A program made the translations under genes and the position numbers. A DNA stretch of 51,962 bases. It comes from Syntrophales bacterium. Lineage in GTDB: Bacteria; Desulfobacterota; Syntrophia; Syntrophales; CG2-30-49-12. The notes under the pieces are model-generated. The model saw nothing but the letters and a program-made list of their open reading frames with translations, was not told the origin of the DNA and searched no databases. Of the stretch, positions 1-51,962 are shown one piece after another; the first letter of the stretch is position 1, and the number at the start of each line of letters is the position of its first letter. Location: assembly GCA_030018935.1 (NCBI GenBank), contig JASEGZ010000009.1, positions 1 through 51,962 on the forward strand, given 5' to 3'.

Positions 1-2
1 TT

Positions 3-656
3 CCTGTTGTCTTGACTCGCGATGAGACGAAGCGGATCATTGGTGCGATGACCGGAATTCATCAGCTTGTTGTTAAACTGTTGTACGGTTCCGGGTTGCG
101 CATCATCGAATGCCTGAGGCTGAGGGTGCATGATATTGACTTTGATATGAAGGCACTGACAGTCCGCAGCGGCAAAGGGGACAAAGACAGAGTCACGACA
201 TTTCCGCCCAGTCTCCAAGCGCCGTTGGAGACGCATTTGGGGCATGTCAGAATCGTACACGAAGGAGATCTTGCCAGCGGATACGGTGAAGTCTACCTAC
301 CCCACGCTCTTGCCAGGAAATACCCCCATGCCGCAAGGCAGTGGCAATGGCAGTACGTCTTCCCCGCTCAAAGCCTGTCAACCGACCCGCGCACAGGCAT
401 CGTTCGCCGGCACCATCTGGATCCCAGTCCCATCAACAAGGCAATTGCAAATGCCGTGCGGACCGCCGGTGTCCAGAAGCAGGTCAGTGCGCACACCTTT
501 CGCCATTCGTTTGCAACGGATTTGCTCCGGCGAGGCACAGATATCCGTACGATTCAGAGTTTGCTGGGCCACAAAGATGTGCAGACGACAATGATCTACA
601 CGCACGTTCTACAGCAAGGCGGTGAAGGCGTAATCAGCCCGCTCGAAGATCTGTGA
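3..656 (+). CDS. intI: Integron integrase, N-terminally cut by window edge
   Basis: Tyrosine recombinase of the integron-integrase family, which recombines attI and attC sites to capture gene cassettes. The frame is open to the window edge, so the N-terminal SAM-like DNA-binding part lies outside and the 217 visible residues are the catalytic part. Visible catalytic residues are Arg in GSGLR (codon 99-101), His and Arg in HTFRH (492-494, 501-503), His in LLGHKD (570-572) and Tyr in MIYTH (597-599). The extra segment [16 protein letters not shown] followed by RRHH is the integron-specific patch that separates IntI from XerC/XerD. The end GGEGVISPL is also typical of IntI. Any attI site and cassette array would normally sit beyond the 5' end of the gene, outside this window. 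Catalytically it looks intact as far as seen. XerC/D is the alternative but does not have the patch. Confidence 0.88.
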
Positions 657-669
657 TTCATCTTCATCT

Positions 670-858
670 GCTGTCAACGGCTATCACATACCGTATAATC
701 TTGACTATCCGGTGGTGTGCATGGATGAATCTTGCAAGCAAGTGATCGGCGAAATCCGTGAGCCGATACCTTGTGCACCTGGACAGCCGGTACGCATTGA
801 CGATGAATACGTGAGAAACGGGGTGGCGGAAATATTCATGGAAATAGACGTTACATAG
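670..858 (+). pseudogene. IS630-like transposase remnant
   Basis: An open stretch with no good start encodes YPVVCMDESCKQVIGEIRE and then DDEYVRNGVAEIFM before a TAG stop. This resembles the segment around the first catalytic Asp of IS630-family DDE transposases (VVCxDExxKQ followed by DYEYxRNG). Only about 60 residues remain. The N-terminal helix-turn-helix part and the later catalytic residues are missing, so it is a dead fragment. It lies 13 bases after intI, which fits a region visited by mobile DNA. The 38 bases from 859 to 896 hold nothing recognisable. Confidence 0.62.
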
Positions 859-896
859 TACTATGTCATTCGTTAAATTTTCCCTGTCCTGTCCCT

Positions 897-1760
897 CTAT
901 TCTTCAAATTGCCCATGAAGCCCGTGGAAACCACTCTTTGCCCCTTTGTTCTTCCTTTCCTTGAAGAAGTTATACTCCCCGGGCTGCCAGTGCACGTTTG
1001 TACCCAGGGTGTGGAGTAAACCGGTGGTATCCCATCCGGCAAGGATTCCCACCTGAGCATACGTTACCTGGCGTGATGCCTTGCCTATCGCAATGACATC
1101 CCGTCCCAGAGTGGCCAAATCAGCGGCCAAATTATCCGCCGCCTCATCCAGCTTATCATTCGGCACTACTCTGTTTACCAGCCCGATCTGCAATGCTTCC
1201 TCGGCGCTCACCGTTCTGCCTGTAAGCCAGATGTCAAGCGCCCTCTTCAGACCATAGGTCATAATCGCCAGAGGGGAGACCTGCCCGCCGAAGGCAAGCC
1301 TCTGCTCCCGATGACTGAATATGGCATCCTCGGCAGCAATCGCCATATCGCAGCACTCGGTAATAAAAAACCCTTCCCCGAAGGCTATCCCATGTACCAC
1401 GGCAATCGTTATCTTGGGAAAGAGAAATAATCTGCGAAAAGTCTTGTCAAACCAGGTATTGTCAACTTTAAGCCTTGCCTGCTGTCCGGCAGTCTTTCCC
1501 GGCTCCAGTCCATACACAAACCCTACCCTGGTCAGGTCGTGTCCGGCGCAGAAGCCTCTCCCGGCCGCCTTTATCAACACCACCTTTATCTCGTCATCCT
1601 CCTCCGCCATCCCCAGTGCGTCCCTGTAGAAGTTATCACATATCCCCCCGTCTCCTGGAAAATCCATCACATTCAACTTCTCCGGGTAATTCAAAATAAT
1701 CGTTGCAATGCTGCCGTCCTTCTCGTAGATAACTTTACCCACTTCTTTTCTTTCAGTCAT
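897..1760 (-). CDS. Enoyl-CoA hydratase/isomerase (crotonase) family protein
   Basis: 287-aa crotonase-fold protein, presumably acting on an acyl-CoA thioester in the cytoplasm. Visible are the N-terminal strand IATIILNYPEKLNVMD, the first oxyanion-hole loop GRGFCAGHDL and the second loop around GIAFGEGF, then the family segment AEEALQIGLVNRVVP. The second loop normally reads GxxxGGG, and this copy has GEG, so the exact reaction (hydration, isomerisation, hydrolysis or C-C cleavage) cannot be given. A central insertion (GLEPGKTAGQQ) and a C-terminal extension make it longer than the usual ~260 aa. AGAGG-like bases (AGGAGGT) precede the ATG at 1760. It follows the CoA-transferase relic at 1802-2426 on the same strand, so the two probably once formed an operon. 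Confidence 0.8.
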   Translation of the reverse strand: MTERKEVGKVIYEKDGSIATIILNYPEKLNVMDFPGDGGICDNFYRDALGMAEEDDEIKVVLIKAAGRGFCAGHDLTRVGFVYGLEPGKTAGQQARLKVDNTWFDKTFRRLFLFPKITIAVVHGIAFGEGFFITECCDMAIAAEDAIFSHREQRLAFGGQVSPLAIMTYGLKRALDIWLTGRTVSAEEALQIGLVNRVVPNDKLDEAADNLAADLATLGRDVIAIGKASRQVTYAQVGILAGWDTTGLLHTLGTNVHWQPGEYNFFKERKNKGAKSGFHGLHGQFEE

Positions 1761-1801
1761 TTTAACCTCCTCTGTTTATTTAAGGATAATCCGTAACAGG
1801 T

Positions 1802-2426
1802 TCAAGACCAGGGTGGCTTTTCTTTGAGTTTTAAAAGTGGTTCCCGGAAAATCTCTGCGGGCATTTCTTTCAGTTCACGGGAAATCAACGGTTTAAAGCT
1901 CATCCTGTTTAAGACATGTCCCTGAAGATTTACTCCCGGAGCAATTTCCGTAAGTACAAGCCCTTCCTTTGCCCATTCAAAAACGGCTCTTTCCGTAATA
2001 ATTTTTACCGGTTGACCGACTTCTAACGCATATTCCCCACTTACACTAATTTGTTCGACCTGATCAATAAACTTCAGGACCTCCCCATCTTTAATGATCT
2101 TTACTTTCCCATCTTCGATCTTTAAGAAACCCACCAATCCTGGTTATCCTTCCCCCTAACTTGCTTGCATTTACATTTCCCTGGCGATCAATCTGGGCGA
2201 ATCCAACGCAGGAGATATCATGTCCCCCACCATCGAGGAAATCCATCATAGATGGTTGACCGATGATACCCGCCGCATTAATTGCGGTGTTAAAGTTAAG
2301 CCCAAAGCCTGGCACACCACCGATCATCCCGGCTTCAATAACGAAAGTTATGTCCTCATATACCCCCTCCCCGTTGTCACGAATCGGCAACTGTCTTGCC
2401 ATGGCTGTGATTTTTAAAGTGGACAT
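1802..2426 (-). pseudogene. Acyl-CoA:acetate/3-ketoacid CoA-transferase remnant (YdiF-like), truncated and frameshifted
   Basis: Two overlapping reading frames (2426-2091 and 2137-1802) together match the C-terminal domain of YdiF-type class I CoA-transferases. The first carries FLDGGGHDISCVGFAQ and GNVNASKLGGR. The second carries KVKIIKDGEVLKFIDQVEQI, ISVSGEYALE, ITERAVF and EIAPGVNLQGHVL. At the junction the frame changes, and about 25 residues expected between GGF and the IEDGK segment (the KKVVFCGTFT-like strand) are absent. The N-terminal two thirds are missing as well. About 210 of ~520 residues remain, so the gene cannot make an active enzyme. It sits divergently from the MaoC operon, directly upstream of the crotonase. 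Confidence 0.72.
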
Positions 2427-2459
2427 CCCTGTTTTTTTATGTTAAGGATCAGGCGAACA

Positions 2460-2516
2460 TTGGAGTTTTTGGGATCCAGATATTATAATACCACATACAG
2501 ACATGTGGACACATGT
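2460..2516 (+). promoter_or_regulatory. Candidate promoter and operator of the MaoC-SDR-CoA-transferase operon
   Basis: A perfect -10 box TATAAT lies at 2484-2489, with a poor -35 candidate TTGGAG at 2460-2465 (18-bp spacer). Just after the -10, where +1 is expected, is an inverted repeat CCACAT-6 nt-ATGTGG (2491-2508), followed by a second ACATGT at 2511-2516. This placement suits a repressor operator. Which regulator binds is unknown, and no regulator gene is adjacent. The ribosome-binding site GGGAGGAG precedes the MaoC start. Confidence 0.42.
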
Positions 2517-2544
2517 AAAAAAATAAAAGGGAGGAGTTTTTGAT

Positions 2545-3009
2545 ATGGCAGAGGAATCAGTATCGAGGTACTGGGAAGACCTGGAGATTGGGGAGGAGTA
2601 CACAACTCCCTCCCGCACTGTTACAGAGGCGGACATTGTAAATTTTGCCGGTCTTTCCGGAGATTACAATGAGCTTCACACCAGTGAAGAGTTTGGTAAG
2701 AATACCGCCTTTGGAACCAGGATCGCCCATGGGCTTTTAGGATTGGCCATCGCTTCCGGTCTCTTTACACGCACGGAATTTTGCCTGCAAACGTCAAAAA
2801 ACCTTGTCGCCTTTCTCGGCCTGGAATGGAAATTCAAGGGGCCTATCAAGATCGGCGATACCCTTACCGTGAAGGTCCGGGTCGTGGATAAGAAGGAGAC
2901 GAAAAATCCTGAGAGAGGGGTCTATGTCCTGAAGAGAGAGGTGTATAACCAGCGGGGGGAGATGGTTCAGGAGGGTGAAACCCAGTTAATGATAAAAAGA
3001 AGGACATAA
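2545..3009 (+). CDS. MaoC-like (R)-specific enoyl-CoA hydratase/dehydratase
   Basis: 154-aa hot-dog fold protein of the MaoC/PhaJ family, which adds water to trans-2-enoyl-CoA or removes it from (R)-3-hydroxyacyl-CoA. The hydratase-2 motif is visible: the Asp of SGDYNELHTS and the His in the same segment, followed by IAHGLLGLAIASG. Later strands include GPIKIGDTLTVKVRV and the terminal GETQLMI. The length is normal for a single-domain member. The start has a strong GGGAGGAG 8 bases upstream. It heads a forward run with a dehydrogenase (gap 15 bp) and two CoA-transferases, which suggests one pathway: CoA activation, hydration, then oxidation of the hydroxyl. The substrate cannot be read from the sequence. 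Confidence 0.85.
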   Translation: MAEESVSRYWEDLEIGEEYTTPSRTVTEADIVNFAGLSGDYNELHTSEEFGKNTAFGTRIAHGLLGLAIASGLFTRTEFCLQTSKNLVAFLGLEWKFKGPIKIGDTLTVKVRVVDKKETKNPERGVYVLKREVYNQRGEMVQEGETQLMIKRRT

Positions 3010-3024
3010 AGGAGGATAGGTGTG

Positions 3025-3768
3025 ATGAGAGTCAAGGACAGAGTGGCGGTTGTAACCGGCTCCGGAAGGGGCATAGGTGAAACAACAGTACGCAGGCTTT
3101 CCGAAGAGGGGGCCAGGGTTATAGTTACTGACGTAAATGAGGAAGGCGCTATCAAGGTAGCTAACGACATAAAGGCTAAGGGAGGGGCGGCCATCGCTGT
3201 AAAGACAGATGTGACCAGAATCGGTGAGGTAGAGGTCTTGATGGAAAGGGCAGTTAGAGAATTTGGAAGACTGGACATCCTGGTCAACAATGCTGGATTC
3301 AACAGAGATGTGCTGGTAAAAGATATGACGGAGGCGGACTGGGATGATGTTATTGATACCGACCTTAAAGGGGCGTTCCTCTGCGCCAAGTTTGCCTCGA
3401 AATATATGGTGGAACAAAAATATGGGAAAATCGTAAATATATCTTCCCGGGCATGGCATGGAAACCCGGGTCAGGCTAACTATTCATCTGCGAAGGCGGG
3501 GATCATAGGTCTGACCAAGTCCCTTGCCTGGGAATTGGGTCGGTATGACATAAATGTCAATGCTATCGCCCCGGGTCTGATTGCTACCGAGTTGACGAAA
3601 TCTCATCCGAAGTTTGAGACGATAAAGGAGAGGATGTTAGCGAATCAGCCGATAAAGAGGATTGGTGAAACTATAGACGTGGCAAACACGATCCTCTTCC
3701 TCGTCTCAGATGAATCGAGTTTTATCTCGGGAGAAGTGATTCATGTAAGCGGGGGGAGATTCGGTTAA
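3025..3768 (+). CDS. SDR-family 3-hydroxyacyl-CoA/3-oxoacyl dehydrogenase (FabG-like)
   Basis: 247-aa short-chain dehydrogenase/reductase with a Rossmann fold using NAD(P). Visible are TGSGRGIGE near residue 11, the NNAG motif, and the Ser-Tyr-Lys triad (NISSRAW, then NYSSAKAG). The end ISGEVIHVSGGRFG is typical of FabG-like proteins. I chose ATG 3025 because GGAGG at 3011-3015 is 9 bases upstream; a GTG at 3022 would be one codon earlier. It lies 15 bp after the MaoC hydratase and before two CoA-transferases. The likely role is oxidation of a 3-hydroxyacyl-CoA (as BbsCD does in anaerobic toluene degradation) or a FabG-type reduction. The motif alone does not separate these. Confidence 0.85.
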   Translation: MRVKDRVAVVTGSGRGIGETTVRRLSEEGARVIVTDVNEEGAIKVANDIKAKGGAAIAVKTDVTRIGEVEVLMERAVREFGRLDILVNNAGFNRDVLVKDMTEADWDDVIDTDLKGAFLCAKFASKYMVEQKYGKIVNISSRAWHGNPGQANYSSAKAGIIGLTKSLAWELGRYDINVNAIAPGLIATELTKSHPKFETIKERMLANQPIKRIGETIDVANTILFLVSDESSFISGEVIHVSGGRFG

Positions 3769-3822
3769 TGGTAACCATACGGAAGAGGGGCCGGTGACAG
3801 TAAGAAAGGGTAGTGGAGAGTA

Positions 3823-5601
3823 ATGAAGGAGAGAGTCAGAAGGGTATTAGAAAATAATTTCAAGATAAGGGAATACGAAGGGACAGACAAGGTATGTGAG
3901 CTGGGTGAGGCCATAAGGAAGAACGTAAAGCCCGGGATGACCATACATTTCTGCCAGACCGGTATCAGGTGGTGCACGGCGGCCATATACGAGCTGGCAA
4001 GGCAATTCTGGGGGAAAACCCCCGCTTTTACGCTGGTCGGTATATCGTTAAACCATCCCATTGCAGTCCTGGTGCATGGGGGGTTGGCAAAGAAGCTCAT
4101 TACCAGTTACTGTGGAGATCCCTATCATACACCGGGACCGAATGCCGTCTTTCAAAGGGCATATAGGGAAAAAACAACGGAAATAGAGATCTGGTCTATC
4201 TTATCCGTGCCCTTGAGGTTGAAGGCCGCCGCCATGGGGGTGGCCTTCATGCCGACGAGATCGCTGATCGGAAGCAGCATGGCGGAAGAGAACAGAGAGG
4301 ATTTCATTATCATGGATGATCCCTTTTCCAGCGGGGAAAAGGTCGGGCTGCTAAAGGCCCTCTATCCCGATATCTCCATAACCCACGGCTGGGCTGCGGA
4401 TAGATACGGGAATACACTGCTTCTCCCGCCGTACGCGGATAACATGTATGGGTGTATGGCAAGCAAAAACGGAACTATTGTGACGGTGGAAAAGATAGTA
4501 TCCACAGATTATATAAGGCAATACTCCCACCTCATGAAACTCCCGGGGGATTATGTAACGGCAGTGTGTGAGGTCCCCTTCGGTGCGCATCCCAGTGGAC
4601 TGTCCAACAGAGGTATCAGTGATTTCCCCGTTTATTGCGAGGATTATGACTTTGTGGCTGCGGTATGCAAGGCGGCGAAGGACCCGGAAGAGTTTGACAG
4701 ATGGATAAATAAATGGGTCCTGGGGTGTAGGGACCATAGTGAATATATCGAGAAGCTGGGTTACGAGAGAATCCTTAGCCTGAAAGGCAGGGTCCATCCC
4801 GATTCATGGCGGTATGATGTGGAGGCGCTTACAAAGGAGTATGACTCTCCCGAGTATACCCCCTTGGAGATGGCCGTTGTCGTTGCCGGGCGGAAGACAA
4901 GAGAGAGGATTAGAGAAAATGATTACAGAACGGTCCTTGCCGGGGCGGGGATCGCCAATCTTGCCGCCTGGCTTGCCTATTTTGCCCTGAAGGAGGAAGG
5001 ATTTGACATAGAACTCATGGCGGAGATAGGGATATACGGTTACACCCCCACACCCTTTGATCCGGCCGTCTTTAACCACCGGAATTTCCCCTCCTGCAAG
5101 GCGATGACAGACATCCATGATGTGATGGGAATATTTCTGAGCGGTTCGAGAAACAGGTGCATCGGGACCCTCGCGGTGGGTGAGATAGACAGGTACGGCA
5201 ATATCAATATCACAAAGATCCCCGAGAAACTCTTATACATCGTCGGATCAGGGGGGGCAAATGATATCGCCAGTTCCGCCAGGGAGGTGATCGCCATCGC
5301 CGTCCAGATGGAGGGAAGGTTTGTAGATAAGGTGAGTTACATTACCTCCCCGGGGAAAGTTGTAAAGACACTGGTATCTACGCTGGGTCTCTTCGAAAAG
5401 ATAGGGGACGATCAGGAATTTACCCTTACCGGTTATTTCCGAAACCCCCAGTTTAACACCCCGGAAGACCACGTCCGTCAGATCAGGGAGAACTGTGGCT
5501 GGGATTTAAAGGTTTCTTCCCATCCGGAGGAGATACCCCCACCAAGCTTGGAAGAATTGATTTTACTGAGGATGTTTGACCCGAGGAAATACTACCTATA
5601 A
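3823..5601 (+). CDS. Fused alpha-beta class I CoA-transferase (glutaconate CoA-transferase-like)
   Basis: 592-aa protein joining both halves of a class I (family I) CoA-transferase, which moves CoA between acyl-CoA and a free acid through a glutamyl-CoA thioester. The N-terminal half (about 1-310) holds GMTIHFCQTG, ITHGWAADRYGN and LPPYADN. The C-terminal half (about 340-592) holds AGAGIANLAAWLA and AEIGIYGYTP, where Glu401 is the probable catalytic Glu, then ITKIPEKLLYIVGSGGANDI and SPGKVVKTLVS. Many relatives are two separate subunits, so the fusion is notable. It lies 54 bp after the dehydrogenase. The stop TAA is inside the first unit of a 7-bp repeat array that fills the gap to the next CoA-transferase. 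The substrate is unknown; dicarboxylic acids are common for this group. Confidence 0.8.
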   Translation: MKERVRRVLENNFKIREYEGTDKVCELGEAIRKNVKPGMTIHFCQTGIRWCTAAIYELARQFWGKTPAFTLVGISLNHPIAVLVHGGLAKKLITSYCGDPYHTPGPNAVFQRAYREKTTEIEIWSILSVPLRLKAAAMGVAFMPTRSLIGSSMAEENREDFIIMDDPFSSGEKVGLLKALYPDISITHGWAADRYGNTLLLPPYADNMYGCMASKNGTIVTVEKIVSTDYIRQYSHLMKLPGDYVTAVCEVPFGAHPSGLSNRGISDFPVYCEDYDFVAAVCKAAKDPEEFDRWINKWVLGCRDHSEYIEKLGYERILSLKGRVHPDSWRYDVEALTKEYDSPEYTPLEMAVVVAGRKTRERIRENDYRTVLAGAGIANLAAWLAYFALKEEGFDIELMAEIGIYGYTPTPFDPAVFNHRNFPSCKAMTDIHDVMGIFLSGSRNRCIGTLAVGEIDRYGNINITKIPEKLLYIVGSGGANDIASSAREVIAIAVQMEGRFVDKVSYITSPGKVVKTLVSTLGLFEKIGDDQEFTLTGYFRNPQFNTPEDHVRQIRENCGWDLKVSSHPEEIPPPSLEELILLRMFDPRKYYL

Positions 5602-5667
5602 GACATACGTCATACGTCATACGTCGTAGGACATAAGACATACGACATAAGACATACGACATAAAAG
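5598..5667 (+). repeat. Heptamer tandem array (RTANGWC)n, locus 1
   Basis: Nine consecutive 7-bp units run from 5598 to 5660: ATAAGAC, ATACGTC three times, GTAGGAC, ATAAGAC, ATACGAC, ATAAGAC, ATACGAC, then a degenerate ATAAAAG that runs into the ribosome-binding site AAGAAGGAG of the next gene. The upstream gene's TAA stop is bases 2-4 of the first unit. Related arrays are at 10197-10245, 29479-29567 and 48662-48767. Confidence 0.9.
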
Positions 5668-5679
5668 AAGGAGAATGGT

Positions 5680-6837
5680 ATGTTGTTAAAAGGAATGAAA
5701 GTCTTGGATCTATCGTCATTGCTTCCCGGTCCGTTCTGCTCTCTCATGCTTGCATCCTTAGGGGCGGAGGTGATTAAGGTGGAACCGGTGGGGGGGGGCG
5801 ATCCCATGCGGCAGATGATATCGGGGCTTTTTGCCTTTTTAAATCGCAACAAGAAGAGCATCACCCTGAATCTGAAAAGCGAAAAAGGAAAAGAGATATT
5901 TTTCAAGCTAACAAAGGATTGCAACGTGATGCTGGAAGGCTTCCGACCGGGTGTGGTCAAGAGATTGGGTATAGATTATGAGAATGTCAAAAAGGTAAAT
6001 CCTGCGATCATCTATTGTTCTATTTCCGGTTACGGACAATCCGGTCCCTATGCGGATATCCCCGGGCATGATCTCAACTACCAGGGCGTGTCCGGTCTTT
6101 TAAGCATAAGCGGCAACATTGATTCTCCTCCTGAAGCTGTCAGCGGGATTCAGGCGGCGGATATATGCGGGACCATGTTTGCCCTTTCCTCGATCCTTGC
6201 CGCCTACTGTTACTATTTAAAAGAGAAAAAGGGGCGCTACATTGATGTTTCCATGACAGATGGGCTATTTGCCTGGATGGGGCCCCGTATCTGTGAATGG
6301 CTTGCCCAGGGGAAACCGGATAAAAGGACGTTTATGCAGCGAGGCTCCTATGGGATATTCAGGACAAAGGATGGGAAATATATCTCTCTCGGTGCCGTGG
6401 AGACACATTTCTGGGAAAATTTCTGTCGTCTCATCGGACGGGCCGACCTGCTGATAGAAAAGTACAACACTTGGGAGGGACGTAATAAACATAGCGAGGA
6501 GATCAAGCCCATCATGGAAAAGGTGGTCAGCGAAAAGGACAGGGATGAATGGCTCAAGCTCTGCACGGAGAACAATATCCCTGTAGCGCCGGTTAACGCC
6601 CTCTCGGAGGTGGATGCTGATCCGCATCTGATATTTCGCGGATTGATTGAAAAAAACCGGGAGGGAGGATATTTTGTTCATCCCTTTCCCGTAAAATTTT
6701 CCGAGAAAAAGGATGCTGAGCTCTCCCCTGCCCCTGAGGTAGGAGAACACAATAAAATCCTGCTGAGAGAGTTGGGCTATGGGGATGAGGAAATAGCATC
6801 CTTAGAAAAGGAAAAAGTAATACAGGGAGGAGTATAA
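5680..6837 (+). CDS. CaiB/BaiF (class III) CoA-transferase
   Basis: 385-aa family III CoA-transferase. These enzymes transfer CoA between acyl-CoA and a carboxylate through an aspartyl-CoA intermediate. The start shows the classic GMKVLDLSSLLPGPFCSLML and GAEVIKVEP. The nucleophile is likely Asp161 in IQAADICGTMFALSSI, and the C-terminal part has APVNALSEV followed by FRGLI. BbsE/BbsF, which activate benzylsuccinate with succinyl-CoA, belong to this family; a homodimeric member such as formyl-CoA transferase or an alpha-methylacyl-CoA racemase are alternatives. The motif does not decide between them. It is the last gene of the forward run MaoC-SDR-CoA-transferase and converges on the MBL gene 27 bp downstream. 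Confidence 0.85.
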   Translation: MLLKGMKVLDLSSLLPGPFCSLMLASLGAEVIKVEPVGGGDPMRQMISGLFAFLNRNKKSITLNLKSEKGKEIFFKLTKDCNVMLEGFRPGVVKRLGIDYENVKKVNPAIIYCSISGYGQSGPYADIPGHDLNYQGVSGLLSISGNIDSPPEAVSGIQAADICGTMFALSSILAAYCYYLKEKKGRYIDVSMTDGLFAWMGPRICEWLAQGKPDKRTFMQRGSYGIFRTKDGKYISLGAVETHFWENFCRLIGRADLLIEKYNTWEGRNKHSEEIKPIMEKVVSEKDRDEWLKLCTENNIPVAPVNALSEVDADPHLIFRGLIEKNREGGYFVHPFPVKFSEKKDAELSPAPEVGEHNKILLRELGYGDEEIASLEKEKVIQGGV

Positions 6838-6864
6838 ACCCAGAGCCCAGAGCTTTAGAAACTG

Positions 6865-7617
6865 TCACTCCAGCGTCATCAGGGACTGCCATCTTTCCCA
6901 TTCAGTTTCCCAGGAGAGACCCATTTTCCTGAGAAGGGTAATCATCTTTTCCTCATTAAAACGGAGATACGGATTAACCCTCCGCTCATCTTTCATGGTG
7001 GAGTACACATGGCCTGGATTATAGTTCCTCAGAAAAAGATCAATGTCCCTGTTATCCGGTTCGAGACGTCTGGCGAAGGACATCGCATCTTTAAGGTAAT
7101 CGTGTCCTGCGTATATAATGGTGCTGCAGGGTAAACTCATGATCCTCTTGATGGAAAGATAAAATGCCTTGATGTCACCGGTAAAGCAGTTTCCGATCGT
7201 GCCGTTAAAAAAGGTATCTCCTGTGATCAGAATGTTATCTAAGTGAAAGCATATGGAGTCGTAGGAGTGCCCCGGGGTATGGTAAATATGAATCTTGTGG
7301 CCTTCGAGGTTAAGCTCTCCGTTGTCTGGCATGTCCCCGTACATTAAAAGCAGGGTCCCTGTTCTCTCGAGAAGATCTCTATTTCCCGCCATGTGATCGG
7401 GATGAGCATGGGTGTTTGCCACGAGTACCAGATTCAGCTTGTTGGTCTTAATGAAAGAGAGTATTTTTTCGGAAGCGCCGCCGTCAATGGCCAGGGCAGA
7501 GCTCTTTCCGTAAACCAGATAACCCAGGTTGTCTACAGCGTAGCGAAATTGTTTAACTTTCAACATGGTCGAAAAAAGATTTTGAGCCCTGATGAAGCCA
7601 ATTTTCAAAGGTCTCAT
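6865..7617 (-). CDS. MBL-fold metallohydrolase, glyoxalase II-like
   Basis: 250-aa metallo-beta-lactamase fold hydrolase. The dinuclear metal motif is THAHPDHMAGN; further ligands are the His in HTPGHSYDS, the Asp in ITGDTFFNGT and the His in IYAGHDYLKDA. The end RVNPYLRFNEE resembles the C-terminal substrate-binding segment of hydroxyacylglutathione hydrolases, which hydrolyse thioesters. Relatives include plain thioesterases and persulfide dioxygenases, so the substrate is open. I kept the ATG at 7617 because AGAGG lies just upstream; an internal ATG (MLKVKQF) has no ribosome-binding site. It converges with the CoA-transferase operon and may handle thioesters, but that is inference from position. 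Confidence 0.75.
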   Translation of the reverse strand: MRPLKIGFIRAQNLFSTMLKVKQFRYAVDNLGYLVYGKSSALAIDGGASEKILSFIKTNKLNLVLVANTHAHPDHMAGNRDLLERTGTLLLMYGDMPDNGELNLEGHKIHIYHTPGHSYDSICFHLDNILITGDTFFNGTIGNCFTGDIKAFYLSIKRIMSLPCSTIIYAGHDYLKDAMSFARRLEPDNRDIDLFLRNYNPGHVYSTMKDERRVNPYLRFNEEKMITLLRKMGLSWETEWERWQSLMTLE

Positions 7618-7889
7618 CTGCCTCTAAAGTTTCTTCATAGAGTATTTTCCGGGAAGAGGCAAGGGGTAAAAGACAAGGAGTGAGAGGGTAAGGAGAGGAA
7701 AAATTTCCAGTCATTTGAGGAACAATTCGCCAATTTTTCCGGGCCGATTTTTATTTTCTTGTCTGAGCGATAATTTTTCCCTTGACTTTCTCATAGTTAA
7801 TAGATTAATCTTAATACTATTCACAGTGTGGCATACCAATTGCGTTACATAACATAACGGCAAATAAATTAAAGAGGAGGTAGTTCAAG

Positions 7890-8279
7890 ATGAAGCGTTT
7901 TTTGGTGTTTTTTGTTGCAGTGTCTTTTCTCTTCTGTGCCTCGGCCTTTGCGGTTGAGAAGCCCGGTGCCGCTCCAGCTAAAGCAGCTCCGGCTGCTAAG
8001 GAGACCAAGATGAGTGCTACGGGGAAAGTCATGGAGATCTCCGATACGATGTTGAAGATCGAGCGTACTGTAAAGGGAAAAGCAGAGATCATGGAAATTG
8101 TTTTAGAAAAAGCATGTCCCTGTCTCAAGGTATGTCCCAAGATCCAGGTAGGGGACAAGGTAAAGGTCAGCTACGTGACGAAGGACGACAAGAATGTTGC
8201 CCTTAAAGTAATTAAGAAGCGTGCCAAGAAGGTAAAGAAGGAGGGTGCTGCAAAGGAAGAAAAACCGGCTGAGGAATGA
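7890..8279 (+). CDS. Small exported Lys/Ala-rich protein, function unknown
   Basis: 129 aa. A signal peptide is clear: MKRFLVFFVAVSFLFC, then ASAFA-VE as the likely cleavage site. An Ala/Pro/Lys-rich linker follows, then a small beta-rich domain (about 42-105, TGKVMEISDTMLKIE and QVGDKVKVSYV) with Cys in ACPCLKVCPK, and a Lys-rich tail. It looks like a small periplasmic OB-like domain; I do not recognise a named family. The upstream TTGACT at 7782-7787 may be a -35 box but its -10 partner is weak. A strong terminator follows at 8337. Directly after the TGA, a shifted frame would read EEVAPAAK and stop, matching the style of the tail, so the C-terminus may have been shortened by a small deletion or insertion. 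Confidence 0.7.
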   Translation: MKRFLVFFVAVSFLFCASAFAVEKPGAAPAKAAPAAKETKMSATGKVMEISDTMLKIERTVKGKAEIMEIVLEKACPCLKVCPKIQVGDKVKVSYVTKDDKNVALKVIKKRAKKVKKEGAAKEEKPAEE

Positions 8280-8336
8280 GGAAGAGGTAGCCCCTGCTGC
8301 TAAGTAACCTTTGATTGACATTTATGAACCTTTTTT

Positions 8337-8376
8337 CGGGGTACGGAGATCACACATCTTTGTACCCCGTTTTTTT
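8337..8376 (+). terminator. Rho-independent terminator after the exported protein gene
   Basis: A perfect 8-bp stem CGGGGTAC/GTACCCCG (8337-8344 and 8362-8369) is followed by TTTTTTT on the forward strand. It lies 57 bp after the 7890-8279 gene and before the convergent leuB end. Confidence 0.85.
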
Positions 8377-8398
8377 ACCTCCTGCCATACCTTCTCCT

Positions 8399-9508
8399 TC
8401 ACGCCGGTTTCAGCAATGCTTTGAGCTTTCTTACTACCTCGTCTCCCATTTCTCTGGTACCGATAGGGAGTGTACTGTCCCGGTAAATATCACCTGTCCG
8501 GAAACCATCTTTCAGTACCTCCCTGACGGCATCCTCGATCGCATCGGCTTCTTTTGACATCCCAAAGGAATACTGGAGCATCATGGCCACGGATAGGATG
8601 GTGGCTAGGGGATTGGCGATATTCTGGCCGGCAATATCCGGGGCGGATCCGTGGATTGGCTCATACATGGCCGTCTTCTGTCCCAGACTTGCGGAAGGGA
8701 GCATCCCGATAGAACCGGTCAACATGGAGGCCTCATCACTCAGGATATCGCCAAACATGTTGGTGGTGACGATCACGTCAAACTGGGAGGGATGCCAGAT
8801 CAACTGCATGGCACAGTTGTCCACATACATGTGTTTCAGTTCCACATCGGGAAAGTCATGGCCGACCTCGGTTACCACATCTCTCCAGAGCTGGCTGCTC
8901 TCCAGGACGTTGGCCTTGTCCACAGAAACAAGACTCTTCCGGCGTTTCAGGGCAGTCTCAAAAGCAATCCTGGCAATCCTCCTGATCTCCTCCTCAGAAT
9001 AAATAATCGTATTTATCCCGACTCTTATCCCGTTCTCCACTACGATTCCCCGTGGTTTGCCGAAGTAGGCGTCACCCGTCAGTTCCCGGACAATCATGAT
9101 ATCAATACCCTTGACGATGTTGCACTTCAGCGGTGAGGCATCTAACAACTCCTCAAAAGCTACAACAGGTCTCAAATTGGCAAAAAGTTCCAGCCTTTTC
9201 CTCAACCCGAGGAGCGCCCTTTCCGGCCTTAAATGGTAAGGAAGAGAATCCCACTTCGGCCCTCCCACGGCGCCAAGGAGAACAGCATCACTCCCCAAGG
9301 CCATGTTCAGGCTTTTCTCGGGGAGGGGGTCTCCGTGGTGATCGCAGGCAGCACCACCTACCAGCCCTTCTTCGATCTCAAAGATTACATCGGAGACGGC
9401 GGAAATTACCTGTAAAACCTTCAGGGCCTCTCTGATAATCTCTGGACCGATTCCATCACCCGGGAATACGGCAATCTTACACCTCTTCTCTTTCACTTGA
9501 AAATGCAC
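8399..9508 (-). CDS. leuB: 3-isopropylmalate dehydrogenase
   Basis: 369-aa NAD-dependent decarboxylating dehydrogenase, third enzyme of leucine synthesis: 3-isopropylmalate to 2-oxoisocaproate. Visible are the N-terminal [25 protein letters not shown], the substrate-binding [13 protein letters not shown], the Asp-bearing [17 protein letters not shown] and the cofactor loop [18 protein letters not shown]. The length is typical of bacterial LeuB rather than the shorter archaeal or isocitrate forms. It is last in the leuA-C-D-B operon, 117 bp after leuD. Most of that gap is a MITE-like palindromic element (9512-9583) whose start is 3 bp upstream of the leuB ATG, so translation initiation here may depend on a weak GAGG next to the start. 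Confidence 0.95.
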
Positions 9509-9511
9509 CTC

Positions 9512-9583
9512 AAATCCCCCCTCCCCCCCTTTACTAAAGGGGGGAAATTCCCCTCTTTGGAAAAGAGGGGTTAGGGGAGATTT
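9512..9583. repeat. MITE-like palindromic element between leuD and leuB
   Basis: The 72-bp segment has near-inverted ends (AAATCCCCCCT and AGGGGAGATTT) and two internal hairpins: CCCCCTTT-ACT-AAAGGGGG and CCCCTCTTT-GGAAAAGAGGGG. Such small palindromic elements are spread through many bacterial genomes as non-coding repeats. It sits inside the leu operon immediately upstream of leuB and could affect mRNA stability or coupling. Confidence 0.7.
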
Positions 9584-9625
9584 TCATCATTCTTTGTGAC
9601 GGGTACCCGTCATGTGGGTTTCATT

Positions 9626-10126
9626 TCAATACTGTCCGCTCTTTCTCGCTAGATGCTTCATCAGGCCGCCGTCTCTGACGAGTTCCTGCATAAACGGTGG
9701 AATGGGATTAGTATAGAGTGGTTCCATATCAGAGTTCGTAATGACAATACGTCCCGCATCCCCGTCCACCTCAATCTGCTGACCTTCCGAAACTAAATCC
9801 CATAGATCCCTGCACTCGAAGATCGGTAGGCCCATATTGAATGCATTTCTGTAAAATATCCGGGCAAAGCTTTTGGCGATGACACAAGAAATTCCCGCCG
9901 CCTTGATGGCGATGGGTGCATGCTCCCTCGAAGATCCGCAGCCAAAATTCTTCCCCGCCACAATAATATCACCGCTTTTGACCTTCTTCGCAAATCCGGG
10001 ATCGGCGTCCTCCATACAGTGGGCGGCAAGTATCTCAGGATCCGATGTATTTAAATAGCGGGCCGGAATGATTGCATCGGTGTCTATATCGTTGCCAAAC
10101 TTCCAGACTCTTCCCCTGAACTTCAT
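9626..10126 (-). CDS. leuD: 3-isopropylmalate dehydratase small subunit
   Basis: 166-aa small (swivelling domain) subunit of isopropylmalate isomerase; with LeuC it converts 2- to 3-isopropylmalate. Visible are the start FGNDIDTDAIIPARYLN and the substrate-loop motif GKNFGCGSSREHAPIA, then AKSFARIFYRNAFN. The short length and NDIDTDAI start place it in the archaeal/HACN-like type of LeuD rather than the ~200-aa E. coli type, consistent with the 423-aa LeuC next to it. It is separated from leuC by about 100 bp holding a heptamer array and a repeat piece, on the same strand. Confidence 0.93.
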   Translation of the reverse strand: MKFRGRVWKFGNDIDTDAIIPARYLNTSDPEILAAHCMEDADPGFAKKVKSGDIIVAGKNFGCGSSREHAPIAIKAAGISCVIAKSFARIFYRNAFNMGLPIFECRDLWDLVSEGQQIEVDGDAGRIVITNSDMEPLYTNPIPPFMQELVRDGGLMKHLARKSGQY

Positions 10127-10196
10127 GACATCAAGTTTCCCCCGAGATTTCTGAAAAAGTTGTCGGTTGCCAGTTGTCAGCGATCAGTTGTTTCCC

Positions 10197-10245
10197 GACT
10201 TACGACTTACGACTTATGACTTACGACTTACGACTTATGACTTAT
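10197..10245 (-). repeat. Heptamer tandem array (RTANGWC)n, locus 2, inside the leuC 3' end
   Basis: Seven perfect 7-bp units. On the forward strand they read GACTTAC, GACTTAC, GACTTAT, GACTTAC, GACTTAC, GACTTAT, GACTTAT. On the leuC strand this is ATAAGTC/GTAAGTC. The last five leuC codons and its TAA (10228-10230) are array sequence, so the array overlaps the coding end. Confidence 0.92.
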
Positions 10246-11499
10246 TTCCTCGGGGCTGGCGATTCTTCCCAGGATTGCCGAAGCGGCAGCAACAGCCGGA
10301 TTGGCCAGGTATACTTCGCTTCCTGGATGTCCCATGCGCCCGACAAAGTTTCTGTTCGTGGTGGCAACGGCCCTTTCGCCAGCGGCGAGTATTCCCATGT
10401 GTCCGCCCAGGCAGGGCCCACAGGTCGGGGTACTGATGACAGCATGGGCATCGAGGAATATCTCGAGGAGACCTTCTCCCAGAGCCATCCTGTACGTCTC
10501 GCGGGTGGCAGGTATAATGATCAACCGGACGTAGGGAGCCACCTTTCTATTTTTCAAGATGCCGGCGGCCACCCTCAGGTCTTCGATCCTGCCGTTGGTA
10601 CACGAACCGATGACCACCTGGTCTATCTTAACATCCCCTGCCTCACTGATGCCTCTTACGTTTGAGGGGAGATGGGGGAAGGCAACCTGCGGCTCGATTC
10701 TGCTCACATCAATTTCCATGACTTCAGAATAGACTGCGTCAGGATCGGAAGAATAGGAGGTATAAGACCGTTTTGCCCTGCTCTGCACATACTCTTTCGT
10801 TACCTCGTCGGGGATAAAGATGCCGTTTTTTGCCCCCGCCTCGATGACCATGTTGGCAATGGTGAATCTATCTGCCATACTGAGATGGCAGATGGTCTCG
10901 CCGGTAAACTCCATGGCCCGGTACAGGGCCCCATCCACCCCGGTCAGACCGATGACATAGAGGATCAAGTCCTTGCCGGAGACCCATTTCCCGGGGCTGC
11001 CGTAAAAGATAATCTTTATCGTTTCGGGAACCTTGAACCAGGCTTCACCGGTCAGCATGGCCGCGGCCAGATCGGTACTGCCGACACCGGTGGCAAAGGC
11101 CCCCAGAGCACCGTAAGTGCAGGTATGGCTGTCTGCCCCAATGACCAGGTCCCCGGGAAGGACAATACCCTGCTCGGGAAGGAGGGCATGCTCGATGCCG
11201 ACCTCACCAACCTCGTAGTAGTGGGTGATTTCCTGTTCTTTCGCAAAGTCTCTCAGGATCTTGCACTGCTGGGCTGAAGCGATATCTTTATTGGGTGTAA
11301 AATGGTCTGGTATCAGGACCACCCTGTTCCGGTCAAAAACCTTCCTCCCGCCGGCTTTTTTAAATTCTCCGATGGCGATGGGCGCCGTCACATCGTTTCC
11401 CAGAACAATGTCTGCCCTCGCATTGATCAGCATTCCGGGACATATCTCTCTGATGTCCGTATGCTGAAAGAGAATCTTTTCCGTGATCGTCATTCCCAT
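10228..11499 (-). CDS. leuC: 3-isopropylmalate dehydratase large subunit
   Basis: 423-aa aconitase-family large subunit with a [4Fe-4S] cluster, partner of LeuD. Cluster cysteines are in IGSCTNGR and [10 protein letters not shown]; the substrate motifs [31 protein letters not shown] and [18 protein letters not shown]-type segments are also present. The length fits the short archaeal/homoaconitase-like type. The normal protein ends near the [10 protein letters not shown] segment. The following residues ISHKS and the stop come from an inserted or expanded 7-bp repeat, so the tail is repeat-encoded and probably dispensable. It lies 54 bp downstream of leuA. Confidence 0.94.
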
Positions 11500-11553
11500 C
11501 TGCTTTTTTCCGTGATCAGTTTTACATGGATTTACAACAAAATCCCATTTTAT

Positions 11554-13119
11554 TCAACGAGACCTTTGAAAAGGTCTCTCAACTTGAACCTCTCTGGTAT
11601 CTCTCCTGAGGCCTTCAAGCCGATTCAACGCATTGATATATGCCTTCGCCGAGGCAACGATGACATCGGGATGGGCGCCACGTCCCACCACAGATCGCCC
11701 ATCGAATTTTAGTTGAACCGTTGCCTCTCCCTGGGCATCAGTTCCTCCCGTGACAGCATTGACTGCATATCTTAAGAGGGGGTAGTTGGTCTTTGTGATT
11801 TTTCTGATCGCGGCAAAGGTTGCATCCACGGGACCGACACCGAAACCGGCATCCTGAACGATCACTCCGTCAACCTCCATCTGCATGGTTGCCGTGGGGA
11901 TGGCTACATTGCCGCTTACCACGTTGAGGTAGATCAGTTTGTATTTATCCTCTGTCTTCATTACCTCTTCATAGAGAATAACTTCCAGATCCTCATCGAA
12001 TATCTCTTTTTTGATGTCGGCAAGTTCCTTAAACCGGATAAAAACCCTGTCCAGTTCTTCCCTGGTCAGGGTGTGACCCATCTTTTTGAGGTGTTCGGTA
12101 ATGGCGTGACGGCCCGAATGCTTCCCGAGGACGAGATGAGTGTCCGCTATGCCCACTGATTGAGGTGTCATAATCTCGTAGGTAATTTTCTTCTTTATCA
12201 GACCATCCTGATGGATACCTGACTCGTGGGCAAACGCGTTGGCGCCCACAATTGCCTTGTTCGGCTGAACGGGGATGCCGGTAATCTGGGTTAAAAGCCG
12301 GGATGTTTGATAGATGTACTCCGTCTTGATCCCCGTGTAAAATCCGAAGAGGTCTTTTCTCGTTTTGAGGGCCATCACTATCTCCTCCATAGCGGCATTT
12401 CCGGCCCTCTCCCCGATGCCGTTGATCGTGCATTCTACCTGTCTTGCCCCCTGTCTTACGGCGGCAAGAGAATTTGCCACTGCCAGACCGAGATCGTCAT
12501 GACAGTGACATGAGATGATCGCCTGATGGATATTTTTGACCTTCTCAAAGAGGTAGGTGATCAATTCGCCGAACTCTTCAGGGATGGCATAACCCACGGT
12601 ATCCGGTATGTTTACCGTTCTGGCGCCTGAAGAGATAGCCGCTTCGACCATATCACACAGGTAATCCTTGTCCGTCCTTGTGGCATCCATGGGTGAAAAT
12701 TCAACGTTCTCAGTATAGGTACGGGCATGTGCCACAGCGGCACATGCCTCCTTTAGGATCTGATTCCGTGTTTTTCTGAGTTGATACTTCAGATGGATGT
12801 CCGAGGAGGACAAAAAGACATGTATCCAGGGGGTATTTGCCTCTTCAACGGCTTCCCAGGCCCGGTCAATATCGGCCAGATTGGCCGTGGCAAGAGCGGC
12901 AATCTGTGAACCCCTAATCTCCCGGGCAATTTGTCTGACCGAGGCAAAGTCTCCCTCTGAAGCAACGGGAAATCCAGCCTCAATAATATCCACCCCTAAT
13001 TTTTCGAGCTGCCGGGCGAACCTGAGCTTCTCGTCCAGGTTCATGCTCGCCCCCGGTGATTGTTCGCCATCCCTGAGTGTCGTATCGAATATAAATATCC
13101 TCTCCCGTGTTGAATCCAT
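11554..13119 (-). CDS. leuA: 2-isopropylmalate synthase
   Basis: 521-aa enzyme condensing acetyl-CoA with 2-oxoisovalerate, the committed step of leucine synthesis. The TIM barrel shows FDTTLRDGEQSPGASM, the metal-binding SCHCHDDLGLAVANS and GIGERAGNAAMEE. The C-terminal regulatory domain is present (about 390-510: VSGNVAIPTATMQMEV, then DAGFGVGPVDATFAAI), so leucine feedback inhibition is expected. The related citramalate synthase would be an alternative, but the leuCDB context favours LeuA. The start has AAAGGAG upstream. A terminator hairpin and a Leu-rich leader ORF lie between this start and a good promoter at 13382-13410, which points to attenuation. Confidence 0.95.
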   Translation of the reverse strand: MDSTRERIFIFDTTLRDGEQSPGASMNLDEKLRFARQLEKLGVDIIEAGFPVASEGDFASVRQIAREIRGSQIAALATANLADIDRAWEAVEEANTPWIHVFLSSSDIHLKYQLRKTRNQILKEACAAVAHARTYTENVEFSPMDATRTDKDYLCDMVEAAISSGARTVNIPDTVGYAIPEEFGELITYLFEKVKNIHQAIISCHCHDDLGLAVANSLAAVRQGARQVECTINGIGERAGNAAMEEIVMALKTRKDLFGFYTGIKTEYIYQTSRLLTQITGIPVQPNKAIVGANAFAHESGIHQDGLIKKKITYEIMTPQSVGIADTHLVLGKHSGRHAITEHLKKMGHTLTREELDRVFIRFKELADIKKEIFDEDLEVILYEEVMKTEDKYKLIYLNVVSGNVAIPTATMQMEVDGVIVQDAGFGVGPVDATFAAIRKITKTNYPLLRYAVNAVTGGTDAQGEATVQLKFDGRSVVGRGAHPDVIVASAKAYINALNRLEGLRRDTREVQVERPFQRSR

Positions 13120-13168
13120 AAGTCTGCTCCTTTCATCTCAAATAATGTTAATCGTCTACTTTTCTGCC

Positions 13169-13205
13169 AAAAATAAAAAGGCCATGGGTTTTTGCCCATG
13201 GCCTT
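13169..13205 (-). terminator. Attenuator terminator in the leu operon leader
   Basis: On the reverse strand a perfect 11-bp stem AAGGCCATGGG/CCCATGGCCTT (13205-13195 and 13188-13178) with a 6-nt loop is followed by TTTATTTTT. It sits about 60 bp upstream of leuA and downstream of the leader ORF, so it must be read through for leuA to be transcribed. Confidence 0.85.
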
Positions 13206-13228
13206 CAGGTTACACTCTTGATTGTTGG

Positions 13229-13315
13229 TTATGGATCACCTAAAAACGACGGGCGGTGGGTATGATACAAGCGGCAAAGGGGGAGGGCGAGGCCCAGGAT
13301 GGCCACTGTGCTCAT
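13229..13315 (-). CDS. Putative leucine leader peptide (28 aa)
   Basis: A 28-codon ORF with 6 Leu codons of five kinds (CTG, CTC twice, CTT, TTG, TTA): the peptide starts MSTVAILGLALPLCRLY and ends LGDP. A second ATG directly upstream (13316-13318) could add one Met. It begins about 60 nt after the predicted transcription start and ends 24 bp before the terminator hairpin. This is the order found in leader-peptide attenuators of amino-acid operons. No strong ribosome-binding site is visible, which is the main weakness. The role is inferred from layout and codon content; the sequence is not a LeuL I can name. Confidence 0.62.
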   Translation of the reverse strand: MSTVAILGLALPLCRLYHTHRPSFLGDP

Positions 13316-13381
13316 CATTATTGCCAGATCTATTCCCACACCAGAGTACATTTTCAGGAAACCTCTAAAACAATATGTTTT

Positions 13382-13410
13382 TATCTAAAACAAAATAATG
13401 CAGATGTCAA
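13382..13410 (-). promoter_or_regulatory. Sigma-70 promoter of the leu operon
   Basis: On the reverse strand TTGACA (13410-13405), a 17-bp spacer and TAGATA (13387-13382). The expected transcript start near 13375 leaves a leader of about 255 nt before leuA. Confidence 0.78.
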
Positions 13411-13448
13411 TACTTTTTGGGGGGGGGGTAACCTCCAACTCCTAACTC

Positions 13449-14573
13449 CTAAATCTTTATCCAGCCCCTCTTTAACGCATTGTCGAGGATCACCCCCACA
13501 AGGAAAGCCACCCCCATATTCCACATGGCGAATCCCGCTACAATGAGCATCACATAAAAGTCAGTCTTGTTATCACCAATATCCCTTACCACCAGCGCCA
13601 GTTCGGCACCTGCAAAAAAGAGGATCACCCCCAGGATCGCACCGGGGAAGATCTTAAAGATAATAGACACAGAATCGCTGAAAAATAGGGCGATAATAAT
13701 AACAATGGTTCCGAGTATGACCAGTGCACCACCTGTCCTTGCTCCGAAGCGGACATGCCCTGCCATACCGCCGGCGCCATGACACATGGGAACACCTCCT
13801 AAGAGAGGCGAGATGATATTCATTATCCCGGTGGAGATGGCCATCTTCTTTTCGGTTACCGGTCTGTCGTGAAAAAGTTCGTTGTTCTCGGCAGTTATTG
13901 CGATGACTGCGTTGCCCAGGGTCAGTGGTATCTGTGGCAGGGTAAAGATCAATGTGCCTTTTACAATGTCATTCCAGGTAAATTTACCAAGGGCAAATGT
14001 AGGCAATTTAAATCCCCAATTGATCTTTGCCAGCTCAGAAATCAGGCCGGGATTTATGATAATTGCTGAGATGACGCCTATAATCAGAAGGATAAACATG
14101 GCCGGTATCTTGGGGTTGGTCAAAAGGAGATAGGTAACGACGAGGGCGATCCCGGCCAGTAAAAAGTTTGTCCTCATCTGCTTAATCCCCTCCACGATGA
14201 ACGAAAGCCCCAGTCCGAGCATAATCCCGCGCACAACAGGTTTGCTGGCAAGGCCACTTACCTTTTTTACCATTCCTGTGGCGCCTAAGACGAGCCAGAA
14301 GAGTCCTGTGGTAAGACCAGCGCCAAAAAGCATCGAAGGGCTCACGCCCCCGGCAATAGCCGCCGCACCTATGGCTTTCATGGGCTGGATGGGAATCGGT
14401 GTCTTGTAATAAAAACCGGCGACAATTTTGGAGATGCCGAACATAAATAGAAGTCCCAGGGGATCAATGCCTACGATGGTAATATAGGCGACAACAAAGG
14501 GTATTAAAGTCCCGATATCACCAAACGCACCGGCCCATTCCAGACGGGTATAGAGATTTTTCTGTAAAACCAT
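13449..14573 (-). CDS. MOT1-type molybdate/sulfate transporter
   Basis: 374-aa hydrophobic membrane protein with about 10-12 transmembrane segments. The start EWAGAFGDIGTLIPF and the following PIPIQPMKAIGAAAIAG are the signature of the MOT1 molybdate transporter family, related to SulP permeases. A second family motif, VPMCHGAGGMAGHVRFG, is present. Expected role: uptake of molybdate (or tungstate or sulfate) across the inner membrane. The gene begins 8 bp after the activase stop, so it is probably co-transcribed with it and the flavodoxin. Molybdenum or tungsten enzymes would use its substrate, but none is visible in the window. Confidence 0.8.
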   Translation of the reverse strand: MVLQKNLYTRLEWAGAFGDIGTLIPFVVAYITIVGIDPLGLLFMFGISKIVAGFYYKTPIPIQPMKAIGAAAIAGGVSPSMLFGAGLTTGLFWLVLGATGMVKKVSGLASKPVVRGIMLGLGLSFIVEGIKQMRTNFLLAGIALVVTYLLLTNPKIPAMFILLIIGVISAIIINPGLISELAKINWGFKLPTFALGKFTWNDIVKGTLIFTLPQIPLTLGNAVIAITAENNELFHDRPVTEKKMAISTGIMNIISPLLGGVPMCHGAGGMAGHVRFGARTGGALVILGTIVIIIALFFSDSVSIIFKIFPGAILGVILFFAGAELALVVRDIGDNKTDFYVMLIVAGFAMWNMGVAFLVGVILDNALKRGWIKI

Positions 14574-14580
14574 CTTCCCC

Positions 14581-17500
14581 TTATCCTCTCATTTCTCTAT
14601 GTACCCTTGCCGCCTGCAACAGGAAAACCTCTAATTTCGCTGTGATGATCTGGGGAAAGGGGTTCCCATCGCTCTCAATGGCGAGAAACGGGAGTTCCCG
14701 AACATTTTTTAGAAGATTTCCTGCGTCTCTGCGATGCTTACCCGATGCCGGTGAGCTCCAATCTGCACTCATCTCTCTCGTCAGGATGGCTTCCGATAGA
14801 CGATTGGGCATGCACCCAAAAGGACCAATGGCTATCACCCCGCAGTAAGGATTGAGTATCTCGGTTACGGCGGAACCAATCGTCAGGATGGCTTCACCCA
14901 CTAACTCTGGATTAATCAAATGTCGCACATTACTGATCAGGTGGTCCACCACCTCCATCCTGTAGGGAAGCAGGTTTGACCTGGCCATGATTTTCTTGAA
15001 TGCCCTTTCATAGCTTTTCATCCACCTTGATCTCAGAAAGAGTGACAGCCTTTCCCTGAGGTTGGGCGTGTTACCACCCAGATTTCTCAGATAGCACCAG
15101 TCTGTGTAATAAACCCATTCCATAAGGCTGGAAACCTTTGTGGCCAGACCTTGTTCGGCCAGCTTTTCCACGAGAAACTGTCTCGAAATGTCGTCATGGC
15201 GGACAAATATTTCGCCGGCGACTAAAACAGTGGGGGTGTCCCGCGGATGTCTCTTTACCGGTATCGCCTGCAGATTATCTGCCACGGTGAGAAGAGCCTT
15301 TTTCAGGTCTTTAAAATCTGGCGATCTCTCCAATGCCTCGATGATCCTCCTGCATTCATTCTCGTAAGCGGCAAGAGCCGCCTCCCTGTCCCTCGCATTT
15401 ACGAGGAGTAAGGAATAAATATCCTGCATAATATCGGAGATCACGATGGCAGACCAGAGCTTCAGGGTGAAATCATTGCCGCCAAAACCTGTATAACTGT
15501 TTTCCGCATTAAGGGAAAAGAGGGCAACATCCTCTATCCCTGCCCGGGAAATCAGGTCCCTGATAAAATAGTAGTATTGCCCGAACCGGCAGGGTCCTGA
15601 CGCTCCGGGCATAAAATAGACGAGGAGTTCGTCATCCGTTTCCCTGCTCTGGAGATATTTCAGGAGACTGCCCACAGTCAACAGCAGGGGGAGGCATTCT
15701 TTGCAGCTCGTGTTTCCCCTGCCTAATTTAAGCGCTTCCTCATTAGCGGCCGGGAAGGCGGTGGCGCGGATACCCATGGATCTGAATACAGCGGAGGTCG
15801 TTTTAGTGGTAAGCCTACCCATGGAGGGAAAAACAAGGTGAACATGGGGGTGAGCGAAGGGATACTCCCTGCCTTTTACATCTATGAAGACCTGCTTTCC
15901 GGGATCGAAATATGCCCTCGCCGGCGCGGCAGGAACGGGGGTATAAAGGCTTTTCCTTGATAACTCTCTGTAATTTTTAATGATGTCCATGAAGGCCTCG
16001 ATCCTTGTCTCTAGGCCGGCATCGGCCACGTGAGAATCCAGTTCAAGGATCAGAAAGGGTTTCCTTCCCATAATCGTGCGGAAGTATCCCACGAGGAAGG
16101 AATCTGGACCGCAGGAAAAATTCGTCATGTAGCACCCGAAGAGTTGCGGATGTCTTTCCACGAACCGAGCTCCTTTGAGAATCACCTGTCCTGCCGACCA
16201 GTACATCCCGTCCTCAACCGCTTCCTCACTGAAGGGGAGAAAATCGAAGGGGATCGCCGCCACTCCCCGGGAGGCAAATTTTTGGGGAATCCCCATATTT
16301 GCCTCTGATACGAAGGCGTTGTAGGATCTGCCAAAGATGACAGCAGCATACCGCTCCGGTTCCCTTTCCAGCTCTCTTAAGAACTCAAGCCCCACCTCCT
16401 TCATCTCCTCTGTGACCCTTCTTCGAACCTTCAATGCCTCGGCGAAGGCGTGGTGTGCCTTTTTCCTTCCACATCCCAGCTTTCCCGCCATCACGGTAAA
16501 GACATCCCCTGCCGCCTCATACCCCCTGGAAAAGTCAATGACCGGCTTGAGCACTCTCTTTTTGGAGAGCATTTCTCTGAATGTCTCCTGATCCTTGAAG
16601 GCACTGGTGAGGTAATAGGGTTCACCCTGGAGAAGTGGACAGGTTGTGCTGTGCCTGTAGCCCCTTTCCGCATACATCCCTTTTAATTGGGGGAGAAACA
16701 GGTAATCCGGTTTCCTTTTCAGGAGATGGGAGAGAAAACCATGGGCGATTTCAGCGGGATAACAGAAAGGTGCCCGGGCACGGTCAACCCCCTCCTGCTC
16801 GGATGCCTCCGGGAGCAGTACACGAAAGCCGAGGCGGGAGAAAAAATGGTGGTACAACGGATAGTAGGTGTTCACCAGGAAAGATTTATTAATCCCTATC
16901 GTTTTGGAATGACCCCCTGGCTCTTCCGATGGGGGAACATACTTGCGGAAGATGAGATTCTCACGGTTCCTTACGAGATCGAGTTTTTCCGCATCCACGT
17001 GGATATTGAAGCGCAGGTTGTACCATCTATTACAGGCACCCCCGAAAGGATAGGTCTTTCCCTCTATTCTGATCCTGGCGATCTCACATTTCCGATCGCA
17101 TTTCTTCTTTCCTCCCGGACAGATGAAAGGTTTTTCGTATTCTATGGTCCTGTCCTTTAGCGTTTTGAGGGAAAATTCTCTCTCCTCCACGAGATTGAGT
17201 TGCATCCTGCGTTTTATCTCGAGGGCGACACCAAAGGCGCCCATCAGTCCCGCCTCCGGGGGCACGACGATTCTCTTCCCCGTGAGAGAAGCCATGGCTA
17301 TCGGCACCGCCTGATTGTAACAGACGCCTCCCTGCATGAAGATATTATTCCCCACGGGCCTGTTTCCCTTTACACGGTTGTTGTAGTTCATGCAGATCGA
17401 GTATACCAGGCCCGCGACAATATCCTCTCTTGTCATGCCCTCATGGGAGGCATTCTTTATATCGCTGCTGATAAAGGCGGCGCATTGATCATTGAAGTTG

Positions 17501-18900
17501 GGGGGCTTTCGTCCGCAAATGGCGATGTCTCCGATTGCCTCCATCTCAATTCCCATTGTTTCTTTGGCCGCTTCCTCGAGGAAAGACCCCGTCCCTGCGC
17601 TGCAGGCATCGTTCATGGCGTAGTCCGAAGGCACCCCATTCCTTATATAGGTATATTTTGCATCCTGCCCGCCAATCTCGAAGATAGTGTCCACTTCCCG
17701 GTTAAAAAACAGCGCCCCCGTGGCATGGGCAATAATCTCATTGACGATTCCCTCGGTCATGGCGTGCAATCCCGCTATCTGCCTGCCGGAACCGGTTACC
17801 CCAAGACCAACAATACATATTTTATCTTTCAGGTCGCCGAGCTGGGCATGGAGACTGGCGTAACATTCTCTCGATGCCTGTACAGGATTACCCTTCGTCC
17901 TCAAATACACGGAAGTTAGGATCCTGTCGTCTTCAATCCTCAGCAGGACAGCCTTCGTGGTGGTTGATCCCACATCGAGTCCCAAAATACAGCGGTCACC
18001 CTCCCTTACGACCCCCCTTTCCATGGTCTTGAAATCCACCATGTCTTGAAAATCCTGCAGAGGAGGAAGATAGGAAAAAGACCCCCCTTCCTTTCGGAAA
18101 AGTCTTTCCCGTGGAGGGATGGGTACTGTTTCATGATTCAGGGCCCATATGGCGGCGCCGAGTGCCTCGAAATAAGGCGCCTCTTTCGGCACGGTTAAAT
18201 TTCTGATTTCCCTTTTCAGACAGTCAATCAGAACGGGGTTCTGGGCGGTACCACCGACAATCATAATATTGTTGCGGGGGACATGCTTCATCACCTCCAG
18301 TATCTTGCCGGCCATCATCTCACATAATCCGGCGGCAATCCGTCCCTTCGGCACCCCCTTATTTGTTGCATGCGTACAATCACTCTTGCAGAAAACGCTG
18401 CAGCGCCCGGAAACCTTGTAGGGTTTCTCCTCGCGGGCAAAATGAATCGCCTCCGCAAGGGAGATGCCTATCCTCCGGATCTGCTGCATAAAAAACTCTC
18501 CTGTCCCTGAAGCACATTTGTTGCCCGTCTGAACAGAGCAGATTCTTCCATCCTTCCCCAGGACGTAAACGAGAAATGTTTCCCCTCCGGCGCTTACAAC
18601 GGCATCGAGGTAGTTTCCATCGCTGTTTAGATGTGAAAGGGCAGATTCCACCGCTTCCGCCTCTGGGATAGAGGAAAGATTAAGCGCATGCCTGAACTTT
18701 CTACCCGTGACGGCCACCCGGGAAAAGCTGTCCCCGGGTAAATTTCTGAACACTTCAAGGATGGCCTCTCGTGGGTTCCCGTCATGAGACCCTATTTGTG
18801 TAAATATTGTTTGGATATGACCATCTCTTTCCCTTTCGATTACAACGGCGGACAGGGTTGTGGCGCCTATGCATATCCCGAGACTTTTCACTTCCTTCAC
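14581..18900 (-). CDS. Giant acyl-CoA dehydratase/benzoyl-CoA reductase activase-related protein (BadF/BadG/BcrA/BcrD + DUF2229 + HgdB-like)
   Basis: 1439 aa with several modules. Residues about 5-255 are a first ASKHA ATPase domain (IGATTLSAVV, NKCASGTGEFF) with Cys167, Cys171 and Cys175 as probable cluster ligands. Residues about 305-580 are a second one (ILGLDVGSTTTKAVLL, IGGQDAKY, NDACSAGTGSFLEEA, FMQGGVCYN). A DUF2229 region follows (AFVSEAN, PFCYPAEIAHGFL), then a C-terminal HgdB/benzoyl-CoA-reductase-like part with Cys in KECLPLLLTVGSL and FGCMPNRLSEA. HgdC-type activases use ATP to drive a low-potential electron into a CoA-ester dehydratase or reductase. Giant fused proteins of this architecture occur in many anaerobes, with no settled function known to me. 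A flavodoxin gene directly upstream could be the electron donor. No catalytic dehydratase or reductase subunit is adjacent. Confidence 0.85.
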   Translation of the reverse strand: MKEVKSLGICIGATTLSAVVIERERDGHIQTIFTQIGSHDGNPREAILEVFRNLPGDSFSRVAVTGRKFRHALNLSSIPEAEAVESALSHLNSDGNYLDAVVSAGGETFLVYVLGKDGRICSVQTGNKCASGTGEFFMQQIRRIGISLAEAIHFAREEKPYKVSGRCSVFCKSDCTHATNKGVPKGRIAAGLCEMMAGKILEVMKHVPRNNIMIVGGTAQNPVLIDCLKREIRNLTVPKEAPYFEALGAAIWALNHETVPIPPRERLFRKEGGSFSYLPPLQDFQDMVDFKTMERGVVREGDRCILGLDVGSTTTKAVLLRIEDDRILTSVYLRTKGNPVQASRECYASLHAQLGDLKDKICIVGLGVTGSGRQIAGLHAMTEGIVNEIIAHATGALFFNREVDTIFEIGGQDAKYTYIRNGVPSDYAMNDACSAGTGSFLEEAAKETMGIEMEAIGDIAICGRKPPNFNDQCAAFISSDIKNASHEGMTREDIVAGLVYSICMNYNNRVKGNRPVGNNIFMQGGVCYNQAVPIAMASLTGKRIVVPPEAGLMGAFGVALEIKRRMQLNLVEEREFSLKTLKDRTIEYEKPFICPGGKKKCDRKCEIARIRIEGKTYPFGGACNRWYNLRFNIHVDAEKLDLVRNRENLIFRKYVPPSEEPGGHSKTIGINKSFLVNTYYPLYHHFFSRLGFRVLLPEASEQEGVDRARAPFCYPAEIAHGFLSHLLKRKPDYLFLPQLKGMYAERGYRHSTTCPLLQGEPYYLTSAFKDQETFREMLSKKRVLKPVIDFSRGYEAAGDVFTVMAGKLGCGRKKAHHAFAEALKVRRRVTEEMKEVGLEFLRELEREPERYAAVIFGRSYNAFVSEANMGIPQKFASRGVAAIPFDFLPFSEEAVEDGMYWSAGQVILKGARFVERHPQLFGCYMTNFSCGPDSFLVGYFRTIMGRKPFLILELDSHVADAGLETRIEAFMDIIKNYRELSRKSLYTPVPAAPARAYFDPGKQVFIDVKGREYPFAHPHVHLVFPSMGRLTTKTTSAVFRSMGIRATAFPAANEEALKLGRGNTSCKECLPLLLTVGSLLKYLQSRETDDELLVYFMPGASGPCRFGQYYYFIRDLISRAGIEDVALFSLNAENSYTGFGGNDFTLKLWSAIVISDIMQDIYSLLLVNARDREAALAAYENECRRIIEALERSPDFKDLKKALLTVADNLQAIPVKRHPRDTPTVLVAGEIFVRHDDISRQFLVEKLAEQGLATKVSSLMEWVYYTDWCYLRNLGGNTPNLRERLSLFLRSRWMKSYERAFKKIMARSNLLPYRMEVVDHLISNVRHLINPELVGEAILTIGSAVTEILNPYCGVIAIGPFGCMPNRLSEAILTREMSADWSSPASGKHRRDAGNLLKNVRELPFLAIESDGNPFPQIITAKLEVFLLQAARVHREMRG

Positions 18901-18952
18901 CCTATTTCATTGTCCTTTGTGTCTCTTTGAGACATGAATATTTTGTTTTATG

Positions 18953-19435
18953 TTAGCCCTTCAATTTTTTGACCAGCAGTGCCACCCTCTTTCCTAATTT
19001 TGCCGCATTGTCGGCCGCATGGTTATCCGGCGCTCCGACACAGGAAACACCGTAATGACCGGTTGCATCTAAGGGGTCCCCTACGATAATCATACCATAG
19101 ATCAGAAAGGCGTGGATGATCGTCATCATGGTCGTCTCTTTTCCGCCGGAAGGATCGCCGGACGTTGCAAAGGCGGCGCCTATCTTATCTTCCATGTTCT
19201 TGCGGATGCCAACATATTTATCGAAAACCGCCTTCATTTCTGCCGCCATTCCTCCAAAATAAACGGGCGAACCAGCGATAATGCCGTCAGAAGTTATAAA
19301 ATCCTCTTTCGTCACTTCAGATATCGGCTTTAGAAGACAGGCTACATTTTCAACTCCCTTGACACCCCTGGCGATTTCTTCGGCCAATTTCCTGGTATGT
19401 CCCGATTTGGAGTAATACATCACTAAAACCTGCAT
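18953..19435 (-). CDS. Flavodoxin/NAD(P)H:quinone oxidoreductase-like FMN protein
   Basis: 160-aa flavodoxin-fold protein. The FMN phosphate loop is YYSKSGHTRKLAEEI at the N-terminus; SPVYFGGMAAEMKAVFDKY and FATSGDPSGGKETTM are the further flavin-contact loops seen in WrbA-like and FMN-reductase-like proteins. I chose the ATG at 19435, which has GGAGG 10 bases upstream; a longer frame starting at 19513 lacks support. It is 52 bp upstream of the 1439-aa activase and likely in one transcript with it. It could deliver electrons to the activase, or act as a quinone reductase. Confidence 0.8.
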   Translation of the reverse strand: MQVLVMYYSKSGHTRKLAEEIARGVKGVENVACLLKPISEVTKEDFITSDGIIAGSPVYFGGMAAEMKAVFDKYVGIRKNMEDKIGAAFATSGDPSGGKETTMMTIIHAFLIYGMIIVGDPLDATGHYGVSCVGAPDNHAADNAAKLGKRVALLVKKLKG

Positions 19436-19660
19436 GATTTGTATACCTCCCTGGATAAATTTTTTCTCTAAATCTTTGCCCTGAAGATACCCTTCTCTAC
19501 GCTCTTTCTTCAATGAACCTCATAATCGAAAATCATACACAACTTCCGTGTACCTGGCAATCTAATTTTAGGTTGGTGATGCTTCGGATACTTTCGCTGC
19601 ATTTAATCAATCACGGACTTGTACCCTTTATTATCCTTATACAGACAGCCCTTTATTATT

Positions 19661-19759
19661 ATCCTTTGACAAATAGTCTTCCTTTCTGTAATATCTTTTG
19701 GCAAAAGAAGTAAGTTCCTGCTAAGCGTAATGGGTTTGTAAGTATAATAAAGGTAAGCG
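19661..19759 (+). repeat. ~100-bp direct repeat, left copy
   Basis: This stretch repeats at 23458-23558 in the same orientation with about 90% identity; shared blocks include CTTCCTTTCTGTAATATCTT and AGTAAGTTCCTGCTAAGCGT. The two copies bracket a 3.7-kb block. After the left copy comes a variant of a second repeat (GATAGCTGAATGCTT, near 19790-19806) that also follows the right copy near 23680. Apart from this, 19436-19817 holds no recognised gene. Confidence 0.85.
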
Positions 19760-19817
19760 TATCATCCTGTTTCAACTGAAGACTGGAGGGTGATAGCTGA
19801 ATGCTTACAGCGAGGAC

Positions 19818-19979
19818 ATGGGTAAACTTTTGGTTATCAACAAAGCTACTGGTGAACAAAGAGAGCTTCCCTTAAAGGAGTTTCCCATGACCACGAGTGG
19901 CAAGGTGAAAGAGGTAGATTTGAGGAAAAGAGGAAGGAAAATATTTGACCAACCGGAAGAGAAGGGGTCTATTTCTTGA
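19818..19979 (+). pseudogene. C-terminal relic of an AMP-dependent acyl-CoA synthetase
   Basis: A 53-codon frame ends with ELPLKEFPMTTSGKVKEVDL. The TTSGKVKEVDLR part matches the C-terminal motif of acyl-CoA synthetases (TxxGKxxxxxLR, where the Lys is catalytic). Only this tail is left; an intact enzyme has about 500 or more residues. A CGAGG lies upstream of ATG 19818, but translation of the relic is doubtful. It lies between an intergenic repeat and the next gene, inside the block flanked by ~100-bp direct repeats. Confidence 0.55.
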
Positions 19980-20057
19980 GACCATCTTTACACGAATATA
20001 AGCTCCAAAAAACCTTTAATTTGCAATGAAAAGCGACTGTTAAATTAGGAAGTTGTC

Positions 20058-20504
20058 ATGGACTCGTTGAAAGAAGTTGAGGTGAATACTGCGAGGGATG
20101 CACTGGCACTCCTGAGCCGTATGGTTTATAAAAAGTATGGTGATGAGGTTTTGCCTCTTATAGGGGAGGTGTGCTGTAAGTTGGGAAGGGCTATTGGAAA
20201 CCAAATGAGAAAAAATTTGGGTTCCTTTGACCTCAAGAGTGTTGGCAATGCATTTTGGGAAAGTGCCAGACGGCGTAAAAGTCCGGTAACACTACTCGAA
20301 CTCACAGAAAAGAGGATTAGGGTAAAAAGTGAACGGTGCGCATTGGGCTTGGCTGGCGCCGGTCGTCCCATATGTGAGGCTATGATGAATATGGATATAG
20401 GGATCTTTGAAGCGGCTACAGGGGAAGAAATTGATCTCTCTATCTTGAAGACAGTAGCAGCTGGCGACGAATGTTGTGACGTAATATTTACTTTAAAGGG
20501 TTAG
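20058..20504 (+). CDS. Small protein, possibly ATC-hydrolase/V4R-like
   Basis: 148 aa, soluble, with two adjacent Cys near the end (AGDECCDVIFTL). This ending resembles L-2-amino-thiazoline-4-carboxylate hydrolase-like and 4-vinyl-reductase-like small domains, where a GDxCC(E/D) motif closes the protein. The N-terminal helices (ALALLSRMVYKKYGDEVLPL, then GRAIGNQMRK) also fit that type. Function is unknown, and family membership is a guess from a short motif. It is 17 bp upstream of the broken crotonase gene and seems to be in one operon with it and the flavoprotein that follows. AGGAAG precedes the ATG. Confidence 0.5.
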   Translation: MDSLKEVEVNTARDALALLSRMVYKKYGDEVLPLIGEVCCKLGRAIGNQMRKNLGSFDLKSVGNAFWESARRRKSPVTLLELTEKRIRVKSERCALGLAGAGRPICEAMMNMDIGIFEAATGEEIDLSILKTVAAGDECCDVIFTLKG

Positions 20505-20521
20505 TGCCGAGGAGGTGATTT

Positions 20522-21317
20522 ATGTCGTTAGTTATCTATGAGAAGAAGGGTAAGATCGCCCATATTACCCTGAATCGTCCTGAGAAGTTGAACGCCCTGA
20601 ATCCTGAGCTTGTCAGTGAGTTAGCGAAGACCTGGGTGGATTTCAGGGACGATGATGACGTGTGGGTGGGTGTACTCACAGGCGCGGGGAGGGCATTTTG
20701 CGCCGGGGTTGATATCGCATCGGACGTAGAGATGTTGGAGGCGATGAAGGGCAATCCTCCGTCAAGGGTGATCTCTTGGGAGAAAGAGGCGCCTGTTTGG
20801 CGTGCATCTCCTGCACGCTATGATGTCTCGAAACCCATTATTGCGGCCATCAACGGATATTGTCTTGGTGGAGGTTTGTGACTGGCGTTGGATAAGCGAT
20901 ATAAGGATTGCTGTTGAGAGCGCTCAATTTGGGGTACCGGAGCCGAGGTTGGGCATGCCGGCGACCTTTACCGCGCTTCTCCAGCGCTATATCCCCCGAG
21001 GGGTTGCCTATGAAATGCTCCTTACCACTGATAGAATCAGCGTTCAGAGGGCCTACGAGGTGGGGCTGGTGAACCGAATAGTTTCCACTGATAAGCTTCT
21101 CCCTACGGCAACGGAGATGGCGGAGAGGATGTGTCAAAATAGTCCTCTCGCAATAAGGGTAGTAAAAGAGCTGCTTCGGAGAGGCGAGGATATGAGCCGC
21201 CCTGATGCCATGTCTCTAACAGACCATGCAATTCATAGCCTGATGCGCACTGAGGACATAATGGAGGGTTTTAAAGCCTTCGTGGAGAAGAGGTCACCTA
21301 CCTGGAAAGAGAGATAG
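20522..21317 (+). pseudogene. Enoyl-CoA hydratase (crotonase) with in-frame stop and frameshift
   Basis: The first frame (20522-20881) encodes the N-terminal part of a crotonase: IAHITLNRPEKLNALNP, GAGRAFCAGVDI and INGYCLGGGL. It then meets TGA at the place where relatives have Glu (GGGLELAL). The bases after the TGA still read LAL in the same frame. Between about 20890 and 20900 the frame slips by one and the rest of the protein continues: SDIRIAVESAQFGVPE, RAYEVGLVNRIV and the usual end FKAFVEKRSP. Joined, the product would be about 263 aa, a full-length crotonase. Two separate lesions make a real pseudogene more likely than one sequencing error. GAGGAGGTG precedes the ATG. An intact paralogue lies at 22371-23162. 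Confidence 0.8.
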
Positions 21318-21403
21318 CGCTCATTTTTAAACCTAGGGCAGGTCCATGACTTCCCTATCTTATACTCTGTGAAGAGTGAATGTACCATTGAAAAGGAGTT
21401 TTT

Positions 21404-22345
21404 ATGAAAAACAGGATCACCGAGATATTGGGTTCTAAATACCCGATTATCTTAGGGGCGATGCGGTTTATTACCCTTGCTGAAATGGCGGCTGCCATGT
21501 CCAACGCTGGGGGCTTTGGTTTAATTGCTGCTTCAGGAATGGAAGCAGAGCCTTTGAGAAAACAGATTAGGAAAGCCCGTGAATTGACGGACGAACCCAT
21601 CGGCATAAATATCCCCGTATACAGACCCAATGCCTTTGATGCCCTGGAGATAGCTATTGAAGAGGGGATAAAGACAATTACTACCTCTGCCGGGGATGCG
21701 GCCAAACTCATAAAGAGGATTAAAGAGGCAGGGATTAAGGTATTGCACGTGGCCCCTACAGTAGACATGGCGAAGAAGGCAGAGGATGCGGGGGTAGACG
21801 CTGTTATTGCCGTAGGAACGGAAGCAGGCGGACACGTGGGACATGATGAGGTGAGCACATTGGCTCTCATACCACAGGCAGTAGATGCGGTGAAAATACC
21901 GGTCGTTGCAGCAGGGGGTATAGGTGATGCACGGGGTTGGGTAGCGGTGCACGCCTTAGGTGCAGAGGGGATTCAGATGGGGACCCGTTTTCTTGCTACA
22001 AAGGAGTGTCCAATCTCTGATGTGTACAAGCAGGCGATCCTGGCCGCCAAAGATAATAGCACTATGATCGCAGCAAAAAAGGGCTTCCCCCTCAGGACGC
22101 TGAAAAATAAAGGAGTTATGGCTATCCGTGAATTGGAGGAAAGAGGAGCAAGCCAAAAGGAAATCAATGCTTTTGTAGACAAACTCGGCAATGAGTATAG
22201 AGATGATCCGGATAATATGCTCATGGTAGCAGGACAGATAGCTGGATTGATAAGGGAGGTTATGAGCATTGATGAGCTTATTAGACAGATGGTTGAAGAA
22301 GCCAAGGGATTATCTTCAGAGCTGGCTAGAACCTTTTGTTCATAG
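21404..22345 (+). CDS. Nitronate monooxygenase/FabK-like FMN-dependent TIM-barrel protein
   Basis: 313-aa protein of the 2-nitropropane dioxygenase-like family. Visible are the start YPIILGAMRFITLAEMAAA and GGFGLIAASGM, then AVGTEAGGHVGHDEVSTLAL, where the His is typical of the nitronate monooxygenase active site. VVAAGGIGDARG and GIQMGTRFLATKE form the FMN phosphate-binding part. Relatives oxidise alkyl nitronates or, as FabK, reduce enoyl-ACP; many in anaerobes sit beside acyl-CoA genes and may be enoyl-CoA reductases or dehydrogenases. The position between two crotonase genes favours an acyl-CoA role here, but that is inference. GGAG lies upstream of the start. Confidence 0.78.
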   Translation: MKNRITEILGSKYPIILGAMRFITLAEMAAAMSNAGGFGLIAASGMEAEPLRKQIRKARELTDEPIGINIPVYRPNAFDALEIAIEEGIKTITTSAGDAAKLIKRIKEAGIKVLHVAPTVDMAKKAEDAGVDAVIAVGTEAGGHVGHDEVSTLALIPQAVDAVKIPVVAAGGIGDARGWVAVHALGAEGIQMGTRFLATKECPISDVYKQAILAAKDNSTMIAAKKGFPLRTLKNKGVMAIRELEERGASQKEINAFVDKLGNEYRDDPDNMLMVAGQIAGLIREVMSIDELIRQMVEEAKGLSSELARTFCS

Positions 22346-22370
22346 GTTACTATAAAAACAGGGGGTAGAA

Positions 22371-23162
22371 ATGGAATGGGAATTCGTGTTATTTGAAAAG
22401 GAGGGCGGTGTTGGTACGATCACTTTAAATCGCCCTGAGAAATACAATGCCTTAGGCGGCAATATGCGACAGGAGATACTGGAAGCCCTTGAACTTGCCT
22501 GTTCGGATAGTGATGTAAGGGTTATAATTTTTACAGGAGCGGGGAAGGCATTTTGCGCAGGCGGCGATGTGGATGAATTTGTTTCTGAGAGCACAAAGGC
22601 CATTTCGAAGACTGCTACCAATGAACGACCTGCTATGAGTAAGATCGTTCTGTTAATCAATTCTGTAGAAAAACCGGTTATTGCCTCTGTCAATGGGGTG
22701 GCTGCAGGTGGTGGGTGCAACCTTGCCCTTTCGTGTGATATCCGGATTGCAAGTGACCGTGCCAGATTTTCCGAGGTATTTGTTAAGCGGGGAGTCCATC
22801 CGGATTGGGGAGGTGTATGGTTTTTGCCGAGGCTGGTTGGCTACGCCAAAGCAGCGGAATTGATCTTCACCGGGGATATAATAGACGCTGAAGAAGCGTT
22901 GCGAATTGGTATGGTTAATAGGATAGTGCCCCATGATGAACTTCCTCAGGCAACAAAGGAACTGGCCCAGAAGATCGCAAAAAACGCCCCGATACCAATA
23001 GCCCTGGCAAAGAGAGGCCTTCAGAATTTTTATAAGATGGACCTGGCCCAGGCAGTGGATTATGAAGTGATGACTCTCAGTGTGTGCTGGAACAGTGAAG
23101 ATAGGGTTGAGGGTATGAAGTCTTTTGTTGAGAAACGGGATCCAGTTTTTAGAGGGAGATAA
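22371..23162 (+). CDS. Enoyl-CoA hydratase/isomerase (crotonase) family protein
   Basis: 263 aa, full-length crotonase. The N-terminal VGTITLNRPEKYNALGG, first oxyanion-hole loop GAGKAFCAGGDVDE and second loop VNGVAAGGGCNLALSCDIRIA are clear. The segment where ECH-1 has its second catalytic Glu reads GVHPDWGGVWFLPRLVG, with Asp in this place, as in isomerase- or PaaG-like members; simple hydration is therefore not certain. The end FVEKRDPVFRG is usual. It lies 26 bp after the flavoprotein gene and is the last gene of the run that begins at 20058. It probably acts on an enoyl-CoA in fatty or aromatic acid breakdown. Confidence 0.85.
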   Translation: MEWEFVLFEKEGGVGTITLNRPEKYNALGGNMRQEILEALELACSDSDVRVIIFTGAGKAFCAGGDVDEFVSESTKAISKTATNERPAMSKIVLLINSVEKPVIASVNGVAAGGGCNLALSCDIRIASDRARFSEVFVKRGVHPDWGGVWFLPRLVGYAKAAELIFTGDIIDAEEALRIGMVNRIVPHDELPQATKELAQKIAKNAPIPIALAKRGLQNFYKMDLAQAVDYEVMTLSVCWNSEDRVEGMKSFVEKRDPVFRGR

Positions 23163-23457
23163 TGCCAGTGGGAATACTGGCAAAAAAGGCTCCGCGCATT
23201 AACCCGCTGCTGCTGGCGACCCCTTGCCAAAACCTTTCCCACATCCATCCGGTAGATCTCTGCAACTCTTTTTACTATCGTAATGGGAAAGGCGATTGAA
23301 TATTACACGAAGGCATTTCCCAACCTAAAACACTATTTAATGAATCAATTACACTTGCAGAGGCTCTCCATGAAATGAAGGATTTTACCAGTCATGTAAG
23401 TGAGAGTGCCCATCCTGAACAACCAAGGTTGCCTAAGTCTTATGCTCAAAACATTAT
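23163..23457. other. Intergenic stretch without a recognised gene
   Basis: No gene with a start and ribosome-binding site is seen. One forward frame stays open from about 23313 into the repeat at 23458 (ITLAEALHEMKDFTSHV, later LTNSLPFCNIF) and ends shortly after. It has no good start and may be a decayed small gene. Confidence 0.4.
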
Positions 23458-23558
23458 ATCCTTGACAAACAGCCTTCCTTTCTGTAATATCTTTCGGCAA
23501 AAGAAGTAAGTTCCTGCTAAGCGTAATAGGCTTGTAAGTATAATATTTAAGGTAAGCG
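23458..23558 (+). repeat. ~100-bp direct repeat, right copy
   Basis: Second copy of the repeat at 19661-19759, same orientation. Both copies, translated, keep LTNSLPFCNIF-x-QKK and then a stop, so the repeat may derive from the end of a small gene. Confidence 0.85.
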
Positions 23559-23563
23559 ATCAG

Positions 23564-23695
23564 CTATCAGCGATCAGTAAGACAGGTCAAAACAAGAACT
23601 TACGTATTTTACAAGCATTCAGCCGTCAGCGATCAGTGCCCCCTGGCATCTTTTTGTTTTAGCTGAAAACTGGAGGCTGATAGCTGAATGCTTGC
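23564..23695 (+). repeat. Composite intergenic repeat upstream of fbp
   Basis: A 44-nt block at 23564-23607 (CTATCAGCGATCAGTAAGAC onward) recurs at 43530-43573 with one mismatch. A second block with CTGAAAACTGGAGGCTGATA and GCTGAATGCTT (about 23660-23694) recurs in part at 19775-19806 and 43638-43672. These are dispersed non-coding repeats ending about 30 bp before the fbp start. Confidence 0.75.
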
Positions 23696-23724
23696 ATAAA
23701 GATTGTTGTAGAGGGATAAAAATT

Positions 23725-24663
23725 ATGGGCGAGGGTATATCGGATTATACAAAATTTACCGTTGACCTGCGGCGGCAAATGTGGCTGGCCGGTGTAGAGG
23801 TAGAACTCCGGAGGCTTATATGGCAAATAGCCGTTACAGGAAAATACATCTCTGCCAAGATCCACGAATCAAACCGGAAACTGGCCGGTTTTAGAAATAT
23901 TTACGGGGAAGAGCAACTGTCCCTCGACAGAAGTGCCGACGAGATCCTCAGAAATCAACTTCAGTTTTCAGGATTTGTCCGGGAGTATAGCTCAGAGGAG
24001 GGTGATGCCGTTATAAAGATCGGCAAGGGTGACGAGAAATATTTCGTCACGGCGGATCCCCTTGATGGTTCTTCTCTCGTGGACAGTAATCTTTCCATCG
24101 GTACCATCATCGGCATTCATAAGGAGTCAATCTTTGCTGAAGGAAAAAAAACAATGGTAGCAGCTATGTATATCACGTATGGTCCCCTGATCACGATGGT
24201 ATATACGGCTGGCAAAGGGACCCATGAGTTTGTTTTAAACAGGGAAGGGGAATATGTCCTCTCTGAGGAAAATATCACCTTGAAGGAACGGGGGTCAATT
24301 TACTCTCTGGGGGGATTGAGGAAGGACTGGACGGCGGAACACCTGAGCTATGTGGAATATCTGGAAGAGGCGGGATACAAACTCCGTTACAGCGGGGGGT
24401 TTGTACCGGACATTAATCAGATTCTGATCAAAAAGGGCGGCATCTTTACCTATCCTGCATTAAAAAAGAGCCCCCGGGGGAAATTACGCCTCCTGTTTGA
24501 GCTTCAACCCGTTGCATTCATCGTTGAACAGGCTGGCGGATTAGCCACCGATGGCAAAGAAGACATCCTGTCCATTAAGGTAGAAGAGTTAAATCAGCGT
24601 TGTCCCATCTATATAGGAAGCCGTTTTGAGGTGGGAAAGGCAAAGGAATTCCTGGCTAAATGA
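23725..24663 (+). CDS. fbp: Fructose-1,6-bisphosphatase class I
   Basis: 312-aa enzyme hydrolysing fructose 1,6-bisphosphate to fructose 6-phosphate, an irreversible gluconeogenic step. The metal site is VTADPLDGSSLVDSNLSIGT. Further family segments are MVAAMYITYGPLITMVYT, YSLGGLRKDW, YSGGFVPDINQILIKKGG and the terminal FIVEQAGGLATDG. The length is close to the usual 320-340 aa. I chose ATG 23725, with AGAGGGA 9 bases upstream; a longer frame begins inside a repeat. It starts a forward run with the glycyl radical enzyme genes (gap 17 bp to the first small subunit) and a class II aldolase after them, so gluconeogenesis and the radical enzyme may be co-expressed. Confidence 0.93.
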   Translation: MGEGISDYTKFTVDLRRQMWLAGVEVELRRLIWQIAVTGKYISAKIHESNRKLAGFRNIYGEEQLSLDRSADEILRNQLQFSGFVREYSSEEGDAVIKIGKGDEKYFVTADPLDGSSLVDSNLSIGTIIGIHKESIFAEGKKTMVAAMYITYGPLITMVYTAGKGTHEFVLNREGEYVLSEENITLKERGSIYSLGGLRKDWTAEHLSYVEYLEEAGYKLRYSGGFVPDINQILIKKGGIFTYPALKKSPRGKLRLLFELQPVAFIVEQAGGLATDGKEDILSIKVEELNQRCPIYIGSRFEVGKAKEFLAK

Positions 24664-24680
24664 AAGGAGGGAATGAGATT

Positions 24681-24902
24681 ATGAGATGTGTTGAGTGCGA
24701 TTATGAGGCACCGGTTAGCAAGTTCCGTTATTTGTACAACGCTCGGGTGGACGATTCCATCAGCATGAGGCAATGTCCCAAGTGTATGGCGTGGCTTGCA
24801 GTTGATGAGTTAATGGGTGAGGCAAAACAGAAGGTAAATCCAGGAGACTCGCCATGGGGCAAGTCAGCTGGAATTGAAGATCTTGGAGCTGAGGTAAAGT
24901 GA
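24681..24902 (+). CDS. Small Fe-S subunit of fumarate-adding glycyl radical enzyme (BssC-position)
   Basis: 73 aa with two CxxC pairs: Cys3/Cys6 in MRCVECDYEAP and another pair in MRQCPKCMAWLAVDEL. Benzylsuccinate synthase and its relatives have two small subunits that each bind a HiPIP-like [4Fe-4S] cluster and are encoded on either side of the large subunit. This gene has that position and Cys pattern. I chose ATG 24681 because the AAAGGAGGG at 24662-24670 is its ribosome-binding site; an earlier ATG at 24660 lies before that site. The gap to the radical enzyme is 163 bp. It might otherwise be a rubredoxin-like or zinc-ribbon protein, but the context favours a subunit. Whether it is the beta- or gamma-type cannot be settled by eye. 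Confidence 0.68.
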   Translation: MRCVECDYEAPVSKFRYLYNARVDDSISMRQCPKCMAWLAVDELMGEAKQKVNPGDSPWGKSAGIEDLGAEVK

Positions 24903-25065
24903 GAAATTTTTCGCATGACCATATTTGAGGATTGTAAGAATTTTCCTCCCTTAAAGAAGACTCTTCAATTCAGAAGAATAACCGATCATACGGAATTGAC
25001 AGCGTAGGGCAATGGTTCAGGCATATTACAGGGGGGATAAACCTTAACCAAAGGAGGGTGATATT

Positions 25066-27558
25066 ATGGAAACGATGGCAAAGGAAAAGGAAATTCAGGA
25101 ATTGGTAGAGAAACGACAGTGGTGGGATGTGGCTGAGAAGGCCCGCTCCAAGAGACTTAACTATTTGAGGAAGGCTGTGTGGAAGAAGGGAGCGCTTGGT
25201 GGGGTATATACACCTGGTCTCAAGATCTGCCTCGACTTCCCCCGGCTCTTCACCGAAGCGTGGAGGGAAAACGAGGACATCCCCATCATACTGAGGAAAG
25301 CCAGAGCATTGGCTAATGTGTGGGAGAATATACCCATATTTATCACTGATCAGGCTCAACTTGTTGGGTACCTCGGTAGCGCTCCCCATACGATGGCATG
25401 GCACTGGCAGGCGGCAAGTATGATTAATGAAGAGATCTATAATGAGACCGGCATCATACCGGAGCCGGAGAAAGAATCGTTAAAGCTTATAGCGGAGTTC
25501 AATGACTATTGGGGAGGTAAGACATCGCTGGATCTTTTCACAAAGGTTGTTGATCCTGAGGATGGGGTCAAGTTTATGAGTGGCGCCATCGGTTGGGGTA
25601 CCCCTTCCTCTGCCGTAACGTATGCCACCAGGGACTTTGGCTTCATATTTAAAGGCTTTGAGGCCATAATTGATCAAATTGATCGAGAGATGGAGAAGGC
25701 CGAGGAGATAACCCATGGCACTCCAAGTCCAGAAATCTTTTCCTACTATGAAAAGTTTCATAAGTGGGAAGCCATGCAGACTGTGCTTAAGGCCGCCATC
25801 GCCTATGCCAGGCGCTACGCACGGCTTGCACGGATTATAGCTGATAACTTTGAGAGTGATCCCAAACGGAGGGAAGAGCTATTGAGAATTGCTGAAACCT
25901 GCGAGCGGGTACCGGCCAAGCCGCCCAGAAACCTGCAGGAATCCATCCAGTTTGATCTTTTCGTGAATATTTTGAACAGGTATGAGGCGGGAGAATTTGC
26001 CTGGCCCTGCCGTCCTGACTATATTCATGGTCCCTTCTATGACAGAGACGTAAAAGACGATAAGCGTTTGACAGAGGATGAAGCCCTCGAATTGATCGGT
26101 GAATTCATGATCAGGGCGTATGAGATTGGTATGTTTGCGCCCAGGTGGACCAGGGAAGGGCTTCAGGGTATCGTTGGTACCTGGGTATGGACCATTGGTG
26201 GAGTTGACGAAGATGGCAATGATGCCTGCAACGATATGACCGTTGCGCTAATGAAGGCGGCAAGGTTCGTGCGCGTGGCAAATCCGACCTTTTCCTTCAG
26301 GTGGCATCCCAGAGTGAAGGATGAGGTATTCAGAGAGGTATTCGAGTGCATCAGGCATGGTCTTGGGTATCCGAACGTACGTAACGATCCTGTCCTGATC
26401 GCCAATGGGATGTACTGGCATGGGCATCCATTAAAGGAAATGAGGACGTGGGTAAATCAGGCCTGCATGTCACCATGTCCCACTACAAAATACGGCTGTC
26501 AGCCTTTCCGTATGGCCTCCTGCACAGCCAATACTGCCAAAATGGTCGAGTATGCCTTGAGCAATGGCTATGATCGGGTGGTCAATATGCAAATGGGACC
26601 CAAGACTGGTGATGCCAGGAAGTTTAAGGACTTTGAGGAATTATTTGCCGCCTGGGTCAAGCAGATGGAATGGATAATGAACATTCTTATACGTACCGTG
26701 GCCCTTGGTCGGGTCAAAGACCCCGAATTCTACTCAAGACCCATGCTATCCGCCTGCTATGAACGTGCGGTTGAGACGGGGACGGACGCTGTTGATCCCT
26801 CTAATGGGGAGCGGGGGAATACATGGATTACCTGGTTCACCTGGGTGGAGAACGTGGATAGCCTTGCAGCCGTTAAGAAGTTAGTTTTTGATGAAAAGAA
26901 GTACACTATGGAAGAGTTGATAACTGCCCTCGAGGCCAACTGGGACGGCGATGAAGAAATGCGGCTTGACTTCGTGAGAAATGCGCCCAAGTGGGGTAAC
27001 GACGATGATTACGTGGATAGCATCATGGTTCGCTGCTTAAAGGAGATTGCACGTCACTCTTGGGAGATAAAGGGTCCGGAGGGGAAACCGTTTCCAGCTC
27101 TACCGGAGAACGTGAGTGGCAACATCCACTATGCCAATATCGTTGGTGCTCTGCCCAACGGCCGCAGACTGGGCGACGCTCTTTATGACGGTGGTGTCTC
27201 TCCTGGGCCAGGTCTTGACAGAAAAGGACCAACTGCGGTTTTAAAGTCCGTAGGCAAGATTGATCACATAACTCAAGGCCGTGCCTTCCTGCTGAACCAG
27301 CGGCTTTCCCCGATCCAGCTTGCCGGTGATAAAGGCTACCACCTCTGGAGATCATACATGAAGACATGGGCTGACCTGGGGAATGACCATGTACAGTTCA
27401 ACATGGTAGACGATTCAACCCTGAGAGCTGCTCAGAAAGATCCCGAGAAGTACTCCGAGGTAATTGTCCGGGTTGCCGGTTACAGCGCGCACTTTGTGGA
27501 CATCAGCCGTAAGACCCAGGACAATATTATCCAGAGGACCGTTCAGGGATTAGGCTAA
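25066..27558 (+). CDS. Glycyl radical enzyme, fumarate-adding (benzylsuccinate/alkylsuccinate synthase-like) catalytic subunit
   Basis: 830-aa PFL-like glycyl radical enzyme. The C-terminal radical motif is RVAGYSAHF with Gly805. The active-site Cys is probably Cys467 in NQACMSPCPTTKYG (C-x-x-P pattern). The 338-residue spacing between the two is close to that of benzylsuccinate synthase (Cys493/Gly829 in Thauera). The ACMSPCPTTK segment and MASCTANTAKMVEYALSNG point to the X-succinate synthase branch, which adds an alkyl or aryl-methyl C-H across fumarate. Two small Cys proteins flank it as in bss and ass operons. The true hydrocarbon substrate (toluene, cresol, methylnaphthalene, alkane or other) cannot be read from the sequence. 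No activase gene is visible in the window. AAAGGAGGGTGA precedes the start. PFL, glycerol dehydratase or choline lyase are excluded by the active-site segment. Confidence 0.85.
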   Translation: METMAKEKEIQELVEKRQWWDVAEKARSKRLNYLRKAVWKKGALGGVYTPGLKICLDFPRLFTEAWRENEDIPIILRKARALANVWENIPIFITDQAQLVGYLGSAPHTMAWHWQAASMINEEIYNETGIIPEPEKESLKLIAEFNDYWGGKTSLDLFTKVVDPEDGVKFMSGAIGWGTPSSAVTYATRDFGFIFKGFEAIIDQIDREMEKAEEITHGTPSPEIFSYYEKFHKWEAMQTVLKAAIAYARRYARLARIIADNFESDPKRREELLRIAETCERVPAKPPRNLQESIQFDLFVNILNRYEAGEFAWPCRPDYIHGPFYDRDVKDDKRLTEDEALELIGEFMIRAYEIGMFAPRWTREGLQGIVGTWVWTIGGVDEDGNDACNDMTVALMKAARFVRVANPTFSFRWHPRVKDEVFREVFECIRHGLGYPNVRNDPVLIANGMYWHGHPLKEMRTWVNQACMSPCPTTKYGCQPFRMASCTANTAKMVEYALSNGYDRVVNMQMGPKTGDARKFKDFEELFAAWVKQMEWIMNILIRTVALGRVKDPEFYSRPMLSACYERAVETGTDAVDPSNGERGNTWITWFTWVENVDSLAAVKKLVFDEKKYTMEELITALEANWDGDEEMRLDFVRNAPKWGNDDDYVDSIMVRCLKEIARHSWEIKGPEGKPFPALPENVSGNIHYANIVGALPNGRRLGDALYDGGVSPGPGLDRKGPTAVLKSVGKIDHITQGRAFLLNQRLSPIQLAGDKGYHLWRSYMKTWADLGNDHVQFNMVDDSTLRAAQKDPEKYSEVIVRVAGYSAHFVDISRKTQDNIIQRTVQGLG

Positions 27559-27596
27559 TTTTGACTACGAACAGCTTAAAACAGGGAGGAAAGGAA

Positions 27597-27971
27597 ATGG
27601 TGCGATCGCGAAGAGAGGAATGGGAACAGATGCGAAAGAGTATGACCAGTCAGTTCTCTACGGCTAAAGGCGTAGAAGGTCGAGAAACCGTACCCGATAA
27701 GGCCTGTGGGAAGTGTAAGAACTTTTCCGAAAACGCCTATGCATCCGATGGAAGGGGATCTTGCGGGGTCTTGAAGATGGGGAGTAACTTCCTTGTAGAC
27801 CCGCCCATTTTTGTTCTGGAGGGGGAAGCAGGGCTGATGTGCATGTTCAATATAGATGCCAGCCGATGTAAATATTATGAGATGATGGAATTCATTGATA
27901 CCGATGGCACAGAGTGTGCCGACCCGCAGTTCCGCCGTGCCCAGAGGCAAATGGAAAAGACCCTGAAATAG
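27597..27971 (+). CDS. Small Fe-S subunit of fumarate-adding glycyl radical enzyme (BssB-position)
   Basis: 124 aa. Cys residues are in DKACGKCKNFSENAY, GRGSCGVLKMGS, LMCMFNI and ASRCKYYEMM, enough for a [4Fe-4S] cluster as in the HiPIP-like small subunits of benzylsuccinate synthase. A later Cys is in DTDGTECADP. The basic N-terminus (RSRREEWEQMRKSM) and the C-terminal tail (FRRAQRQMEKTL) make it longer than the 60-80 aa Thauera subunits. I chose ATG 27597, which follows a GGGAGGAAAGGA; an upstream TTG frame is not needed. It lies 38 bp after the radical enzyme stop. A stable complex with the catalytic subunit is expected from the family, not shown here. Confidence 0.7.
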   Translation: MVRSRREEWEQMRKSMTSQFSTAKGVEGRETVPDKACGKCKNFSENAYASDGRGSCGVLKMGSNFLVDPPIFVLEGEAGLMCMFNIDASRCKYYEMMEFIDTDGTECADPQFRRAQRQMEKTLK

Positions 27972-28084
27972 TGCAGGAGGTTGGGGGGATCCCCCCGGTC
28001 TTCGGGATCTCCCCAACTTCGAGCGTGTGAAGTGCTTCCGGGAGGAAGCTCAGGCCGCTACATAGCTCTAAAGGGGTGAGTTCT

Positions 28085-29479
28085 ATGATTTATGAAAATA
28101 TGGATCAGTTGAAAAAAGGTCTGGAGGGGATACTGGAGGTTGCCGGCGATGATGTCATGGTACTTGATGAGGAGAGGTTCCGGTGTTCTCTCATTGATGC
28201 TCTGATCTATTCCGCCGTCTTCAGTCCCTGTCAAGAAACGAGGGAAGCTGCCCGATGGCTGATCAGGCGGGCCGGGGCGTCCCTTGGGGTTGTTTCTGCG
28301 TCTATCCAGTCTCTCTATGAGGCGATGGGTCGCAAGGAGGTGTCTGGTTTTACGGTACCGGCCATCAACATCCGTGGTCTCACCTATGAAGTTGCCCAGG
28401 CCGTTATTCGTGCCGCCATAAAGAACCGTGTGGGGCCCGTGATCTTTGAGATCGCCCGGTCGGAGATCGGTTATACCCTCCAGCGTCCGGCGGAATACAC
28501 CAGTGCAGTGACGGCTGCGGCCATCAAATGCGGGTACTGTGGTTCTCTGTTTATGCAGGGGGACCATTTCCAGGTAAGTGCAAAAAAATTCCTCAAAGAC
28601 CCGGCAGCAGAGGTTCAGGCAGTCAAAGATCTGATCTGGGAAGCTATAGAAGGCGGATTTTATAATATTGATATTGATACCTCAACACTGGTGGATCTGA
28701 CGAAACCCACGGTGGCCGAACAACAGAAGATGAATTATACCCTGGCGGCAGAGTTGACGACCATGATCCGGGATCTGGAACCTGCCGGTGTGACAATTTC
28801 TGTGGGCGGTGAGATCGGTGAAGTAGGGGGGGAAAACAGCACTGTCGAGGAGTTGCGGGCCTTTATGGATGGTTATCTCGAAGAACTGAAAAAAAACGGC
28901 GAAGATCTGAGGGGCATCAGTAAGATCAGCGTCCAGACTGGTACCACGCATGGCGGCGTTCCTCTACCAGATGGCAGTATCGCTAAAGTGAAGATTGATT
29001 TTGCTACCCTTGAAGAGCTATCCGAGGTTGCGAGGACAGAATATGGCCTTGCCGGTGCTGTTCAACATGGGGCCTCCACCCTCCCCGATGAGGCCTTTGA
29101 TAAATTCCCCGCGATCAAAACGGCGGAGATCCATCTGGCGACGGGCTTTCAAAATATCATTTACGACAGTCAGAACTTTCCTGCCGGGCTCAGGGATAAG
29201 ATTTACCACTATCTAAAAACGGAACTCATCAGCGAGCGGAAAGAGGGCGATACAGAGGAACAGTTTATTTATAAGACCCGAAAGAAGGGGTTTGGTCCCT
29301 TCAAAAGAGAACTATGGCATTTTCCCTCGGATACGTTGCATGCCCTCGGTAAGGAACTGGAAGATAAGCTTTCCTTCCTGTTCCATAAATTGAATGTCGG
29401 CGATACGGAAGAGCTGGTCAAGAGATTTGTGAAGCCGGTGGTTGTTCCCTTAAAAGTCCCTCCGGCCCTGAAAGGATAG
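28085..29479 (+). CDS. Class II fructose-/tagatose-bisphosphate aldolase family protein
   Basis: 464-aa zinc-dependent class II aldolase-like protein. The first part shows VPAINIRGLTYEVAQAVI. A zinc-ligand segment is MQGDHFQVSAKK; other typical parts are NIDIDTSTLVDL, SVGGEIGEVGGENST, GTTHGGVPLPDG, VQHGASTLPDE and EIHLATGFQNI. It is longer than the usual 285-360 aa because of an N-terminal extension (about 75 aa) and a C-terminal helical extension, as in a long FbaA-like subgroup. With fbp upstream it would supply gluconeogenesis. I chose ATG 28085, with AAGGGG upstream. It is 113 bp after the small subunit and separated by a G/C-rich possible hairpin. Its TAG stop adjoins two heptamer units. 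Confidence 0.8.
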   Translation: MIYENMDQLKKGLEGILEVAGDDVMVLDEERFRCSLIDALIYSAVFSPCQETREAARWLIRRAGASLGVVSASIQSLYEAMGRKEVSGFTVPAINIRGLTYEVAQAVIRAAIKNRVGPVIFEIARSEIGYTLQRPAEYTSAVTAAAIKCGYCGSLFMQGDHFQVSAKKFLKDPAAEVQAVKDLIWEAIEGGFYNIDIDTSTLVDLTKPTVAEQQKMNYTLAAELTTMIRDLEPAGVTISVGGEIGEVGGENSTVEELRAFMDGYLEELKKNGEDLRGISKISVQTGTTHGGVPLPDGSIAKVKIDFATLEELSEVARTEYGLAGAVQHGASTLPDEAFDKFPAIKTAEIHLATGFQNIIYDSQNFPAGLRDKIYHYLKTELISERKEGDTEEQFIYKTRKKGFGPFKRELWHFPSDTLHALGKELEDKLSFLFHKLNVGDTEELVKRFVKPVVVPLKVPPALKG

Positions 29480-29567
29480 TCTTACGTCTTATGGCCACGA
29501 CGGAGCGTGGCCCTCCTCTTATGACTTATGACTTATGACTTATGACATACGACATACGACTTTAAGG
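29479..29567. repeat. Heptamer array, locus 3, with central hairpin between convergent genes
   Basis: Two units (GTCTTAC, GTCTTAT; 29479-29492) start on the last base of the aldolase stop. A 7-bp stem hairpin GGCCACG/CGTGGCC follows (29493-29499 and 29506-29512). Then come GACTTAT units and two GACATAC units to about 29557. The stop of the reverse-strand nucleotidyltransferase (29540-29542) lies in these units. The hairpin may work as a shared terminator. Confidence 0.82.
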
Positions 29568-30277
29568 TCGTCAGGTGTGTTGATACCCATAACTTCCTTG
29601 GGGTCGCTTGCGGTAAACGATCTGACCAGGTGGCCCTCCCTGCATGCAATCTCAACAATATCCGTCAGATAATACTCTTCCTGGGTGTTCTCACGCCCAA
29701 TTTTTGCCAGTGCCTCAAAGAGAAATTTACTTTCCACGCAGTATATCCCGCTATTTATCTCCCTGATTCTCTTCTCCTCCTCCGTAGTATCTCGTTCCTC
29801 CACAATTCTCAGGACCTCCCCTCTTTCCCCCTTGACCACCCTCCCGTAACCTGAGGGATTATCGTGGGTAGCTGTAAGAACAGTAACTACCGAGTTTTCT
29901 GAAATATGATATTCAAACAGGGCGCGAACCGTGGAAGACCGGAGGAGGGGCACATCACCACAGAGGATAAGGATGGTACCGTCATAATCAGGGAATGGTT
30001 CCTGTGCCTGAAGTACGGCATGGCCGGTACCCAACTGCTCGCGTTGCTCGACAAAGATTAATCCTTCATCCTTGAAGGCTTCTCTAACGAGGGATGCCTG
30101 ATGCCCGATGATGACTACAATTTTCTCTGAACCAGCCGCCCTGGCCACATCCACCGGATACGTCAGCATGGGCTTCCCGCAAATAGGATAGAGCACTTTT
30201 GCCAGATCAGACTTCATTCTCGTTCCCTTGCCGGCAGCAAGGATAATGGTACACAAGCGTCTTCTTTTTCCCGTCAT
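29540..30277 (-). CDS. Stand-alone sugar nucleotidyltransferase, GlmU N-domain-like
   Basis: 245 aa, pyrophosphorylase domain only. The signature is ILAAGKGTRMKSDLAKVLYP, with QLGTGHAVLQA, LILCGDVPLL, NPSGYGRVV and REINSGIYCV also matching the uridylyltransferase half of GlmU (UTP + GlcNAc-1-phosphate to UDP-GlcNAc). The left-handed beta-helix acetyltransferase half of full GlmU (about 450 aa) is missing. The protein ends soon after GINTPDDLK, where the linker to that half normally starts. The last residues (VVCRMS) and TAA are read from the 7-bp repeat array. Either this is a natural single-domain enzyme or the array truncated a longer GlmU. Confidence 0.8.
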   Translation of the reverse strand: MTGKRRRLCTIILAAGKGTRMKSDLAKVLYPICGKPMLTYPVDVARAAGSEKIVVIIGHQASLVREAFKDEGLIFVEQREQLGTGHAVLQAQEPFPDYDGTILILCGDVPLLRSSTVRALFEYHISENSVVTVLTATHDNPSGYGRVVKGERGEVLRIVEERDTTEEEKRIREINSGIYCVESKFLFEALAKIGRENTQEEYYLTDIVEIACREGHLVRSFTASDPKEVMGINTPDDLKVVCRMS

Positions 30278-30303
30278 GTTTTTACCTAATGAAAAAGTGT
30301 CTG

Positions 30304-30356
30304 AAGTGCCTAAAGTTAAGGTAATATCTTCTAACTTTAGCTCACTTTAGGCACTT
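30304..30356. repeat. Inverted repeat at the 3' end of the CNNM gene
   Basis: Perfect 13-bp arms AAGTGCCTAAAGT (30304-30316) and ACTTTAGGCACTT (30344-30356). The right arm holds the stop codon and last codons of the 30347-31642 gene. A related set of AGTGACTAAAGT-type words is at 49731-49823 after thrS. It may form a terminator-like hairpin but no T-run is evident. Confidence 0.75.
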
Positions 30357-31642
30357 AACTTGATCTCAGGAGGAAATACAACCAGAACTTCTCTAATGGC
30401 TTTCATATCGGCATCTTCAATCACAAAGAGTATGTCACCATCTCTAAGTGTCTCCTTCCTCTTTGGTATCCTTCCCATCCTGTAAAGCAAAAATCCACCC
30501 AGAGTCTCATAGTCTCCTTCAGGAATTTCGAGGGAAATCATCCGGCGTATCTGTTCCACACTGATCTGTGCCTGGAAAAGATACTTCCCCGGACCGATCT
30601 TTTTGTACAGTTTTTCTCCGTATTCATCATCAATCTCACCAACGATCTCCTCCAGGATGTCTTCAATTGTTACGATACCCACAGCGCCGCCGTATTCATC
30701 AACAACAATAGCCATTCTTTCGCCCCTTCCCTGTAGCTCAACGAGAAGCTCTTTTGCCAGTTTCGTTTCTGGGACATAAAATACCGCCGGTCTGAGACAG
30801 GAGGCGGTAGTATCGTCTTCAGACAGGGGGGGCCGGCCCCCCTGGTCATGTCCGTGCAAGGCATTGAGAAGATCAAAATAATGAAGAATACCTGTGATAT
30901 TGAATGTCTGGTCGCGGTAAACGGGAATACGCAGGTATTTTTTTTCTGCCGCAAGCAGAGAAGCTTCCCGGAGTGTGGCCGTCACCGGCAGGGCAGTCAT
31001 CGTAGATAAGGGAACCATGATCTTACCGACAGTCACCTCACTAAAATCAAAGATGCGCTTGACCATCTCCTTTTCTCTGCTTAGAATGTCACTTCGGGGT
31101 CCCCTGTTGCTGAGAATGGCCTTTAACCCCTCCCTCGTTATATAAGGGGAGGGGCTAACATCTTTTTCTCCCGTAAAGATACTAACGGTTCCCCGGGATA
31201 TTCTCGAAATTAGATAGACTACGGGAAACAGTATCCATGATGCTATCCAGATAAACCAGCAGAGTCTTGTGGCCACAAATTCCGCATGTTGCTGACATAT
31301 ACTCTTGGGAATGATCTCAGCCATAAGGAGGACTGTTGGCACCATCACTACGGCGGACATAATCCCACCCTGAACCGCTCCAAAGATAGATATAAACACA
31401 GCGGTGGCAACTGTCGTGCCGGTAACAGCGCATAAATTGGTTCCCGTCAGGGCTGTTGCGAAAAACCACTCCGGTCTTTCTAAAAGTTTAATTGTAAGCG
31501 CGGCGGATCGTGATCCGCTTCTGGCCTTCTGTCTGATCTTGTTAATGTCAGAGCTTATGAGGGCAATCTCTCCCCCGGAAAACAAACCTTCCAGAGATAA
31601 ACAAAGTATTATCAATAGGAGAGACAAGAGGTTATCACTCAT
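30347..31642 (-). CDS. CNNM/CorC-HlyC family membrane protein with CBS domains
   Basis: 431 aa. The N-terminal DUF21/CNNM membrane domain has about four hydrophobic segments and the small-residue motif [20 protein letters not shown] pair follows (about 195-330: [52 protein letters not shown]). A CorC/HlyC C-terminal domain ends it (about 345-430: [21 protein letters not shown]). Members are linked to Mg2+ or Co2+ transport or resistance. The ATG overlaps the end of the upstream paralogue by 8 bp, so translation is probably coupled. The last codons LSA and TAA lie in a 13-bp inverted repeat. The exact ion is unknown. Confidence 0.87.
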
Positions 31643-33050
31643 CTTGTTCAGCCTTTTTTTCTACCCTTATCGTTAAAATCCTGGCCTTGCCCATTCTTTC
31701 CACTCTGAAGATACAGTCCCCCTCCCCAAAATGCACCTCTTCCCCTGGTGATGGCAGTTTTCCGAAAAGATGGAAAACGAAGCCACCCACCGTTTCATAA
31801 TCTTCCGCCGGTATGGATATATCCATAAGGTCGTTGAGGTCATCGGTTGACAACTTACCCGACACCATGAGCGTTCTGTCATCTATCCTCTCCCACAGGT
31901 TTCCCCTGACACCATATTCATCGTAGATATCTTCAAACAGGTCCTCGACAATATCTTCGAGGGTCACCAGACCTGCAACGCCGCCGTATTCATCAACCAC
32001 AATGGCAATTTGCATCTTCCTTACCTGAAAATCCAGGAGCAGGCTACCAACACTTTTTTCCAGGGGGACGAAATAAGGTTTTCTTAAAAGTGTTTCTACA
32101 TGAGCCGGTCTTTTCCCTGAGATTCTACCCACAAGGTCCCTAACAAACAGAATCCCCCGAATGTCATCCTTGTCAGTTCCATAAATAGGTGTTTTTGTAT
32201 GCCCGGTTTTGATAATTTCTCTTTCCAACTCCTCCATACTCAGGGAAATGGGAAGGCAAAATATATCTACCCGGGGGACCATAACCTCTGAGACAGGCTT
32301 ATCGGCCAGATCGAAGACCCGATGGATGAGATCCCGCTGGGACTCTTCCAGTACCCCCTCCTTTTGACCAACGTCAATAAGGGTTCTAAATTCATCTTCC
32401 ATCAGGGAACCGCCATTCCTCGCATCATCTCGTGGAGGAAGAGATACAAACCATCCGGATACCCTCTCCAGGGTCCACACGATGGGTCGTTCAATCCGGG
32501 AAAAGAACATTAAAAGAGGGGCAACAAATGAGGAAATCTGTATGGGGCGGGTAACGCCAAAGGTCTTCGGGATACCCTCTAAGAGGATGAGGAGCAGGGA
32601 AGATGTTACCGCAATGGCAACCCACCTCCCCTCTGTGCCGAGAAGATAGATGAAAAGAGAGGCCATCAGAACAGATATAGTGATATTTACGGTCTCGTTA
32701 CCAACGATAATGGTGATCAGGAGTCTCCGGGGGTATTTGAGAAGACTGAGAACGTAAGACAGGAAGGGGGAACGCTCCGTTGCCATTTTGTGCAGGTGAA
32801 GGGAGGTCAGGGAAAAGAGGGCGGCCTCGGAACAGGAAAAAAATCCTGAGAGGAGGAAGAGAAAAAAGAGAGAGGCAACGTTGAATGTAATCTGATGATC
32901 CAAGCTTACAATGTCTTGAGTTAAATAATTCCCGAACGGATCAGTCTTTTTTAACGGACTGCCTTCTTTGGCCGTTCGCTCTTTGTCCGAAAGATATACC
33001 AGATTTTGCATGGAAAAGACAGAACAATTTTTATCGTATTTGTTTGACAC
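31635..33050 (-). CDS. CNNM/CorC-HlyC family membrane protein with CBS domains, upstream paralogue
   Basis: Up to 471 aa, same architecture as its downstream neighbour: membrane domain (FFSCSEAALFSLTSL, then VGNETVNITISVLMASL), CBS pair ([32 protein letters not shown]) and the CorC_HlyC domain (IPAEDYETVGGFVFH). It is one of two tandem copies, which may form a heteromeric channel or transporter, or have different ions. The start is uncertain: GTG 33050 gives an N-terminal hydrophilic stretch of about 55 residues, ATG 33011 is possible, and neither has a clear ribosome-binding site. An 80-bp piece of this gene (32345-32424) is duplicated at 34324-34404. Confidence 0.85.
   Translation of the reverse strand: MSNKYDKNCSVFSMQNLVYLSDKERTAKEGSPLKKTDPFGNYLTQDIVSLDHQITFNVASLFFLFLLSGFFSCSEAALFSLTSLHLHKMATERSPFLSYVLSLLKYPRRLLITIIVGNETVNITISVLMASLFIYLLGTEGRWVAIAVTSSLLLILLEGIPKTFGVTRPIQISSFVAPLLMFFSRIERPIVWTLERVSGWFVSLPPRDDARNGGSLMEDEFRTLIDVGQKEGVLEESQRDLIHRVFDLADKPVSEVMVPRVDIFCLPISLSMEELEREIIKTGHTKTPIYGTDKDDIRGILFVRDLVGRISGKRPAHVETLLRKPYFVPLEKSVGSLLLDFQVRKMQIAIVVDEYGGVAGLVTLEDIVEDLFEDIYDEYGVRGNLWERIDDRTLMVSGKLSTDDLNDLMDISIPAEDYETVGGFVFHLFGKLPSPGEEVHFGEGDCIFRVERMGKARILTIRVEKKAEQDE
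32345..32424 (+). repeat. 80-bp sequence duplicated at 34324-34404 (copy inside CNNM gene)
   Basis: The 80 bp in the middle of the CNNM coding sequence recur 2 kb away in the same orientation with two substitutions and one inserted C. Shared words include ACCAACGTCAATAAGGGTTC and CATCAGGGAACCGCCATTCC. This copy is the functional source, because here it encodes conserved protein. Confidence 0.93.
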
Positions 33051-33072
33051 GGAGAATTTTTTCCGATATTAT
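33044..33072 (+). promoter_or_regulatory. Sigma-70 promoter of the prohibitin-like gene
   Basis: TTGACA (33044-33049), a 17-bp spacer and TATTAT (33067-33072), followed 22 bp later by AAGGAGG and the ATG at 33102. The -35 box overlaps the proposed GTG start of the divergent CNNM gene. Confidence 0.8.
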
Positions 33073-33101
33073 CAAAAAACTAAAAAAAAGGAGGTAGCAC
33101 A

Positions 33102-33959
33102 ATGAATGAGAGAGATGTTTACAGGGCAAAAGAGGACATGCAGTCTATAATGAAGAAAGTCCCCAGGCTGGCATGGATTATTGGAGCAATTCTGGTGTTT
33201 TTCCTGTTGTTTTTAAGGCCATGGGTTCAGGTTGGCGCTGGTGAAAGAGGGGTTGTCCTTAATTTTGGCGCTGTTCAAGATGTGGTGTTGAATGAAGGAC
33301 TGCATTTCAGGATACCTATCATGCAGAAGGTTGCCATAATGGATGTCAAGGTGCAGAAGGCAGTGACTGAAGCCGTATCCGGCTCGGCTGATCTTCAGGA
33401 TGTGACATCATCGGTTGCGCTTAACTATCATGTCACACCTGATAGGGCAAATGTTGTCTATCAAACCCTTGGGGTAGAATTCAAGGAGCGTATTATAGAC
33501 CCTGCAATACAAGAGGTAATGAAAGCTGTGTCAGCCAGGTATTCAGCAGAAGAGCTTATCACAAAGAGGCCAGCGGTAAGCGAGGCAATGAGGGCAAACC
33601 TTGCTGAAAGACTCATAGCGCACAACATAGCAGTTGATGCATTTTCTATCGTCGCATTCAGCTTCTCACGAGTATTTGCAGAGGCTATTGAGGCAAAGCA
33701 AACAGCAGAACAGCTTGCGCTAAAGGCAAAGAGAGACCTGGATAGGATAAAGATTGAGGCAGAGCAGAAGATCACAGCAGCCAGGGCAGAGGCAGAGTCC
33801 CTGAGACTGCAGAGGGCAAATATTTCACCGGATCTTATAGAGCTAAGAAAGATAGAGGCCAATCTCAAGGCTATAGATAAATGGAATGGGATCCTCCCCC
33901 AGGTTACAGGCGGTGGAGCTGTGCCATTTATTGGCGTAGGTGATATACAGAAGAGATAA
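33102..33959 (+). CDS. Prohibitin-family (SPFH/Band 7) membrane protein
   Basis: 285 aa. One transmembrane segment (about 24-42, LAWIIGAILVFFLLFL) is followed by an SPFH domain starting VGAGERGVVLNFGAV and including GLHFRIPIMQKVAIMDVKVQ. A long charged coiled coil follows (AEAIEAKQTAEQLALKAKRD). The end has ANLKAIDKWNGILPQV, a segment very like eukaryotic and bacterial prohibitins. Such proteins form ring-like membrane assemblies that regulate proteases such as FtsH. The start has AAGGAGG and a strong promoter. It is followed 32 bp later by a small zinc-ribbon membrane protein, perhaps a partner. Confidence 0.88.
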   Translation: MNERDVYRAKEDMQSIMKKVPRLAWIIGAILVFFLLFLRPWVQVGAGERGVVLNFGAVQDVVLNEGLHFRIPIMQKVAIMDVKVQKAVTEAVSGSADLQDVTSSVALNYHVTPDRANVVYQTLGVEFKERIIDPAIQEVMKAVSARYSAEELITKRPAVSEAMRANLAERLIAHNIAVDAFSIVAFSFSRVFAEAIEAKQTAEQLALKAKRDLDRIKIEAEQKITAARAEAESLRLQRANISPDLIELRKIEANLKAIDKWNGILPQVTGGGAVPFIGVGDIQKR

Positions 33960-33991
33960 ACGAATAATCATAAAAAAGGTAGAGAACCCCA

Positions 33992-34360
33992 TTGCTTAGA
34001 TATGTCTTACTGTTTATCATTGCAGGCATTATCGGAAGCATTGTAGCTAAAAGAAAAGGTCGTAGCCCCGTATGGTGGTTTGTACTATGTGCGGCTATCC
34101 CATTACTTATTGTTGTTATTGCAGTGCTTTCACCTATGGTATCTGAAGGGTATACTCAAAAGTGCCCTTACTGTGCAGAGATTATTAAAGAAGATGCAAT
34201 AGTTTGTAAGCATTGTGGCAGGGAGCTGCCCATAGAGATGATCAAGGTTCAAAACAAAAGGAGTATTTTGCAAGGATGGAGTTTGAGAGAAAAAAGAAAG
34301 TCGAAGAAGAAAAACACAGGAAACTTCCAGTACCCCCCTCCTTTTAACCAACGTCAATAA
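33992..34360 (+). CDS. Small membrane protein with a double-CxxC zinc ribbon
   Basis: Up to 122 aa. Two hydrophobic segments (about 4-18 and 28-48) are followed by CPYCAEIIKEDAIVCKHCG, a zinc ribbon of the kind common in small bacterial membrane-tethered proteins. The start is TTG at 33992 with a weak GGTAGAGA upstream. From about residue 112 (after KKKNTGN) the reading frame enters an 80-bp duplicate of the CNNM gene, so the tail FQYPPPFNQRQ and the stop are borrowed sequence. The original C-terminus was therefore replaced or truncated. Function is unknown. Confidence 0.62.
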   Translation: MLRYVLLFIIAGIIGSIVAKRKGRSPVWWFVLCAAIPLLIVVIAVLSPMVSEGYTQKCPYCAEIIKEDAIVCKHCGRELPIEMIKVQNKRSILQGWSLREKRKSKKKNTGNFQYPPPFNQRQ

Positions 34361-34404
34361 GGGTTCTAAATTCACCTTCCATCAGGGAACCGCCATTCCT
34401 CGCA
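34324..34404 (+). repeat. 81-bp duplicate of CNNM gene sequence
   Basis: Second copy of 32345-32424, placed at the 3' end of the zinc-ribbon gene and before purD. It carries no reading frame of its own in the CNNM direction because of an inserted C. Confidence 0.93.
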
Positions 34405-34463
34405 AAGACCATTTTTCGCCAGGATCAGCGGCTTACAGCAGCAAATGATAGGGACATGTCAAG

Positions 34464-35792
34464 ATGTTGAACGTACTTTTGATCGGCAATGGCGCCCGGG
34501 AACACGCCATCGCTGAGGCCCTTGCCCGGTCGAGCCGGCAACCGAAACTTTTCTCTTACATGAAATCCAACAACCCCGGCATTGCCTCACTTTCAGAAAA
34601 GGTTACCATTGGCAGCTACAGTGAACTTCCGGCAATCAGTGAATTTGCGAGGGCATGTCATATTCATTTTGCCGTGATCGGTCCCGAAGAACCACTTAAC
34701 AATGGAGTGGCCGATGCCCTGAGAGAGGTGGGGATTCCGTCCATGGGCCCCTCAAAGAACCTGGCGCGTCTCGAGACTTCAAAGTCCTTCACGAGGCGTT
34801 TATTCGAAAAATACCGGATCCCGGGAAATCCAGGATTTAAGACATTTTCCTCTCTGAATGGCATTAGGGAGTTTCTCGACGAACTGGACGGTATTGTCAT
34901 CAAGCCCGATGGACTGACCGGTGGCAAGGGGGTCATGGTGCAGGGAGATCACTTTCAGACCAGGGAAGAAGCGATGGACTGCTGCCGGACCATCCTGAAG
35001 GAATATGGGAATGTGATTATTGAAGAGAGGATGGAGGGGGAAGAATTCTCCCTTCAGTGCCTCTGTGACGGCAAAACCGTCGTGGCAACACCCCCTGTCC
35101 AGGACCATAAGAGACGATTTGCCGGCGATAGAGGCCCGAACACGGGGGGGATGGGTTCATATTCCTGTGAAGACCATACCCTGCCTTTTTTGCGTCCTGA
35201 GGACATCGCGGAAGGTCTTAACATTACGCGGCAGGTGGCCGATGCTATATATAGAGAGACGGGAGAATACTACAAAGGGATCATGTACGGTGGATTCATG
35301 GTTACAAGGTCTGACGTCAAGTTACTTGAATATAACGCCCGCTTCGGTGATCCCGAGGCGATGAATGTCCTCCCTCTCTTAAAAACAGATTTTATTGATC
35401 TGTGCAAGGCCATCATTGATGGCGCTCTCGACAGGATGAATGTGGAATTTGAGAGAAAGGCAACTGTTTGCAAATATATTGTTCCGAAAGGATACGGCCT
35501 CCCCGGTGAGCATCCCGATTCTGTATCTTTATCGTCAAAAATTGAGGTTGGCGATGTGGGCGCCGCACGGCTGTACTATTCTTCTGTTGACAGGAGGGAA
35601 GACGGTTTGTATATGACCACCTCGAGAGCAATCGGTGTGGTGGGCATAGCCGATCACCTCGGTGAGGCGGAAAAAATTGCGGAAAGCGCCGTGGCGGCCA
35701 TCAGGGGGCCCGTGGACCACAGATCCGACATCGGCACAGAAGAGTTAGTCAAAAAGAGAATCCAGCATATGCAAGAAATCAGGGGGCGATAG
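34464..35792 (+). CDS. purD: Phosphoribosylamine-glycine ligase (GAR synthetase)
   Basis: 442-aa ATP-grasp ligase joining phosphoribosylamine and glycine, second step of purine synthesis. Visible are the start NVLLIGNGAREHAIAEAL, the ATP-grasp lid VIKPDGLTGGKGVMVQGD, EERMEGEEFSLQCL, the glycine/phosphate segment GDRGPNTGGMGSYS, and the metal-binding LEYNARFGDPEAMNVLPLL. The length is close to the usual ~425-430. It heads a forward purine run with purH (41 bp gap) and purE. The gap upstream (34405-34463) holds no clear promoter. Confidence 0.93.
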   Translation: MLNVLLIGNGAREHAIAEALARSSRQPKLFSYMKSNNPGIASLSEKVTIGSYSELPAISEFARACHIHFAVIGPEEPLNNGVADALREVGIPSMGPSKNLARLETSKSFTRRLFEKYRIPGNPGFKTFSSLNGIREFLDELDGIVIKPDGLTGGKGVMVQGDHFQTREEAMDCCRTILKEYGNVIIEERMEGEEFSLQCLCDGKTVVATPPVQDHKRRFAGDRGPNTGGMGSYSCEDHTLPFLRPEDIAEGLNITRQVADAIYRETGEYYKGIMYGGFMVTRSDVKLLEYNARFGDPEAMNVLPLLKTDFIDLCKAIIDGALDRMNVEFERKATVCKYIVPKGYGLPGEHPDSVSLSSKIEVGDVGAARLYYSSVDRREDGLYMTTSRAIGVVGIADHLGEAEKIAESAVAAIRGPVDHRSDIGTEELVKKRIQHMQEIRGR

Positions 35793-35833
35793 AAAAAGCT
35801 TCCTGTTTACCTGAAATAACTCAACAGGAGATT

Positions 35834-37399
35834 ATGGCAATGAACGAAATCAGGCGGGCGCTGATCAGTGTTACAGACAAGAGAGGGATTGTAGAGTTTG
35901 CCAGGGAGCTTTCGCAATTTCCTGTGGAGATCCTCTCCACGGGGGGAACGGCTTCCAAGCTGAGAAGCGAGGGAATAAAAGTCACGGATGTCTCTGATTA
36001 TACCGGTTTCCCCGAAATGATGGACGGCAGGTTAAAAACACTTCATCCGAAGATACACGGTGGTCTTCTGGCCCTGCGGAATGATGGAGGGCACATGAGA
36101 GCCCTTAAAGAACAGGGGATAGGTCTGATTGACATGGTGGTGGTCAATCTCTACCGCTTCGAGGATACCGTGGCAGAAGGCTGCACTCTCCGGGAGGCCG
36201 TGGAAAATATAGATATTGGTGGGCCGACCATGCTCCGGGCCGCGGCGAAAAACTACCGCTTTGTCAGTGTCGTGACCGATCCCGAGGATTACCCGAAAAT
36301 ATTAAAAGAGATGAGGGGAACGGGGGGAAAGATCACGGAGGACACCAACTTTGCCCTGGCGGTAAAGACATTTCAACTGACGGCAAAATACGATGCCGCC
36401 ATTTCCAACTATCTTGGCAGGATAGTTCCCGAGGGGGGAATGAAGGTATTTCCCGATACCTTCACCTTCCAGTTTGTTAAGGCGCAGGACCTCCGCTACG
36501 GGGAAAATCCCCATCAGAAGGCCGCCTTCTACAGGGAGATGGGACCCCCTCTTTCCGCCATATCCAATGCACGGCAGCGCCAGGGAAAGGAATTATCCTA
36601 CAACAACATCATGGACAGCGATGCGGCCTGGCAGATGGTATCCGACTTTGAACTGCCCGCCGCGGTGATTGTCAAGCACGCCAACCCCTGCGGTGCGGCG
36701 ACCTCCGCTTCCGACATTTCAGAGGCCTATCGGAAAGCACGGGAGACAGACCCCGTATCCGCCTTCGGAGGGATTGTCGCCTTCAACCGTCCGGTGAACA
36801 GGAAAACGGCGGAAGCAATAACAGAGACCTTTATCGAGGTTATCATCGCCCCGGCGTTTGACGGGGATGCCATCGCGATATTAGGCGGAAAAAAGGATAT
36901 GAGGGTCCTGGAGATCCCACCGGCTTGCGGGAAACAGCCTGCCGGTTATGACTTCAGGAGAGTTGCGGGGGGGCTCCTCATCCAGGACAGAGACTGCGAG
37001 GAGTTCGATATCAGAAAGGCAAAGGTTGTGACCAGGAGGGCGCCAACGGCAGAGGAGTACCAGGCCCTCGATTTTGCCTGGCGGGTGGTGAAACACGTTA
37101 AATCAAACGCCATTGTCTTTGCCGCGAGAGACCAACTGGTCGGCGTGGGGGCAGGACAGATGAGCCGGATGGATTCGGTAAGGATCGCCGGTATGAAAGC
37201 AAATCTGCCGACGAAAGGATGCGTTCTTGCCTCGGATGCCTTCTTTCCCTTTCGTGACGGCATTGACATTGCCGCCGAAGCCGGTATTACAGCCGTCGTA
37301 CAACCCGGCGAATCAATCAGGGATAAAGATGTGATTGCCGCCGCCGATGAACACGGGATGGCGATGATCTTCACCGGAACAAGGCACTTCAAACACTAA
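35834..37399 (+). CDS. purH: Bifunctional AICAR transformylase/IMP cyclohydrolase
   Basis: 521 aa, performing the last two steps to IMP. The N-terminal IMP cyclohydrolase domain (about 1-150) shows ALISVTDKRGIVEFA, ILSTGGTASKL and LKTLHPKIHGGLLA. The AICAR transformylase domain has RYGENPHQKAAFY, the catalytic region VIVKHANPCGAAT and SAFGGIVAFN, and the end GMAMIFTGTRHFKH. Full length. AACAGGAGATT precedes the ATG. It lies between purD and purE, as one transcript. Confidence 0.95.
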   Translation: MAMNEIRRALISVTDKRGIVEFARELSQFPVEILSTGGTASKLRSEGIKVTDVSDYTGFPEMMDGRLKTLHPKIHGGLLALRNDGGHMRALKEQGIGLIDMVVVNLYRFEDTVAEGCTLREAVENIDIGGPTMLRAAAKNYRFVSVVTDPEDYPKILKEMRGTGGKITEDTNFALAVKTFQLTAKYDAAISNYLGRIVPEGGMKVFPDTFTFQFVKAQDLRYGENPHQKAAFYREMGPPLSAISNARQRQGKELSYNNIMDSDAAWQMVSDFELPAAVIVKHANPCGAATSASDISEAYRKARETDPVSAFGGIVAFNRPVNRKTAEAITETFIEVIIAPAFDGDAIAILGGKKDMRVLEIPPACGKQPAGYDFRRVAGGLLIQDRDCEEFDIRKAKVVTRRAPTAEEYQALDFAWRVVKHVKSNAIVFAARDQLVGVGAGQMSRMDSVRIAGMKANLPTKGCVLASDAFFPFRDGIDIAAEAGITAVVQPGESIRDKDVIAAADEHGMAMIFTGTRHFKH

Positions 37400-37414
37400 T
37401 GGGAGATGATCAAT

Positions 37415-37927
37415 ATGGAAGAAAAAACAGCGGTCTCCGTCAGTGTCGTCATGGGGAGCGACTCTGACCTCCCTGTCATGCAAGAGACCATTCGGATACT
37501 CGATACCTTCGGCATCCCTTACGAGGTTTTTTTGACGTCGGCCCATCGTTCGCCGGAGAGGACCTCATCCTTTGCCCGAACAGCGGCGCAAAGGGGCATC
37601 AGGGTCATCATCGTCGGGGCCGGAGCGGCAGCCCATCTCGCCGGGGTAATCGCTTCCCAGACCATCCTGCCGGTCATCGGTGTCCCTCTCGAGGCCACGT
37701 CGCTCATGGGGCTGGACGCCCTTCTCTCCACCGTGCAGATGCCTGGCGGGATACCGGTTGCCACGATGGCCGTCGGAAAGGCAGGGGCAAAAAATGCGGC
37801 CCTGCTGGCCGTCAGGATCATGGCCCTGGAGGATGGGGACCTGCGCGAAAAGTTGCAGGCCTATATACAGGACATGGCACGGGAGGTCGAAAAAAGACAA
37901 GAAGATATTTCATGCCAGAAATCCTGA
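37415..37927 (+). CDS. purE: N5-carboxyaminoimidazole ribonucleotide mutase (class I PurE)
   Basis: 170-aa enzyme moving the carboxyl group of N5-CAIR to make CAIR in purine synthesis. The signature is VVMGSDSDLPVMQET near the start, then SAHRSPERTSSFA with the catalytic His, and GAGAAAHLAGVIASQT. I chose ATG 37415, 9 bases after GGGAG; the upstream ATG at 37406 starts inside that spacer. purK is not adjacent. The end overlaps the next gene by 16 bp, which indicates coupled translation. Confidence 0.93.
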   Translation: MEEKTAVSVSVVMGSDSDLPVMQETIRILDTFGIPYEVFLTSAHRSPERTSSFARTAAQRGIRVIIVGAGAAAHLAGVIASQTILPVIGVPLEATSLMGLDALLSTVQMPGGIPVATMAVGKAGAKNAALLAVRIMALEDGDLREKLQAYIQDMAREVEKRQEDISCQKS

Positions 37928-38559
37928 AGATTGACCCATCCAATCCCGATGTAGCCTTGATCGCTGAAGCTGTCCGGATCATGAGAAGGGGAGGGGTTAT
38001 CGCCTATCCCACCGAGACCTTTTATGGACTGGGTGCCGACGGGAAAAACGAACAGGCTGTGGAGAAGGTCTTCCTGATCAAGGGAAGAGATTTTAAAAAT
38101 CCAATCTCCCTGATTGTCGGAGACCGAAAAGATTTAATCGGCCTGGTTGATGAAATAACCGATACCGCCCACTGGCTCATGGAAAAATTCTGGCCGGGGG
38201 GACTTACCTTCGTATTCAGGGCATCTTCGAGCATACCCTCCCGGCTGACGGGAGATACAGGGAAGATTGGCATCCGTATTTCCAGCCATCCCATAGCAAC
38301 CATCCTAACAAAGACCCTCTCCCATCCCATTACGGCCACCAGCGCCAATCTGTCCGGGGAAGGTGAATGCTTATCAGCCGGCGAAGTTGTTCAGTATCTC
38401 GGGAATCGTATTGATGCTGTTGTTGATGGGGGACCGACACGGGGGGGGAGCGGAACGACTATCCTCGATGTAAGCGCTCATCCTCCGGTGATCCTCCGGG
38501 AGGGAATCATTCCCACCTTTCTGATTCAAGATACCTTAAGGAGGATGAATATAAGCTGA
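37912..38559 (+). CDS. tsaC: L-threonylcarbamoyladenylate synthase (YrdC/Sua5/YciO family)
   Basis: 215 aa, makes threonylcarbamoyl-AMP for the t6A37 modification of ANN-decoding tRNAs. The family motifs are GGVIAYPTETFYGLGAD, KVFLIKGRDFKNPISLIV, FWPGGLTFVFRASS, GIRISSHPI, PITATSANLSGEG and GGSGTTILDVS. The C-terminal Sua5 domain of long forms is absent, giving the short TsaC/YwlC type. A YciO paralogue without known activity is the alternative, but the KGRxxxxP and SxN motifs support the active form. Starts inside the end of purE. Downstream 38560-38749 holds no gene. Confidence 0.88.
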   Translation: MPEILKIDPSNPDVALIAEAVRIMRRGGVIAYPTETFYGLGADGKNEQAVEKVFLIKGRDFKNPISLIVGDRKDLIGLVDEITDTAHWLMEKFWPGGLTFVFRASSSIPSRLTGDTGKIGIRISSHPIATILTKTLSHPITATSANLSGEGECLSAGEVVQYLGNRIDAVVDGGPTRGGSGTTILDVSAHPPVILREGIIPTFLIQDTLRRMNIS

Positions 38560-38749
38560 ACTGATCAATCTAATCTTTTTATAGGTGTGAATACCTGGTA
38601 ACTAAATCACACCTCATGAATATAGGCAACTGTTTCCGGTTATTTGTGGGAAACTTTGGGTAGATTTCAAAAGACCTTGGAATTATCTTTATGCTCTGCC
38701 CGCCGAAGCCCGAGCCGAAGGCGAGGCAGAAAACTCCAAAAATTCATTA

Positions 38750-39103
38750 TGGTGGAGGCGGCGGGAGTCGAACCCGCGTCCGAAAATATTCCACTGCAGC
38801 TTCTACGTACATATCCCTTGCTTTGTATTCGCCCCGGAAAACTCCCAAAGGCAGGATTAATCCGGTGCTATCCTGTTTTTGTGTCGCCCTTCTCACTCCA
38901 GGAAAGGGAGAAAAGCTATCCTGCCTTAATGACGTCCTCATCTGAACCGACAGGCGGATTCAGGAGAACGTTAGCCGTCTAAGCGGCTAAAGCGTAATCG
39001 TAGTTGTCTGCGATTATATGTTTCCTACCTATTTAACGAGGCCTGTAGGAACCTCGGTACGCTTCTACAGCTTCACTATCCCCGTCGAAACCGTGGCGCC
39101 CCC
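38750..39103 (-). ncRNA. ssrA: Transfer-messenger RNA
   Basis: About 354 nt on the reverse strand. The 5' end is GGGGGCGCCACGGTTTCGAC at 39103 and the 3' end is the tRNA-like part GTTCGACTCCCGCCGCCTCC with encoded ACCA ending at 38750. These pair as the alanyl tRNA-like domain. The tag reading frame is 39011-38979 and reads GCA GAC AAC ... GCT TAG, giving the peptide ADNYDYALAA and a stop. It rescues stalled ribosomes with SmpB, which is encoded immediately upstream on the same strand. Several antisense frames in this stretch are not genes. Confidence 0.96.
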
Positions 39104-39141
39104 AATTGTTCTGAGAGGTTATATAAAGATCATTTTCATTT

Positions 39142-39169
39142 ATTATAAACATTTTTATATTAAAGTCAA
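39142..39169 (-). promoter_or_regulatory. Sigma-70 promoter of ssrA
   Basis: On the reverse strand TTGACT (39169-39164), a 16-bp spacer and TATAAT (39147-39142). The predicted transcript start is about 35 nt upstream of the mature tmRNA 5' end, so the precursor would need 5' processing. Confidence 0.75.
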
Positions 39170-39194
39170 TAAAAATATTGGCCTGGCGCTGTTG

Positions 39195-39659
39195 TTATCG
39201 CTTAAGATTTCCCATGCTGAACTCCTTTTCCATATCCCGTCGGTGCTGCCTCATCTTGAGGTGCTCTCTTTTGTCATATAGTTTCTTACCTCTGCCAACG
39301 CCAATTTCCACCTTTACCTTCCCATTCTTGAAGTACAGTTTTAAAGGAACCAGCGTTAGTCCCTTTTCTCGGGACTTGCCGTAAAGTTTCTTTATCTCTC
39401 TCCTGTGAAGTAACAGTTTCCGTACCCTCAACGGATCGTGATTGGACCGGTTGCCGTGTGAATAGGGACCAATGTGCATATCGTGGAGATACACTTCATC
39501 ATTCTTCACCAGGGCATAGCTGTCCTTCAGGTTTACCTTCCCCTCGCGCGCTGACTTCACTTCCGTACCCATAAGGACAATACCCGCTTCATAGGTATCA
39601 TCTATTGAGTAGTTGTGCCTTGCCGTCTTATTCTGGCAGATGATCTTTTCTGACATCAT
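39195..39659 (-). CDS. smpB: SsrA-binding protein
   Basis: 154-aa OB-fold protein that carries tmRNA to stalled ribosomes. Visible are [65 protein letters not shown] and the Lys-rich tail [16 protein letters not shown] that enters the ribosome. The normal length is 150-160 aa. It is 92 bp upstream of ssrA on the same strand, with the ssrA promoter between them. The gene itself starts ATG ATG at 39659. Confidence 0.96.
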
Positions 39660-39885
39660 ATTCTTTCCATTTTTTTAGATGGAGGAAAAGCTCCGTTTTT
39701 CTACTTTCTGTCACATCCGATTCATTCCCTTACGATTCCTGCGGGAGAAGTTTACAAAAATTCTGCGGACATATCAAGGGACTTTAGTACCCCTCATGGT
39801 ATTGCAAGATGTACTTTTGAGAATAGCTTTCGAAGATAGGATTGAAAATTGCTACCGTTTGGTATATAGGAAAACAGAGAAATAA

Positions 39886-43002
<3,117 letters not shown>

Positions 43003-43006
<4 letters not shown>

Positions 43007-43275
43007 TGATTTTCTCCAAATTTACCTTCGATTAGCCTGCCGAGGGCTTTAACGGCATCGCTGGCATCTATTCCCTCTGCCCTGATTGTAATATGGCCTC
43101 CATAAGGACAGGCAAGTGTTAAAATGCCGAGAAGGCTCTTTCCGTTAACTTCTTTACCATCTCTTTCAAAAAATATCTTTGATTTATATTTGTTTGAGAC
43201 GTTTACCATCTTGGCTGCAGCCCTCGCATGAAGGCCAAGTTCGTTTTTTATTTCAAAAGTTCTTATTTCCACCAT
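43003..43275 (-). CDS. ptsH: Phosphocarrier protein HPr
   Basis: 90 aa. The phosphorylated His16 is in ELGLHARAAAKMV, and the regulatory Ser is at Ser47 in NGKSLLGILTLACPYGG, the place where HPr kinase acts in some bacteria. The rest (ITIRAEGIDASDAVKALGRL) is standard. It starts at ATG 43275; its stop overlaps the ptsI start. The Ser47 context suggests HPr kinase control is possible; no hprK is in the window. NPr of the nitrogen PTS is a related alternative. Confidence 0.9.
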
Positions 43276-43706
43276 GTCAAAAGATTAGCTTTCCTTTGCT
43301 CCGCAACTGAAAGAGACAAGATATAGCAGTCCAAAATATTTTGTTCCTGGGTTATATCTTCTGTTTCCTGAATTTTCCTGGAAAGAGCCCCTCCCATCCT
43401 TTAGCAGATTGACGAGCTTGACTAACACAAATGTTACGTGAAGTCAATTAACTCTGCGTGACAATTTTTTTCTTGACATGGATTATTTTTTTTGTTAGCT
43501 AAGCCCCCCTCGTAATTATAAGCTGTCAACTATCAGCGATCAGTAAGACAGGTCAAAACAAAAACTTACGTATGAGAACTTTTCTTGGGGGTAGGGGCGT
43601 ATTGCAATACGCCTCTACCCCTGGTATCATCCCGCTTTCACTGAAAACTGAAAGCTGATACTGAACGCTTACTATTTAAGGATATAGAAAGGGAGGATTT
43701 CTAATA
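43276..43706. other. Intergenic region with dispersed repeats
   Basis: This 430-bp gap holds no gene. It includes the 44-nt repeat at 43530-43573 (copy at 23564-23607). A 34-bp near-perfect palindrome follows at 43588-43621, arms GGGGTAGGGGCGTATTG and CAATACGCCTCTACCCC with one mismatch. A block at about 43638-43672 resembles the GCTGATAGCTGAATGCTT repeat. A TTTTTTTCTTGACATGG stretch near 43465 could be a -35 but no good -10 follows. Confidence 0.75.
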
Positions 43707-43988
43707 ATGGTCTGTCAAACCATCAAAGTCGGGTCTGAATGCGCTTTTATGACCAAGAAAGGTTGCGTATTTAATGGAGGTAGATGTCATGTTATTATTG
43801 ATAGGTGCGAATCCTGCAATAATGTTATAAATTATCCTGCTGGTCAGTATTGCAGGGTCTATCCCGATCCTGCCAGCAAATGGCTATCCGGAAATTGTCC
43901 AAAAGCATCACACCTCAAGAAGGAAACCAGCGAACCTGTCCAAAAACTCAATCCACTTAAGGCTTCAAAGAGATCGAGTAAACATTAA
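43707..43988 (+). CDS. PxxKW family cysteine-rich protein
   Basis: 93 aa with eight or more Cys: VCQTIKVGSECAF, KGCVFNGGRCHVI, RCESCNNVI, YCRVYP and SGNCPKA. The motif PDPASKWLSGNCPKA contains the P-x-x-K-W that names this small family, seen in deltaproteobacteria. Its role is not known; Cys spacing suggests a metal or Fe-S site. GGGAGGA precedes the ATG. It ends with a 4-bp overlap against the convergent MerR gene. Confidence 0.8.
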   Translation: MVCQTIKVGSECAFMTKKGCVFNGGRCHVIIDRCESCNNVINYPAGQYCRVYPDPASKWLSGNCPKASHLKKETSEPVQKLNPLKASKRSSKH

Positions 43989-44323
43989 CTCACCATATCC
44001 CTGATCTGCTGCAATCCCCTTTTAATTTCTACTAACCGTTTCTGATCGGGATCTTCACCAGCACGGACCGTTTCGCCTATTGTTTTTAACAGTTGCTTTT
44101 TTGCACCACTGATGGTGAACCGGTCCGTATAGAGGAGGTTTTTGATAATTACCAGGTCTTGGACATCCTTTTTCCTGTAAAGCCGTTGATCGGACTTTGT
44201 ACGAATAGGTTTTATCGTTTTGAATTCAGATTCCCAGTACCTGATCACATAAGGCTTAACACCGAGTATTTTGCTGACCTCACCGATACGAAAGTATGCT
44301 TTGTCGGGAATCAATGTATCCAT
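43985..44323 (-). CDS. MerR family transcriptional regulator
   Basis: 112 aa. The N-terminal winged helix-turn-helix of MerR type is YFRIGEVSKILGVKPYVIRY, followed by WESEFKTIKPIRTKSDQRLY and the helix VQDLVIIKNLL. The C-terminal part is short, without Cys ligands, so it is not a metal sensor. This small MerR-like protein commonly follows ihfA in the pheS-pheT-ihfA order of Proteobacteria. Its ligand and target are unknown. The 213 bp between it and ihfA contain a 7-bp stem GGCAGGC/GCCTGTC with no gene. Confidence 0.85.
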   Translation of the reverse strand: MDTLIPDKAYFRIGEVSKILGVKPYVIRYWESEFKTIKPIRTKSDQRLYRKKDVQDLVIIKNLLYTDRFTISGAKKQLLKTIGETVRAGEDPDQKRLVEIKRGLQQIRDMVS

Positions 44324-44536
44324 ACAAAATCCTACGGTTATGGCTAAGGATTGGGGAAAACGAATTTTTTTAGGTTAAAAAAAGTGTTGGAATATAAAGC
44401 ATGGCAGGCATTTTGCCTGTCTTGATAGGTTGAATCGTAACGACAGCCAGAGATGGTTTCTGGACGGTTGGACATGATCGTAAAAAAGATCGTTCACTTT
44501 AGATTATGTGATCTGTCATCGAGATTAGGGCGATAT

Positions 44537-44812
44537 TCATTCGTTCAACACCTTGCGGAGCACCTGGCTTGATTTGAAAGTTAATACTTTCCGCTCAGAT
44601 ATCTCTATAACACCGCCGGTCTGGGGATTCCTGCCCCGGCGGGATTTCTTTTCCTTAATAATAAAATTGCCAAAACCGGAAATCTTTAACTTTTCACCTC
44701 GCGTCAGACAGTCTTTCATAACATCAAACACCGACTCCACGATTTTTGCAGAATCTTTCTTTGAAAGCCCTAATTTGTCACATACATTCTGGATTATGTC
44801 AATCTTTGTCAT
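44537..44812 (-). CDS. ihfA: Integration host factor alpha subunit / HU-family protein
   Basis: 91-aa DNA-bending protein. Visible are the dimerisation helices KIDIIQNVCDKLGLSKKD, GEKLKISGFGNFIIKEK and the DNA-binding arm RRGRNPQTGGVIEISERKVL. The order after pheT and before merR is that of ihfA (himA) in Proteobacteria, which supports IHF alpha over HU. It lies 24 bp after pheT stops. IHF bends DNA by up to about 160 degrees at its sites in other species. It starts at ATG 44812 with GGAGGAAAG upstream. Confidence 0.9.
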   Translation of the reverse strand: MTKIDIIQNVCDKLGLSKKDSAKIVESVFDVMKDCLTRGEKLKISGFGNFIIKEKKSRRGRNPQTGGVIEISERKVLTFKSSQVLRKVLNE

Positions 44813-44836
44813 CTCTTTCCTCCTCTGATCTTATGC

Positions 44837-47263
44837 CTAAAGCTGCATTTCTTCTCCCCTGATTTTTGCCCCGGCTGAGGCAACTATGTTTTTTACAATC
44901 CTACTATGCACCTGATTGACTTCAACGTCCGTCAATGTCCTGCTGGAAGAACGATATGAAAATCTCAATCCGAGACTCTTCATCCCCTCCGGGATACCCT
45001 GACCCGTGTATATATCAAAAATGTGAACTTTTTCAAGTAATTCTTCACCGGTTCCGAGGGCAAAATTAATTATCTTATCTGCCTCGAGGGTTTCAGGGAC
45101 TAAAAAGGCCACATCTCTCGAACTTGACGGGAATCTTGAAACTTCCTTATAGAGGACCCTGTGGGGAAATTTGGCGGCCAGAACATCTAAGTCAAGCTCG
45201 CAGATTATAGCCCGATTTTTTAAGCCCAGACTGGTAAGAATATTTGGATGCACCTCCCCCAGGAACCCGACAAACTGACCACAGATGTAGATTCTGCAGG
45301 ACCTTCCCGGGTGGAGAAAGGTCTCCGGGTTATCTAAGCTAAATTTTACATCCGAAATTTTTAGATTATCAAAAAGACCTTCAACACATCCCTTCAGATC
45401 ATAAAAATCTGCGTGCAACTTAGAGCGCCAGAAGTCATCATACCGTAAGCCTGCAAGGAGACAGCCAAGGTGGTTCTTCTCGCAGGGAAGTTCACCCTCT
45501 TTTCTCTGGAAGAAGACCCTTCCTATCTCGAATATCTTGAGGTCAAAACAGCCGTCCCGGGTGTTTTTCTCGTATGTATTAAGAAGGCTGTAGACAATGG
45601 TTGTTCTCATCACTGACTGATCTTCCGTGAGGGGATTTTTTATCCTCACCAGTTGCCGCCGTTCGTCATCTTTTCTTAGGGCGAGAATATCCACCGACCC
45701 AGGACAGATAAAGCTGTAATTGATTACCTCGGAATATCCATATCCCACAAGAACTATCCTTATCCTGTCTTCGAGGATCTTTTTGGGATCCTTTGTGACT
45801 GGCGTAACAGAAACATTGGGCAGTTTTATGGGTATGCGGTCATAACCGTAGAGCCTGGCGATCTCTTCGATAAGGTCAATCTCTCTCGTAATATCCACCC
45901 TGAATGTGGGTGGATTAACCTGGTACACCCCCTCATCCCTGTCCACCTTGTTGACGATCACTTCGAGGCTTTTTAGAATTCCGATCATTTCACTGCTGTC
46001 AATCGCGGTGCCGAGGACTTGTTTGACCTTTTTGGGCCGGAGGGGGATACTTACCGTTTCTATCCTTTTAGGATACTGATCAATGTAATTCTTACAGATC
46101 TGCCCACCAGAAAAGTCCGCGATTAACTGGGCCGCCCTGTTCAGCGCCCTGATCACCCCCACGGGGTCGCAACCACGCTCAAACCTGAAGGATGACTCCG
46201 TACCCATCCCCAGCGTTCTCGCTGACCTACGAATAGAGGAGGGATTGAAATAGGCGCTTTCCAGAAGAACAGTTTCTGTATTCTCTCTGACCTCGGAATT
46301 AAGTCCGCCCATGATACCACCGATGGCCACAGGTTTCGCGCCATCGCAGATCAGTACCGTATCTGCCGGGAGGTTCCTCTCCTTCCCATCGAGGGATGTG
46401 AATATCTCCCCCGGGCGGGATCTTCTGACCACGATGCGACCCTCTTCGAGGAGATGGTAATCGAAGGCATGTAGGGGCTGGCCTAATTCCATCATGACAA
46501 AATTGGTGCAATCAACAATATTGTTAATGGCCCGCAGGCCCACCGCTTCAAGTCTCAAGCGCATCCAGAGGGGAAAAGGTTTTACCCTGACGTTCCTGAT
46601 AACTCTGGCACTGTAGCGGGGGCAGAGGTCTGGATCGAGGATCGCAACCGACGTAACGTGATGGATGTCTTCCCCCTCTTCCGAAAATGTGATCCGGGGA
46701 TACCTCAGTTTTCTCCCGGTAATCGCTGCAATCTCACGGGCCACACCAATAACAGACAGACAGTCGGCACGGTTGGGTGTGATCACGACATCGAGAACTG
46801 TATCTTTTAAATCAAGGGCATCTGTTAGGTTACGACCGATAGTAAGGTCGGCGGGAAGGATCATGACCCCTGTCGTGTCCTCACCGAGGCCGAGATCCTT
46901 CTCGGAGCAAAGCATCCCCTCCGAGACCTTTCCTCTGATCATTGATCTCTTGATGGTGATACCATCCGGTATCGTTGCCCCCACTTTTGCCAGGGGAACA
47001 ACATCACCGGGATGTATATTCCCGGCGCCACAGACCACAGGATACGCGTCTTCCCCTGTGGTTACCTCACAGAGGGAAAGTTTATCGGCTTCGGGATGGG
47101 GTTTAATAGAGAGAATCTTTGCCACAACCGTTCCGGTAAAGGAGGGGCCCCTCTCATGGATGGCATCCACTTCAAGACCTGCCATGGTCAAACACCCGGC
47201 AAGTTCCACGGGCGTGAGCTCTATATCCACATAATCTTTAAGCCATCTCAGACTGAGAAGCAT
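44837..47263 (-). CDS. pheT: Phenylalanine-tRNA ligase beta subunit
   Basis: 808-aa beta subunit of the alpha2-beta2 synthetase. From the N-terminus: the B1 part LSLRWLKDYVDIEL, a tRNA-binding domain (about 40-150, GTVVAKILSIKPHPEADKL), the B3/B4 editing domain (SARVIRNVRVKPFPLWMRLR, then HAFDYHLL), B5 and the class II core (EIARLYGYDRIP), and the C-terminal anticodon-binding FDX-ACB domain (FPSSSRDVAFLV to the end). Normal length. It starts 3 bp after pheS stops. Confidence 0.96.
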   Translation of the reverse strand: MLLSLRWLKDYVDIELTPVELAGCLTMAGLEVDAIHERGPSFTGTVVAKILSIKPHPEADKLSLCEVTTGEDAYPVVCGAGNIHPGDVVPLAKVGATIPDGITIKRSMIRGKVSEGMLCSEKDLGLGEDTTGVMILPADLTIGRNLTDALDLKDTVLDVVITPNRADCLSVIGVAREIAAITGRKLRYPRITFSEEGEDIHHVTSVAILDPDLCPRYSARVIRNVRVKPFPLWMRLRLEAVGLRAINNIVDCTNFVMMELGQPLHAFDYHLLEEGRIVVRRSRPGEIFTSLDGKERNLPADTVLICDGAKPVAIGGIMGGLNSEVRENTETVLLESAYFNPSSIRRSARTLGMGTESSFRFERGCDPVGVIRALNRAAQLIADFSGGQICKNYIDQYPKRIETVSIPLRPKKVKQVLGTAIDSSEMIGILKSLEVIVNKVDRDEGVYQVNPPTFRVDITREIDLIEEIARLYGYDRIPIKLPNVSVTPVTKDPKKILEDRIRIVLVGYGYSEVINYSFICPGSVDILALRKDDERRQLVRIKNPLTEDQSVMRTTIVYSLLNTYEKNTRDGCFDLKIFEIGRVFFQRKEGELPCEKNHLGCLLAGLRYDDFWRSKLHADFYDLKGCVEGLFDNLKISDVKFSLDNPETFLHPGRSCRIYICGQFVGFLGEVHPNILTSLGLKNRAIICELDLDVLAAKFPHRVLYKEVSRFPSSSRDVAFLVPETLEADKIINFALGTGEELLEKVHIFDIYTGQGIPEGMKSLGLRFSYRSSSRTLTDVEVNQVHSRIVKNIVASAGAKIRGEEMQL

Positions 47264-47265
47264 GA

Positions 47266-48282
47266 TTAAAACTGCTCCAGGAATCTCCAGTCATTCTCAA
47301 AAAACAGCCGGATATCCGCTATCCCGTATTTGAGCATGGCGATTCGCTCCAGGCCAAGGCCGAAGGCAAAGCCTGACACCTCTTCCGGGTCGTAGCCTAC
47401 GTTCTTGAACACCTCGGGATCCACCATCCCCGAGCCGAGGATTTCAAGCCATCCGCTCTGACCGCATACCTGGCAGCCATTACCGTGGCACATGACGCAC
47501 CGAATATCCACCTCGGCGGAAGGCTCTGTGAAAGGGAAAAAACTGGGGCGAAATCTCAGGGTTGTATCCTCACCAAAAACCTGTTTGAGAAAGGATGTGA
47601 GAATGCCTTTCAGGTCTCCAAAGGTAATTTCCCTGTCAACCAGCAAACCCTCAATCTGGTGGAACATGGGGGTGTGGGAGATGTCCGAATCGGGCCGGTA
47701 CACCCGCCCGGGTGAGAGGATCCTTACCGGTGGCCGTTGCTTTTCCATGACCCTGATCTGGACGGGAGATGTGTGGGTGCGCAGGACGATATTATCTTCC
47801 ACATAGAACGTGTCCTGCATATCCCTCGCAGGATGGTCCTTGGGAATGTTCAGGGCCTCGAAGTTGTAGTGATCCAGTTCGACTTCCGGGCCTTCAACAA
47901 CCGAGAATCCAAACCCGGCAAATATACCGCATATCTCCTGACAGACCTGAGTTACTGGATGGATGCGGCCATGCCTCACCCCCCTGCCGGGGAGAGTCAC
48001 ATCAATCTTTTCATGGTGGAGAGCCTCTTCTCTGTTCCTTTCGGCTATCCCTCTCAGGATATTCTCTATCTTCTCGGAAAGGGTTTCTTTGATGACATTA
48101 CCAAGTTTCCCGAAGAGAGGCCTCTCTTCAGGTGTGACACTCCTGATGTCCCGGAGAATCCTGGTTAGAAGACCATTTCTCCCGAGATACTTAGTCCTGA
48201 CGGCAAGAACCTCCTCTTGCGTCTTTGCGAGACTTAGGTCGGCTTCCGCCTTTTTTTGCAGTTCTTCAAGGTTTCCTATCAC
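47266..48282 (-). CDS. pheS: Phenylalanine-tRNA ligase alpha subunit
   Basis: 338-aa catalytic subunit. Class II motifs include [68 protein letters not shown] and the motif 3 segment [18 protein letters not shown]. The N-terminal helical coiled-coil arm (1-85) is present. The start is GTG, overlapping the rplT stop as GTGA (48279-48282), so it is translationally coupled. pheST follows rplT in the usual order. No pheS-type leader peptide is evident because the promoter is upstream. Confidence 0.95.
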
Positions 48283-48638
48283 GCTGTTAGCCTGGCCTTG
48301 ACAAGGGTGACGACCTCTGAAAATGCCTGGGGATCATGAATGGCCAGGTCGGCCATTATCTTCCTGTCAATCACCACGCCCGCTTTTTTCATACCTGCGA
48401 TCAACCGGCTGTATGACATATCTTGCGTACGGGCAGCGGCATTGATACGGGCGATCCATAGTTTCCTGAAATCTCTCTTCCTTGTCCTCCTGTCCCTGTA
48501 AGCATACTTCATGGCCCTCTCTACCGCTTCCGTAGCTGTTCTTAACAAGCGGCTTCTGGCGCCGAAGTACCCTTTTGCCATTTTCAGGATCTTTCTCCTC
48601 TTTTTCTTGGCGGTTATGCTTCTCTTTACCCTCGCCAT
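48279..48638 (-). CDS. rplT: Ribosomal protein bL20
   Basis: 119-aa large-subunit protein. The Lys/Arg-rich start is [20 protein letters not shown], followed by [18 protein letters not shown] and [19 protein letters not shown]. It is essential for early 50S assembly and in E. coli also represses its own operon. The length is standard. The start has AAGGAGAT upstream. A 107-bp heptamer array lies between it and rpmI, so the usual close spacing in this operon is lost here. Confidence 0.96.
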
Positions 48639-48661
48639 CTTATTCTATCTCCTTATACAAC

Positions 48662-48767
48662 ATAAGTCATACGTCATATGTCATATGTCATACGTCATAC
48701 GTCATACGTCATACGTCATATGTCGTACGTCATATGTCATTGACATAATGACTTACGACTTACGACC
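48662..48767. repeat. Heptamer tandem array, locus 4, between rpmI and rplT
   Basis: Eleven consecutive units of ATAYGTC type with an initial ATAAGTC (48662-48738), then reversed-phase units GACATAAT, GACTTAC, GACTTAC and GAC to 48767. The rpmI stop TAA (48760-48762) lies in these last units. The array therefore divides a ribosomal-protein operon. Confidence 0.92.
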
Positions 48768-48963
48768 AAAGACATGGGATCAACCTCCTAATCGCCCCGG
48801 CGTTCGTCTTATCGAGAATGGTAGATTTTCTCAAATTTCTCTTCCTTTTTGCCGTCTTCTTTGTTAGGAGATGGCTCGCATAGGCCTTACTCCTCTTTAT
48901 CTTTCCCGTTCCTGTAACGGAAAATCGCTTTGCCATCCCCCTGTGTGTTTTTAACTTTGGCAT
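48760..48963 (-). CDS. rpmI: Ribosomal protein bL35
   Basis: 67-aa small basic large-subunit protein. The start [20 protein letters not shown] is diagnostic, followed by [20 protein letters not shown]. It ends with [10 protein letters not shown] and TAA; relatives end near IKRLLPY, and here the final residues and stop are within or beside the heptamer repeat. The order infC-rpmI-rplT is conserved in bacteria. It starts at ATG 48963 with a GAGGTGA sequence upstream. Confidence 0.95.
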
Positions 48964-49000
48964 ACAATCACCTCATTATTCCCTTGTCACTTGGTAACTA

Positions 49001-49152
49001 CTCAGGAGCCAGGAGCCAGAATTCAGGAGCCAGCTTTAAGAAAAAGGCAAAGCCGGATAAAGCCAGGTATAATATTACAAAAGCTTCTCTTGAAGAATAC
49101 CAGTACTGTGCTTCTATTCTGGATTCTGGCTCCTGACTTCTGACTCCTGAGC
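49001..49152. repeat. Inverted repeat between infC and rpmI
   Basis: Left arm with CAGGAGCCAGGAGCCAGAAT (from 49003) and right arm with ATTCTGGCTCCTGACTTCTG (from 49123) are inverted copies around an about 90-bp centre. No gene is present. It resembles the dispersed GGAGCCAG-type intergenic repeats of other genomes and adds distance between infC and rpmI. Confidence 0.75.
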
Positions 49153-49191
49153 AGTTACGTCACTTGTAACTGCTCTCCCAGGTAGTTACTG

Positions 49192-49701
49192 TCACTTCTT
49201 TGGCGCCACAATCATGGTCATATTTCTCCCCTCCCTCCTGGGATGTTGCTCAATAATACATGTGTCTGCCAGCGCATTTTTTACCTCCTCCATGATCTTC
49301 ATGCCCATGTCGGTGTAGGTGATTTCCCGTCCCCTGAAAATCATTGTTATTTTCACCTTATCGCGTTGATCGAGAAATTTTTTAATATGCTTGATCTTCC
49401 TCTGTAAATCGTGTTCCACGGTCTTGGGTCTTACCCTGATCTCCTTGATCTGAATCGTACTCTGGCTTTTCTTCGCCACCTGGAGCTTCTTGCTCTGCTG
49501 GTATCTGAATTTTCCATAGTCCATGATCCTGCAAACAGGCGGTGTAGAAGCGGGAGATACCTCTACCAGATCCAGACCCACCTTACCAGCTTCCGCCAGG
49601 GCATCTGCCACAGACATAACACCCAGCTGTTGCCCGTCAGGATCAATAACCCTGACAGTGGCAGCCCTGATTTCGCGGTTTACTCTTAATTCCTTGACTA
49701 T
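49192..49701 (-). CDS. infC: Translation initiation factor IF-3 with ATA start
   Basis: 169 aa. The first in-frame ATG would give only 141 aa and cut off the conserved N-terminal segment. Upstream the frame encodes VNREIRAATVRVIDPDGQQL, typical of IF-3, and starts at ATA (49701-49699) six bases after AGGAGG. Rare infC start codons (AUU, AUA, AUC) are known and serve autoregulation: IF-3 itself discriminates against them. The rest is normal (SPASTPPVCRIMDYGKFRYQ, IKEIRVRPKTVEHDLQRK, then TMIFRGREITY). It begins the operon infC-rpmI-rplT-pheST. Whether transcription continues from thrS is unknown. Confidence 0.9.
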   Translation of the reverse strand: MVKELRVNREIRAATVRVIDPDGQQLGVMSVADALAEAGKVGLDLVEVSPASTPPVCRIMDYGKFRYQQSKKLQVAKKSQSTIQIKEIRVRPKTVEHDLQRKIKHIKKFLDQRDKVKITMIFRGREITYTDMGMKIMEEVKNALADTCIIEQHPRREGRNMTMIVAPKK

Positions 49702-49730
49702 ACGACACCTCCTAACCCGGATAAAGCGGA

Positions 49731-49823
49731 AAAGTGACTAAAGTGAACTAAAGTGTGAAGTGACTAAAGTTTTTGATTTTTCTGTGACTTTAGGCATTTT
49801 AGCTCACTTCAAACTTCACACTC
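49731..49823. repeat. Repeat words AGTGACTAAAGT at the thrS-infC junction
   Basis: Three near-copies of the AGTGACTAAAGT/AGTGAACTAAAG word, plus inverted copies (ACTTTAGGCATTTTAGCTCA and CTTCACACTC), fill the gap after thrS. The thrS TGA lies at 49822-49824, at the edge. Related to the inverted repeat at 30304-30356. Confidence 0.7.
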
Positions 49824-51735
49824 ATTTAAACTGTGTGCACTTTTCCCGAATCAGGTCAATAAAATTTTCCACACCAATGGTTTCCAGGTTCTTTCCATCC
49901 CGCTCGCGGGGAGAAATCCGGCCCGATTCCATTTCCCTGTCTCCGATCACCAGCATGTAGGGAATCTTCATCATCTGTGCCTCCCTGATCTTGTATCCCA
50001 ATTTTTCATTTCTGAAGTCCTTCTCTATCCGGCAATCGGCATCAACCAGATGACCGTAAACCTTCTCAGCATAGGGGATATGCCTGTCCGTTACGGTAAG
50101 GAGAATACCCTGGACCGGCGAGAGCCAGACAGGAAAAGCCCCCCCGTAATGTTCAATCAATACTCCCATGAATCGTTCTATAGCCCCCAGAATCACCCTG
50201 TGCAACATCACAGGCCGGTGCTTTTGTCCATCTGCACCTATGTAGCTGAGATCGAACCGCTCAGGCATGGTAAAATCGCACTGAATCGTGGCACATTGCC
50301 ATTTTCTCTTCAGGGCATCCTTCAGCTTGAAGTCAATTTTTGGCCCGTAAAATGCCCCCTCTCCTTCGTTAATCTCATAGGCGATACCCTTATCTTTCAG
50401 GACCTCTTTTAAGGCAGTCGTGGCCATTTCCCAGTTTTCATCCGAACCGATAGAGTTTTCCGGCCTTGTGCTGAGTTCTACCTCATAGCTAAAGCCGAAG
50501 ATGTCCATCGCATAAGCGACAAAATCGGCAATTGCCTTAATTTCGGCATTTAGTTGTTCCGGTGTACAGAGGATATGGGCATCATCCTGGGTAAACTGTC
50601 GCACCCGCATGAGACCATGAAGAACTCCGGTCTTTTCGTGCCGGAGAACAGTGCCGAGCTCAAAGTACCGGACGGGCAAATCCCGGTAACTGTGGATATT
50701 TGCTTTGTATATCAGCATGTGGGAGAGGCAGTTCATGGGTTTTACACCGTACGACTGACCTTCCACCTCGGTAAAATACATACTATCCCGGTAATGATCG
50801 AAGTGCCCCGATTTTTTCCAGAGATCGAGCTTTAAGATCTGCGGCCCCATCACCATTTTATAACCACGCTTCAAGTGTTCTTTCTTCTCCCAGTCTTCAA
50901 TGATTTCCCTCAATATGGCGCCTTTGTGATGGAAAATGACCAGCCCTGCTCCTGCTTCCTCATTTATCTGAAAAAGGTTCAGTTCTTTTCCCAGCTTCCG
51001 GTGATCTCTCTTTTTGGCCTCTTCGATTAGTTGGAGAGATTCAGCGAGCGCCTCTTCCGTCGCAAAGCCGGTTCCATAGATCCGCTGGAGCATCTTATTT
51101 TTCTCGTTACCCCGCCAGTAGGCACCTGCCACATTCAACAGCTTGAAGGCCCTGATCATCCCTGTCGAGGAGATATGTGGTCCACGGCAGAGGTCCAGGT
51201 ATCCCCCTTGACTGTAGAGACTGACCGTTTCTACGTCTTCCGGCAGATCATTTAAAAGCTCAACCTTGTACGACTCACCCCTCTCCTTGAACTGGGAAAC
51301 AGCTTCATCTCTCGATACCTCTTTGCGTTGAAATGGATAATCAGCAGCGGCTATTTCCCTCATGCGGACCTCGATCTTTTCAATATCTTCCGGGGTAAAT
51401 CCTCTATCGTACTCAAAATCGTAGTAAAAACCATCTTCAGTGGCAGGACCTATGCTAACCTGAACATCTTTGAAGATTTCCTTGACAGCCTGGGCCATCA
51501 CATGTGACATGCTGTGTCTGAGAATCCCCAGACCCTCTCTGGACTCAAGATCAATCACATCGAGAGACACATCTTCCCCAAGGGGATGGCTTAAATCCGC
51601 AGGAACACCATTCACCTTAGCCGCAACTATAGAAGACAGATCGTGCCTCCACGAGGCAATGATCTCCTTTATGGTAACTCCGGCGGGATATGAGACCCTC
51701 AAACCATCCGGTAAGGTGATCTTGATTTCCTTCAT
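49822..51735 (-). CDS. thrS: Threonine-tRNA ligase
   Basis: 637-aa class II synthetase. It has the N-terminal TGS domain (1-62, [15 protein letters not shown]), the editing domain ([15 protein letters not shown] and [10 protein letters not shown], with HxxxH), catalytic core motifs ([54 protein letters not shown]) and the anticodon-binding domain to the end. I chose ATG 51735; an upstream TTG frame would run into a palindrome. In many bacteria thrS is next to infC, as here. No T-box is visible, but an 18-bp-stem palindrome lies 22 bp upstream. Confidence 0.95.
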
Positions 51736-51757
51736 CGTCTTAGCTTTCCAACTCCCA

Positions 51758-51794
51758 CTTTGTTGGTTCAAGTCTCAGACTTGAACCAACAAAG
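51758..51794. repeat. 37-bp perfect palindrome upstream of thrS
   Basis: Arms of 18 bp (CTTTGTTGGTTCAAGTCT and AGACTTGAACCAACAAAG) around a single centre base. In the transcript of thrS it would form a very stable hairpin ending 22 nt before the start codon and close to the candidate ribosome-binding GGGAG. It may control translation or be a dispersed palindromic repeat. Confidence 0.8.
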
Positions 51795-51808
51795 GCCAAC
51801 AAAGGAAA

Positions 51809-51838
51809 GGGCATCACCACATGATTCCTCTGATGCCC
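51809..51838 (-). terminator. Possible hairpin between tRNA-Val and thrS
   Basis: An 8-bp stem GGGCATCA/TGATGCCC with a 14-nt loop, followed on the reverse strand by CTTTCCTTTGTTGG. The T content is weak, so it may be a terminator or attenuator of the tRNA transcript. Confidence 0.4.
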
Positions 51839-51887
51839 CTCTCAAGCCTACCTGAACAGTTACTAAGTTTTTATCTGATTTTAAAAA

Positions 51888-51962
51888 TGGTAGGCACGCA
51901 GGGATTTGAACCCTGGACATCCACCGCGTCAGGATGGCGCTCTCCCCCTGAGCTACGTGCCT
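51888..51962 (-). tRNA. tRNA-Val(GAC)
   Basis: 75 nt, reverse strand, with encoded CCA. Acceptor AGGCACG pairs with CGTGCCT (7 bp). The anticodon stem CCATC/GGTGG holds the loop CTGACGC with anticodon GAC, reading GUC (Val). The T arm is CCAGGGTTCAAATCCCTG-like. The 5' base is the last base of the window, so nothing upstream can be seen. Confidence 0.93.

Follow-up and report, generated by a model that had tools for sequence, protein, structure and literature searches.

Alkane-type (1-methylalkyl)succinate synthase genes with a gamma relic and an unlinked activase, between the fructose-1,6-bisphosphatase and aldolase genes of a Syntrophales bacterium

The best-described pathway by which alkanes are broken down anaerobically, including during methanogenic oil degradation, starts with alkylsuccinate synthases. 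We asked which enzyme is encoded by a gene for an 830-aa glycyl radical enzyme (GRE) flanked by genes for two small Cys proteins (73 and 124 aa), and how this enzyme could be activated when no activase gene is apparent nearby. The window, i.e. the whole stretch of DNA that was analyzed, is the entire contig JASEGZ010000009.1 (C9; positions 1 to 51,962) of the Syntrophales bacterium assembly GCA_030018935.1, a genome of 2.07 Mb that is 96% complete and comprises 90 contigs. The initial annotation had described the three genes correctly with respect to their coordinates and the radical residue Gly805 of the large protein, and had read them as being in the C-A-B order of benzylsuccinate synthase (BSS) and alkylsuccinate synthase, with an open substrate and an activase that is either encoded elsewhere or belongs to another system.

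Identity of the alpha, beta, and delta subunits

The 830-aa protein (25066..27558, forward strand, as are all features of the locus) matched the Pfam models PFL-like (425 bits) and Gly_radical (97 bits). Its match to MasD, the catalytic (alpha) subunit of the (1-methylalkyl)succinate synthase (MASS) MasBCDE of Azoarcus strain HxN1, an enzyme of C6-C8 n-alkanes (PDB 9o8u, chain A; PMC12358834), ran end to end at 1326 bits and 67.6% identity, compared with 494 bits and 37.2% identity to the BSS protein TutD. In alignments with TutD and MasD, Cys467 and Gly805 fall on the catalytic Cys and the radical Gly of both proteins. Further, all of the MASS residues to which the structure paper assigned roles in catalysis and fumarate binding (PMC12358834) are kept, namely W177, Y186, C467, R482, T589, E681, and G805, where W177, Y186, R482, and T589 correspond to MASS W185, Y194, R492, and T598. 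At the fumarate-contact positions, the protein resembles MASS, with Thr for BSS Asn615 and Glu (E681) for BSS Gln707. In a maximum-likelihood tree of 27 sequences with a GRE outgroup, the window alpha subunit grouped with MasD and Syntrophales alpha subunits, apart from TutD, with a support of 99/100, although TutD is the single BSS-branch reference in this tree and the program flagged TutD and the outgroup as long-branched; a search of plasmids for named BssA, NmsA, or IbsA references returned only other GREs at ∼30% identity. The protein therefore lies inside the fumarate-adding clade, as proposed initially, and on the MasD side of it. Because all of the MASS active-site residues that we checked are kept, the substrate is expected to be a saturated hydrocarbon and probably an n-alkane. 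The sister of the window protein in the tree is the copy of a genus-mate (G001), followed by a copy on a short contig of a Candidatus Omnitrophota metagenome-assembled genome (JAMOOT010000020.1; 4.2 kb), which is 81% identical to the window protein and has an intact gamma gene upstream; its presence there reflects either horizontal transfer or a mis-binned contig.

The small proteins were compared with chains of known structure. The 73-aa protein (24681..24902), which is rubredoxin-like with two CX2C pairs, matched MasE, the delta subunit (9o8u_D; E = 3.9e-24 over residues 1–69), and the 124-aa protein (27597..27971) matched MasB, the beta subunit (9o8u_B; E = 9.1e-35). The beta reading frame opens at a TTG at 27561, but homologues favor the ATG at 27597 as the start. 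No BSS chain was among the matches of either protein, and MasB and MasE have no sequence similarity to any BSS subunit (PMC12358834). We conclude, from these matches, that the set is the delta-alpha-beta of an alkane-type MASS/alkylsuccinate synthase and that the BssC-A-B reading has to be given up, the 73-aa protein being MasE (delta) and not BssC (gamma). A benzylsuccinate-type enzyme with BssC and BssB and an aromatic hydrocarbon substrate would share the superfamily and the chemistry, and the placing of a large subunit between small Cys proteins invites this reading. Like the BSS of Thauera aromatica (TutD/BssA; PDB 4pkc and 5bwe), the window enzyme is a fumarate-adding GRE that requires a radical-SAM activase. 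However, the small proteins have no sequence counterpart in that enzyme, and the alpha tree and the fumarate-contact residues described above also speak against it, so that we give this reading next to no credence.

A gamma relic inside a relocated gene set

The gap of 163 bases between the delta and alpha genes holds the relic of a MasC-type gamma gene (24914..25039), which has lost its first Cys codon, is decayed in the middle, and has shifted frame. What remains is MTIFEDCKNFPP, which aligns to the gamma start, and, in another frame, VQAYYRGDKP, which resembles RQAYYKAKP of gamma. At the DNA level, the relic matched the gamma gene of the genus-mate with a score of 47, compared with a maximum of 33 in 2000 dinucleotide shuffles, and the Omnitrophota gamma gene with a score of 41; the relic site is also the best-scoring place for gamma in the whole window. 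In the loci of 13 relatives, an intact gamma gene of 54–60 aa lies upstream of alpha, usually immediately, and its product matches MasC (E = 1.5e-13). Elsewhere in the source genome, a gamma profile detected no intact gene, but just a gene start of 12 codons where contig C66 breaks off, i.e. at an assembly edge. Because the genus-mate has a complete gamma gene at the homologous place, a working gamma is probably encoded elsewhere in the genome and cut by the assembly gap. An 86-aa Cys protein on contig C15 (P0008) was considered as the missing gamma and rejected: it matches neither MasC nor any BSS subunit, and its homologue precedes a different type of alpha in G001. We note that gamma-like relics also occur directly upstream of alpha, at the same spot as in the window, in another lineage (L078, contig C6 of G034; L079, contig C1 of G030), where an intact gamma gene precedes beta.

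The mas genes lie between those for a class 1 fructose-1,6-bisphosphatase (FBPase; 23725..24663; Pfam FBPase and FBPase_C) and a class II fructose-bisphosphate-aldolase-like protein (28076..29479; Pfam F_bP_aldolase, E = 3.4e-15), which form the host operon. Genes of these two kinds are adjacent (on one strand with a gap of <400 bp; median, 34 bp) in 105 of the 109 Syntrophales pairs found on the same contig; the gap is 51 bp in G113 and 3418 bp in the window. The region homologous to the mas genes of the genus-mate spans 24656 to 27983, with its left edge at the FBPase stop codon. Because the pair is interrupted here, the delta-(gamma relic)-alpha-beta set is probably a relocated cassette (24656..27983) that moved into it. 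The ends of the cassette showed no target-site duplication, and promoter and terminator scans gave nothing above shuffles. In the genus-mate, the same mas genes have other neighbors, delta lies beside an insertion sequence, and no gamma relic is left; at the end of its contig C216 (L123:15035-15578), the insertion-sequence-like element beside delta starts directly downstream of the ribosome-binding site that in other loci leads into alpha. Separately, a dispersed imperfect inverted repeat of ∼150 bases lies just upstream of the FBPase gene (23547-23700) and recurs in the source genome at 43519-43670 and 19768-19809 of the window, L039:9615-9777, and L042:12838-12895.

The dN/dS values between the window and genus-mate genes (0.07–0.17 for alpha, 0.21 for beta, and 0.16 for delta) indicate that all three genes are under purifying selection. 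A frameshift suspected in the genus-mate alpha gene from split tblastn pieces is actually a run of N. The dS of delta (0.73) is far above that of alpha (0.19–0.24) and FBPase (0.41), and the cassette may thus be a mosaic in which delta and alpha-beta behave as if they had different histories.

An activase candidate on another contig

The initial annotation had found no activase in the 52-kb window, and this was confirmed: none of the 41 matches that a six-frame search of the genome with the Radical_SAM model produced lies on C9, and tblastn of the window with both activases of contig C15 gave no match, which together rule out a hidden activase there. In line with the initial proposal of an activase elsewhere, an enzyme of the matching type (P0006; 320 aa) is encoded on C15 (36587-37546), with a CX3CX2C motif and two ferredoxin-type clusters. 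P0006 is 56–60% identical to the activases encoded directly beside MasD in seven relatives and grouped with MasD-linked activases in an activase tree (99/99), apart from the activases of other GREs. It passes the general GRE-activase model TIGR02494 (336 bits; cut-off, 174) and scores below the curated cut-off of the BssD equivalog TIGR04003 (273 bits; cut-off, 496). Among 155 Syntrophales genomes, a MasD-type alpha was present in 12, a P0006-type activase in 12, and both in 10 (hypergeometric p = 2.6e-12, a value that ignores the kinship of the genomes). One of the two activase-only genomes contains alpha in fragments, and the alpha-only genomes are G029 (71% complete) and the genus-mate G001, whose assembly (92% complete, 220 contigs) contains the enzyme and no P0006-type activase. 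Further, G030 and G034 have a gamma-beta-alpha-delta locus without a linked activase and encode the activase elsewhere in the genome; linkage of the activase to the mas locus is thus usual but not required. Based on the phylogeny and the co-occurrence with MasD, the window enzyme is most likely activated in trans by P0006, and the activase gene apparently lies on another contig because the gene set moved into an unrelated sugar-metabolism operon.

Contig C15 has further genes of this kind. At 19630-22086 (L006, P0005), it encodes a divergent alpha of the fumarate-adding type, 50% identical to the window alpha and 47% to MasD, in which Trp185 is replaced by Pro. The contig also encodes two activases in tandem, an 81-aa delta-like protein, and MoxR/VWA proteins, together with the 86-aa Cys protein, which belongs to no known family; P0006–P0009 are encoded at 35648-38106 (L039). 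The same activase pair follows a delta-like gene on contig C56 of G113.

Alternative readings, proposed mechanism, and relation to known systems

The enzyme could be real and served by another activase, either the 308-aa P0007, whose gene directly adjoins that of P0006, or an activase encoded next to the GREs of contig C4; all of these are glycyl-radical-enzyme activases. However, only P0006 grouped with the MasD-linked activases, whereas P0007 grouped with a G113 protein outside that group and the C4 proteins grouped with activases of other GREs, and across the Syntrophales only the P0006 type tracks MasD; we regard this possibility as unlikely. A little less probable again, in our judgment, is that the window holds a decaying, nonfunctional copy, with gamma already lost, the activase unlinked, and the other three subunits bound to decay in turn, and that the working enzyme is a 78%-identical alpha on C15. 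The relic and the other alpha genes of the genome are compatible with such decay, but none of alpha, beta, and delta is disrupted, no catalytic residue is missing, their dN/dS values (0.07–0.21 overall) are low, and the genus-mate, too, keeps these three genes with no gamma between them. The arrangement of FBPase, cassette, and aldolase could also be a chimera of the metagenome assembly, in which case the enzyme would still be an alkylsuccinate synthase: mas genes are multi-copy, several contigs of the source genome and of G001 end at mas genes, and the neighbors of the cassette differ in G001. Yet the cassette lies well inside the 52-kb contig, the identity of no more than 78% between its alpha and the nearest copy shows that it is not a collapsed repeat, and FBPase and aldolase sit on different contigs in G001 as well, which makes a chimera quite improbable.

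We thus favor, as the likely joint reading, the alpha, beta, and delta subunits of a MASS encoded in a relocated cassette with a decayed gamma, with P0006 acting in trans and gamma provided from another mas locus. Some observations weigh against it, namely that P0007 adjoins P0006, that further alpha subunits in the genome may be served by P0006, that G001 lacks a P0006-type activase in its fragmented assembly, that no more than 12 codons of an intact gamma are visible, where a contig ends, and that the tree has one BSS-branch reference. By homology to the published MASS model for the HxN1 enzyme, from which the roles of delta and beta are also taken (PMC12358834), the radical-SAM activase, most likely P0006, would generate a glycyl radical on Gly805, which would give rise to a thiyl radical on Cys467; the latter would abstract a hydrogen from the alkane, and the resulting alkyl radical would join fumarate held by Arg482 and Glu681. 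Delta would sit on the glycyl-radical domain, occupying the position at which the activase has to dock, and beta would gate the entry of substrate to the active site. Gamma would most likely be supplied from another mas locus, a gamma gene starting at the end of C66. The gamma of the cassette itself presumably decayed, and the cassette, which had no activase gene with it, presumably came to lie at the 3′ end of the FBPase gene by relocation. More tentatively, and with somewhat less than even odds, one activase and one gamma may serve several fumarate-adding enzymes in trans in this genus, with alpha-beta-delta as a cassette that moves without them; if so, transfer of the substrate-determining part alone could broaden the range of hydrocarbons that are attacked.

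The window thus contains a known kind of alkylsuccinate synthase, and what is unusual is the relocated gene set, the broken gamma, the unlinked activase, and the site inside a gluconeogenic gene pair, a combination of which a limited search of the open-access literature returned no description. The locus shares with MasBCDE of HxN1 the MasE and MasB homologues, a closely similar full-length alpha, and the catalytic and fumarate-binding residues that we checked, but differs in its delta-alpha-beta order, in having MasC as a relic and no MasG-type activase in the cluster, and in its position between FBPase and aldolase. Smithella loci comprise assA with assB, assC, and masE homologues (PMC4208337), and an alkylsuccinate synthase is known from “Ca. 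Smithella cisternae” of the Syntrophales (PMC5606693). These and other Syntrophales loci have the same subunits and belong to the same bacterial order, and in G030 and G034 they also lack a linked activase; in contrast to the window, they keep an intact gamma, and most have the activase directly upstream. Several alkylsuccinate synthase clusters in one genome are known from Desulfoglaeba alkanexedens (PMC7180275). Surveys often infer function from a complete operon, whereas here an alkane-type enzyme is under selection without gamma and activase in cis, and the analysis names a candidate for its activase. The gamma-less locus also offers a natural test of the role of gamma, which the 2025 structure paper left open beyond a likely function in solubility (PMC12358834).

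Elsewhere in the window, an enoyl-CoA hydratase gene is split into two frames (20522-21317; 119 and 171 aa) and is followed by a nitronate-monooxygenase-like gene and then an intact enoyl-CoA hydratase gene. On the reverse strand, 14581-18900 encodes a 1439-aa fused BadF/BcrA-type acyl-CoA dehydratase activase with a DUF2229 domain, beside a flavodoxin-like gene.
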